Below are positions 1 through 44,621 of a stretch of 44,621 bases of DNA, one piece after another; the first letter of the stretch is position 1; every line of letters starts with the position of its first letter. Source of the stretch: Planctomyces sp. SH-PL62 (GTDB lineage: Bacteria; Planctomycetota; Planctomycetia; Planctomycetales; Planctomycetaceae); NCBI GenBank assembly GCA_945905295.1, contig CAMDPX010000034.1:1-44621 (forward strand), in the 5' to 3' direction. Made by a program: the position numbers and the translations under genes. Below the pieces are notes generated by a model. It did no database searches. It was not told where the DNA came from and saw only the letters and a program-made list of their open reading frames with translations.

Positions 1-137
1 ACATCGAGACCCTGCGTGACGAAACCGCCGCCTGGTCAACCGACGTGAACTCGACCCAACGCGGCGTCGACTGGCAAATGAAAATCGACGACGCCCGCTG
101 TAAGCTCACCTCCGTCTACCCGAAGATTAAGCTTTGA
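1..137 (+). CDS. IS630-family transposase, C-terminal fragment
   Basis: An open frame enters from the left edge (codons from base 3) and stops with TGA at 135-137, giving the last 44 residues of a protein. The tail contains VDWQMKIDDARCKLTSVYP, which fits the conserved C-terminal segment of IS630-family DDE transposases (pattern NWQF...DARIKLKxLYP). The rest of the gene lies outside the window, so its integrity cannot be judged. A palindromic repeat begins about 50 bases downstream. Identification rests on one short motif. Confidence 0.6.
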   Translation, partial: IETLRDETAAWSTDVNSTQRGVDWQMKIDDARCKLTSVYPKIKL

Positions 138-189
138 CGCGGCACTAGACTTGAAGATGTTGATCATGAGGCACTTCCTTAAAGAAGGG

Positions 190-271
190 ATGCAGGCGAG
201 CGGGGCGGCGTCAGCCCCCCGGTCCTGCGACTTATTCACCGGGGGGTTGACGCCGCCCCGCTCGCCTGCAT
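190..271. repeat. Palindromic repeat, GCGAG-type (family K/L)
   Basis: Two 33-base inverted arms (190-222 and 239-271, one mismatch) separated by 16 bases. The arm contains GGCGAGCGGGGCGGCGTCAG and can itself fold into a GGGGC/GCCCC hairpin. The same family recurs inside a coding gene at 26678-26757 and at the right edge (44573 onward). It lies between the IS630 fragment and the 3' end of metX. Confidence 0.85.
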
Positions 272-284
272 GTTGTTACTGAGG

Positions 285-1490
285 TCACGATCCACGTCGC
301 ACAGCCAACAGCGTCTGTTCGAGGAATGGCCGGACGAGCCGTTCGAGCCACTCGAATTCAATCAGGAAGGCGTCGTGGCCATAGGCGCTTTCCAGTTCGA
401 TGAACGTCACATGGCGGCGAGCTTCAATCATCGCACGGACCAACTCTTTGCTCTGAATCGTCGGAAACAGCCAATCGGACGTGTAGCTGGTGACGAGGAA
501 CCGCGCGTTCGTTTGACTGAGCGCCTGCGCGACCGAGCCGCGTCCTTCAGCGAGGTCGAAGTAGTCCATCGCTCGCGTGAGATAGAGGTAACTGTTGGCA
601 TCGAAGCGTTCGATGAATCGCTTGCCTTGGTAGTGCAGATAGCTTTCGACTTGGAACTCGATCTGCCGCATCATGTCATACGAGAGCCGGTCGCCATCTT
701 GCAGGCGGCGGCTGAATTTCAGCTCGATCGAGGCGTCCGACAAATAGGTGATGTGCGCGACCATGCGGGCCAGCGCGAGTCCGACCTTCGGGCCGATCGG
801 CTTGTCGTAGTATTGCCCGCCGTGAAAGTTCGGGTCGGTACAGATCGCTCGGCGACCGACCGCGTTGAAGGCGATCCCTTGCGCGGTCAGCTTCGCGGCC
901 GACGCCATGCAGATCGCCGACTGCACCATCGCCGGATATCGAGCCGCCCACTCCAACACCTGCATGCCACCGAGACTGCCGCCGACAACCGACAACAACT
1001 TCTCGATGCCCAGATGCCGGACCAGTCCGGCATGAACCTCGACCATGTCCCCGACGGTCATGAAGGGAAAGTTGAGCCCGTAAGGCTCGCCGGTTTGCGG
1101 GTTGAGACTCAGTGGCCCGGTCGTCCCCTGACAACCGCCGAGCACGTTCGCGCAGATCACGAAGTAGCGATTCGTGTCGAGCCCTTTCCCCGGTCCCACG
1201 AATTCATCCCACCAACCGGTCTTGCGATCCAGTGGCGTGTGATAGCCCGCGACGTGAGCGTCTCCCGTCAGCGCGTGACACACGAAGATCGCATTGTCTT
1301 TTTGCGGACTGAGTTCACCGTAGGTCTCATACGAAACCGTGACTGGTCCGAGCTCACCGCCACCGGCCAGATGCAACGGATTCGGCGGCTCGAACAAAGA
1401 CACCGACCGCTTCGACACGAACCCGACCGAGTCTGGGCCAGGTTCGATCGGTTGGTCGGGTTCTCGAAGTTCACCTGCGTCGGTTGCCAT
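285..1490 (-). CDS. metX: Homoserine O-acyltransferase (MetX-like)
   Basis: A 401-residue alpha/beta-hydrolase of the MetX family, which acylates L-homoserine (usually with acetyl-CoA) at the entry of methionine synthesis in the cytosol. The nucleophile elbow is GGSLGG with Ser172; the other catalytic residues are Asp339 (TSDWLFPT) and His372 (YGHDAFL). The family segment YGLNFPFMTVGDMV and full family length support a complete enzyme. It is transcribed divergently from the oxidoreductase at 1667, with a large palindrome between them. Sequence alone does not separate acetyl- from succinyl-transferase specificity. The N-terminal 25 residues before VGFVSK are weakly conserved, so a slightly later start is possible. 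Confidence 0.92.
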   Translation of the reverse strand: MATDAGELREPDQPIEPGPDSVGFVSKRSVSLFEPPNPLHLAGGGELGPVTVSYETYGELSPQKDNAIFVCHALTGDAHVAGYHTPLDRKTGWWDEFVGPGKGLDTNRYFVICANVLGGCQGTTGPLSLNPQTGEPYGLNFPFMTVGDMVEVHAGLVRHLGIEKLLSVVGGSLGGMQVLEWAARYPAMVQSAICMASAAKLTAQGIAFNAVGRRAICTDPNFHGGQYYDKPIGPKVGLALARMVAHITYLSDASIELKFSRRLQDGDRLSYDMMRQIEFQVESYLHYQGKRFIERFDANSYLYLTRAMDYFDLAEGRGSVAQALSQTNARFLVTSYTSDWLFPTIQSKELVRAMIEARRHVTFIELESAYGHDAFLIEFEWLERLVRPFLEQTLLAVRRGS

Positions 1491-1544
1491 GAATGCCGCT
1501 CCTGAGTGCGGCGGAGTATATTGAGCCGCGAATCCGTCCCGCGA

Positions 1545-1625
1545 CCGTAGCCTGACTCTCCGAGTCGGGAGCGTTCGAATCGGAAGTCGTCCGAACTACT
1601 CCCGACTCGGAGAGTCAGGCTACGG
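1545..1625. repeat. GTAG twin-hairpin repeat (stem family CTGACTC)
   Basis: Perfect 27-base inverted arms at 1545-1571 and 1599-1625 with a 27-base spacer. The outer ends read CGTAG and CTACG, and each arm is itself a hairpin (CCTGACTC-TCC-GAGTCGGG). It sits in the divergent intergenic region between metX and the Gfo/Idh gene. The same stem family occurs at 20166-20228, at 8651-8816 and, in a related form, at 6984-7044. Confidence 0.9.
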
Positions 1626-1666
1626 CGGATGCAGAATCCTAATCCATCAACCTCGTGAGGTGCCCT

Positions 1667-2992
1667 ATGTCCCAGCCAACTCGACGTGACTTCCTGCAAA
1701 CGACCACTCTCGCTGCGGCCAGTGCGGCACTGCCGTACTGGTTCGCTCAGCAGCGGACGATGGCCGATGACGCCAAGTCACCGAACGAACGCCCAAAGGT
1801 TGGTTGCATCGGCAACGGTGGCATGGGGAGCGGCGATGCGGCGGCGATCAAGAACTACGGAGACATCGTCGCGCTGTGCGATGTGGACAGTAATCGGTCG
1901 GGAGTGCTCAACGACAAACTGCTCGGCGGCAAGGCGGAGTTTTTCGAGGACTATCGCAAGCTGCTCGACCGGAAAGACATCGACGTCGTCACGATCAGTA
2001 CGCCGGATCATTGGCACACTCGGATCGCGTTGGCCGCACTGCGAGCCGGCAAAGACGTCCATTGTCAGAAGCCGCTGACGCTGACCATCGACGAAGGGAA
2101 GCTGCTCTGCAAAGTCGTGAAGGAAACCGGCCGAGTCTTCCAAGTCGGCACGCAGCAACGCAGCGAACACAACTTTCAGAAGGCGGTCGCGCTGGCTCGC
2201 GAAGGCCGCATCGGAAAGATCAAGACGGTTCACGTCGCGATCGGTGGAGCACCCAAGGGTGGCCCGTTCAAGAAGCAAGCTCCGCCCGCGCATCTCAATT
2301 GGGATTCTTGGTTGGGACAGGCTCCGCTGGTCGAGTACATCCCGGAGCGCAGCCACAACAACTTCCGTTGGTGGTACGAGTACTCCGGCGGCAAGATGAC
2401 CGACTGGGGTGCTCACCACGTGGATATCGCTCAGTGGGCGATCGGCATGGAAGGCTCCGGCCCGACTTCGCTGGAAGTGCTGGAGAACGTCCACCCGGTC
2501 CCGTATGAGAAGGGTTGGCCGACGGTCGATGACTCCTACAACGCCGCCACGAACTTCAATGTCAAAGTGACGTACCCCAACGGTGTCGTCGTCTTCATCC
2601 GCGACGACTGCAAAGACCAAGGCTTCGACAACGGCGTGATGTTCGAGGGGGAAACCGGCCGCTTCTTCGTCAACCGCGGTAAGCTGACCGGTGCTCCGGT
2701 TGAGGAGCTCGAAAAGAATCCGATCTCGGAAGAGGTCTTCAAAGCTCTTCGCAAAGGGAAGAACCGCGACAACCACATGGGCAACTTCATCGCCTGCGTG
2801 AAGGACCGCGGCCAAACTCAAAGCGACGTCTTCAGCCACCACCGCATCCTGACGACGTGCCATCTGGCGAACATCGCGCTGCGCCTGAATCGCACGCTCA
2901 AATGGAACCCCGAAACCGAACAAATCCTCGGCGACGACGAAGCCAACGGCTGGCAGAAGCGAGAACAGCGCAAGGGGTATGAAGTCGCATAG
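1667..2992 (+). CDS. Tat-exported Gfo/Idh/MocA-family oxidoreductase
   Basis: A 441-residue NAD(P)-dependent oxidoreductase of the Gfo/Idh/MocA type. The start at ATG 1667 is preferred over GTG 1655 because GAGG lies just upstream and it places a twin-arginine signal (TRRDFLQ, residues 5-11, then an alanine-rich stretch) at the N terminus. The Rossmann motif GCIGNGGMGSG is at about residues 46-56, STPDHWH at 111-117, and the family lysine lies in QKP at 134-136. Export suggests a periplasmic sugar or polyol oxidation, as proposed for the many such paralogues in planctomycetes; the substrate is unknown. Confidence 0.9.
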   Translation: MSQPTRRDFLQTTTLAAASAALPYWFAQQRTMADDAKSPNERPKVGCIGNGGMGSGDAAAIKNYGDIVALCDVDSNRSGVLNDKLLGGKAEFFEDYRKLLDRKDIDVVTISTPDHWHTRIALAALRAGKDVHCQKPLTLTIDEGKLLCKVVKETGRVFQVGTQQRSEHNFQKAVALAREGRIGKIKTVHVAIGGAPKGGPFKKQAPPAHLNWDSWLGQAPLVEYIPERSHNNFRWWYEYSGGKMTDWGAHHVDIAQWAIGMEGSGPTSLEVLENVHPVPYEKGWPTVDDSYNAATNFNVKVTYPNGVVVFIRDDCKDQGFDNGVMFEGETGRFFVNRGKLTGAPVEELEKNPISEEVFKALRKGKNRDNHMGNFIACVKDRGQTQSDVFSHHRILTTCHLANIALRLNRTLKWNPETEQILGDDEANGWQKREQRKGYEVA

Positions 2993-3042
2993 TTCGATAA
3001 GAGCGAACCATCGACGATCACAAATGGTTGGCGGCTTACACG

Positions 3043-3306
3043 CTAAACCCGTCGGTATGCCCTGACGACATGCACGACCTTGACCAAGCGGTCGTCGGGG
3101 CTGACCGAGAAAACGAAGCCGAGCGGCGGTTCGAGCAGCAATCGAATCGGGCCGACTCGCGATTCACCCGCGTGTTCGGGGTCGATCTTCAGTTGCCGTT
3201 CAACCGCTTGCGAGACGCGCGTGACTTCGGCTTTGTCGTCGGCGGCGAGCCACAATTCCGCGAGTTCTCGTTCGGCCACCGGAGTCCAGATGACCGTGAA
3301 CTTCAT
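3043..3306 (-). CDS. ParE/RelE-like toxin of a type II TA pair
   Basis: An 87-residue protein beginning MKFTVIWTPVAERELAELW, the usual first strand and helix of ParE/RelE-fold toxins (xxxxWTxxAxxxLxxxW), and ending in a strand with the pattern VVHVVRAYRRV. It overlaps the upstream small gene at 3303-3536 by four bases (ATGA), the typical antitoxin-toxin coupling. These toxins act on gyrase or on ribosome-bound mRNA; the target is not predictable here. It is short and intact. The family call is moderate because it rests on pattern and arrangement. Confidence 0.7.
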   Translation of the reverse strand: MKFTVIWTPVAERELAELWLAADDKAEVTRVSQAVERQLKIDPEHAGESRVGPIRLLLEPPLGFVFSVSPDDRLVKVVHVVRAYRRV

Positions 3307-3536
3307 CGGGCGGACTCCAGGTCACGAAGGATGTGTTGCAACTCACGGCCTTCAGTGGACTCGGCTCGAAGAAGTAATTCGGCGTCGGAGACGAGTGGCT
3401 CGCACTCCCATTCCGAGTGCTGTTGCGACGGGGTGTAATAGCCCAACACGTCGCCAGACTCATCGACAAACTCCAGTCGATCACGCAGGTTGCCAAGCTG
3501 GCCGCGAATCTGTGGGTTGACCAATACACGAGTCAT
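3303..3536 (-). CDS. Putative antitoxin partner
   Basis: A 77-residue acidic small protein (MTRVLVNPQIRGQLGNLRDR...) directly upstream of, and overlapping by four bases, the ParE/RelE-like gene. I do not recognise a DNA-binding domain; the segment LVNPQIRGQLGNLRDRLEFVDESGDVLGYYTP resembles small planctomycete proteins that precede such toxins. The antitoxin role is inferred from position, size and charge. Confidence 0.6.
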   Translation of the reverse strand: MTRVLVNPQIRGQLGNLRDRLEFVDESGDVLGYYTPSQQHSEWECEPLVSDAELLLRAESTEGRELQHILRDLESAR

Positions 3537-3609
3537 GACGGAACCTCCGATTGAGATGGCAACATCGTAGTCCGGTCATCAGCCAACAGTAAGCGGATTC
3601 CGAAACCGC

Positions 3610-4500
<891 letters not shown>

Positions 4501-4557
4501 GTTTGGATGGAATTCTGGCTTTGAGGTTGAAGGAACGCCGCCAACGGCGACGGCGGA

Positions 4558-5259
4558 TTAGGGAAGTCGTAATTGATCGCCGGTTTGCTTGTAGGTCGCG
4601 CCCAAGTCCACTTGCAGGCACGGGCCACCCTTGAGGAACAAGGCCATTTGAGGAAGCGGTTGATCGAGCGCCAGCGGTTGATGCCAGACATCGAGCACTT
4701 GATGTTCATCACGTTCCGTTGGGTGGTAACTTGCGGCGTAGAGCCGAGCGGAGGGATGCGTCACATCGCTATCGAGCCGCTTCAAAAGTTCCGAGTGCAG
4801 GTTTGCGTAACGATCCGTGACGATGTCCACGATCATGACTCCGACCCCTTCGCGCAACATCGACTCACATTTCGCGATGAACGCATCCCGATGCTCGCGG
4901 CGGTCCTTGTTGGCCGGGCTGATCAGCTCGATCGCACCCGCGAGTACTGGGCCGGAAGAGCATTCGTAAACGGCCACTTGGACGATGTCGGTCGCGATGG
5001 GAAACTCCAACGTGAGCGTGGGCGGGGCAGGGGACCAATTAGTCACGGTTCCCGCTCCCGCTCCGTTTGCGACCGCCCCCTCGGAGTCATCCCACGTTGC
5101 GACGTCGATTTCGATGCCGAAGCTGGCTGTCGGTTCGGCAAACCAATCCTTTGGTAGTTGTTGATTGATGGCCGTCGCAATCATGCCAGCCCAAAGGGAA
5201 TGAAACGACTCCCAATGTCGGCGTCCTTTCAGCGGCGGATGAAAATGATCGCGAAGCAT
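4558..5259 (-). CDS. DUF4058-like protein
   Basis: A 233-residue protein that fits the DUF4058 family common in planctomycetes and cyanobacteria: an N-terminal block (HPPLKGRRHWESFHSLWAGM, then an INQQLP segment) and the family signature AIELISPANKDRREHRDAF followed by KCESMLREGVGVMIVDIV. That signature has the E..SP.NK...Y..K spacing of a possible nuclease-like core, but the family has no demonstrated function that I know. It lies 15 bases downstream of the gene at 5275-5676 and between sucC and sucD, so it may be co-transcribed with both. Confidence 0.7.
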   Translation of the reverse strand: MLRDHFHPPLKGRRHWESFHSLWAGMIATAINQQLPKDWFAEPTASFGIEIDVATWDDSEGAVANGAGAGTVTNWSPAPPTLTLEFPIATDIVQVAVYECSSGPVLAGAIELISPANKDRREHRDAFIAKCESMLREGVGVMIVDIVTDRYANLHSELLKRLDSDVTHPSARLYAASYHPTERDEHQVLDVWHQPLALDQPLPQMALFLKGGPCLQVDLGATYKQTGDQLRLP

Positions 5260-5274
5260 GATGTCGTTCCACCG

Positions 5275-5676
5275 TCAGGCGGCATGTCGGGACAAGGGAT
5301 ACTCTGAAAACTCTGCGATGTCGCGCGCGAAGCGAGTCAGATCGAGTGTCTCGCCTTCCGCGTCGAATCGGATGCCGTGTTGTTTCATTGTCAGTGAGCC
5401 AATCACGATTTCAAACGGGGTGCCGTCCACGTCTTTGCCAAGATTCTCGCTGACATAGGTGGCGACGCAAAATGAATGACCTGCCAGTTCGGGTTGGATG
5501 AGAGCGATCCTGTCGAACACGATCGGTTCACCGTTTCTGAGGAGGGTTCTTGGTTGGGACAGTGATTCAACGCAGCCGCCTTGAATCGTCGTTTCAAGAA
5601 CAAATGAGTTCCGAACACCATCGTCGAAACGCGTCCGGAATTCGTGGCCATCGAGTTTCAGGCGATGATTAACCAT
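5275..5676 (-). CDS. Small protein, possibly retropepsin-like fold
   Basis: A 133-residue protein, MVNHRLKLDGHEFRTRFDDG... The start is placed at ATG 5676 because the longer frame would read through the arm of the palindrome at 5692-5756. The C-terminal segment EIVIGSLTMKQHGIRFD resembles the second half of aspartyl-protease-like (clan AA) domains (ILGxxxLxxxGxxxD), but the catalytic D-T/S-G triad is not evident. Function is therefore not assigned. The gene is followed at 15 bases by the DUF4058 gene, suggesting a two-gene unit inserted in the sucCD interval. Confidence 0.6.
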   Translation of the reverse strand: MVNHRLKLDGHEFRTRFDDGVRNSFVLETTIQGGCVESLSQPRTLLRNGEPIVFDRIALIQPELAGHSFCVATYVSENLGKDVDGTPFEIVIGSLTMKQHGIRFDAEGETLDLTRFARDIAEFSEYPLSRHAA

Positions 5677-5691
5677 GCTGGTGAATCTGAT

Positions 5692-5756
5692 GTAGCCACG
5701 TTCGCCAGAACGTGGGGTCGTCGCAGGTTGGCCCACGTTCTGGCGAACGTGGCTAC
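5692..5756. repeat. GTAG twin-hairpin repeat (stem family CCACGTTC)
   Basis: Perfect 25-base inverted arms (5692-5716 and 5732-5756), ends GTAG and CTAC. Each arm is a hairpin CCACGTTC-GCCA-GAACGTGG. It follows the sucC stop codon on the minus strand and precedes the small gene at 5676. Its loop GCCA is shared with the element at 15549-15633. Confidence 0.9.
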
Positions 5757-5772
5757 GGTCTTAAGGCTACCT

Positions 5773-6960
<1,188 letters not shown>

Positions 6961-6983
6961 CGGTTGGCCTTTGTGGTCTGACT

Positions 6984-7044
6984 CGTAGCTCGACTTTCTG
7001 AGTCGAGTTTTTTCGGGCGGCTCGACTCGGAGAGTCAAGCTACG
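6984..7044. repeat. GTAG twin-hairpin repeat (stem variant CTCGACTT)
   Basis: Inverted 24-base arms at 6984-7007 and 7021-7044 with two mismatches, ends CGTAG and CTACG, 13-base spacer. The arm hairpin is CTCGACTT-TCT-GAGTCGAG, a variant of the CTGACTC family. It lies immediately upstream of the sucC start. Confidence 0.85.
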
Positions 7045-7149
7045 GGGTGTAAGGGGGCGGGATGATAACGGTGCTGTTTCGGGACCGTTAGCGATCAGCA
7101 ACGCGCGATTCTGCCGCGGCTTTGTTACTTTCTTGTCGAATTCCTGACC

Positions 7150-7171
7150 CCGCCGGGAATAAGCCCGGCGG
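7150..7171. repeat. Short hairpin upstream of the sigma factor gene
   Basis: Perfect 8-bp stem CCGCCGGG / CCCGGCGG with loop AATAAG, 25 bases before the sigma factor start at 7197. It could be a single-hairpin repeat or a leader structure; only one copy is in the window. Confidence 0.5.
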
Positions 7172-7196
7172 CAACGACTCTCCCTCTCGCGTCGCC

Positions 7197-7772
7197 ATGA
7201 ACTCCACTGAGCATCAGCAGCGTGTCGCCGATTTGATCGGACAGCATTACGAATTGCTGTACCGAGTGTCGTTCCGTTTGACCGGATCGGTGGCCGATGC
7301 GGAAGACCTGACTCAGCAGACGTTCCTGACGGCGCAGCAGAAACTGGAACAGCTTCGGCAAACAGAGAGCGCGAAGTCGTGGTTGCTGGCGATCCTGCGG
7401 CACCACTTCTTCCGAAATCGGAGCCGGGCGGCGAAGCAGTCGGTGCGGTTGGATTCGCTCCCCGAACCGATGAGTTCGACGCCCAAGTCGGACGGATTCG
7501 ATTCGGAAGAGCTGCAAGCCGCGCTCAACGATTTGGCCGAAGAGTTCCGAGTTCCGCTGGTTCTCTTCTACTTCCACGAACTGAGTTATCAAGACATCGC
7601 TGCCGAACTTTCGATCCCGCTGGGGACGGTGATGAGCCGCCTCTCGCGCGGCAAAGAACATCTTCGACGCCGTCTGTGCCAGGACGGGGTCGGGAGTCTT
7701 TTTCAGGTCGGACAAACGGCGACCGACAATCCATTGCCAAAACGTAAACAACAACGATCAACCCCGACCTGA
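7197..7772 (+). CDS. ECF-type RNA polymerase sigma-70 factor
   Basis: A 191-residue sigma factor with region 2 (residues 14-80; [13 protein letters not shown] at 34-46 is the core-binding and -10 recognition segment) and region 4 (about 105-160; [20 protein letters not shown] helix-turn-helix, -35 recognition). ATG 7197 is chosen because the upstream part of the frame crosses a hairpin repeat and lacks family similarity. The C-terminal 30 residues after LRRRL are basic and unconserved. It is followed 32 bases later by a zinc-binding anti-sigma-like membrane protein, the usual ECF arrangement. Confidence 0.9.
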
Positions 7773-7804
7773 AAAAAACTCCCGACCCCTTACCGCCAAC
7801 TGCC

Positions 7805-8638
7805 ATGACCCCTTCCCGCCCTGAACCGCTGACGTGTGAAACCGCTCTCGAACGGCTCGACGGCGTGTGGCTCGACCCATTGCCGGAAGAGCCGCTTGAT
7901 GCCGAGTTGATTGCCGCGCGCGAGCACTTGCAGGAATGCTCCGCCTGCTGGGCGAAGTGGGAACAACGTCGCGCCGCCGATCAGCGCATTTCCGAGGTCA
8001 TGCAAGCGGTCCCGGTGCCGTCAGGATTGCGCGAGCAACTGCTGGCTCAAACCGTGGCGGACGCTGCCAGCGTCCGGCCGACCGACGCAAGCTGCGTCGG
8101 CCACGATCGCAAGCTGCATCGCCGAGCGTGGTGGATCTCCGTCGCGGCGATGTTGCTGGTCAGCGCGGCGGGTGGTTCATGGCTGTGGCAGTCACTGCGA
8201 CCGCAGCGTGTTTCGATGCAGACGTTGTGCGACCTCACACCGTTGACCTCCGCAGGTCTCTCGAAAGTGGATGACCCTTCCAAGCTGCCGCCTCTGCCAG
8301 CGATGTGGTCCCGAGCGAAGGGGCTGCGACTGCCAGATCCACCACACTGGTTCATTCCGCCAAACTCGCGCGAAGCGACTGGATGGATCGCTTTCGAGTT
8401 GCGATCCGGTAAGACCACGATTCACGGCGTGCTGTTGATGACGCGACAGATCAACGTCAGCGATCCGCCGGCCGAATTGCTCGTGCGGCCGAGTTGGTCC
8501 AGCTACACGCAGCGCGGCGGCAAGCCGGTCAGCGTCGCCGGCTGGTCTGAACGCGGAGTCGTTTATCTCTGCTTCGTTCCGGGCGAACCGGCAGCGCTCG
8601 ACCGTCTCTTGCGAGCGACCGCGCCGACATCGGCGTGA
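7805..8638 (+). CDS. Anti-sigma factor, zinc-binding N-terminus, one TM segment
   Basis: A 277-residue membrane protein. Residues 41-48 are HLQECSAC (His-x3-Cys-x2-Cys), the zinc site of ZAS-type anti-sigma domains; Cys11 could be a further ligand. A hydrophobic segment at about 109-128 (WWISVAAMLLVSAAGGSWLW) is followed by an exported domain of about 150 residues. It should hold the ECF sigma factor encoded just upstream until a signal arrives. Oddity: at bases 8081-8099 a perfect hairpin (CCGACGCA-AGC-TGCGTCGG) lies in frame in the linker (residues about 93-99), possibly another repeat insertion. Confidence 0.82.
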   Translation: MTPSRPEPLTCETALERLDGVWLDPLPEEPLDAELIAAREHLQECSACWAKWEQRRAADQRISEVMQAVPVPSGLREQLLAQTVADAASVRPTDASCVGHDRKLHRRAWWISVAAMLLVSAAGGSWLWQSLRPQRVSMQTLCDLTPLTSAGLSKVDDPSKLPPLPAMWSRAKGLRLPDPPHWFIPPNSREATGWIAFELRSGKTTIHGVLLMTRQINVSDPPAELLVRPSWSSYTQRGGKPVSVAGWSERGVVYLCFVPGEPAALDRLLRATAPTSA

Positions 8639-8650
8639 GTTTTCGATCTG

Positions 8651-8816
8651 CGTCGCCTGACTCTCCGAGTCGGGACGGTTGCGGAGTGCTCCCGACTCGG
8701 AGAGGCCGTGAAGTTTTCGTGGAGCACGTTTTCTACGTGCTCGAAAATAGGCTGATTGGGCACGTTGAAAACGTGCCCCACGTCATTTATTCACAGCCTC
8801 GGAGAGTCAGGCGACG
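8651..8816. repeat. CTGACTC-family twin-hairpin repeat, interrupted
   Basis: The arms (8651-8675 and the split right arm 8690-8704 plus 8807-8816) belong to the same family as 1545-1625 and 20166-20228. The right arm is broken by a 93-bp insertion after CTCGGAGAG. Removing the insertion and one copy of that 9-mer restores an intact arm. The outer ends read CGTCG and CGACG rather than GTAG/CTAC, with the change on both sides. Confidence 0.85.
8705..8797. mobile_element. 93-bp mini-element with 9-bp target duplication
   Basis: The segment is flanked by two copies of CTCGGAGAG (8696-8704 and 8798-8806), consistent with a 9-bp target-site duplication. Its ends are short imperfect inverted repeats (GCCGTGAA / reverse of TTCACAGC). 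Inside are two larger inverted arms at 8719-8740 and 8760-8781 (20 of 22 match), each a hairpin around GCACGTTTT. It has no coding capacity, so it would be a non-autonomous, MITE-like element or a differently ended palindromic repeat. Confidence 0.75.
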
Positions 8817-8912
8817 GCTCCGAACGGCCGTTGACTCACCCTTCGCAAGTTCGGCGATTATGCTTCCGCCGGATTCACCTCTTCCGTTTCTCACATCACA
8901 AAGGACACAGCG

Positions 8913-10562
<1,650 letters not shown>

Positions 10563-10583
10563 CGATAGGTTGTTCAAAGCAAG

Positions 10584-10665
10584 AAGAGCCCGACGAATCA
10601 AAGGAGACGACGAATGCGAACTCCCACCAAAGCATTCGTCGTCTCCTTTCATTCGTCGGGCTCTT
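10584..10665. repeat. Long inverted repeat, GACGAAT family, copy 1
   Basis: Inverted arms of 34 bases (10584-10617 and 10632-10665, one mismatch) around a 14-base loop. The arm contains GCCCGACGAAT and GGAGACGACGAAT, i.e. an internal GACGAAT duplication. The second copy is at 24806-24879. Its place just after pgi would also allow it to act as a transcription terminator. Confidence 0.88.
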
Positions 10666-10699
10666 TCTGTCATATTCACTGACCAATCGGGAGACACCC

Positions 10700-11494
10700 A
10701 TGAAACTTCTCGGCCGCACCGCCCTCGTCACCGGAGCCGCTCGTGGCATCGGCCGGGGGTGTGCATTGGAGCTTGCGAAAGTGGGCGCGGATGTGGCGAT
10801 CAACGATCGTCAGCCCTCGGACAACACGGCATCGCTGATTGCCGAAATCGAATCGCTGGGCCGCCGCGCGGTACTCGTTGCCGGTGATGCGTTCGAGCGT
10901 GCTTCCTGTGAAGACATCGCGAACCGAGCGATCGCCGCGCTGGGACGCATTGACATTCTCGTCAGCAACCCGGCGTTCTCGCGTCGCGGCGACTTCCTTG
11001 ATTACGACCCGGAGCTTTTCGACAAGACTCTGCGAGGCACACTGACCGCCGGATTTCACATGAGCCAATTCGTCTCGCGGCACATGGTCGAGCGCGGTGG
11101 TGGCGGGAAGATCCTGTTCATTTCCAGCGTCCATTCGCGGCGACCGTACGCGCGAGCAGTCGCGTACAACGCGGCGAAGGCCGGCCTGAATCACATGGCC
11201 TTCACGATCGCCGCCGAATTGATTGGGCACCGCATCAACGTCAACGTCATCGAGCCCGGCTGGATCGACACTCCGGGCGAACACGAAACCTTCGGCGACG
11301 CAATGCTCGCCGAAGAGGGAGCCAAACTGCCGTGGGGCCGCATCGGCCAGCCATCCGACATCGGCCGCGCGGCAACGTTTTTGTGTTCGGACGACGCCGA
11401 CTACATCACCGGGATCTCGTTGGTTGTCGATGGTGGGTTTTGTCTCCGCGATTCGATCAGCAGTCCGTCGATGAAGCCCTCTCAAAGTGACTAA
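10700..11494 (+). CDS. SDR-family NAD(P)-dependent oxidoreductase
   Basis: A 264-residue classical short-chain dehydrogenase. TGAARGIGRG (11-20) is the cofactor motif, D36 in NDR suggests NAD preference, and the catalytic Ser142/143, Tyr156 and Lys160 lie in SSVHS and YNAAK. The substrate is not evident; neighbours (aminotransferase, symporter, aldolase, FAH hydrolase) suggest catabolism of a sugar acid or similar compound. The last codons and the stop overlap a low-complexity repeat (11483-11555), so the C-terminal SQSD may be repeat-derived. Confidence 0.92.
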   Translation: MKLLGRTALVTGAARGIGRGCALELAKVGADVAINDRQPSDNTASLIAEIESLGRRAVLVAGDAFERASCEDIANRAIAALGRIDILVSNPAFSRRGDFLDYDPELFDKTLRGTLTAGFHMSQFVSRHMVERGGGGKILFISSVHSRRPYARAVAYNAAKAGLNHMAFTIAAELIGHRINVNVIEPGWIDTPGEHETFGDAMLAEEGAKLPWGRIGQPSDIGRAATFLCSDDADYITGISLVVDGGFCLRDSISSPSMKPSQSD

Positions 11495-11555
11495 AGGGAC
11501 GAAAGCGACCAAAAGCCTTCACTCACTTTGGTCCCTTTTGTCCTTTTCGTCCTTG
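11483..11555. repeat. Low-complexity inverted repeat (GGGACGAAA/TTTCGTCC type)
   Basis: A purine-rich run (GACTAAAGGGACGAAAGCGA at 11488 onward) is followed by its imperfect reverse complement ending in TTTTCGTCC. It covers the SDR stop codon and the gap before the aminotransferase start at 11573. Confidence 0.7.
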
Positions 11556-11572
11556 AATCATCAGGTCATGTC

Positions 11573-12898
11573 ATGGTCACTACAAAATCCTACGACCTCT
11601 ATCGCCGAGCCCAGGAACTCATTCCCGGGGGAACACAGTTGCTCAGCCGGCGGCCGACGAAGTATGCCTACGGCGTCTCGCCCGTGTATGCCGCGCGAGC
11701 GAACGGCGCACGGATCTGGGACGTCGATGGGAACGAGTACATCGACTGGGTCAGCGGCATCGGCGCGATCATTCTGGGCTACTGCGATCCGGTGGTAGAT
11801 GACGCCGTGCGCGAGCAGATCGGCAAGGGAGTCGCGACGTCGATCAGCAGCGCGGTGGAACTCGAACTGGCCGAGGAATTGTGTCGCACGATTCCGTGCG
11901 CTGAGATGGTCCGCTATGCGAAGTGCGGCGGTGAGGCATGCGCGATTGCGGTGCGGATTGCTCGCGGAGCAACCGGACGGGACAAGGTGCTCTTCTGCGG
12001 CTATCACGGCTGGCATGATTGGTACTTGGCTGCGAATCTCGTGGCCGAAGAGAGCCTGAACTCGCACTTGTTTTCCGGCATCGAACCGATCGGTGTGCCC
12101 AAGGCGCTGGCCGGGACCGCTCTGCCATTTCCGTTTGGTGATCTCGCCGCGCTGGGGCAATTGCTCGATGACCACAAAGGAGAAGTCGCAGCGGTCATCA
12201 TGGAACCGCTTCGTTCGGAACGGCCTGCCGACGGATATCTCGCCGGCGTTCGCAAGCTGTGCGATGAGCGCGGCGCCGTGCTGATCTTCGACGAAGTCTC
12301 GTCCGGGTTTCGCTTCGGGATGCAGGCGGCTCAGGGCTTTGTCGGCGCGACGCCGGATATGGCAGTGTTCGCGAAGTCGATGTCGAACGGCTATCCGATG
12401 GGAGCGGTTGTCGGACGGCGCAGCGTCATGGAACCGGCCGCGAGGATGTTCATTTCCAGCACCTACTGGTCCGACCCAATTGGCATGGTTGCGTCGCTGA
12501 CGACGATCCGCGAACTGCGACGCCGCAACGTGTCCGAATCGTTGTGGTCGTTTGGACGTGAACTGCAATCGCGACTGAATTCTGTCGCGGGAGAAGTGGG
12601 TCTCGACGTGCATTGCGGCGGCTTGGCCGTGCATCCGCATCTGGAGTTCGTGACCGCCTCCGCCGATCTCAAGCCGGTCTTGGCGACGTTGTTCATTCAG
12701 GAAATGGCCAAACGCGGCTGCCACGGTTATGCGAGCTTCTACCTCAACGCGGCTCAGGGAGCGGCGGAGTTGGAACAGACGGCGGCTGCGGCTCGTGAGG
12801 TTTTCACGATCATTCGCCAGGCGATCGACAGCGGCGACGCGGAGTCGTTTCTCGAATGTCCCCGCCAGCAAGATGCGTTTCGGAGATTGGTGCGATAG
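11573..12898 (+). CDS. Class III aminotransferase (GSA-aminomutase-like)
   Basis: A 441-residue PLP enzyme of the class III aminotransferase/glutamate-1-semialdehyde aminomutase group. ATG 11573 starts at MVTTKSYDLYRRAQELIPGG, the usual N-terminal helix; the frame upstream is repeat. The PLP-ring aspartate is in LIFDEVSSGFR and the Schiff-base lysine is Lys268 in FAKSMSNGYP. HemL itself would normally have different flanking residues and lie elsewhere, so a catabolic amine or amino-sugar substrate is more likely. It follows the SDR gene by 78 bases. Confidence 0.88.
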   Translation: MVTTKSYDLYRRAQELIPGGTQLLSRRPTKYAYGVSPVYAARANGARIWDVDGNEYIDWVSGIGAIILGYCDPVVDDAVREQIGKGVATSISSAVELELAEELCRTIPCAEMVRYAKCGGEACAIAVRIARGATGRDKVLFCGYHGWHDWYLAANLVAEESLNSHLFSGIEPIGVPKALAGTALPFPFGDLAALGQLLDDHKGEVAAVIMEPLRSERPADGYLAGVRKLCDERGAVLIFDEVSSGFRFGMQAAQGFVGATPDMAVFAKSMSNGYPMGAVVGRRSVMEPAARMFISSTYWSDPIGMVASLTTIRELRRRNVSESLWSFGRELQSRLNSVAGEVGLDVHCGGLAVHPHLEFVTASADLKPVLATLFIQEMAKRGCHGYASFYLNAAQGAAELEQTAAAAREVFTIIRQAIDSGDAESFLECPRQQDAFRRLVR

Positions 12899-13060
12899 GC
12901 TGGGGTGGAATGACCAAGGTCCAAACTCCAATGACCAACGAATGTCCAAGCTCCAAATCCCAAGTGGAGCCTGCTGGTTTGAAAACTGGACATTGAGATT
13001 TGGAGATTGAAGCTTTGTCATTCATTGGACATTGAGATTTGGAAATTGGAGCTTCAATCC
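12899..13060. repeat. TCCAA/TTGGA low-complexity repeat, copy 1
   Basis: A 160-base stretch of short motifs (CCAAGGTCCAAACTCCAATG..., then TTGGACATTGAGATTTGG twice) arranged as imperfect inverted and direct repeats. A second copy lies at 43834-43966. It fills the gap between the aminotransferase and the symporter, and the symporter frame is open into it. Confidence 0.8.
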
Positions 13061-14677
13061 GTGCCCGAATCACAACTCTCATCGGACTCCGGTCTCGAAT
13101 GGCCCGACTTCGCGGCGATCGCGTTTTATTTCACGCTGACGTTCGGCATCGCGCTGTGGTTCGGCCGGAAGCAGAAGGACGTTGATGACTTCTTCGTCGG
13201 CGGACGCCGGATGCCGTGGTTCGCGGTCGGGCTGAGCATTCTCGCCACGCTGTTCTCGACGTTGTCCTACCTGGGGATGCCGGGCGAGATGATCAAGAAC
13301 GGCATGGGAGTCTTTTTGGGGATTCTCGCGGCACCGCTGAGCATGGCCGTGATCATGCTGCTGTGGATTCCGTTCTTCATGCGGCTGAAGCTGACGAGTG
13401 CCTACGAGTACCTCGAACTGCGATTCAACTATCCGGTGCGACTGATCGGCGCGTCGCTGTTCGTGCTGCTGCGGTTGGGTTGGATGAGCATGGTGATCTT
13501 CGCCGCGTCGATGGCGCTGGACCGAGTCAAAGGTCCGGACTTCGCCTGGCTGCCAGGGGAGGACATCTATTGGTGGATCGGACTGGTGGGGATCATTGCC
13601 GCCATCTACACGGCGGTCGGCGGCATCCAGGCGATGATTTGGACCGACGTCTTGCAGTGCCTGCTGCTGCTGGCCGGAGTGCTGTTGGCGATCGGCTATG
13701 TGGCCGCGGTGGACGGCACCGGTCCCATCGATTGGTGGAAGACCGCTGCGAACACCGAAGGGCGAAACAATCTGCCGCCGCTGTTTAGCTGGGACATCAC
13801 CGTTCGCACGACCATCGTCTTTGCGTTGGTCAATCACTTCTTCTGGAATATCTGCACTCACGGCTCGGATCAGGTCGTGCTGCAACGGTACTTCTCGGTG
13901 TCGTCGCTGAAGAATGCTCGAAAGAGTTACTTCGTCAATTTCCTGGTCGATCTGACGATGGCCTCGCTGCTGTCGCTGTGCGGCTTGGCGTTGCTGGCGT
14001 ACTACCTGAAGCACGCGGACCAAGTCCCCGGCGGACTGACGGCGGTCAAAGGAGCCGACAAGCTCTTCCCGCACTTCTTGGGCAATCAGCTTCCCGCTGG
14101 CTTCGCGGGACTGATCATCTCGGCGTTTCTGTGCGACGCGATTCAAACGCTCGAATCGGGCGTCAACGCAATCACGGCCGTGGCCGCGAATGACATTGTG
14201 CCTCGCTTGCGACGTGGCCGCCCGCGGATCATGAGCGACCTGATGTTTGCTCGCGTGGTGAGCATCGTCATCACAATCGCGGTCACGGCGAACGCCTACT
14301 TCGTGGCGAATCGCGTGCAGGCGATCGGCGAGACAATCGTCGGCATGATGCCCAAGTTCTTCAACATGTTTGTCGGCCCGCTGTCGTCGCTGTTCATCAT
14401 CGGTATGTTCTTCCGGCGCTGCACGGCCAGATCGGCGATCCCGGCTGTGCTGTGCGGCTTCGTGGTCTCGATCACTTGGAGCTGGTATCCGGAGATCTTT
14501 CAGGTTCCCAAAGAGCAGGCTCCAACGTTTCTCTTGGCCATCGCCGCACCTTGCTTGACGAGCTTGTCGATTGCCTGGATTTTAGGTTGGATTGTGGAAC
14601 GAGGCGGCGAACACTCCGGCCTCAAATTCACTTGGCGCGAGATCGTGAGCAAAGAGGAGCACGAATCCATATCCTGA
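13061..14677 (+). CDS. Sodium:solute symporter (SSS family)
   Basis: A 538-residue integral membrane transporter with about 13 hydrophobic segments. The family N-terminal pattern KQKDVDDFFVGGRRMPWFAV, GLSILATLFSTLSYLGMPGE (TM2, sodium site region) and YTAVGGIQAMIWTDVLQ identify the SSS/SLC5 family. GTG 13061 is chosen as start because the upstream 18 codons are low-complexity repeat. The solute is unknown; the surrounding genes suggest a sugar acid, amino sugar or related compound imported for catabolism. Confidence 0.9.
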   Translation: MPESQLSSDSGLEWPDFAAIAFYFTLTFGIALWFGRKQKDVDDFFVGGRRMPWFAVGLSILATLFSTLSYLGMPGEMIKNGMGVFLGILAAPLSMAVIMLLWIPFFMRLKLTSAYEYLELRFNYPVRLIGASLFVLLRLGWMSMVIFAASMALDRVKGPDFAWLPGEDIYWWIGLVGIIAAIYTAVGGIQAMIWTDVLQCLLLLAGVLLAIGYVAAVDGTGPIDWWKTAANTEGRNNLPPLFSWDITVRTTIVFALVNHFFWNICTHGSDQVVLQRYFSVSSLKNARKSYFVNFLVDLTMASLLSLCGLALLAYYLKHADQVPGGLTAVKGADKLFPHFLGNQLPAGFAGLIISAFLCDAIQTLESGVNAITAVAANDIVPRLRRGRPRIMSDLMFARVVSIVITIAVTANAYFVANRVQAIGETIVGMMPKFFNMFVGPLSSLFIIGMFFRRCTARSAIPAVLCGFVVSITWSWYPEIFQVPKEQAPTFLLAIAAPCLTSLSIAWILGWIVERGGEHSGLKFTWREIVSKEEHESIS

Positions 14678-14701
14678 CCTGCCGACAGCCGATCGCCGTC
14701 A

Positions 14702-14759
14702 GCCGACAGCCGTGATACCGTTTTTAGGAATCACGAAAAACGGTATCACGGCTGTCGGC
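14702..14759. repeat. Palindromic repeat, GCCGACAGC type, copy 1
   Basis: Perfect 24-base inverted arms at 14702-14725 and 14736-14759 (GCCGACAGCCGTGATACCG...), flanked by further GCCGATCG/CATCGGCC half-palindromes out to about 14688-14781. A diverged relative lies at 21141-21243. Confidence 0.85.
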
Positions 14760-14805
14760 ATTCGGCTCACGGCCATCGGCCAAACAATTCCTGAGAGTTG
14801 ATGCC

Positions 14806-15552
14806 ATGTCACCCAAAGATTCCTACGACCGCGACGGTTTCGTCATCGTCCGCCAATTGCTCTCCTCCGGCGAGTTCGCCGAATTGCGGCGGGAACTCGA
14901 CCGCTACATTCGCGAGGTCGTGCCGACGCTGGCGGATGCCGATGCGTTCTTCGATGACAAGTCGCGGCCGGAGACGCTCAAGCAAATGCAGCACATGCAG
15001 CAGGATGCCTTCTTCCGTGATTACGTCCAGCATCCGAAATGGGTGGAACTCGCCGAGGCACTCGTCGGCGAATCGGCCACGTGTGAGGGGCCGGAATGGT
15101 TCAACAAGCCGCCGGGGACGAATCACATCACGCCGCCACATCAAGACAACTATTACTTCTGCCTCGCGCCGCCGAACGTCGTCACGATCTGGATGGCGCT
15201 CGACGACGTCGATGACGAGAACGGTTGCCTGCGCTACGTCCGCGGTTCGCATCTGCAGCCGATCCGGCCACACAATCGCTCAAACGTGCTGGGATTCTCA
15301 CAGGGAATCACCGACTACGGCGACGCCGACCGCGCGGCCGAGGTCCGCATTCATTTGGCTCCGGGCGACGTCGTCGCTCATCACGGCAACACGATTCACC
15401 GAGCCGACGCCAACCGCTCGCCGATTCGCAACCGCCGAGCGTTCGCGATGGTCCTCAAAGGAATCAGTTGCCAGCGAGACGAAGTGGCGTTCGCTCGGTA
15501 CATGAACGCCGTCAAAGAACAACATCAGCAAATGGGTTTGAAGACGTCGTAG
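14806..15552 (+). CDS. Phytanoyl-CoA dioxygenase family protein (PhyH)
   Basis: A 248-residue Fe(II)/2-oxoglutarate oxygenase. The iron ligands are visible as His112 and Asp114 (PPHQDNYYF) and His198 (GNTIHRA), with Arg211 in place to bind 2-oxoglutarate. DRDGFVIVRQLLS at the N terminus is the usual PhyH opening. Members hydroxylate lipids, small metabolites or osmolytes; the substrate here is unknown. The stop codon TAG forms part of the GTAG end of the repeat at 15549. Confidence 0.9.
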   Translation: MSPKDSYDRDGFVIVRQLLSSGEFAELRRELDRYIREVVPTLADADAFFDDKSRPETLKQMQHMQQDAFFRDYVQHPKWVELAEALVGESATCEGPEWFNKPPGTNHITPPHQDNYYFCLAPPNVVTIWMALDDVDDENGCLRYVRGSHLQPIRPHNRSNVLGFSQGITDYGDADRAAEVRIHLAPGDVVAHHGNTIHRADANRSPIRNRRAFAMVLKGISCQRDEVAFARYMNAVKEQHQQMGLKTS

Positions 15553-15633
15553 CTGAATTCGCCAGAATTCAGCGTTTTCAATGCAGTTGGGACCGCAATC
15601 GATCTTCGGCTGAATTCTGGCGAATTCAGCTAC
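15549..15633. repeat. GTAG twin-hairpin repeat (stem family CTGAATTC)
   Basis: Perfect 25-base inverted arms at 15549-15573 and 15609-15633. Each arm folds as CTGAATTC-GCCA-GAATTCAG; outer ends are GTAG and CTAC. The first TAG is the stop codon of the PhyH gene. Confidence 0.9.
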
Positions 15634-15653
15634 ATCAATTGGAAGCCTGCAAC

Positions 15654-16640
15654 ATGGACTGGCAACTCCTCGAACGTGACCGAGAAATCTGGAACCGCGA
15701 GCTAGCCTCGTTTGTCCCACCGCGCGTGTTTGATTCGCACCTGCATTTGTATGAGTCGAGCCACTTCAACGGCAAAGTGCCGGCGCTGTGTGCGACGGGA
15801 CCGAGCGACGTTGGTTGGGATGTGTTCCAGAACAAGATCGCGGAGATCATGCCCGATCGCGAAGTCACGGGGTTGGCCTTCGGGTTTCCGACGCCGACCG
15901 TAGACTTCAAAGCCGCGAACGACTTTCTGGCTCGCGAGTCCAAACACATCGGCGCGCTCGGCCAGATGCTGATCAACCCAGCAATGGACCCCGACTTCAT
16001 TCGCGAGACAGTGCAGCGCGACGGATTTGTGGGGCTTAAGCCGTATCACATTTACGCCTCCGAGAAGCCAACGTTTGACGCACACATCCCCAGCTTTCTG
16101 CCGGAAGCGCAGATGCAAGTCGCTCACGAGTTGGGTTTGTCGATCACGCTGCACATCGTGCGCTCGCAGGCTCTGGCCGATCCGTCGAATCAGGAAGTGC
16201 TGCGGCGGTACGCGACGAAGTACCCGAACGCCCGGATGATCCTGGCTCACGCCGCGCGCGGCTTCAATCCGCATCACACGGTGGTCGGCATCGAATCGTT
16301 GCGCGGGTTGCGGAACGTCTGGTTCGATACCTCGGCGGTGACGGACTGCGGAGCTTACGAAGCGATCATCAAAGTTATCGGGCACGATCGGTTGATGTAC
16401 GGCTCGGACTTCCCGGTCTCGCACATTCGCGGCCGCTGCGTCGGGCTGGGGGACAATTTCTTGTGGCTCACGCCGGAGAACACGAAGCTCGACGCGGCCT
16501 ACGCCAACGTGCAGTTCACGTTGGTGGGGATCGAGTCGCTGCGGACGCTCAAGGTCGCCGCCCTCGCGTGCGGGTTGAGCGATGAGCAAGTGGAAGACAT
16601 CTTCTTCGGCAACGGCGCGGCACTGTTTGATTCGAGGTAA
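15654..16640 (+). CDS. Amidohydrolase-2 family metal-dependent hydrolase
   Basis: A 328-residue TIM-barrel hydrolase. The start at ATG 15654 lies just after the repeat; metal ligands His29 and His31 are in FDSHLHLYE, a later His is in LAHAARGF, and the catalytic Asp is in YGSDFPVSH. The family includes lactonases (such as fuconolactonase) and decarboxylases. Together with the SDR, aldolase and FAH-type genes nearby, a lactonase role in sugar-acid breakdown is a reasonable guess but not shown. Confidence 0.85.
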   Translation: MDWQLLERDREIWNRELASFVPPRVFDSHLHLYESSHFNGKVPALCATGPSDVGWDVFQNKIAEIMPDREVTGLAFGFPTPTVDFKAANDFLARESKHIGALGQMLINPAMDPDFIRETVQRDGFVGLKPYHIYASEKPTFDAHIPSFLPEAQMQVAHELGLSITLHIVRSQALADPSNQEVLRRYATKYPNARMILAHAARGFNPHHTVVGIESLRGLRNVWFDTSAVTDCGAYEAIIKVIGHDRLMYGSDFPVSHIRGRCVGLGDNFLWLTPENTKLDAAYANVQFTLVGIESLRTLKVAALACGLSDEQVEDIFFGNGAALFDSR

Positions 16641-16644
16641 ACCA

Positions 16645-18096
16645 ATGAATTCAGCGATCCTTTTCCGCTTGCTGGCAATTTGCAATTTGCAATTTGCGTT
16701 TTGCATTTTGCAATGCCCGACCGTCTCGGCCGAGGACTGGCCGCAGTTTCGGGGCATCAACGCCAGCGGCGTGTCGATGTCGAACAAGAAGCTGCCGACG
16801 GAGTTCTCGCTCGAAAAGAATTTGAAGTGGTCGGTGAAGCTCGGCGACGGAGTCGGATGTCCAATCGTGGTTGGTGGGAAAGTGTTTGTCACGGCGATGA
16901 CGTCCGAGAAGACGTTTTCCGTTTTCGCGTTCGACGCCGGGACCGGCAAGAAGCAGTGGCAAACGGATTACGAGACTGGCAAGCTGCCGCGCATCACGCC
17001 GCCAAACAGCCATGCTTCGAGCACTCCCGCCAGCGACGGCAAGCAAGTCTACGTCTACTTCAGCACTCACGGCCTCATCGCGCTCGATGCGAAATCTGGC
17101 GAGCAAACTTGGAAACGCTCACTGCCCAGTCCCAGCTACTTGATGGACTGGGGAGCCGCTTCATCGCCGATCGTGCATGAAGGCACAGTCTACTTCAATC
17201 AGGACGACGATCTGTCGCCGGTGCTGTTCGCGGTCGATGCGAAGTCCGGTGCGATGAAGTGGACCGCCGACCGGTCGGACATGCTGGGGGGCTACGCGGT
17301 GCCGGTCATCTGCGAAGCGAACGGCCAAACCGACGTCGTCATCTCCGGCAGCGGATTCCTCAAAGGCTACGACCCGGCGACGGGAGTGGAACGCTGGAGC
17401 AGCAACTCGACGCTGCGGACGATGATGGCCTCGCCGGTCGTGCGCGACGGCATCATTTATCTGTCGAGTCAAAGCTACGGTGACGAGAAACGAACGCTGA
17501 AGTTCGCGCTGCTGGAATGGCTCGACACCAATCAAGACGGCAAGCTGACCAAGACGGAGATTCCAAAGGAGTTCGCGTCACGCTTCGACGCCTCCGACAA
17601 GAACGGCGACGGAGTCATCGCCGACGGAGAACTCGACACCGCGTTTCAATCGGCGAAGAACCAAGCGGGTGGCGGCAACACGATCCAGGCGGTTCGCGGT
17701 GGGGGAAAGGGTGATGTGACGAAGACGCATGTCCTGTGGAACGTCGCCAACAAGTCGCCGTCGAACATCGTCTCGCCCGTCGTCGTTGGCGATCAGCTCT
17801 TCATCGTCAAGAAAGGTGGCTTGTCGAGTTCCTTCGACATCAAAACCGGCAAGAGTCACTGGGAGCTCAGCCGCATCCGCAACATCGGCGACTACTACGC
17901 CTCGCCGGTGGCCGGGGACGGCAAGATCTTCGTGGCGGGCGAGAACGGCTTCATCGTCGTGCTGGAACAAGGTCCGAAGCTGAACATCCTCGCGACCAAC
18001 GACGTCGGCGAATCGTGCGTGGCGACGCCGGCGATCGCGGACGGTCGCTTGTTCGTGCGTGGACGCGAGTCGCTGTTTTGCTTCGTTGAAGAGTAG
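16645..18096 (+). CDS. Exported PQQ-like beta-propeller protein with EF-hands
   Basis: A 483-residue protein starting at ATG 16645, behind GAGG. A signal peptide (to about VSA-ED, residues 28-30) is followed by EDWPQFRGINASG, the standard opening of planctomycete PQQ_2 propellers. Repeat blades of the type GKVFVTAMTSEKTFSVFAFD and KIFVAGENGFIVVLE run along the chain. Two EF-hand loops (DTNQDGKLTKTE from residue 294 and DKNGDGVIADGE from 318) interrupt the propeller, suggesting calcium binding. It probably acts outside the cytoplasm; no PQQ enzyme activity is implied. The hydrophobic core of the signal peptide is encoded by a low-complexity repeat. Confidence 0.86.
   Translation: MNSAILFRLLAICNLQFAFCILQCPTVSAEDWPQFRGINASGVSMSNKKLPTEFSLEKNLKWSVKLGDGVGCPIVVGGKVFVTAMTSEKTFSVFAFDAGTGKKQWQTDYETGKLPRITPPNSHASSTPASDGKQVYVYFSTHGLIALDAKSGEQTWKRSLPSPSYLMDWGAASSPIVHEGTVYFNQDDDLSPVLFAVDAKSGAMKWTADRSDMLGGYAVPVICEANGQTDVVISGSGFLKGYDPATGVERWSSNSTLRTMMASPVVRDGIIYLSSQSYGDEKRTLKFALLEWLDTNQDGKLTKTEIPKEFASRFDASDKNGDGVIADGELDTAFQSAKNQAGGGNTIQAVRGGGKGDVTKTHVLWNVANKSPSNIVSPVVVGDQLFIVKKGGLSSSFDIKTGKSHWELSRIRNIGDYYASPVAGDGKIFVAGENGFIVVLEQGPKLNILATNDVGESCVATPAIADGRLFVRGRESLFCFVEE
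16675..16716. repeat. AATTTGC low-complexity repeat inside a signal peptide
   Basis: Tandem units of (G)CAATTTGC, then GTTTTGCATTTTGCAATGC. The run is read in frame as AICNLQFAFCILQ, the hydrophobic core of the signal peptide of the PQQ-like protein. Confidence 0.8.
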
Positions 18097-18116
18097 TGCT
18101 TGAGGTCACGAGTTTT

Positions 18117-18192
18117 GGCAGAAAAATGGAGGGCAGAAAAATGGTTTCACGCTGTTGCTGGTCAATCTTTTTGCCCTTCATTTTTTTGCCAG
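18117..18192. repeat. GGCAGAAAAATGG / CTTTTTGCC inverted repeat
   Basis: Two units of GG(G)CAGAAAAATGG are followed by TTTTTGCCCTTCATTTTTTT and GCC, their imperfect reverse complement. The second half is read in frame as SIFLPFIFLPAL in the next gene's signal peptide. Confidence 0.75.
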
Positions 18193-20144
18193 CCCTGTAT
18201 CCCACTAACCAATTGCTCGCCGCCCCGCGCGTGGACATCGTCATCGGCGAGAAGGCTCCCGCGCTGGAACGGCTCGCGGCGGAGGAACTCTCCAACCAGC
18301 TCAAGCGAGTCTACGAAGCCGACACGAAGATTGGCTCAACCGCGCCGGCCGATGCGACGCACGTCATCTTCGTCGGCAGTCCCGACACGAATGCAGGCAT
18401 GAAGCCGTTCGCAGCGCAGTGGCCAAGCGGCGATAAAAAACTGACCGACCAAGGTCACTTGCTCCGCAGCGTGACTCACAACAACAAACCCGCGCTGTTG
18501 ATCGGCGGGGGCAGTCCGGTCGCGACCTATTGGGCGGTTGCCGAGTTCGGACATCACCTCGGCATTCGGTCGTTGCTGTTCGGCGATCTCGATCCGATCA
18601 GCCCACCGGAATTCAGGCTCGATGGGATTGAAGTCGTGCTGGAGCCGCAGCATCGTGAGCGTGAGTGGCATTTCCGCAATCGGGGTCCGATGGACTCCGG
18701 TTCGTGGAGCGTGGACGAGCATCGGCAGGTGCTACAACAGCTTGCGAAGCTCAAGTTCAATCGAGTCAGCATCAATGTGCGCGCCTCGCAACCGTTCGTG
18801 CATTTCGAGTTCAGCGGTGTTGCGCGAAAGTCGGAAGGACTGTGGGGTTTTTCGGATTTCGTCTACCCAGTCTCTGGCGACACTTCCGGGCGCAAGGTAT
18901 TCGGCGGGGCCAAGAACTTTGAGAATCCCAGCTTCGCCGCAGCCAAGACCTACGAAGAGCGCATCGCTGCCGGCAGGGAGCATCTGACCGGCATCATCGA
19001 GACCGCTCGTACGGTTGGCATGACCGTTCGACTACAGCTTCGCGCCGATTGGTTTCCTCAGAACTTCGGAGCGTTCGTGAAAGAGCCGGACGGCATTCAG
19101 GGCCGCGACGGTCCGCATGTCGTCGCAGATGTGGCGGAGTTCTTTCGAGATGAAAGAACCATGGGCTTGGCGCGTGCTCAAATGCGGGCGTATCTCGACA
19201 CCTATCCGAGAGTTGATGGCGTCGACCTGGAGTTTGGTTCGGAAAAAGTGTCTCAACAAGACTTTCAGCGCGTCTTTCCTGACCCAAAGTTTTGGAACCG
19301 CGCAGATGGACGCGCTGTGGACGTCCGAGTTCGGGCGAATGAATTCCCGCAGCGTGCCTTTGTGGCATTGGGCCAGCTTAATCGAACACAACAATCCGAG
19401 CCGGCAAAACCCTTGATTCTGCTGGCCGAGAGAGAACAAAGATTCTTGCCGAGTAGTCCAGCCGATTTTTCAATCATGTTCGATCACGCGCGGTTCCAAG
19501 CATGCAACCATTTCGTCGTCGATCCCAGCGGCGTCAGCGACATCGATCTGCCCGTCTATTGGCTCAGCCGTAGCAGCTTTGGATCGGAGCTGACATTCGA
19601 GCAAACATGCCGTGACGTGATTGATCCCACTTGTGGTGAAGGAGTCGCCGACCGCGTGCTCACGGCATTCCAACAAAATCGTCAAGCTCTGACGAAGATG
19701 GAGAGGGTGCGATTCGGTGGTGGAATGTCAGGACCGGTCAACCTGCGGACGATCGAAGAAGGCGCGAACAAGAACGCTGAGCAACTCACTTCGGCAGCCG
19801 ATGCCTACCTCAACGCCATGAACGAGATGTACCGAGCCAACACGCGGGCTCGCGAAGGAGGCCGGGCCTTCACATTGTACTGGGCGCGGCGATTTGAGTT
19901 CGCGCTGGAGTACCTGAGCTTTGCTCAAGCCGTCCAGAAGGCGAGTGCTGCCGAAACGGCAAAAGACACAGCAACTCAGATTGCGGAGTTGGAAAAAGGA
20001 ATCGAGTCGCTCAACAACGGCCTCAATGCGATGGCGGCGATCGCTCGCAGCAACAGTGATCGCGGCTTGATCGCGGTGCTCAACAAGTACGGTTATCGTC
20101 CGCTCAAGCAGAAGCTGGCGAAGGTGGAAGAGGCGGCGAAGTAA
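18141..20144 (+). CDS. Exported glycoside-hydrolase-like TIM-barrel protein
   Basis: A 667-residue exported protein. ATG 18141 is preferred: GGAGGG lies 7 bases upstream. The signal peptide ends near LLAAPR. The N-terminal domain (ERLAAEELSNQLKRVYEAD, VIFVGSPDTN, TYWAVAEFGHHLGIRSL) resembles the alpha-glucuronidase/hexosaminidase N-terminal domain found before many GH barrels. The middle (RNRGPMDSGSW..., LKFNRVSINVRA, VGMTVRLQLRADWF, VDGVDLEFGSE) looks like a barrel, with possible acid residues in DLEFGSE. The C-terminal 150 residues are helical. Specificity is unknown. It overlaps no gene and follows the PQQ gene by 44 bases. Confidence 0.7.
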   Translation: MVSRCCWSIFLPFIFLPALYPTNQLLAAPRVDIVIGEKAPALERLAAEELSNQLKRVYEADTKIGSTAPADATHVIFVGSPDTNAGMKPFAAQWPSGDKKLTDQGHLLRSVTHNNKPALLIGGGSPVATYWAVAEFGHHLGIRSLLFGDLDPISPPEFRLDGIEVVLEPQHREREWHFRNRGPMDSGSWSVDEHRQVLQQLAKLKFNRVSINVRASQPFVHFEFSGVARKSEGLWGFSDFVYPVSGDTSGRKVFGGAKNFENPSFAAAKTYEERIAAGREHLTGIIETARTVGMTVRLQLRADWFPQNFGAFVKEPDGIQGRDGPHVVADVAEFFRDERTMGLARAQMRAYLDTYPRVDGVDLEFGSEKVSQQDFQRVFPDPKFWNRADGRAVDVRVRANEFPQRAFVALGQLNRTQQSEPAKPLILLAEREQRFLPSSPADFSIMFDHARFQACNHFVVDPSGVSDIDLPVYWLSRSSFGSELTFEQTCRDVIDPTCGEGVADRVLTAFQQNRQALTKMERVRFGGGMSGPVNLRTIEEGANKNAEQLTSAADAYLNAMNEMYRANTRAREGGRAFTLYWARRFEFALEYLSFAQAVQKASAAETAKDTATQIAELEKGIESLNNGLNAMAAIARSNSDRGLIAVLNKYGYRPLKQKLAKVEEAAK

Positions 20145-20165
20145 CGGTGTCGAGAGTTCTTTTAG

Positions 20166-20228
20166 GTAGCCTGACTCTCCGAGTCGGGTGCATTTCACAA
20201 CAAGACCCGACTCGGAGAGTCGGGCTAC
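20166..20228. repeat. GTAG twin-hairpin repeat (stem family CTGACTC)
   Basis: Inverted 24-base arms (20166-20189 and 20205-20228, one mismatch), ends GTAG and CTAC; each arm is CCTGACTC-TCC-GAGTCGGG or its close variant. It is 21 bases past the stop of the glycosidase-like gene and 10 bases before the aldolase start. Confidence 0.9.
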
Positions 20229-20238
20229 GGAATCAAAC

Positions 20239-21138
20239 ATGACTCGACAATTTGGTGGGATGTGGCCGGCGCTCGTGACGCCGTTTGGTGCGGACGGAAA
20301 ACCGGCGCTCGATGTTGTTGAGCAGCTTGTCGATCTGTTTGCGAAGCAAGGGATGGATGGGCTGTACGTCACCGGCTCGACGGGCCAGTGGCCGTTGCTG
20401 ACCGTCGCTGAGCGGCAGGCGATTGTCGAACGCTGCGTGAAGGCGAGTGCCGGGCGCATCCCGATCATGGCGCATGTCGGAGCGGTTGCGACGGACGATG
20501 CGGTGACTCTGGCGATGCACGCGGCGAAGGTCGGAGCCGATGCGGTTTCGACGGTCGCTCCGATTTATTACCCGCACTCCGGCGACGTGGTCTTTGAGCA
20601 TTACCGCCGCATCGGGGCCGCTTCGGACTTGCCGCTGTTTGTGTATCACATCGAGCTGGCTCAGAAGATTACCGTCGGGGCGAAGGAATACACCGATCGT
20701 ATCCTCGCGCTGCCGAACATCGCCGGCATGAAGATCACCGCCGGCGATTTGTATTTGTTCGGCCTGATTCACTCGCACGCGGGTGACCGGCTGCAACTCT
20801 TCAGCGGCGCGGACGAGGTGATGTGTCAGGCGGTGCTGTCCGGTTCGATCGGCGCGATCGGGACGTTCTACAACGTCTTCGGCCCAGCCTGCCGCAAGGC
20901 TCGTGAAGCGATGGTCGCCGGAAAGGTCCAAAACGTCCGCACCTTCATGCTGGCGTTCCAGCAGGTGATCGCGCGCGTGATCGCCTCCGGCTCCATCTGG
21001 TCGTTCTTCCGAGCGGCCATGCAACACAAATACGACATCGACATCGGAGCTCCCCGCGCGCCATTAGGCATTATGGACAAGCCGTGGGCCGAAGCCGACG
21101 TTGCCGAACTGCTGGCGCTCGTCGACAACGCCATCTGA
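20239..21138 (+). CDS. DHDPS/N-acetylneuraminate lyase family aldolase
   Basis: A 299-residue class I aldolase of the DapA/NanA superfamily. The start at ATG 20239 gives MTRQFGGMWPALVTPF, the normal first strand; the longer frame runs through the repeat. TGSTGQWPLLT corresponds to the phosphate/carboxylate-binding GSTGE loop, Tyr136 lies in FVYHIEL and the Schiff-base lysine is Lys165 (GMKITAGD). It cleaves or forms a 2-keto acid with pyruvate. The genomic position argues for a catabolic aldolase rather than lysine synthesis. Confidence 0.88.
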   Translation: MTRQFGGMWPALVTPFGADGKPALDVVEQLVDLFAKQGMDGLYVTGSTGQWPLLTVAERQAIVERCVKASAGRIPIMAHVGAVATDDAVTLAMHAAKVGADAVSTVAPIYYPHSGDVVFEHYRRIGAASDLPLFVYHIELAQKITVGAKEYTDRILALPNIAGMKITAGDLYLFGLIHSHAGDRLQLFSGADEVMCQAVLSGSIGAIGTFYNVFGPACRKAREAMVAGKVQNVRTFMLAFQQVIARVIASGSIWSFFRAAMQHKYDIDIGAPRAPLGIMDKPWAEADVAELLALVDNAI

Positions 21139-21140
21139 CC

Positions 21141-21243
21141 GGCCGAAAGCCGTGGGCCGAAAGCCGATGGCCGTTATCTCAAACTTCGTCGATTAACGAT
21201 AAGTGTGATAACGGCTGTCGGCGATCGGCTCTCGGCATTCGGC
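21141..21243. repeat. Palindromic repeat, GGCCGAAAGCC type, copy 2
   Basis: Imperfect inverted repeat beginning GGCCGAAAGCCG and ending CTCGGCATTCGGCC, with inner arms GCCGTTATC / GATAACGGC. It resembles 14702-14759 in layout and in the GCCGAtxGCC motifs. It fills the gap between the aldolase and the class IV aminotransferase. Confidence 0.75.
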
Positions 21244-21275
21244 CGAACCAATTCATCAACTACCGGAATAATTGC

Positions 21276-22199
21276 ATGTCCGAACCTCTTGTTTATCTCA
21301 ACGGGCAGTTGATTCCCGCGTCGCAGGCGAGTCTCAAAATCTATGACGCGGGAGTCGTGCTCGGCGCGACCGTCACCGAGATGACTCGGACGTTTCGGCA
21401 TCAGCCGTTTCGGTTGGAAGACCATGTCGCGCGGTTGTTTCGTTCGCTGAAGTATGTGCGGCTCGACATCGGGATGACGCAAGAACAACTCGTTGCCGCG
21501 TCGCGCGAGTTGCTGGCGAAAAACACGCAACTGATCGCCGCCGATGATGAACTTGGTCTAATTCACTTCGTCACGGCGGGGGAATACGGCTCGTATGTGG
21601 CGGTGCCGGGAACTCCCGTGCGAACCGGGCCGACGATTTGCATGCACACGTTTCCGATGCCGTTCGCTCTGTGGGCCGAGCGGGTGAAGAACGGTGCTCA
21701 CGTCGTCACGCCGAGCATCCGGCATGTCCCGCCGCAGTGTTACGACCCGAAGATGAAGTATCGCAGCCGTATGCACTACTTCCTGGCGGATCAGGAAGCC
21801 CGGCTGGCCGATCCACAGGCGCTCGCGCTATTGCTGGATCTCGACGGCAACGTGACCGAAACCAGCGGCGCGAATTTTCTGATCGTCGAGAACGGGACGA
21901 TCGTCTCACCGACGCTGCGCAATACGCTGCCGGGAATCAGCCGAGCGACCGTCATCGAACTGGCCGAGAAGCTCGGCATCCCGTTCGTCGAGCGGGACAT
22001 CCAAGTGTTTTCGGTGTTGAACGCGGACGAAGCGTTTCTGTCGAGCACGCCTTACGGTCTGTGCCCGGTGACGAAGATCAACGGCGTGACGATTGCCGAC
22101 GGACAGCCGGGCGAGGTCTATCGCCAGTTGATGTCGGCGTGGAATGAACTGGTCGGGTTAGACATCGCGGCGCAGTTCACGTCACGAATCGACGGCTGA
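21276..22199 (+). CDS. Class IV PLP aminotransferase
   Basis: A 307-residue fold-type IV aminotransferase. ATG 21276 starts MSEPLVYLNGQLIPASQASL, matching the N-terminal strand of the family. The Schiff-base lysine is Lys161 in MKYRSRMHY, and SGANFLIVENGTIVSPTLRN plus PGISR is the PLP-phosphate signature. Candidates are branched-chain amino-acid, D-amino-acid aminotransferase or aminodeoxychorismate lyase; the sequence as read does not decide. The stop codon TGA overlaps the end of a palindromic repeat. Confidence 0.88.
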   Translation: MSEPLVYLNGQLIPASQASLKIYDAGVVLGATVTEMTRTFRHQPFRLEDHVARLFRSLKYVRLDIGMTQEQLVAASRELLAKNTQLIAADDELGLIHFVTAGEYGSYVAVPGTPVRTGPTICMHTFPMPFALWAERVKNGAHVVTPSIRHVPPQCYDPKMKYRSRMHYFLADQEARLADPQALALLLDLDGNVTETSGANFLIVENGTIVSPTLRNTLPGISRATVIELAEKLGIPFVERDIQVFSVLNADEAFLSSTPYGLCPVTKINGVTIADGQPGEVYRQLMSAWNELVGLDIAAQFTSRIDG

Positions 22200-22271
22200 G
22201 CGGCACGGCGCTAGCCGCCGGTGAAAGCGGGCGAAATCCACGAATCACCGGCGGCTAGCGCCGTGCCGCTC
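22198..22271. repeat. TGAG-type palindrome, GCTAGC family, copy 1
   Basis: Perfect 27-base inverted arms at 22198-22224 and 22245-22271 (GAGCGGCACGGCGCTAGCCG...). The leading TGA is the stop codon of the aminotransferase. Copy 2 is at 33978-34047. Confidence 0.9.
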
Positions 22272-22283
22272 AACAAGGCCGGT

Positions 22284-23216
22284 TCAAACGACTGGACTTC
22301 GCAGCGTGCCGATCTGTTCGATCCAGGCTTCCATCACGTCGCCCGCTTTCAAGAATTTTCCTTTGGCGTGACCAACGCCGGACGTCGTACCTGTCGAGAT
22401 GATGTCTCCCGGCGCGAGCGTCACGAACGACGAGATGAACTCGATGATCGCGGCGACCGGGAAGACCATCTCAGCGGTTGAGCCGTCTTGTTCCACACCG
22501 CCGTTGACCTTCAGTGTCATGAGCAGCGTCTGTGGATCGGCAAGCTCGTCGGCGGGCAGGACGCATGGTCCCATTGGGCAGAACGTGTCGTGCCACTTGC
22601 CGTGCAGCCAATCGAAGAAGCCGTCCTTCTCACGCTGAGTGCGGCCGGGGTTCGGTCGGAATTTGCGGTCGGAGATGTCGTTCACGACGGTGTAGCCGGC
22701 GACGTAGTTGAGCGCGTCGGCCTCTTTCACGTTCTTCGCCGTGCGGCCGATGATCACGCCGAGTTCCAATTCCCAGTCGATGTGATTGGGGGAGACCTCC
22801 GGGATTCGGACCGGATCGCCGGGGTTGGTCAGCGTCGTGAGCGGTGGCTTCATGAAGACGTACGGAAACGTCTGAGCTCGTTCGGTCGCTTTACCGCCAC
22901 CCTCTTCGATGTGCTTGGAATAGTTGCCTGCCAGCAACAGCAGCTTCGATGGCGCTGGGACCGGCACGAGCAGCTTGACCGAGTCGGCAGGAACTCGCAG
23001 CGCGGCTTGATCGCTCGCAGGCAATCGGCTGAGTTGTTGTTGAATGTTCTGCACGGCTTCTCGTTGAGAACCGCCCGGCAAGACAGCGAGCAAGTTTTCC
23101 GCTGACGGACAGGCCACTCCCAGCTTCGTTGCGGCGGCGGACAACGGGATCACGGTGGAGTCTTCATAGAAGCCAAGCTGGGTGGATTGATTCCCGTCGA
23201 ATCGACAAAGGCGCAT
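22284..23216 (-). CDS. Fumarylacetoacetate hydrolase family protein
   Basis: A 310-residue FAH-family protein with the N-terminal cap (MRLCRFDGNQSTQLGFYED) and the catalytic metal-binding core: DWELELGVIIGRTAKNV, GYTVVNDISDR, and GDIISTGTTSGVG near the end. Members hydrolyse C-C bonds of 1,3-diketo acids or tautomerise/decarboxylate oxo-acids. It converges with the plus-strand catabolic run, and an SDR-aldolase-FAH set would suit a sugar-acid (fuconate- or rhamnonate-type) pathway; the link is inference. Confidence 0.9.
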   Translation of the reverse strand: MRLCRFDGNQSTQLGFYEDSTVIPLSAAATKLGVACPSAENLLAVLPGGSQREAVQNIQQQLSRLPASDQAALRVPADSVKLLVPVPAPSKLLLLAGNYSKHIEEGGGKATERAQTFPYVFMKPPLTTLTNPGDPVRIPEVSPNHIDWELELGVIIGRTAKNVKEADALNYVAGYTVVNDISDRKFRPNPGRTQREKDGFFDWLHGKWHDTFCPMGPCVLPADELADPQTLLMTLKVNGGVEQDGSTAEMVFPVAAIIEFISSFVTLAPGDIISTGTTSGVGHAKGKFLKAGDVMEAWIEQIGTLRSPVV

Positions 23217-23235
23217 GAGGAGTTCCTTGAGTGAA

Positions 23236-23333
23236 GTAGGTTGGGGCTCCGTCCCGACCGTTTGATTGATTGAATTCGTACCGAGTTTTGCGACGCAATT
23301 CCCAAAGCGGGTCGGGACGGAGTCCCAACCTAC
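23236..23333. repeat. GTAG twin-hairpin repeat (stem family GGTTGGG)
   Basis: Inverted 24-base arms at 23236-23259 and 23310-23333 with one mismatch, ends GTAG and CTAC, 50-base spacer. Arm hairpin GGTTGGGGC-TCC-GTCCCGACC. On the minus strand its GTAG follows the DUF1501 stop TAA with no gap. Confidence 0.88.
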
Positions 23334-24776
23334 TTATGCCAGCACTTCGCGGACGACTTGTCCGTGAACGTCGGTCAGACGGAAATCGCGGCCGCTGAAC
23401 CGGAACGTCAGCCGTTCGTGGTCCAGGCCGAGCAGGTGCAGAATCGTGGCGTGCAGATCGTGCATCGTGCAGATGTTCTCGACCGAGTGCATGCCGAGGT
23501 CGTCAGTCGCGCCGTAGATCGTGCCGCCGCGCACGCCTCCGCCAGCCAGCCAGACTGAGAATCCTTCGGGATGATGATCGCGACCGTCTCGGCCAGCGGA
23601 GTGCGGCGTGCGGCCGAACTCGCCGGCCCACACGAGCAGCGTTTCCTCGAACAAGCCGCGCTGCTTGAGATCCGTAATCAGACCGGCAATCGCCTGATCG
23701 GTGTCGAGCGCGTTCTTTTCGTGACCGGCTTTGAGATTGCCGTGCTGGTCCCAAGTGCCGTTCGATGCGCCGGGGGGGCAAGTGATCTCGACGAAGCGGA
23801 CTCCCGATTCAATCAGCCGGCGTGCTCGCAAGCATTGGATGCCGTACAGACGCTGCGATGGGACTTTCGAGTCGAGGGCGTACAACTCTTGTGTGGCTTG
23901 GGTCTCGCGGCTCAGGTCGAGCAGATCGGGAACGAGCGACTGCATGCGGAACGCCATCTCGTAGTTCTTGATCGCGGCATCGACATCGTCGTCTCCGCCG
24001 AGCGATCGCGAGAACGCTTCGTTCTGTCCGCGCAGCAGCGCGAGCTTGGCGAGTTGAATGCGCGAGTCCTTGTCGGCCGGCTGGATGTTGTCGATCGGTG
24101 TGCCGTCGGCCGCGAGCAGCGTGGCCTGATGATTCGCAGGTAGAAAGCCGCTCGAATAGTTTTCGAGACCGCCGCACGGGACGACTCCGAAACTGAGCAC
24201 GACGAAGCCGGGCAAGTTTTGGCTTTCGCAGCCGAGCCCGTAATTGACCCATGAACCAAGGCTCGGCCGGCCGGCATTGTTCGAGCCAGTGTGCAGGAAG
24301 AGCACGCCCGTCGAATGAATCGGCAAGTCAGCTTTCATCGAGCGGATCACGGCGAGATCATCGGCATACGTTGCGATGTGCGGAAACAAATCGCTGATCG
24401 GCATTCCGCTGTCGCCGCGCGGCTGGAATTTCCACGGACTCTTCAACCACTGGCGATTGCCGTTCGCGGTTGGGTTCTTCGATTCCAAGAACGGCTTGCC
24501 GTCGAATTCATCGAGCTTCGTTTTTGGATCAAACGAATCGACGTGCGAAACTCCCCCATCCATGAAGAGGAAGATCACGTTCTTGACGCTTGGGCGAATG
24601 TGCGGCAGCGGCTCAGAGATCGACTTCGTTGATGCCGCGCGAGATTCGGAGAGCAGACCAGATAAAGCGAGCAACCCGAATCCATTTGCTGACGTGGCCA
24701 GCAACTCACGACGCGATATCGCGGACGGACGGCGTCCTGGGCAGCGGCAGGTCGAGTGGTTTTGTGGTGCGGTCAT
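23334..24776 (-). CDS. DUF1501 protein (sulfatase-like, Tat-exported)
   Basis: A 480-residue DUF1501 protein, a family largely confined to Planctomycetota and relatives and structurally akin to alkaline phosphatase/sulfatase folds. ATG 24776 gives a Tat-type N terminus (ISRRELLATSANGFGLLALS). Typical segments are VKNVIFLFMDGGVSHVDSFD near residue 80, LVWAGEFGRTPHSAGRDGRDH, and the C-terminal DLHATILHLLGLDHERLTF. It is encoded downstream of the cytochrome-DUF1549-DUF1553 gene, the standard planctomycete pair, probably acting together in the periplasm. The frame is open upstream only because it runs into the repeat at 24806-24879. Confidence 0.92.
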   Translation of the reverse strand: MTAPQNHSTCRCPGRRPSAISRRELLATSANGFGLLALSGLLSESRAASTKSISEPLPHIRPSVKNVIFLFMDGGVSHVDSFDPKTKLDEFDGKPFLESKNPTANGNRQWLKSPWKFQPRGDSGMPISDLFPHIATYADDLAVIRSMKADLPIHSTGVLFLHTGSNNAGRPSLGSWVNYGLGCESQNLPGFVVLSFGVVPCGGLENYSSGFLPANHQATLLAADGTPIDNIQPADKDSRIQLAKLALLRGQNEAFSRSLGGDDDVDAAIKNYEMAFRMQSLVPDLLDLSRETQATQELYALDSKVPSQRLYGIQCLRARRLIESGVRFVEITCPPGASNGTWDQHGNLKAGHEKNALDTDQAIAGLITDLKQRGLFEETLLVWAGEFGRTPHSAGRDGRDHHPEGFSVWLAGGGVRGGTIYGATDDLGMHSVENICTMHDLHATILHLLGLDHERLTFRFSGRDFRLTDVHGQVVREVLA

Positions 24777-24805
24777 CGCTCTAGTTCTGATGATGAGTGG
24801 AAGGT

Positions 24806-24879
24806 GCCCGACGAATCGAAGGAGACGACGAATAATCTCGAGTAGCGGTTCATTCGTCGTCTCCTTCAATTCGTCGGGC
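24806..24879. repeat. Long inverted repeat, GACGAAT family, copy 2
   Basis: Arms 24806-24833 and 24852-24879 (28 bases, one mismatch) match the arms of the copy at 10584-10665 (GCCCGACGAAT...GGAGACGACGAAT). It separates the DUF1501 gene from the DUF1553 gene, a few bases from the stop of the latter. Confidence 0.88.
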
Positions 24880-24885
24880 TCTTGT

Positions 24886-27800
24886 TCAAGGAATATAGAT
24901 GAACTCGTTGACGTTGAAGAGCGCGTGAGCGACGTCTTTCCAGACCGCTTGGCTCGTCAGCACATCAGCGCCGGCGATTTGGTGCAAGCCCGCGAGTTGC
25001 CGGACAGCTTGCTCGAAACGCTCGCTTTCATCGCTGGTCGGCGGACGGCTCAGCGCGATTTGAAACATCGCGTCGATTCTGGCAGGGATTGTTTCGTTCG
25101 AGCGTTTCACCAAGCTCGCCCCCCACACCTCCGCCTGCTGCAACACGAAGGGATCGTTGAGCAGGGCCAACGCCTGAGCCGGAACGTTGGTCACATCGCG
25201 GCGGCCTTGTGCCACTTTGCCGCCGGGGAGATTGAACGCTCCGAGAAACTTCGGAGATTCCATCAGATTGTTCTTGATGTAGAGGCTGCGGCGGCCGTTG
25301 CCATCCAGCGGGCCGGGAAACAGGCGGCGGTCGGCGTATTCTTTCTCGCGATACGGCTGCACGCTGAGTCCGAACAACGTGCGATCCAAGCGGCCCGATG
25401 CGGTGAGGATCGAATCGCGCACGGCTTCCGCCTCCAGTCGGCGAGCCGGGTAATGTCGTAGCAGCCGATTGAGCGAATCGATCTCGCGGCCGGCGGCGGG
25501 AAGTTGGTTCGACAATTGAAACGTGCGCGTCAGCACGAGCGATCGGATTAAGCGTTTCACCGACCAGCCCTCTTCGACGAACTGGCGAGCGAGATGATCG
25601 AGCAACTCCGGATGTGACGGCTGCTCGCCGACGTGCCCAAAGTCATCGACCGTACGAACCAAACCGGTGCCGAAGAGATGATGCCACACGCGATTGACCA
25701 TGACTCGCGCGGTCAGGGGGTTGTCCGCGCTGGCGATCCGCTCGGCGAGCTCCAAGCGTCCGCTGCCGGGACTCGTGAACGAGTCTCGCGAGGGGGACAA
25801 CGCTTCGAGATAGCGTCGCGGCACCGCCTCTCCCGGCCGCGTGCAATCGCCGCGTGCGAAGATCGGCTGATTGATCCCCGGTCCGCCTTCGCCGATCCCC
25901 ACGATGACGCGCGGCAATGAAAGTTCGGCCTCAGTTTGTCGGTACTGCTTCGCGAGCTCTTCGACGCGCGGCGATTGGGAGAGCTTGTTGTTAAGCAGTT
26001 CGCGCCGCAGCAGTGCGTCGATCCAACGGACGTCGTCGTCGGTGGCTTTGTCGTCCGCCCAACGCCGGAGAGCCACTTCAATGACCGACGCATATCGCAT
26101 GGCAACATCGGTGAGCGATCCTGGATCATGGAACAGCGGGCGCAGGTGAGCGACCTCCGGTTTCGGCGGTTCACCAACATCGTGGAGGACGACGCGGGTG
26201 ATGCCGAAGTACGAGCGAGGATTCTCGGCCGCCTTCTCCCACGGCAGGCGATAGTTGCCGCCGTCGCCGCCAAGCGCGGCGAGTTGATCGGGAAACTTCG
26301 GGTTGTCGAACATCGTCATCAGTTCGGCATACGTCCGTAGTTGGTCTCGCTCGTCGGGAGGCGAGAAGGTGATCCATTGCCAATCGGCAGATGTCAGAGC
26401 TTTGTAGTTCTTGTAGTTGAGCTGACAGTTGTTCGAGACCAACCGCACCGCGCTGCTGCGCTGGCCGATCACCTGAAAGCTGATGTGCTTCTTGCCCAGC
26501 GGCAGTACGGGCGAACGAAGCGTGCCGTTGAGCTTGTCCGAGAGCGCATGCGTGAATCGGCCGGTGGGCAGGATCGCTCGCACGAGCGCATCCCCATCGG
26601 GATGCAACGCGAAGTCACCGCTTGGCGATGAAGTGTCTTGAAAACCTTGGCCACCGATTTGCCATCCCATCGCGTCTGGCGAGCGGGGTGGCGTCAGCCC
26701 CTCGGTGGCTTCGATCGGTGTTCCAACAACCGGGGGGCTGACGCCGCCCCGCTCGCCAACGATCGACTCGACGTCGCCACGGAAATCGGCGAAGGGGACA
26801 AATTGCGTCTGATTGAACTCGGTTCGTTCGCGATCTTCTTTCGTGAATTGTTCGGCCAGCTTGCGCCATTCCATCGGGAATGCCGCCGCATCGGCGGCCG
26901 ACAACACTCGCCACGGTTGGAACGGGTCGTCGAACGGCTGCTTCTCGGCCGCGAGATTCGCGATCCATTTTTCCAATCGCTGAGCATCCAGTCCCTTGGC
27001 CAGTTCCGCGGCATCAGGACGATTGGCTCGCTTGGCCTGCGCTGCCGCCATGTAGCGTGCGAGTTGTTGAGCGTCGTTGAGCCAAACGGTTGCAAGTTCC
27101 TTGCGGAGTTCCGTCTTCAGGGCTCGCAGGCGTTGCCGCTGTTGAGCATTCGCGTCTGGTGAGTCGATGCCGTGGCTGACCATTCGCGAACTCCGCAACA
27201 CGGCGAGCAGCGCGTAGTAGTCGTCCATCGAGACGGCATCGAGCTTGTGGTTGTGACAGCGAGCACACGCGACAGTCGTGGCTTGAAATGCCTTCGTCAG
27301 AGTGTCGATTTGATTGTCGGCGATGTCGTAACCCAGCGAGGTGAGACTGATGCAGTCATCGTGATTGACCTCGCCGAAGCGGTAGAAGCCGGTGCCGATG
27401 ATGGATTCGTTGAAGTGCTCGGTTGGATGCAGACGCGCAGCCCGTAGGTTGGGTCTCTGACCCGACCCGTTGATACTCGGATTGGTCGGGTCAGAGACCC
27501 AACCTACGGGCTGCAGATCCCCCGCGATGTGCTCGCGGATGAACTGGTCGTAGGGCACGTCCGCGTTGAAGGCTCGAATGAGATAGTCGCGATACCGCCA
27601 AGCGTGATGAACTTCGTAGTTCCATTCGTTGCCGTGCGTCTCGGTAAAGCGGACCACGTCCAACCAATGCCGCGTCCAACGCTCGCCGAAATGCGGCGAG
27701 TCCAGCAACGAATCGACCAGCTTCTGGACAGCCTGTTGAGGAATGGAACGCGGATGACGCGGATCGGACGGATGGTCGGTGGCTTGATCCGTGTCGCTCC

Positions 27801-28488
27801 GTTCGATCCGCGCCGTCTGTGTTCTCTGGCATTCCATCACGAAACTCGCAACCTGCTCCGGCGTCGGTGGCAGTCCGGTCAGCACGAGGCTCAGTCGCCG
27901 AGCGAGTGTTCGTGGATCAGCCGGTTCCGCCGGGGCCAGTCCTTTCTCTTCCAGCTTGGCCAGAATGAAGCGGTCCACGGGTTGCGGAGACCATGAACCG
28001 TTTTTCGGTTGCGGCACGACCGGCTTCTGGACTGATCGCAGACTCCACCAATCACGCCGGCTACGAAACGTCTCGGCCCACGAATCCGCGGCGGGTGTGC
28101 GAGTCGGCTTATCGCGCGGATCGTTCGCGCCGTTCTTGACCCAAGTTTCGAGGTCCGTGATCACAGCGGCCGGCAGCTTTCCCTTGGGGGGCATCTTGAG
28201 CGAGTCGTCTTCATAGCGGATCGCTTTGATGAGCAGACTCTCGCTGGGTTTGCCGACCACAAGGGCGGCCCCCGTTTCGCCCCCCTTGCGGAGTCCTTCG
28301 CGATGATCGAGCAGCAGGCCGCCGCCAAGCTTTTTCGCGTCGGCCGAGTGGCACTCATAGCAATGCTTCACCAGCACCGGCCGAATCTTCTTCTCGAAAA
28401 AGTCGAGGCCAGCGTCATCCGCTCGAGCGGACTGGCCATGAGTCGCGGCCAAAACGGCGAGAGCCAAGATGGCGAAACAAGTTCGCAT
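24886..28488 (-). CDS. PSCyt1-DUF1549-DUF1553 multidomain protein
   Basis: A 1200-residue exported protein. A signal peptide (to about ARA-DD) is followed by a cytochrome c-like PSCyt1 domain with the haem site KHCYECHS (Cys43, Cys46, His47) and KMPPKGKL as likely distal-Met region. DUF1549 follows (RRLSLVLTGLPPTPEQVASF; GERWTRHWLDVVRFTETHG; ACARCHNHKLDAVSMDDYYAL with a second CxxCH), then DUF1553 (NPLTARVMVNRVWHHLFG; FEQAVRQLAG). Unusually, three unrelated palindromic repeats (27746-27824, 27437-27514, 26678-26757) lie in frame, adding low-complexity insertions at about residues 222-248, 326-351 and 578-604. The total length is greater than most relatives I know. It precedes DUF1501 in the same direction. 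Confidence 0.92.
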   Translation of the reverse strand: MRTCFAILALAVLAATHGQSARADDAGLDFFEKKIRPVLVKHCYECHSADAKKLGGGLLLDHREGLRKGGETGAALVVGKPSESLLIKAIRYEDDSLKMPPKGKLPAAVITDLETWVKNGANDPRDKPTRTPAADSWAETFRSRRDWWSLRSVQKPVVPQPKNGSWSPQPVDRFILAKLEEKGLAPAEPADPRTLARRLSLVLTGLPPTPEQVASFVMECQRTQTARIERSDTDQATDHPSDPRHPRSIPQQAVQKLVDSLLDSPHFGERWTRHWLDVVRFTETHGNEWNYEVHHAWRYRDYLIRAFNADVPYDQFIREHIAGDLQPVGWVSDPTNPSINGSGQRPNLRAARLHPTEHFNESIIGTGFYRFGEVNHDDCISLTSLGYDIADNQIDTLTKAFQATTVACARCHNHKLDAVSMDDYYALLAVLRSSRMVSHGIDSPDANAQQRQRLRALKTELRKELATVWLNDAQQLARYMAAAQAKRANRPDAAELAKGLDAQRLEKWIANLAAEKQPFDDPFQPWRVLSAADAAAFPMEWRKLAEQFTKEDRERTEFNQTQFVPFADFRGDVESIVGERGGVSPPVVGTPIEATEGLTPPRSPDAMGWQIGGQGFQDTSSPSGDFALHPDGDALVRAILPTGRFTHALSDKLNGTLRSPVLPLGKKHISFQVIGQRSSAVRLVSNNCQLNYKNYKALTSADWQWITFSPPDERDQLRTYAELMTMFDNPKFPDQLAALGGDGGNYRLPWEKAAENPRSYFGITRVVLHDVGEPPKPEVAHLRPLFHDPGSLTDVAMRYASVIEVALRRWADDKATDDDVRWIDALLRRELLNNKLSQSPRVEELAKQYRQTEAELSLPRVIVGIGEGGPGINQPIFARGDCTRPGEAVPRRYLEALSPSRDSFTSPGSGRLELAERIASADNPLTARVMVNRVWHHLFGTGLVRTVDDFGHVGEQPSHPELLDHLARQFVEEGWSVKRLIRSLVLTRTFQLSNQLPAAGREIDSLNRLLRHYPARRLEAEAVRDSILTASGRLDRTLFGLSVQPYREKEYADRRLFPGPLDGNGRRSLYIKNNLMESPKFLGAFNLPGGKVAQGRRDVTNVPAQALALLNDPFVLQQAEVWGASLVKRSNETIPARIDAMFQIALSRPPTSDESERFEQAVRQLAGLHQIAGADVLTSQAVWKDVAHALFNVNEFIYIP
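26678..26757. repeat. GCGAG-type palindrome inside a coding gene
   Basis: Inverted 28-base arms at 26678-26705 and 26730-26757 with two mismatches (GGCGAGCGGGG...), the same family as 190-271. It is read in frame as ...GERGGVSPPVVG...EGLTPPRSP... at about residues 578-604 of the DUF1553 protein. Confidence 0.88.
27437..27514. repeat. GTAG twin-hairpin repeat inside a coding gene
   Basis: Perfect 31-base inverted arms at 27437-27467 and 27484-27514, with GTAG starting four to seven bases inside the arm. The hairpin is GGTTGGGTC-TCT-GACCCGACC, related to the element at 23236. The whole 78-base element equals 26 codons and is read without a stop within residues 326-351 of the DUF1553 protein. 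Confidence 0.9.
27746..27824. repeat. GATCCG-type inverted repeat inside a coding gene
   Basis: Imperfect 27-base inverted arms (27746-27772, 27798-27824) with core CGCGGATCG and ATCCGCG. A relative occupies 42538-42621 between two tRNA genes. It is read as residues about 222-248, between the DUF1549 segment ending SFVM and the resumed KLVDSLLDSPHFGERW. Confidence 0.75.
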
Positions 28489-28788
28489 GGATGTCCTCGT
28501 TCCTCATTGGGTGTGCCGAACAAATCTGCCGATCGAATGGTCCCCGACGCGGTTGAGATCAGAGCGATCCACCATTGGGATCGCGCGAATCCGCCGCGGC
28601 GAACCTTATACCTCGCAGCCGTCCGTGAGACATCCTGGCGAGCGGAGTCATTCTGCGGATGAAGATATGAACGATGAAGTCGCTCACCAGCCGCGAAACT
28701 CTCTCTGCCGTTTTTCACCCACCGAGCCGATCCGGATCAAGCTGGCGGCTCGGACTGCCGAAATTTCCCAAAACTTGGCAAGACTATG

Positions 28789-28817
28789 TTGGACATCAAA
28801 AAACACAGCCATAGAAT
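28789..28817 (+). promoter_or_regulatory. Possible sigma-70-type promoter
   Basis: TTGGAC, a 17-base A-rich spacer and TAGAAT point toward the decarboxylase, whose start is about 570 bases away. Match to the consensus is moderate and a repeat lies in between, so this is tentative. Confidence 0.25.
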
Positions 28818-28831
28818 CCCGCCCGTTCCAG

Positions 28832-28887
28832 GTAGGGCAGGGTTTCCAGCCTGCCTTCGAGCTGGCAGGCTGGAAAGCCTGCCCTAC
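28832..28887. repeat. GTAG twin-hairpin repeat (stem family GGCAGG)
   Basis: Inverted 24-base arms at 28832-28855 and 28864-28887 with one mismatch and an 8-base spacer; ends GTAG and CTAC. The arm hairpin pairs GGCAGG with CCTGCC around TTTCC. Related to 38697-38785. Confidence 0.88.
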
Positions 28888-29385
28888 GTTCTCCTCACGA
28901 GGCACCGCACAACACAATGGTTGAGTCCGCTGAAAAGCCCCCATCGTGTTACCGCCGTCGTCCCCCAGGGCCTTTGCAGCGTCTGCATGCTGCATCGTCT
29001 CGCTTGTGTGATGGATTTACCCGTTTGATGAGTGTGTCGCTCCGGCCCGCGTTGAATTGTTCCGCTGATCGCCGTTTTGAGCACCTCTCGATTTCGCCTC
29101 TCTGCCTGAGCCATGCTGGCTCGATCTCGCTCAGCCCCGCCCGTGCGTATCGCGTTTGGTTGGCGGCCACGGTTCGAGCGGGACAGCTACTGCCACTGCA
29201 ATTTGTGCGGCGGTTCCCTCGCCGTTGAGATCGCTCGCCTGATGGGCGATGTCGGTCCCTTGGTTTTGGCGTGCTTTCTTTCCTCTATCTCTCACAAGCC
29301 GTGATCGAACACACGTTTGTCGATCCGCGTTCATGTCCGCCGAATGACTCGGTGTGCGGAGAGAACTTTTCTTTTGGAGTCGCCC

Positions 29386-30561
29386 ATGTCCACGTTGCTT
29401 GATTGTGGAGTGCAATCTGCCACGCGTGTTGCTCAACCGGTGATCCGTTTCGATCAAGCCAAGGCCATCGCCGAGATTCACGGCTCGCCGACGCTGGTTC
29501 TGTCTCGCTCGGCGTTGCAACGCAACTACGAAGCGATGCGATCCGAGATGCCGGGCGTTGAGTTGTTCTACGCCGCCAAGGCCAACCCGGAATATCTCGT
29601 GCTCAAAAACCTGCGCGAGTTCGGTTCGTCGGTCGATGTCTGCTCGTACCGCGAGATGCAGGCCGCGCAGGCCGCCGGATTCATGCCGGACCAGATGATC
29701 CACACGCATCCGTGCAAGACAGTCGCCAACCTCGTCGATTGCTACACCGAGGGGCTGCGCTGGTTCACGTTCGACGCGCCATCTGAGATCGCCAAGTTCG
29801 TGAAGTACACGCCCGACGTGAATCTGATTCTGCGGCTGGCAGCCAGTTCGCAGTCGAGTTTGATTAACCTTTCCGCCAAGTTTGGATGTGCTCCGAAGGA
29901 GGCAGGAGAACTGCTGCGGCAAGCTCACCGAGCGGGCATGAACGTCAAAGCGTTGTCGTTCCACGTCGGCTCGCAGTGCCTGAACCCGGCTGACTTCCGA
30001 GCCATGCTGCTGCAAGCTCGCAAGGTCTGGGACGAGGGGGTGAAGATCGGCTGCCCGCTGGAAGTGCTCGACATCGGCGGCGGCTTCCCGGCTCCTTACA
30101 AGAGCGAAGTGATCTCGCTGGAGCTGTTCTGCCGCAGCCTGCAAGAGGCGTTGGACGACACGTTCGGCGACCTGGGTGACAGCGTCCGCTTCATCGCCGA
30201 GCCGGGCCGCGGCCTCGTCGCCGAATGTGCGACGCTGATCGTGCGCGTGCTCGGCAAGTCGAACCGCAGCGGCACGACGCAGTACGTGATCGACGACGGC
30301 CTGTACGGAGCCTTCTCCGGCATCGTCTACGACCACGCCGAATTCCCGCTGCTGGTCGAGAACGCCGAGAACCGCCCGCATCGCCCGTGCATCATCGCCG
30401 GCCCGACGTGCGACTCCGGCGACATCGTCTGCCGCGACCAACCGCTGCCCGACCTGGAAGTCGGCGAACTGGTCCTGGTCCCCACGATGGGAGCCTACTC
30501 CTCCGCCAGCGCCTGCGGCTTCAACGGCCTCGACATTCCGAGGTACGTCGAGGTGGAGTAA
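29386..30561 (+). CDS. Orn/Lys/DAP-type PLP decarboxylase (alanine-racemase fold)
   Basis: A 391-residue group IV decarboxylase. ATG 29386 has GGAG 8 bases upstream. The PLP lysine is Lys65 in FYAAKANPEYL; SFHVGSQ, GGGFPAPY, AEPGRGLVA and GPTCDSGD (substrate/dimer-interface Cys and Asp) follow in the usual order. Lengths near 390 fit ornithine/lysine decarboxylases and carboxynorspermidine decarboxylase. With homospermidine synthase 2 kb downstream, ornithine decarboxylation to putrescine for polyamine synthesis is the best guess. An unusually long leader precedes it. Confidence 0.88.
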   Translation: MSTLLDCGVQSATRVAQPVIRFDQAKAIAEIHGSPTLVLSRSALQRNYEAMRSEMPGVELFYAAKANPEYLVLKNLREFGSSVDVCSYREMQAAQAAGFMPDQMIHTHPCKTVANLVDCYTEGLRWFTFDAPSEIAKFVKYTPDVNLILRLAASSQSSLINLSAKFGCAPKEAGELLRQAHRAGMNVKALSFHVGSQCLNPADFRAMLLQARKVWDEGVKIGCPLEVLDIGGGFPAPYKSEVISLELFCRSLQEALDDTFGDLGDSVRFIAEPGRGLVAECATLIVRVLGKSNRSGTTQYVIDDGLYGAFSGIVYDHAEFPLLVENAENRPHRPCIIAGPTCDSGDIVCRDQPLPDLEVGELVLVPTMGAYSSASACGFNGLDIPRYVEVE

Positions 30562-30564
30562 GTC

Positions 30565-31065
30565 ATGACGAGTGCAGACAAGTCCGGGCCACCACGCCAC
30601 GCATCGGATTCACTTGAACAGCGCGAAGCTGAGTCCGCCGTCTTGGAACTTGTGCAAGCGAAATTGGGCTGTGCGCTCGTGCCGGAATCATTTTCGATCG
30701 GTGACGGCGTCTCTGTAAAGTTGGACGGCATCAACCGTGACCGTCATGTGCTGTGCGAGATCTATTGCCGCATCGGAAGACTCAAGGGAAGTCAACCCGA
30801 CAAGGTTGCCGCCGACATGCTCAAGCTGGTGTTGGTCGAGCGCGCTCTTGGTGGACAGTGGCAAAAGCTAATCTGCTTTGCCGATAACGATGCCGCCAAG
30901 TCTTTCAGAGGCAAATCATGGCTTGCCGCCGCTGTGACGCGAATGGGGTTTGAGATTCTCGTCGTTGAACTTCCTGCGGAGGTTAGAGAGCAACTCATTG
31001 CGGCTCAGCGTCGGCAAGTGATGGTCAACCAAAGCAACAGTACCTCGGACGACGAAGACACCTGA
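30565..31065 (+). CDS. Conserved-looking protein of unknown function
   Basis: A 166-residue protein starting 3 bases after the decarboxylase stop, so almost certainly co-transcribed. No family is assigned. The block HVLCEIYCRIGRLKGSQPDK followed by VAADMLKLVLVE looks like the compact core of a nuclease-like alpha/beta fold (Glu65, Lys74, Lys80), and GKSWLAAAVTRMGFEILVVEL reads as a helix and strand. I recall similar short proteins in planctomycetes, but the nuclease idea is only a fold impression. Confidence 0.65.
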   Translation: MTSADKSGPPRHASDSLEQREAESAVLELVQAKLGCALVPESFSIGDGVSVKLDGINRDRHVLCEIYCRIGRLKGSQPDKVAADMLKLVLVERALGGQWQKLICFADNDAAKSFRGKSWLAAAVTRMGFEILVVELPAEVREQLIAAQRRQVMVNQSNSTSDDEDT

Positions 31066-31071
31066 AAACCT

Positions 31072-31189
31072 CGCTCGGCGCGGGTCTTTCGACCACTTTG
31101 CTAGACCGCAGGTCTCCTCTTGTGCCTCGCGAAGACAATGGAGACCTTCGGTCGAACCCACGACGTGGTCAGGAGACCCTCGCCGAGCG
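31072..31189. repeat. Long imperfect inverted repeat, CGCTCGGCG family
   Basis: Arms 31072-31117 and 31140-31189 pair imperfectly, with CGCTCGGCG / CGCCGAGCG at the ends and GGTCTCC / GGAGACC at the inner edge. It lies between the decarboxylase operon and a toxin-antitoxin pair. Single copy here. Confidence 0.75.
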
Positions 31190-31283
31190 CAGTTCAGTCC
31201 GCTCGCTGAACCTCACGTTGACGCCTGATGGCGAATCACAAGAATGATTCGAGTCAGGCCAAAAGAATCTTGGAGACGGCGTC

Positions 31284-31526
31284 ATGCCCACGATCGAACT
31301 GATTGAGAGCTTTTCCCAATTCGCGCGGGCCAGGGTCGATCAGGCTGGGAGCGATTTGCCGATCGACGACTTGTACGACGAATGGCGTGCTCAGCATCCG
31401 CCGGCGGACGACCTGCTGGCGATCAAGGCTTCGCTTCGCGACATGGAACAGGGCGAGACCGGGCGGCCGTTCGATGATTTCGCTGCGGCGTTTCGGAGTC
31501 GGAACGGGATTCCCGAATCACCATGA
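31284..31526 (+). CDS. Putative antitoxin, addiction-module type
   Basis: An 80-residue acidic protein; its segment DLYDEWRAQHPPADDLLAIK, followed by GRPFDDFAAAFRSRNGI, resembles the small helical antitoxin-type partners encoded before ParE/RelE-like toxins in planctomycetes. Its last four bases (ATGA) overlap the toxin start, which is the main support for the role. Confidence 0.72.
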   Translation: MPTIELIESFSQFARARVDQAGSDLPIDDLYDEWRAQHPPADDLLAIKASLRDMEQGETGRPFDDFAAAFRSRNGIPESP

Positions 31527-31846
31527 CCTTTCGACTTCGCATCCTGCCACGAGCCGAGCAAGACGCCCAGCACATTTTCGACTGGCTGAGGACGAAATCT
31601 ACCGACGGAGCCATTCGGTGGTGGTTCGCGTTCGACGAGGCCGTTCACAAGCTTGTTGATCACCCATACGGCTACGGACTCGCTCCGGAAACTGAGTCGG
31701 TTCCCTACGAGCTTCGCCAATTCTTGTTCAAGACTCGGCGAGGCCGACGCTATCGGGGTGTGTTCGTGGTCGTTGGAGATGAAGTCCGAGTGCTCAGAAT
31801 CCGAGGGCCAGGCCAACGACCGCTTCAGCAAGACGAACTCGAATAA
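31523..31846 (+). CDS. ParE/RelE-family toxin
   Basis: A 107-residue protein with the pattern of the ParE/RelE toxin fold: FRLRILPRAEQDAQHIFDWL (strand plus first helix), WWFAFDEAVHKLVDHPYGYG, LRQFLFKTRRGRRYRGVF and a final strand VRVLRIRGPGQ. It would block replication (gyrase) or translation when the antitoxin is lost. Coupled to the upstream gene by a 4-base overlap. This is the second TA pair in the window; it is in opposite orientation to the one at 3043-3536. Confidence 0.85.
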   Translation: MTFRLRILPRAEQDAQHIFDWLRTKSTDGAIRWWFAFDEAVHKLVDHPYGYGLAPETESVPYELRQFLFKTRRGRRYRGVFVVVGDEVRVLRIRGPGQRPLQQDELE

Positions 31847-31912
31847 CGACGCAGGCTCGGTCCTTCACAGTAAGCTTGGCCGCGTTCATCCAGTTCCATC
31901 GGAGCCGAAATC

Positions 31913-32155
31913 ATGTCAGCTTCCTCGCCGGGCCGGATGTCGAAGATTGTCGAATTGTGGTTGGAGTCTTGCGGTCAGCGTTACTCGTTGTCGGAAGTTG
32001 GGCCAGATTTTGTGGTGCTTCGGAAGTCGGCGGCTGTTCCGAGTGGCCCCGCTACCGTGGTCATCGACATCGAGGGGCAACTCAAGCAAAGTCTGGTTCA
32101 AGTGCTTCCGACCGACAATGCGCACTCGCTCCACATCCCGTTCTCACGAGCTTGA
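31913..32155 (+). CDS. Small protein of unknown function
   Basis: An 80-residue protein (start ATG 31913). It reads as alternating strands: IVELWLESCGQRYSLSEVGP, FVVLRKSAAVPSGPATVVID, then IEGQLKQSLVQVL. This small beta-rich plan resembles short planctomycete proteins placed next to TA modules, but I cannot name a family. Position after the toxin gene (66 bases) could indicate a third member of that unit. Confidence 0.5.
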   Translation: MSASSPGRMSKIVELWLESCGQRYSLSEVGPDFVVLRKSAAVPSGPATVVIDIEGQLKQSLVQVLPTDNAHSLHIPFSRA

Positions 32156-32480
32156 ATCAAGCGCCAACCTCATTGGCTCGCCTCAACAATTTCTGGTCTC
32201 CGGGCTTTGAGTCGTTGAGTCTTTCATTACAATCTTTGCCATCGCGGTCGGGCTTGGATGCTGGCCGCTCTTCTTGCACGGTGGCGTTTGGCGAAGTCTT
32301 CGTCGGTGACGAAGCAGCGACGCCCCAGTTTTCTCGGGTGCGATCATGCCTCACGGCAAAGACATCACGACACGTTGGAATCTGAGTGCGCCCATGTCGG
32401 ACGGCATGTTGGGCCGTTGGGGTTTGCTCGGACTGGCTTAGCTTCTTTTCCCTTTAACACTGGAAACGTATCGAAACAAA
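32156..32480. other. 325-base gene-free region before homospermidine synthase
   Basis: No convincing gene or repeat. A possible -10 (TACAAT at 32228-32233) follows TTGAGT boxes at poor spacing, leaving a leader of about 240 bases before the ATG at 32481. I see no named riboswitch. Confidence 0.4.
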
Positions 32481-33962
32481 ATGCAGCACCAGATTCGATT
32501 TGACGGGAATTTGTTGATTCTGGGTTGTGGAGGCGTGGCTCAATGCACGATCCCGCTCCTGCTCAAGCACATCGAGATGCCGGCGGGGCGAGTCACCGTC
32601 ATGGATATGCGGGATAACCGCGAGCTGATTGCTTCGGCGTTGGGCCGGGGCGTGAACTTCGTGCAGGAACGGGTGACGAAGGGGAAGTACCGCGAGCAGC
32701 TCGGCCGTTATTTGGGGCCGGGCGACATTCTGATTGACCTCGCGTGGAACTTGCAGACGACGGATTTGCTCGACTGGTGCCGCCAACACGGTGTGCGGTA
32801 CATCAACACCTCGGTCGAAGTCTGGGATCCGTACCAAGGGATGTCTCGCCGGCCGATCACCGAGCAGACGCTGTATCACCGGCACATGCAGCTTCGAAAA
32901 ATGATCGACCGCTGGGGAGACAACCACGGCCCGACGGCGGTGCTCGATCACGGAGCCAACCCCGGCCTCGTGTCGCACTTCACCAAACAAGCGCTGCTGC
33001 AAATCTCGCGACGGATCATCGAGGACAAACCGCGCAACCGCCGCGTCCCCGCGCTGCGGCGAGCCATCGAACGGCTGACGTTCAACGAGATGGCGATGCT
33101 CAGCGGCGTGAAAGTCATCCACATTTCAGAGCGGGACACGCAGACGTCGAACAAGCCCAAGTCGGCTGACGAATTCGTCAACACCTGGAGCGTCGAGGGG
33201 CTGTACGAAGAGGGAATCGCTCCTGCCGAGCTCGGCTGGGGAACGCATGAGAAGCGATTGCCTCACGACGCTTGCGAGCACACGCACGGCCCGCGCAACC
33301 AAATCTGTCTGGAGCGGCGCGGCATCAACACCTGGGTCCGCTCGTGGTGTCCGTCGGGCGAGATGCGCGGCATGGTGATCCGACACGGCGAAGCCTTCAG
33401 CATTTCCGAACGACTGACCTGCGTGGACGAGGAAGGTGGAGTCATTTATCGGCCGACGGTCCACTACGCCTACTGCCCGTGCGAGGACGCCATCGGCTCG
33501 TTGGATGAACTCCGCAGCAATGAGTACCAGCGCCATCGGCACGAACGAATTCTTCGCAACGAGATTGTCTCCGGCGCAGATGAACTCGGTTGCCTGCTGA
33601 TGGGCCACGATTACAAGTCGTGGTGGATTGGCAGCATGTTGGACATCGAAGAATCGCGAGCTTTGCTCCCCGGCCAAAATCCCACGACGTTGCAAGTCGC
33701 CTCGTCGTTGTTGGGGGCGTTGTTCTGGATGATTCGCAATCCCGAAAAGGGAGTGAAGCTGCCGGACGATCTGCCGCACGAAGAGGTGCTCGACATCGCG
33801 ATGCCGTACCTCGGCCCGTTTATCTCACGGCCGGTGGATTGGTCGCCGCAGCTCAATGGCCACGACGTCTCGGTGAAGAAGAACGGCCGAGCGAACAAGC
33901 CGCGCGACAACGGCGACGACCACGAGGACTGGCAGTTCGAGCAATTCTTGATCGCGACGTGA
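32481..33962 (+). CDS. hss: Homospermidine synthase
   Basis: A 493-residue NAD-dependent homospermidine synthase-like enzyme of the saccharopine-dehydrogenase-like fold. NLLILGCGGVAQCTIPLLLK (about 13-32) is the Rossmann motif; AVLDHGANPGLVSHFTKQAL is the family block around the active site, and YINTSVEVWDPY follows the cofactor domain. It makes sym-homospermidine from two putrescines (or putrescine and spermidine), which suits the PLP decarboxylase upstream. The C-terminal 40 residues are polar and variable. It converges with the saccharopine-dehydrogenase-like gene. Confidence 0.9.
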   Translation: MQHQIRFDGNLLILGCGGVAQCTIPLLLKHIEMPAGRVTVMDMRDNRELIASALGRGVNFVQERVTKGKYREQLGRYLGPGDILIDLAWNLQTTDLLDWCRQHGVRYINTSVEVWDPYQGMSRRPITEQTLYHRHMQLRKMIDRWGDNHGPTAVLDHGANPGLVSHFTKQALLQISRRIIEDKPRNRRVPALRRAIERLTFNEMAMLSGVKVIHISERDTQTSNKPKSADEFVNTWSVEGLYEEGIAPAELGWGTHEKRLPHDACEHTHGPRNQICLERRGINTWVRSWCPSGEMRGMVIRHGEAFSISERLTCVDEEGGVIYRPTVHYAYCPCEDAIGSLDELRSNEYQRHRHERILRNEIVSGADELGCLLMGHDYKSWWIGSMLDIEESRALLPGQNPTTLQVASSLLGALFWMIRNPEKGVKLPDDLPHEEVLDIAMPYLGPFISRPVDWSPQLNGHDVSVKKNGRANKPRDNGDDHEDWQFEQFLIAT

Positions 33963-33977
33963 ACTCACCGATTTGAT

Positions 33978-34047
33978 GAGCGGCATGGCGCTAGCCGCCG
34001 GTGAAAGCCAGGATCGTGATTCACCGGCGGCTAGCGCCGTGCCGCTC
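33978..34047. repeat. TGAG-type palindrome, GCTAGC family, copy 2
   Basis: Inverted 27-base arms at 33978-34004 and 34021-34047, one mismatch, nearly identical to 22198-22271. It lies between two convergent genes, starting 15 bases after one stop and 2 bases from the other, and could also terminate transcription from both sides. Confidence 0.9.
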
Positions 34048-34049
34048 AG

Positions 34050-35156
34050 TCATCGCGAATTCAGCCTCACGCCGGGGCTGACGTAGTGCTGGCCAAAGCG
34101 ATTGGCGAGGAAGAGGTCGAAATCGACTTGTTCCTGCTTCACGAAGCCGGTCGTTGGCAAATGGCCGTGAACGTGCAGGTCGAGCACGGCGCAGATCGAA
34201 GCGGCCGTCGTAATCTGGATCGCCGACCAAACTTCGTCGCCATGCTGTTTGTGGTAGATCTTGCGAGCGTCCCAAAGCTGCACCATCTGTCCGTCGCGCT
34301 GGCCGGTCGCGGTGCAGAACACGACGACCACGTCTTGCAACGTGCGCGGGACGGCATTCTCCAGGATTTCTTTGAGCAACTGCCGACGGTCGCGCAGCCG
34401 CAGTTCGTCCAGCAGGAACAGCATTCGGTCGCGATGGCCGAGGTAACGGATCGTCTTGTAGTTCAGCTCGCGCAAGCGATCTTGAAACGTCTCGCACAGC
34501 GTGCCGAGTCCGCCTGACGTCGAGAACGCTTCATACTCGACGCCGTCGATCGAGAGGTGTTCGAGCCCTTCGAGCGGCCAGAACTCTTGGCGCTGGCCCT
34601 GATGGATGACGTCGCACGGATTGCAGTATTCGTTGATGAGCCCGTCGGTGGACCACGTCAGGTTGTACTTCAGCGAGTTGGTCGGGAACTCCGGCAGCGC
34701 CCCGACTCGCAGAAAGAGCGAATCGAGTGTTTCAAACTTGTGAGCCAGATGATTCGCCACGATGCCGACAAAGCCGGGAGCCAGTCCGCACTGCGGCACG
34801 AAGACTTGGCCGGGCCGAGCGGCTCCCGACAACGTGCGGACCACGCGCGTCGTCTCGACGTCTTCGGTCAGATCGAAATAGCTGATGCCTGCTGCCAGCG
34901 CGGCGCGAGCGACTCGTGGATTCAGCGAGAACGTCAGCGCCGAGATCACCGCCGCTTGACCGTTCATCGCCGCCGCGAGGTCCGCCTCGTTCGCCGCATC
35001 AAGGACCAATGTTTCGACGTCGAGCTTGGTCTTCAGCCGGTCGAGTGCCGCAGCATCGGTGTCACCCACGCAGACTCGGTAGTCGCCCGATTGGGTCAGC
35101 AACGTGGCGATCATTCGCCCGATCGTGCCGCCTCCCAGCAACAGAACATTGGTCAT
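34050..35156 (-). CDS. Saccharopine dehydrogenase-like NAD(P)-binding protein
   Basis: A 368-residue protein with an N-terminal Rossmann motif (VLLLGGGTIGRMIATLL, 4-20), VISALTFSLNPRVARAALAA and YFDLTEDVE, the cofactor-domain pattern of saccharopine and carboxynorspermidine dehydrogenases. PQCGLAPGFVGIVANHLA is the conserved link to the catalytic domain. It could act in lysine metabolism or in an alternative (carboxy)spermidine route; the neighbouring homospermidine synthase and decarboxylase favour a polyamine connection, though it is on the opposite strand. Confidence 0.85.
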   Translation of the reverse strand: MTNVLLLGGGTIGRMIATLLTQSGDYRVCVGDTDAAALDRLKTKLDVETLVLDAANEADLAAAMNGQAAVISALTFSLNPRVARAALAAGISYFDLTEDVETTRVVRTLSGAARPGQVFVPQCGLAPGFVGIVANHLAHKFETLDSLFLRVGALPEFPTNSLKYNLTWSTDGLINEYCNPCDVIHQGQRQEFWPLEGLEHLSIDGVEYEAFSTSGGLGTLCETFQDRLRELNYKTIRYLGHRDRMLFLLDELRLRDRRQLLKEILENAVPRTLQDVVVVFCTATGQRDGQMVQLWDARKIYHKQHGDEVWSAIQITTAASICAVLDLHVHGHLPTTGFVKQEQVDFDLFLANRFGQHYVSPGVRLNSR

Positions 35157-35173
35157 GTCGGATCATTCCGCTT

Positions 35174-35247
35174 GTAGTGACCGCATTCATGCGGTCGAGT
35201 ATCGACGTCATAATCTCAAAGCCAGACCCGATGAATCGGGTCACTAC
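35174..35247. repeat. GTAG twin-hairpin repeat (stem family GACCxxAT)
   Basis: Arms 35174-35196 and 35225-35247 start GTAGTGACC and end GGTCACTAC. Each arm is a self-complementary hairpin (GACCGCAT-TC-ATGCGGTC on the left, GACCCGAT-GA-ATCGGGTC on the right). The arms differ from each other at paired positions but each keeps its own pairing. The NHL stop codon is 3 bases away. Confidence 0.88.
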
Positions 35248-35250
35248 GAG

Positions 35251-36399
35251 CTAGCTCACATGCCGCAGGAACGATACGCGGCCTGTCAGCACCCACTCGA
35301 CGACGAAGATGTTACCGGCTTTGTCGAAGCAGGCATCGTGCGGATGAATGAACTTGCCGTTCGGCCATAACGCCCGGTCGACGCGCACCGGAAACTTGCC
35401 GTCGCCGAGCACGGTCTTCGTCCATTCGGGGTCGTAACCCAGATGCGTGATGACCTTGTTGTTCTTGTCGAACAGCGACACCCGCGCGTGAAGGTCGGGG
35501 ACCAGCAGCACATCGCCGCGGATGTCGAAGTGAGCCGGGAAACTGACCGGCGAGTTGAGCGCGGCCGCATCTGAGGTCATGCCGGGATTGCCGTTTTTGT
35601 CCTGTGTGACGAAGCCAATGTGCTTGCCGTCGAGCGTCAGGTACTGCAAGCGTGCATTCGCTCGATCGGCGACCACGAGCGATGGCTGTCGGCCGGGTCG
35701 GTTATCGAGCCACTGACCGTGCGGAGTTTTGAACTGTCCCGGATCAGAACCGAAGCCACCGAATGTGCGGACCCACTTGGCATCCTTGTCGTACTGATGA
35801 ATCCAGTGCGAGCCGTATCCATCGCCGATGTAAAAGCCGCCGTCGGGCGAGAAGGCGATGTTCGTCGGGTTGTACGGCGTCTTCGGATCGTCGTACTTGC
35901 CGGTTTCGAGCAGCCGCTCCTTCTTCCAGACAATCTCCCCCTTCAAGGTGGTCTTGGTGACGAGCCCCGTTCTTGTCGAGCAGAGATAGAGGAACTCCTC
36001 GTTCCCCTCTTTGCGAACGTCGACGCCGTGTCCGCCGGTGTGATACTCCTTGCCGAACGAACGGACGAACTTGCCGTGCGGATCGAAGACGACGATTGCA
36101 TCCAGCGGCTGCGGCGCGTGCGACCGGTGCGCGATGTAGACGAGCCCGGCTTCATCGACCGCCACGCCGTGTGTCTCGCCCCACTGGATGTGATCCGGCA
36201 CTTCGCCCCAACTGTGCGAGACCACTTCGTATTGAAAGGCTCCTGTCCCCAACACCGGAGCTTTCGTCCCGGCTTTGTCCGAAGCGTTCAGGATCATTGG
36301 GCTGACGCTGGCGGCGGCGGCGACGGCTCCAGCCGCGTGCAAGAAAGTGCGCCGAGTAGGCTCAGACGAAGCGGACGATTGTCGGCGCGAGGCAGCCAT
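35251..36399 (-). CDS. Tat-exported NHL/six-bladed beta-propeller protein
   Basis: A 382-residue exported propeller. ATG 36399 gives SSEPTRRTFLHAAGAVAAAA, a twin-arginine signal at residues 11-30; the longer frame runs through the repeat at 36479-36548. NHL-type blades include HGVAVDEAGLVYIAHR, NIAFSPDGGFYIGDGYG, TPHGQWLDNRP and PHDACFDKAGNIFVVEW. Such proteins are often annotated as peptidylglycine alpha-amidating-lyase-like, but enzyme activity cannot be assigned. It is divergent from the glycosyltransferase. Confidence 0.86.
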   Translation of the reverse strand: MAASRRQSSASSEPTRRTFLHAAGAVAAAASVSPMILNASDKAGTKAPVLGTGAFQYEVVSHSWGEVPDHIQWGETHGVAVDEAGLVYIAHRSHAPQPLDAIVVFDPHGKFVRSFGKEYHTGGHGVDVRKEGNEEFLYLCSTRTGLVTKTTLKGEIVWKKERLLETGKYDDPKTPYNPTNIAFSPDGGFYIGDGYGSHWIHQYDKDAKWVRTFGGFGSDPGQFKTPHGQWLDNRPGRQPSLVVADRANARLQYLTLDGKHIGFVTQDKNGNPGMTSDAAALNSPVSFPAHFDIRGDVLLVPDLHARVSLFDKNNKVITHLGYDPEWTKTVLGDGKFPVRVDRALWPNGKFIHPHDACFDKAGNIFVVEWVLTGRVSFLRHVS

Positions 36400-36478
36400 G
36401 ACAGACCCTTTCTGAGGAGTGAATGCGGTGCGGCAGGGACGATAGCCGTGGCCGAAATTGCCAGCAATCGAGAGATCG

Positions 36479-36548
36479 CCGTACCGCGACCGTTCGGGAG
36501 TGGTCAGATTGCGACAGAGCAGGCCGCTCCCTAACGGTCGCGGTACGG
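36479..36548. repeat. Palindromic repeat, GTACCGCGACCG family
   Basis: Imperfect 27-base inverted arms at 36479-36505 and 36522-36548 (three mismatches), starting CCGTACCGCGACCGTT. It lies in the divergent region between the NHL and glycosyltransferase genes, 31 bases before the latter's start. Single copy here. Confidence 0.82.
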
Positions 36549-36579
36549 TTTTGAGATCGTCTCTATACACTCAGAAATC

Positions 36580-37659
36580 ATGACTGCCACATCGCCTTTG
36601 ATTCTGTTGCTCGCGGATGCGTTCTCGCTGCGCGGAACGAGCGCTTACACGCTGCGACTGGCCGAGCAATTGCCGCAGCACGATTTCCGAACGCGGATCG
36701 TTTGCCCGTGCGCGCGAATGGTGAAACTTGACCGCCGCGACGAATTGCCCATCCAAGAATATCCGCATCTGCTCACGCCGCTGTGGGGGCAGTTGGTGCG
36801 GCGCTGGATGCTCACGGATGTTTGCGAAGACCCGCCCGCGCTGATTCACATTCAGTCGCGGCGGGTGCTGCCGCTGGGAACCTGGCTGGCGAAGCGCCTG
36901 GGCTGCTCGTTCGTGTTGACCGTGCATGACTTCTTGCAGCCTCGCGAATGCTTGCCGTTCTCGGCGACTTGGGGCCGCCGCATCATCACCGTCAGCGACG
37001 CGGTGCAGGCGGAACTGTTGCAACGCACGAAGCTCCGTCCGGATTTGATCTCTGTCATTCCCAGCGGAGTGGATGTTCCTTTCGAACCGCCGCGACCAGT
37101 GCTGGAACCGAATCGCACGCCGGTGATCGGCACCGCCGGACCGCTCGAAGCGGTCAAAGGCTTTCCGTATTTCTTGGGAGCCGCGCAGCGCGTCGCCGCA
37201 GCCGGCAACCCCGCCGAGTTTCTCGTTGCCGGAGCCGGTCCGGAAGAAGCCAACCTGCGCCGGCTCGCCCGCGAACTGCAAATCGCCGATCGAGTCACCT
37301 TCGTTCCCAACGTGCTCGATTTAACTTCGTCGCTGGCCGCGATGGACATTTTCTGTCTGCCCTCGCTGCGACAAGGACTCGGCACGCTGATGCTGGAAGC
37401 GATGTCGCTCGGCCGCCCCGTGATCGCCAGCGATGTCGATGGTGTGGATTCCGTCGTCCACGACAACGAAACCGGATTGCTGGTGCCGCCGTCGAACAGC
37501 GAAGCCCTCGCGCAACGAATGCTCGAACTGCTCCGTGACCCGTTCCGAGCACGCCGGCTCGCGGATGCCGCGCGAGAAAATGTACGCCGCGATTTCAGCG
37601 TCGCCCGCATGGCTCAACAAACCGTCGACGTTTATCGCAGCGTGCTCGGCCAGCCCTGA
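36580..37659 (+). CDS. GT4-family glycosyltransferase
   Basis: A 359-residue GT-B enzyme. The N-terminal half has LLLADAFSLRGTSAYTLRLA and FVLTVHDFLQP; the C-terminal nucleotide-sugar domain has VIGTAGPLEAVKGFPYFLGA, FLVAGAGPEEANL and DIFCLPSLRQGLGTLMLEAM, with the E-x7-E-type motif modified to include Glu in LMLEAMSLGRPVI. It transfers a sugar to a lipid, protein or polysaccharide acceptor. It has no partner genes here that would reveal which glycan it builds. Confidence 0.9.
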   Translation: MTATSPLILLLADAFSLRGTSAYTLRLAEQLPQHDFRTRIVCPCARMVKLDRRDELPIQEYPHLLTPLWGQLVRRWMLTDVCEDPPALIHIQSRRVLPLGTWLAKRLGCSFVLTVHDFLQPRECLPFSATWGRRIITVSDAVQAELLQRTKLRPDLISVIPSGVDVPFEPPRPVLEPNRTPVIGTAGPLEAVKGFPYFLGAAQRVAAAGNPAEFLVAGAGPEEANLRRLARELQIADRVTFVPNVLDLTSSLAAMDIFCLPSLRQGLGTLMLEAMSLGRPVIASDVDGVDSVVHDNETGLLVPPSNSEALAQRMLELLRDPFRARRLADAARENVRRDFSVARMAQQTVDVYRSVLGQP

Positions 37660-38235
37660 GGTGTGGCAGCTCGATGTCCGGAAACGAAAAATCTCTCGAT
37701 CTCGTGCGGCATGAGTTCGAGAGTCGAAGTCGGTCAGACTTTCCAGGCTGCCTCGTCGCGCGGACAGCCCGAATCGAAGCGTTCGGGTCGGGCTGGAACG
37801 CCTGGCCGACGCTCAAATCCTGTTGATGAACCGCTCCGCCAAGCCCTTCTCGCCCAGGACGATGTTGAGCTTGCCGGTCGAGGCAATCCTTTGCAGGACT
37901 TTCAGCTCACGCCGCCTCATCCTCGGAAGCAGACTCCGCCCACGTCAGGAAGGCGTGCAGCATCTTCAAAGTGATTTCGGTCGATCGAGCCATCGTGAAT
38001 TGCCTCGATCCTCTCAATGCCATCGTTGAACAATCACCGAAATGCGATTTCTCGGCGTGATGACATGACTCGCGAGTTGGCTCTCGCTGTCGTCGAGAAC
38101 AGGTCATAAAAGTCGCGTGCGAAGCCGGACAACTCGACGGCGTATCCTGAACACATCGCATTGGCATGAACTCATGGGCGACCGGTGATAGGCTGATGCA
38201 AATTCCAAATCTCAAATCTCGAAAGGGGCAACAAC
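37660..38235. other. 576-base region without a confident gene
   Basis: It contains a decayed copy of the CAGxCTTTCCAG-type repeat at about 37733-37800. On the minus strand, two short overlapping frames look protein-like: 37907-37993 (28 residues, MARSTEITLKMLHAFLTWAE...) and 37813-37920 (35 residues, LKVLQRIASTGKLNIVLGEK...), in different frames and joined across a possible frameshift. They may be remnants of one gene. I do not recognise it. Confidence 0.4.
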
Positions 38236-38700
38236 ATGCCGTTTCCAAAGGTCGAAGTTTCTGCGGTGGCGATCGTGCGTGGCGGTCGCATCTTGGCGGT
38301 TTACAACTCGGCCTGGGGAGCGTTCACGCTGCCGATGACGAAACGCCGCGTGTGGCAAAACAAGGAGATCGAAACCGTGCATCGGGACGAATCCTGGGAA
38401 CTCGCCGCCTCGCGAGCCATCGCCGAGATCATCGGCAAGACCGTCGTGGGGTTGAAGCCGCTCGTCAGCCTACCGGGCTATCAGCAAAGCGATCGAGATA
38501 GTGCGATCAAAGAGTACGACTACCAGGCATTCCGATTTGTCCTGCCCGATGGCATTGAGCCGATCGCCGGTCTCGTCACCGAATGGCTGACGATTGAGGA
38601 ATGGCTCGACCCACTCCGAGCGCCGATTTCTCCGACGGCGGTGGACCTCCTCAAACACGCCGAAGCGGAGGCGAAGCTGGCCGGTCGTTCGTTCCCGTAG
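38236..38700 (+). CDS. Nudix-like protein with degenerate Nudix box
   Basis: A 154-residue Nudix-fold protein preceded by AGGGG. The first strands (VEVSAVAIVRGGRILAVYNS) and the helix DESWELAASRAIAEIIG align with the Nudix box, but the RExxEE core reads Arg60-Ala-Ile-Ala-Glu64-Ile, so two of the metal-binding glutamates are missing. It is probably catalytically dead or altered, perhaps a binding protein. It directly precedes an intact Nudix gene, with a GTAG repeat in between whose TAG is this gene's stop. Confidence 0.72.
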   Translation: MPFPKVEVSAVAIVRGGRILAVYNSAWGAFTLPMTKRRVWQNKEIETVHRDESWELAASRAIAEIIGKTVVGLKPLVSLPGYQQSDRDSAIKEYDYQAFRFVLPDGIEPIAGLVTEWLTIEEWLDPLRAPISPTAVDLLKHAEAEAKLAGRSFP

Positions 38701-38785
38701 GTCAGGCTTTCCAGCCTGACTTCATTTGCCTCACTCCGGCTCGCGGCTACGAATCAAACTGGTCAGCCTGGAAAGGCTGACCTAC
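38697..38785. repeat. GTAG twin-hairpin repeat (stem family GTCAGGCT)
   Basis: Inverted 24-base arms at 38697-38720 and 38762-38785 with one mismatch; ends GTAG and CTAC. Arm hairpin GTCAGGCT-TTCC-AGCCTGAC. The first TAG is the stop of the upstream Nudix-like gene, and the element ends 11 bases before the next start. Confidence 0.9.
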
Positions 38786-38796
38786 GAAAAACCATT

Positions 38797-39327
38797 ATGC
38801 GTGAATCGTTGGCCGGTTTGGCTTGGATTGAGCGGCGTGTTGGCGATGAGTCGCAATGGCTCGTGCTGTGGAACGAGAGATGGCAGCAATACGCGCTGGT
38901 CGGAGGACATCTCGAAGCGGACGAGTCGTTACGCGAGTGTGTGCTGCGCGAGGTCGAGGAAGAACTTCGGCTGACTCGCGGCCAGGACTTCCAGGTCAGC
39001 GAGCAAGCATTGGTGCAACTCGACTACGAGGCGTTTTCCGAATCCGTGCAGGAGCAGACTCGGTATCGGCACGTAGTCTTCTCGTTGACTTTGACGACGG
39101 ACGCACAGGACCGAATCGAATCGCAACCGGGAGTTCGCTGGGTGACCGATGGCGAGATCGAACGCCGAGCCACAACGGACGGACTGCCCATCGCCGAGCA
39201 GGTGGAGCGGGCGTGGCGTGAGATCCAGAAGCTGTCCCTCAGCGCGCAGCCATTGATGCGTCGTCCACTGGATGAGTTTGACTTCTTCGTCTCGTATGCC
39301 ATCGACGAGCAGTCCTACGGTGCCTGA
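38797..39327 (+). CDS. Nudix hydrolase with a TIR-like C-terminal stub
   Basis: A 176-residue protein with a nearly complete Nudix box, Gly37-x5-Glu43-x7-Arg51-Glu52-Val-Glu54-Glu55-Glu56, which binds metal and cleaves X-linked nucleoside diphosphates. Beyond the Nudix fold (about residue 145) the chain ends with PLDEFDFFVSYAIDEQSYGA. FDFFVSYA is very like the first strand of a TIR domain (xDxFISYxxxD), after which a stop codon follows at once. A full TIR needs over 100 more residues, which are not found in any frame downstream. The gene is preceded by a repeat and lacks an obvious ribosome site. Confidence 0.82.
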   Translation: MRESLAGLAWIERRVGDESQWLVLWNERWQQYALVGGHLEADESLRECVLREVEEELRLTRGQDFQVSEQALVQLDYEAFSESVQEQTRYRHVVFSLTLTTDAQDRIESQPGVRWVTDGEIERRATTDGLPIAEQVERAWREIQKLSLSAQPLMRRPLDEFDFFVSYAIDEQSYGA

Positions 39328-39393
39328 CCCCTGCCTCTGGAATTGTTGTTATGCACCCATGACTGGCAACGCTCGATACGAAAGACAAGGAAA

Positions 39394-39411
39394 GCGGGAA
39401 TCAATTCCCGC
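39394..39411. repeat. Short hairpin between the Nudix and kinase genes
   Basis: Perfect 8-bp stem GCGGGAAT / ATTCCCGC with a 2-base loop, in the 127-base gap before the kinase-like gene. Possibly a repeat remnant or an attenuator. Confidence 0.5.
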
Positions 39412-39454
39412 ACTCCAAAGCTTCAGCAACTCGAAGTCATCAGGAATTCAAACC

Positions 39455-42232
39455 ATGACCACGCCGTTGACCATCGACACGGTCCATTGGGAAAGTCGAG
39501 CACAAGGGAAGATCCCGCAGGAGGAGACTCGGCAGCGGCTCTCGGCTGAGTTGGTCGCGGTGTTTGCACCGGACGGCATCGAGCGGGTGACGGTGCATGA
39601 TGTGTTTGTCGGGTTCAAGAGAGATCCGTTGACGAAAGTCATCTTGGGGATCGAGACGTTTCGCGGCGGTGAGTTTCAATCGCACATCATCAAGTTGGGA
39701 GTCGAGTCGGAGGTCGGGCGCGATTTCGATGGATGGCAAGAGTGTGTGGCTCGACGCAACGTGCGCAGCCGGTTGTTCGTGCCGGTGACGAAACGCTCGC
39801 TGCCTGAGCGAGAGAGCGAACGGCCGGGGCTGCCGCCGATTCCTCGGTGGGCTGTTCTCTACGAGAACGCTTACCTGTTGTTCGGCTTCGACTCGGAGCA
39901 TCAAGTCCCTGTGACGTGGCACTCGGCGGCGGAAAAGGGGATCAAAACGGAGGACCCGAAATCTCACGATGTCGCGGACATGGCGTCGGTCGAACGGATC
40001 GTCGTCGACATGTTCAGCGACCTGCACGAGTGGTTCTACAAGTCGGCGAAGCATGATCCGCAGCGAGCGGTCGAGTTCTACACGTCGAAGTTTCAAAAAG
40101 TGGAGGACCGCTGGAGGGCTGATCCGGCGCTCCCCAACAGCGACCCGCGCTGTGACCGCGCGGTCTTGCGAGCGGATGCGCTCTGGCTCCTCTCTGGCCG
40201 AGATGCTCCGCAAAAGCCGGACGCGCCAAAATATCTTGACCCGCTCGATTACATCGCCTGGGCTTTGCACCATGCGGCTCGTGACGAGGCCGTCGCGCGC
40301 GACATCCCGTTCGTCCCGTCCACGCTCGTCGGGCCGACGCATGGAGACTTGCATGGTCAGAACATTCTGGTCGGAGTCTATCGTCACGAAGCCCGCTCAC
40401 CGATCTTGTACGACTATGGCGAGATGGCTCGGGACAACGTCGTGGCGTGGGATTTCGTCAAACTCGAAATGGAATTGAAGTCGCGGTTGCTGCCGTGGAT
40501 TCTGGACAACGACCGCGAAACACGCGAAGCATTCTTGGCACGGCCTCGGAGTGCCCGGCGCGTGGAGTCGCCCGATACAACTCAGGCGGAACTGGATCGC
40601 TCGCAACGTACACAGCGGTTGGCCTGGCTGTACGAAATCGAACGGCTGCTGGCAAAGGAATCGCACCAGATCGACAGCGTCGACAAGGCGGACTGCCGTG
40701 AGCCTCCCAGTCGCCGCGACCTGATCCCCGGTCAGGCAGCGCTGAGCCGGTTGCTCACGCTGCTGCTGCGGATTCGCCAGGAGGCCGCGTTCGTGCTGGG
40801 TTCGCGACAACCGGGAGCGTTCGGCGGCTGGCGCGACGAATACAACTTCGCCCTCGCCGTGTATGGCCTGACGACCGCGAAATGGAACTCGTACGAAAAG
40901 GCGGAAACGCAATCGGCGCTGGTGTCGGCGGGAGTGGCCTGTGCCGAACTGACGGCCGCTCGGATGTCGCATGAGCCGTCCGCCATCGCGGCCAATCCGA
41001 CGTCCGCGATGGCGGCCAGCTATCGCATCCCGCTGTACCTGGCTCACCAGGCTTGGGGCCGTAACGACCATGCTTCCGCACTGGTGATTCTCGCTGCGGC
41101 CGAACAGCAATTCTCGCGCTGCGTGCCGCTCAAGGCCGAGACCGCATTGAATCTTGCCGCGACCGGCGACGTGAAACAGGCGCTGGCGTCCGTCGCGCCA
41201 TTTCGGTCGCTCTGCCCCGACTTCGGAGACCATGAAACGCTCACACGCATCGGCCGCTGCCTGAAGGAAAGGGCCGACCGAAGCTGGCAGGAGTGGAATG
41301 CCAATCACATCACTCCCGATCACGAAGTGCTGCGGCAGCTCTACGAGGCGGCTTACAACGCCTATCGGGAAGCGTATGAGATCCATCAGCATTACTTCCC
41401 CGGCATCAACGCGGCAACGATGGCGCTGCTGTCGCGCCAACCCACCGCCGTCGTCGAGAAACTGATCAAGTCCGTGAAGCAACACTGCCAAAAAGCGGAT
41501 ACCTCCCACGAGGATTGCTACTGGGTCTTCGCCACCGAAGCTGAAGTGGCGTTGATCGGTGGCGACTATGGCCTCGCCGCCAGCAGATACTTGGCGGCGT
41601 TCACCGAGCTGACTCCGCAAACGATCCAGCACGCTCAGAGTTCATGGAGACAGGTTTGCCGAGTGGGGCACTTCCTCGGCCAGGGACTCACGCCAATCGT
41701 GGAGGTCTTCCTGTCCGTCGCGATCGTGCGTCAGAACCTGGACATCGGCCCCTTCAACTTTTGCAGCGAACGCTTCCCGAATCGCACGCTGCTGAACGAA
41801 GTCAACCGCGCCGGCACTTGGTTCGAGGCTAAGAAGACTCAGCCGGTCTGGGCCAAACGATTGTCAGCCGCTCAGTCGGTGAGCACGCTGGAAGGAATCC
41901 TCGAAGCCAACGCCGGCGACTACCTCTGCCGCGGCCCCGCCGGTGAACTGTGGCCTCAAACCGTGAAGAATCTCGAATCAAAATACGAACCGACCGGCCA
42001 CATCGAAGCCGACGGCTGGCAACAGTTCACTCCGCGACCCGATGGTGCCAGTGTGAAAGCGGCCCAGATCAATCACGACTTCACCGTTCATGCCACCTGG
42101 GGTGAACTTCGTGGGAAGTCCGGTGACTACCTCGTCAAAAACGCCGCCGATCAAGACGTGCCCTATCCCGATAATGTTTGGATCGTCTCGCAGTCTCTCT
42201 TCCAAGCGACTTACGAAATGACGAATCGTTGA
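39455..42232 (+). CDS. APH-like kinase, TPR sensor-like and GDYL-repeat protein
   Basis: A 925-residue cytosolic-looking protein. ATG 39455 has AGGA 9 bases upstream. Residues about 1-420 carry an aminoglycoside-phosphotransferase/choline-kinase-like core: His296-Gly-Asp298-Leu-His-x2-Asn303 (THGDLHGQNILV) and Asp320-Tyr-Gly (ILYDYGEMA), i.e. catalytic and metal-binding motifs at proper spacing. From about 560 to 790 come TPR-like helices with HYFPGINAATMALL and YWVFATEAEVALIGGDYGLA, matching the DUF4071/TPR-S pattern. The end has two related modules, AGDYLCRGPAGELWP (near 820) and SGDYLVKNAADQDVPYP (near 889). No membrane segment. With the Nudix pair it resembles a conflict/signalling module; function is inferred. 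Confidence 0.8.
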   Translation: MTTPLTIDTVHWESRAQGKIPQEETRQRLSAELVAVFAPDGIERVTVHDVFVGFKRDPLTKVILGIETFRGGEFQSHIIKLGVESEVGRDFDGWQECVARRNVRSRLFVPVTKRSLPERESERPGLPPIPRWAVLYENAYLLFGFDSEHQVPVTWHSAAEKGIKTEDPKSHDVADMASVERIVVDMFSDLHEWFYKSAKHDPQRAVEFYTSKFQKVEDRWRADPALPNSDPRCDRAVLRADALWLLSGRDAPQKPDAPKYLDPLDYIAWALHHAARDEAVARDIPFVPSTLVGPTHGDLHGQNILVGVYRHEARSPILYDYGEMARDNVVAWDFVKLEMELKSRLLPWILDNDRETREAFLARPRSARRVESPDTTQAELDRSQRTQRLAWLYEIERLLAKESHQIDSVDKADCREPPSRRDLIPGQAALSRLLTLLLRIRQEAAFVLGSRQPGAFGGWRDEYNFALAVYGLTTAKWNSYEKAETQSALVSAGVACAELTAARMSHEPSAIAANPTSAMAASYRIPLYLAHQAWGRNDHASALVILAAAEQQFSRCVPLKAETALNLAATGDVKQALASVAPFRSLCPDFGDHETLTRIGRCLKERADRSWQEWNANHITPDHEVLRQLYEAAYNAYREAYEIHQHYFPGINAATMALLSRQPTAVVEKLIKSVKQHCQKADTSHEDCYWVFATEAEVALIGGDYGLAASRYLAAFTELTPQTIQHAQSSWRQVCRVGHFLGQGLTPIVEVFLSVAIVRQNLDIGPFNFCSERFPNRTLLNEVNRAGTWFEAKKTQPVWAKRLSAAQSVSTLEGILEANAGDYLCRGPAGELWPQTVKNLESKYEPTGHIEADGWQQFTPRPDGASVKAAQINHDFTVHATWGELRGKSGDYLVKNAADQDVPYPDNVWIVSQSLFQATYEMTNR

Positions 42233-42460
42233 TCAGGTGCTTGCAGGAATCGGCAGAGATTGAACGCCTTTGCCAATTCTCCCTGGATTGATCCGAGACT
42301 TAATCGTTGTGGATACGACGTGCGACTCCCGCAACGATGACTTCAGCGACCACAGAGTGAATTTGTCGGCAAAGCCCTGCATGGCGATCCCTTCGTGCGA
42401 TTTATGAAACCAGTGCCTTCGGATCGGCCACGCTGGCAATTTGTGGCTCGTCACGACCAG

Positions 42461-42531
42461 TGCTCCGCCAAGGAATCGAACCTTGTCTCACGGTTTAGAA
42501 GACCGAGGTGCGACCATCACACTCGCAGAGC
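42461..42531 (-). tRNA. tRNA-Arg (anticodon TCT)
   Basis: A 71-base cloverleaf: acceptor GCTCTGC/GCGGAGC, D-arm GTGTGATGGTCGCAC, anticodon loop CTTCTAA, T-arm CAAGG-TTCGATT-CCTTG, discriminator A, no encoded CCA. The anticodon stem has one T-T mismatch at its base. Position 8 is G instead of the near-universal T, and position 14 is G. Confidence 0.82.
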
Positions 42532-42537
42532 CGTGAA

Positions 42538-42621
42538 AATCCGTTTGATCCGTGTCATCCGTGTTCTCTTCAAACAGTTTGCTCAGTTGGCAGAGCGCGG
42601 ATGACACGGATCAGACGAATT
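42538..42621. repeat. GATCCGTGTCATCCG inverted repeat between tRNA genes
   Basis: Inverted 29-base arms at 42538-42566 and 42593-42621 (about four mismatches) with core TGATCCGTGTCATCCG. It is related to the copy embedded in the DUF1553 gene at 27746-27824. Confidence 0.8.
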
Positions 42622-42640
42622 CACACCGCACGTCGCCAAT

Positions 42641-42712
42641 TGTCCTCGCCAGGAGTCGAACCTGGTCCGCGACCTTCGGAGGGTCGAATGCGGTCCGTCA
42701 CACTCCGAGGAC
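42641..42712 (-). tRNA. tRNA-Arg (anticodon CCG)
   Basis: A 72-base cloverleaf: acceptor GTCCTCG/CGAGGAC, D-arm GTGTGACGGACCGCAT, anticodon stem CGACC/GGTCG with loop CTCCGAA, T-arm CCAGG-TTCGACT-CCTGG, discriminator A, no CCA. Fully paired acceptor, anticodon and T stems. Again G8 and G14 instead of T8 and A14. Confidence 0.86.
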
Positions 42713-42715
42713 GTT

Positions 42716-42752
42716 TTGAAATTTCAAATTTCAAATTTGAGATTTCAAATCT
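42716..42752. repeat. AAATTTCAAATTT low-complexity run
   Basis: Repeats of ATTTCAAATTT and its reverse complement between two tRNA genes; of the same A/T-rich type as the run near 38200-38222 (CCAAATCTCAAATCTC). Confidence 0.6.
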
Positions 42753-42757
42753 CCCAA

Positions 42758-42828
42758 AGCCCTGCCGAGGAATCGAACCCCGTTCCGCTGTTTACAGGAC
42801 AGCCATGTCACCATCACACCCGCAGGGC
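42758..42828 (-). tRNA. tRNA-Thr (anticodon TGT), with C33
   Basis: A 71-base cloverleaf: acceptor GCCCTGC/GCAGGGC, D-arm GTGTGATGGTGACAT, anticodon stem GCTGT/ACAGC with loop CCTGTAA, T-arm CGGGG-TTCGATT-CCTCG, discriminator T. All stems pair, but position 33 is C instead of the near-universal T, and positions 8 and 14 are G. The gene may be divergent or losing function. Confidence 0.72.
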
Positions 42829-42833
42829 AGCGT

Positions 42834-43598
42834 TCATTGATCGTCGGTCAGATGTTGCCGGTCGTATCCGCGACGACGGACGATCGTGGTCGTGATGAAT
42901 TTGTCTTGTTCAACCGGCGATACGGGCTCTGCTGTCCCCGGCAACACCGACGCCACCATCATCGAATTCACCACACGGCGTTTGTCGTCGCACGGGTTGT
43001 GGACCGTCGCCGTGTGCAGCAAGCCTTGCCATGTGGTCCTGTCCTCCGACAACGCCGCCACGCTGTTGTTGATCAACAGCACTTGAGCCGCGTCGTTCGA
43101 GAACCCTTCCACGCGAGTCGCATATGGTCGCAGCAATTCGGCTCCGGGGCCGAACATTGGGTTGTGTTGTTCGAGGAACTCGGACGGTGTGATCTGCATG
43201 TCGCGAGCGCACCGCGAGTAGTCCGCCAGAATGACTTCCGACCGCACCTCCGATGGTTCGTATCCGAGCATCAAGAAGCATTCGTCCGGGCCGCCGTCGC
43301 GATGTAGTTTGGTTGTGGTCTGCTGATCGAACCTCGCCGCCGACAAGAACACCAAATCCAACCGCCGCCGCGATTGATGAACCGCCTGCAATCGCCGTTT
43401 CAACGAAACCATGAATTGTCTCAACATCTCCGACCACGCATCGCCCAGAAAGTTCAGCAAGCAAAACCCAGGGCTCGAAAAGTCCGTTCGGCACACAAGT
43501 TGGTAAACATCGTCCACGTCTTGGTTGGTCAAACCGGCCGATGGCACGATCCGCACATAGTCGGTCACATTCCAGGACGTCTTCCGATTGGCTTGCAT
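42834..43598 (-). CDS. 2OG-Fe(II) oxygenase-like protein inside the tRNA array
   Basis: A 254-residue protein with GGAG upstream of ATG 43598. A double-stranded-beta-helix oxygenase is suggested by His99-x-Asp101 (TTTKLHRDGGPDE), a distal His195 (GLLHTATVH) and Arg207/208 in DKRRVVNSMM, the order HxD...H...R expected for iron and 2-oxoglutarate ligands. The family is not recognised beyond that. It lies between the Thr and Lys tRNA genes in the same direction, ending 6 bases from the tRNA-Thr 5' end, so it may share the array's transcript. A tRNA-modifying or small-molecule hydroxylase role is speculation. Confidence 0.65.
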   Translation of the reverse strand: MQANRKTSWNVTDYVRIVPSAGLTNQDVDDVYQLVCRTDFSSPGFCLLNFLGDAWSEMLRQFMVSLKRRLQAVHQSRRRLDLVFLSAARFDQQTTTKLHRDGGPDECFLMLGYEPSEVRSEVILADYSRCARDMQITPSEFLEQHNPMFGPGAELLRPYATRVEGFSNDAAQVLLINNSVAALSEDRTTWQGLLHTATVHNPCDDKRRVVNSMMVASVLPGTAEPVSPVEQDKFITTTIVRRRGYDRQHLTDDQ

Positions 43599-43632
43599 GA
43601 TTCCAAACTCCGAAAGTTCCGCGTTTCAGCAG

Positions 43633-43704
43633 TGCCTCGCCTGGGAATTGAACCCAGTCCGACGGATTAAGAGTCCGCTATGCCAACCGTTACACCCGCA
43701 AGGC
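43633..43704 (-). tRNA. tRNA-Lys (anticodon CTT)
   Basis: A 72-base cloverleaf: acceptor GCCTTGC/GCGAGGC (one T-G pair), D-arm GTGTAACGGTTGGCAT, anticodon stem GCGGA/TCCGT with loop CTCTTAA, T-arm CTGGG-TTCAATT-CCCAG, discriminator A, no CCA. Position 8 is G. Confidence 0.85.
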
Positions 43705-43738
43705 AATGACTTCGTAGCGCACGCGGCTCGCATGCGAG

Positions 43739-43811
43739 CGACGGCGTGAGGATTCGAACCCCATCGAGCGGTTTTGGAGGCCGCTTGCTCTCCCAGGAGC
43801 ACACCGCCGAA
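43739..43811 (-). tRNA. Degenerate tRNA-Trp-like gene (anticodon CCA)
   Basis: It has a good T-arm (TGGGG-TTCGAAT-CCTCA), an anticodon loop CTCCAAA and a D-arm TGCT-CCTGGGAG-AGCA. However, the acceptor pairs only five bases (CGGCG/CGCCG) with two end mismatches, the anticodon stem has a C-A mismatch next to the loop, and one extra base separates acceptor and D-arm. It may be a pseudogene or a diverged tRNA. Confidence 0.5.
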
Positions 43812-43833
43812 ACGGAAATCCCAAGGGTTTGAA

Positions 43834-43966
43834 ACCCCAAGGTCCAAGCTCCAATGTCCAAGGAATGTCCAAGTCCCAAATCTCAAACAAGAAGACGTCT
43901 CTCTTTGGTCATTGAGGTTTGGTCATTGGGACTTCATTGGACATTGGGTTTTGGAAATTGGTCATT
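43834..43966. repeat. TCCAA/TTGGA low-complexity repeat, copy 2
   Basis: The same kind of stretch as 12899-13060 (AGGTCCAAGCTCCAATGTCC, then GGTCATTGAGGTTTGGTCAT and TTGGACATTGGG). Its right end contains the TGA stop codon (43962-43964, minus strand) of the HNH gene. Confidence 0.8.
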
Positions 43967-44558
43967 CCCGCAGCTCGACACTCCAGTACGCCTCGCTGAG
44001 GAATCGTGACCAACTCTCGATGCGAATCTCCGGCGAAGCGTAGAACGCGCGCCACGCCGGTTGAGCCGGCTTGTGCTTCAAGCGCAAGCCCGCTTGTTCT
44101 GGAGTCCGGTTCGACTTGAATGCATTGCACTCCACGCAAGCCAGCACGCAGTTCGTCCAGCTCGTCACGCCACCCTGCGAACGCGGGATGACGTGGTCGA
44201 TGGTCAGCTCATCGCTGCCCGGCTGGTCGCCGCAATACTGGCAAGTGAAGTGATCTCGCTTGAACAAGTTTCGACGCGAGAACGTCACCGCCTGCCGCGG
44301 CAGCCGGTCGTAGTGAGTCAACGTCACGACCTCCGGCACGCGCAGCCGGATGCGGCCCGCTTGAATGAACAGCTCACCGTCGCGCGGCCGCAGCGAAGAC
44401 CAGTCCTCCCACGAGTACTGCTGAAAGTCGCTCGGATCGACCACACGAGCCGCTCCGCTGAAGACCTTCACCAGCGCGCGAGCCACGGTCGAAATCGTGA
44501 TTGGCTGCCAGTTCCGGTTCAGCACCAGAGTCGGTCGAGTGATCGTTGCGACGGACAT
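43962..44558 (-). CDS. HNH endonuclease family protein
   Basis: A 198-residue protein. The C-terminal half is a zinc-stabilised HNH domain: Cys106-x2-Cys109 (CQYCG), Asp121-His122 (LTIDHVIPRSQGG), Asn136 (SWTNCVLAC), and Cys141-x2-Cys144 with CNAFKSNRTPEQA. The first 90 residues (VLNRNWQPITISTVARALVK and so on) match the N-terminal domain common to HNH proteins conserved in planctomycetes and cyanobacteria. It is likely to cut or nick DNA; the target is unknown. It lies upstream of the tRNA array in the same direction. Confidence 0.9.
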   Translation of the reverse strand: MSVATITRPTLVLNRNWQPITISTVARALVKVFSGAARVVDPSDFQQYSWEDWSSLRPRDGELFIQAGRIRLRVPEVVTLTHYDRLPRQAVTFSRRNLFKRDHFTCQYCGDQPGSDELTIDHVIPRSQGGVTSWTNCVLACVECNAFKSNRTPEQAGLRLKHKPAQPAWRAFYASPEIRIESWSRFLSEAYWSVELRE

Positions 44559-44572
44559 GATGAAACCCTTTC

Positions 44573-44621
44573 GGCGAGCCGGGCGGCGTCAGCCCCCGGA
44601 CAACGGGATTGCTGTCTCGAG
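44573..44621. repeat. GCGAG-type palindrome, cut by the window edge
   Basis: The left arm GGCGAGCCGGGCGGCGTCAG... (44573-44599) matches the repeats at 190-271 and 26678-26757. The right arm would lie beyond the window. It is 14 bases upstream of the HNH start codon. Confidence 0.7.

What the first reader, a model, noticed from the sequence alone, without database searches (positions are those of the whole stretch)
38236..42232. Candidate NAD-signal conflict locus: Nudix pair plus kinase/TPR-S-like protein
A degenerate Nudix protein, an active-looking Nudix protein with a TIR-like tail, and a 925-residue protein combining an APH-like kinase core (HGDLHxxN, DYG), TPR-S/DUF4071-like repeats and two GDYL modules lie in one direction. 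TPR-S scaffolds have been predicted to sense NAD-derived signals in prokaryotic immune systems, TIR domains make such signals, and Nudix enzymes degrade ADP-ribose-type compounds. The combination therefore hints at a signal producer/eraser/sensor system. I know of no described system with exactly this composition, though I cannot search for one.
Basis: partly seen in the sequence, partly recalled or inferred. Interest (0 to 1): 0.78.

Follow-up and report, generated by a model that had tools for sequence, protein, structure and literature searches.

The report
Disarmed bacterial conflict gene cluster
The window carries the surviving core (a dead Nudix, a live-looking Nudix and a kinase-sensor protein) of a recurring planctomycete gene cluster of probable immune type, whose TIR-bearing part, still whole in a close relative, has been deleted here.

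Summary
The three genes exist and most domain guesses hold. The 925-residue protein matches Pfam TCAD9 and TPR-S; its two GDYL motifs lie in one PGDYG-like domain. P0002 is an active-type Nudix, P0001 a Nudix-like pseudoenzyme. The 'TIR-like tail' is not a TIR: it is a deletion scar joining the first codons of a TIR domain to a stray TPR-repeat fragment. A congener (L007, 92% identical) has the fuller locus: LysR, TIR-STAND-TPR, PFK, Nudix1, a Nudix2-TIR-STAND-TPR fusion, and the kinase/TPR-S protein. Short relics of the missing parts remain in the window in the same order. The core recurs: of 17 TCAD9-TPR-S loci, 11 have a Nudix1 or Nudix2 gene nearby (6 have both), 10 a LysR gene, 9 a TIR, STAND or cyclase gene. 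Nudix1 lacks two catalytic glutamates in 9 of 9 aligned members; Nudix2 keeps REUxEE in 16 of 17. The window copy sits where two congeners have an SPFH gene and more tRNAs, and is less diverged than its flanks, so it probably moved horizontally. Best reading: core of an NAD/ADP-ribose-type conflict system with exchangeable effectors, disarmed here. Chemistry is inferred. New variant of a known kind.

The parts
38236..38700 (+). Nudix1: Nudix-like pseudoenzyme, 154 aa (LPMTK motif; RAIAEI in place of REUxEE)
   Evidence: ORF; no Pfam hit; two catalytic glutamates missing in 9 of 9 aligned members; dN/dS 0.29 against L007
38797..39327 (+). Nudix2: active-type Nudix domain (about residues 1-150) plus the stub of a former fusion partner
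   Evidence: PF00293 5.6e-10; Nudix box with all catalytic glutamates; dN/dS 0.23 (residues 1-160) against L007
39272..39327 (+). Deletion scar: first TIR codons (identity with L007 to 39300) joined to a TPR-repeat fragment (39298-39320), then a stop
   Evidence: blastn and k-mer comparison with L007
39455..42232 (+). TCAD9 (APH-like kinase) - TPR-S - PGDYG-like protein, 925 aa
   Evidence: PF19974 and PF20308; dN/dS 0.28 against L007
40307..40795 (+). Pfam TCAD9 match (residues 285-447) with HGDLHxxN and DYG; the conserved N-lobe Lys80 lies upstream of it
41078..41422 (+). Pfam TPR-S match (residues 542-656)
41786..42229 (+). PGDYG-like C-terminal domain with both GDYL motifs
   Evidence: PF14083 sub-threshold; stand-alone relative L113 over the cut-off
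37911..37968 (-). Relic of the LysR regulator gene (codons near its start)
   Evidence: 95-96% identical to L007 932-989; LysR profile 3e-5
38033..38131 (+). Relic of the L007 stretch between TIR-STAND-TPR and the PFK-like gene (L007 4111-4208)
   Evidence: 84% identical
38120..38235 (+). Relic of the 3' end of the PFK-like gene and the leader of Nudix1 (L007 from 5478)
37822..37920 (-). Relic of the SPFH/Band 7 gene that stands here in congeners (33 residues near its C-terminus)
   Evidence: tblastn 85% identical; the full gene in L132 is PF01145 Band_7

Best explanation
The locus is the core of a recurring planctomycete conflict (probably anti-phage) operon that has lost its effector and regulator. 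The full form has a divergent LysR regulator, a pseudo-Nudix (Nudix1), an active-type Nudix (Nudix2), an APH-like kinase joined to a TPR-S scaffold, and a variable effector. Proposed working in intact relatives. Shown by sequence: the parts, their order, and which catalytic residues are kept. Inferred: all the chemistry. (1) The STAND-TPR part senses an invader and activates the TIR, which cleaves NAD+ to ADP-ribose-type products. (2) Nudix2 hydrolyses stray ADP-ribose-type signal and so sets the firing threshold. (3) Nudix1, which should not hydrolyse it, binds the same ligand as a sensor. (4) The TPR-S region binds a nucleotide or scaffolds the complex, and the attached kinase phosphorylates a small molecule or a partner to commit the response. 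In this genome the TIR-STAND part is deleted, so the remaining three proteins are a disarmed module, kept for some residual role or decaying.
For: Domains. Fuller relative with matching relics in the window. The TIR/STAND DNA of the L007 fusion has no copy elsewhere in the assembly apart from TPR repeats of another gene and a dispersed repeat; the other L007 TIR-STAND protein has only matches of up to 43% identity. Recurrence: of 17 TCAD9-TPR-S loci, 11 have a Nudix1 or Nudix2 gene, 6 have both, 10 a LysR gene (the window's is a relic), 5 a TIR gene, 9 a TIR, STAND or cyclase gene. Order Nudix1-Nudix2-TCAD9-TPR-S kept in G201, outside the class. At genome level 8 genomes hold both the kinase protein (14 of 397) and a close Nudix2 (13 of 397) against 0.46 expected, P 2.5e-10; without the window genome and G010, P 7.9e-8; with all 35 Nudix-positive genomes, P 3.4e-6; none corrected for ancestry. 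HGDLHxxN and [FY]D[YF] are kept in all 16 aligned kinase sequences that reach them. Nudix1 dead in 9 of 9, Nudix2 REUxEE intact in 16 of 17. Movement: different site in G010, site without the locus in G010 and G002, locus dS 0.15-0.22 against 0.29-0.43 for four flanking genes.
Against: No experiment. PADLOC has no hit for the kinase proteins P0003 and P0004. Only 6 of 17 loci clearly have both Nudix genes, which weakens the eraser-plus-reader pairing as a fixed rule; L008 has Nudix2 only and L101 Nudix1 only. Six of 17 show no Nudix gene: L089, L097 and L100 with 8.7, 4.8 and 8.0 kb upstream examined, L099 with 2.6 kb, and L088 and L096 cut by the contig end on that side. TIR genes are near only 5 of 17. 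Substrates of the Nudix proteins are unknown. The structure prediction failed (mean pLDDT 38.8). G201 shows no LysR in the 1.3 kb left on its contig. The locus was not found in plasmids or viral contigs. dN/dS covers the whole time since divergence from L007 and does not show that the core is still used after the deletions.
Confidence: 0.45

Rival explanations
1. The Nudix domains are ligand sensors, not erasers: Nudix1 and Nudix2 bind an ADP-ribose-type nucleotide and gate the fused effector, as NUDT9-H does in TRPM2 (recalled) and Nudix does in NrtR regulators (stated in a passage of PMC9503650).
For: Nudix1 lacks two catalytic glutamates in 9 of 9 aligned members. Nudix2 is fused N-terminally to TIR-STAND, to a DUF4062/NTPase protein and to the kinase, a usual place for a sensing domain.
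Against: Nudix2 keeps REUxEE in 16 of 17 aligned members, which a pure sensor need not do.
Confidence: 0.25
2. The operon is not defence: a LysR-controlled nucleotide or metabolite regulation module (kinase plus Nudix proteins) beside which TIR/STAND genes came to lie in some lineages.
For: LysR regulators and a PFK-like gene (L007) are metabolic themes, and an APH-type kinase may act on small molecules. L100 has LysR and the kinase protein without a Nudix or effector match nearby.
Against: Sporadic presence, differing effector genes, and movement between sites.
Confidence: 0.15
3. The window locus is only decaying debris: three ORFs not yet broken, with no function left (this can hold together with the best explanation for the intact relatives).
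For: LysR, PFK, both TIR-STAND genes and the fusion partner are lost at several separate breakpoints; the final glycine of the Nudix2 box is Arg here and Gly in L007, though other members also vary there.
Against: All three remaining ORFs are intact, with dN/dS 0.23-0.29 against L007.
Confidence: 0.4
4. The apparent deletions are assembly artefacts of a fragmented genome assembly.
For: The assembly has 476 contigs and TPR repeats can collapse; four tRNA genes expected here had no close copy elsewhere in it.
Against: Several junctions with short relics in order; both flanks belong to one site in G002 and G010; the TIR/STAND DNA of the fusion is not elsewhere in the assembly.
Confidence: 0.07

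Closest known systems
TPR-S (PF20308) nucleotide-centred conflict systems (Burroughs et al. 2015; recalled, paper not held)
   Same: TPR-S domain above Pfam cut-off; related loci carry TIR, STAND-type and cyclase genes
   Different: Here TPR-S is joined to a TCAD9 kinase and recurs with Nudix genes and a LysR gene; the listings showed no description of that core
TCAD9 of vWA-MoxR-VMAP ternary systems (PMC10910872, one legend seen; PMC7159879, passages seen, main text without the word TCAD)
   Same: C-lobe matches PF19974 above cut-off
   Different: No VMAP, MoxR or vWA gene among the proteins scanned; the five loci with the best PF19974 matches (L115-L119) gave no hit to the P0003-based kinase profile, so this looks like a divergent branch
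Thoeris (TIR plus nucleotide-sensing effector)
   Same: TIR-derived signal logic proposed; the TIR of L091 passes Pfam ThsB_TIR, and P0009 and P0013 hit PADLOC ThsB models through their TIR
   Different: No ThsA hit among the proteins scanned against PADLOC; Nudix and kinase parts are not Thoeris parts (recalled)
TIR-STAND (bacterial NLR-like) effectors
   Same: P0008 and P0009 of L007 have TIR, NB-ARC/NACHT-like and TPR matches; NB-ARC passes the cut-off in P0009 but not in P0008
   Different: P0008 has an in-frame N-terminal Nudix domain, as have L107, L108 and L109
NrtR-type Nudix regulators (PMC9503650, passages seen)
   Same: Degenerate Nudix domain plus a transcription regulator nearby
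   Different: The regulator is a separate LysR protein, not a fused HTH

Membership tests
TPR-S protein | Match to PF20308 above gathering score | tested here: met
   37.4 bits against 27.6
TCAD9 | Match to PF19974 above gathering score | tested here: met
   48.5 bits against 40, C-lobe only (profile 293-403 of 429)
vWA-MoxR-VMAP ternary system | Adjacent vWA, MoxR and VMAP genes | tested here: inconclusive
   none among the Pfam-scanned neighbours, but not every neighbouring ORF was scanned
Active Nudix hydrolase (P0002) | GX5EX7REUXEEXGU box | tested here: met
   catalytic glutamates present; the final G is R in the window and G in L007; activity not tested
Active Nudix hydrolase (P0001) | REUXEE glutamates | tested here: not met
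   two of three replaced
TIR protein (P0002 tail) | TIR domain | tested here: not met
   no TIR hit; deletion scar
PGDYG protein (P0003 C-terminus) | Match to PF14083 above gathering score | tested here: inconclusive
   16.6 bits against 27; its relative L113 passes with 28.4
Thoeris | ThsA plus ThsB | tested here: not met
   no ThsA or ThsB hit for the three window proteins in PADLOC
Anti-phage defence system | Protection on phage challenge | not testable with these tools
   none

The most novel reading that the evidence does not exclude
A distinct immune system type in which a catalytically dead Nudix reads, and a live Nudix fused to a TIR-STAND receptor erases, a NAD-derived signal, while an APH-like kinase on a TPR-S scaffold makes the commit decision by phosphorylating the signal or a partner; effectors are swapped around this core, and some genomes keep the core after losing the effector.
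Probability: 0.3. Interest if true: 0.78.

Novelty: new variant of a known kind. Interest (0 to 1): 0.56.

Why it matters
If the reading holds, the Nudix2-TIR fusion puts a signal maker and a candidate signal remover in one polypeptide, and the paired dead Nudix is a candidate reader of the same signal. That would make the predicted role of TPR-S as a nucleotide sensor (recalled), and of an APH-like kinase acting on small molecules in conflict systems, testable with purified proteins. The window also offers a natural effector-deleted version to compare with the fuller operon in L007.

Tried and rejected
Structure prediction of P0003 with its two usable homologues gave mean pLDDT 38.8; no fold search was made on it. 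Sequence search of solved structures for P0003 found nothing at E up to 10. PADLOC: no hit for P0003 or P0004; the PDC-S07 hit on P0002 covers residues 34-64 only; P0008 and P0009 hit candidate PDC-S66 and, for P0009, several TIR-bearing models; none was taken as proof of defence. Plasmids: no match. Phages: two records of haloarchaeal virus SH1, PGDYG region only. Viral contigs: none. PF19974 over 392 genomes of the phylum: 62 with a match at E up to 1e-5, 15 over the cut-off; the five best places (L115-L119) gave no match to the P0003-based profiles, and this wider set was not used for neighbourhood counts. Considered and rejected: a frameshifted but present TIR; Nudix association by chance; two separate GDYL modules.

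Rows dropped before counts. From the TCAD9-TPR-S set: G660 and G272, which are TPR-S-cyclase proteins without the kinase; G026, PGDYG region only; and L090, the same contig as L008. The 17 loci are window, L007, L008, L088, L089, L091-L101 and L182. From the Nudix alignment: L098 (cut by its contig end) and two proteins with weak extra Nudix1-type matches, L112 8115-9086 (its box keeps the EE pair) and the N-terminal part of L094; Pfam sees one NUDIX domain in each of these two. If L094 is counted, 7 of 17 loci have both Nudix types. From the kinase alignment: a second, shorter ORF of L101. 'Both' counts window, L007, L091, L092, L095 and L182. The Nudix cut at E below 1e-17 (13 genomes) was set after seeing a gap in the list. 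each drew 397 genomes of the class; I take them to be the same draw. In G531, one of the 8 shared genomes, the two genes are on different contigs. 'Nearby' means within the fetched stretch (3 to 23 kb), limited by contig ends in several. The codon comparisons leave out gapped codons and stops. PFK and LysR of L007 were not searched for elsewhere in the window's genome. In G003 and G005 the SPFH gene and tRNAs lie on one contig and the glycosyltransferase on another; the G006 stretch has the tRNAs but no SPFH match.

Full report
1. What is there. Three intact ORFs lie on the + strand: P0001 (38236-38700), P0002 (38797-39327) and P0003 (39455-42232, 925 aa). Pfam finds NUDIX in P0002 (5.6e-10), TCAD9 (9.5e-13) and TPR-S (3.9e-9) in P0003, and a sub-threshold PGDYG match at its C-terminus. 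TCAD9 is described as associated with vWA-MoxR-VMAP systems (PMC10910872, one legend seen). That it is an APH-like kinase rests on the HGDLHxxN and DYG motifs (family meaning recalled) and on sub-threshold APH matches in two homologues, P0004 (1.3e-4) and the L182 protein (4.5e-4). P0001 has no Pfam match, nor have its relatives P0017 and L182 7084-7530.

2. The TIR tail is a scar. L007, a contig of a congener (G010; 'Planctomyces sp.' in its record title), encodes a P0003 relative of 92% identity and, upstream, a fuller locus: LysR (10-1014, minus), TIR-STAND-TPR (1213-4074), a phosphofructokinase-like gene (4241-5527), Nudix1 (5594-6058) and a 1165-residue Nudix2-TIR-STAND-TPR fusion (6164-9661) before the kinase/TPR-S gene (10001-12775). 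The window aligns to this locus only in pieces: 37911-37968 to the LysR start, 38033-38131 to the stretch after TIR-STAND-TPR, 38120-38703 to the PFK end and Nudix1, 38761-39300 to the Nudix part of the fusion, and 39393-42232 to the last gene. At the joint the window follows L007 to the start of the TIR and then matches the TPR repeats near 9119, 9245 and 9379, sharing GCC, after which a stop follows. The rest of the fusion's DNA (L007 6815-9944) has no match elsewhere in the 8.6 Mb assembly (97.2% complete) except TPR repeats of a gene on C68 and a dispersed repeat. The other TIR-STAND protein (P0009) has 9 matches, the best at 43% identity. PFK and LysR were not searched for.

3. The site. 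In G002 and G010 the glycosyltransferase gene is followed by an SPFH/Band 7 gene and a tRNA cluster; in G003 and G005 the SPFH gene and tRNAs are together and the glycosyltransferase is on another contig; the G006 stretch has the tRNAs without an SPFH match. In the window 33 residues of the SPFH protein can be recognised, then the locus, then the tRNA cluster without Arg-gcg, Lys-ttt, Arg-tcg and Thr-cgt, all four of which stand there in G002, G005, G006 and G010. G010 has this site without the locus on contig C16 and carries the locus on C9. dS between window and G010 is 0.15 (P0003), 0.21 (P0001) and 0.22 (P0002, residues 1-160) against 0.37, 0.38, 0.43 and 0.29 for four flanking genes. Different place and lower divergence point to horizontal movement.

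4. The recurring core. A profile of five TCAD9-TPR-S proteins finds 15 of 397 genomes in the class (includes the window's genome and G660, a cyclase protein), 3 of 392 drawn from the phylum (the window's genome, G201, and G272, a cyclase protein) and 1 of 9 in the class of G201, G201 itself. By protein search 4 of 59 close genomes match, counting the window's own and G026, where only the PGDYG region matches. After dropping such hits and one duplicate contig, 17 loci remain. Of these, 11 have a Nudix1 or Nudix2 gene in the stretch examined and 6 clearly both; 10 have a LysR gene (the window's is a relic), 5 a TIR gene, 3 a TPR-S-cyclase gene, and 9 any of TIR, STAND or cyclase. Effectors differ: TIR-STAND-TPR (L007), TIR-STAND (L101), TIR with WD40 repeats (L091), SLOG-like-TIR (L088, SLOG part sub-threshold), DUF4062 with an NTPase domain (L089, L095), cyclase (L008, L092, L093). 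Nudix2 is fused to TIR-STAND in L007, L107, L108 and L109, to a DUF4062/NTPase/TPR protein in L095, and to the kinase in L092 and L093. L105 and L109 have LysR, Nudix1 and Nudix2 with TIR but no kinase gene on the contig stretch. G201, outside the class, keeps Nudix1-Nudix2-TCAD9-TPR-S in the window's order. Against the reading: L088, L089, L096, L097, L099 and L100 show no Nudix gene, two of them (L088, L096) being cut by the contig end on the upstream side. At genome level 8 genomes share both families against 0.46 expected (P 2.5e-10; P 7.9e-8 without the window genome and G010; P 3.4e-6 using all 35 Nudix-positive genomes); ancestry is not corrected.

5. Catalytic residues. Nudix1 replaces two of the three REUxEE glutamates in 9 of 9 aligned sequences and carries LPM[TS]K where Nudix2 has the GGH turn. 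Nudix2 keeps REUxEE in 16 of 17; the exception has Lys. Rows left out are told under Tried and rejected. All 16 aligned kinase sequences that reach the region keep HGDLHxxN and [FY]D[YF]; the N-lobe Lys is kept in all 17. The L007 fusion's TIR has a WCRTEW stretch, where TIR NADases carry their glutamate (the role is recalled).

6. Reading. The parts and their order are shown; the chemistry is inferred. I take the intact operon to be a conflict system in which a TIR-STAND or other effector makes or executes a nucleotide signal, Nudix2 removes stray signal, Nudix1 reads it, and the kinase/TPR-S protein relays or commits. PMC9503650 (passages seen) describes Nudix domains as hydrolases of NDP-X molecules and, in NrtR, as ADPr sensors, which supports both the eraser and the sensor reading. 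[quoted passage not shown] The window copy lacks the effector and regulator and is best called a disarmed core; dN/dS of 0.23-0.29 against L007 shows past constraint only.

7. Novelty. TPR-S, TCAD9, TIR-STAND and Nudix are known conflict-system parts (the passages above; the 2015 TPR-S paper is recalled, not held). Paper searches listed no title or abstract start that describes this core; two searches listed 25 of 63 and 12 of 26 papers, one search found none, and I read passages of three papers only. I rate it a new variant of a known kind.

Noticed in passing
L113 16751-17209; AY950802.1 2176-2421: The PGDYG-like domain of P0003 also stands alone in G026 (over the Pfam cut-off), after a 481-residue ORF without a Pfam match, and part of it matches ORF 8/9 of haloarchaeal virus SH1.
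   Followed up: partly
L002 1321-3339 (G000:C63): The window's own genome has a second TPR-S protein, with a cyclase domain, divergent from a gene with a DUF4062 domain.
   Followed up: partly
window, tRNA cluster from 42460: Four tRNA genes present at this site in four congeners (Thr-cgt, Arg-tcg, Lys-ttt, Arg-gcg) are missing here, and a DNA search found no close copy elsewhere in the assembly.
   Followed up: partly
G000:C68:12886-13597: A gene elsewhere in the genome has TPR repeats 89% identical in DNA to those of the L007 Nudix2-TIR-STAND gene.
   Followed up: no
L007 about 9727-9944: A dispersed repeat of about 200 bases, matching on both strands, lies between the fusion gene and the kinase gene in L007 and has more than ten places in the window's genome.
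   Followed up: no
window 38696-38786: A 25-base inverted repeat (92% complementary) sits between Nudix1 and Nudix2; a related arm lies at 37729-37750.
   Followed up: no
window 36580-37659: The glycosyltransferase gene beside the locus also matches Pfam GT4-conflict (3.2e-10), though less well than general glycosyltransferase families, and it is present in congeners without the locus.
   Followed up: no
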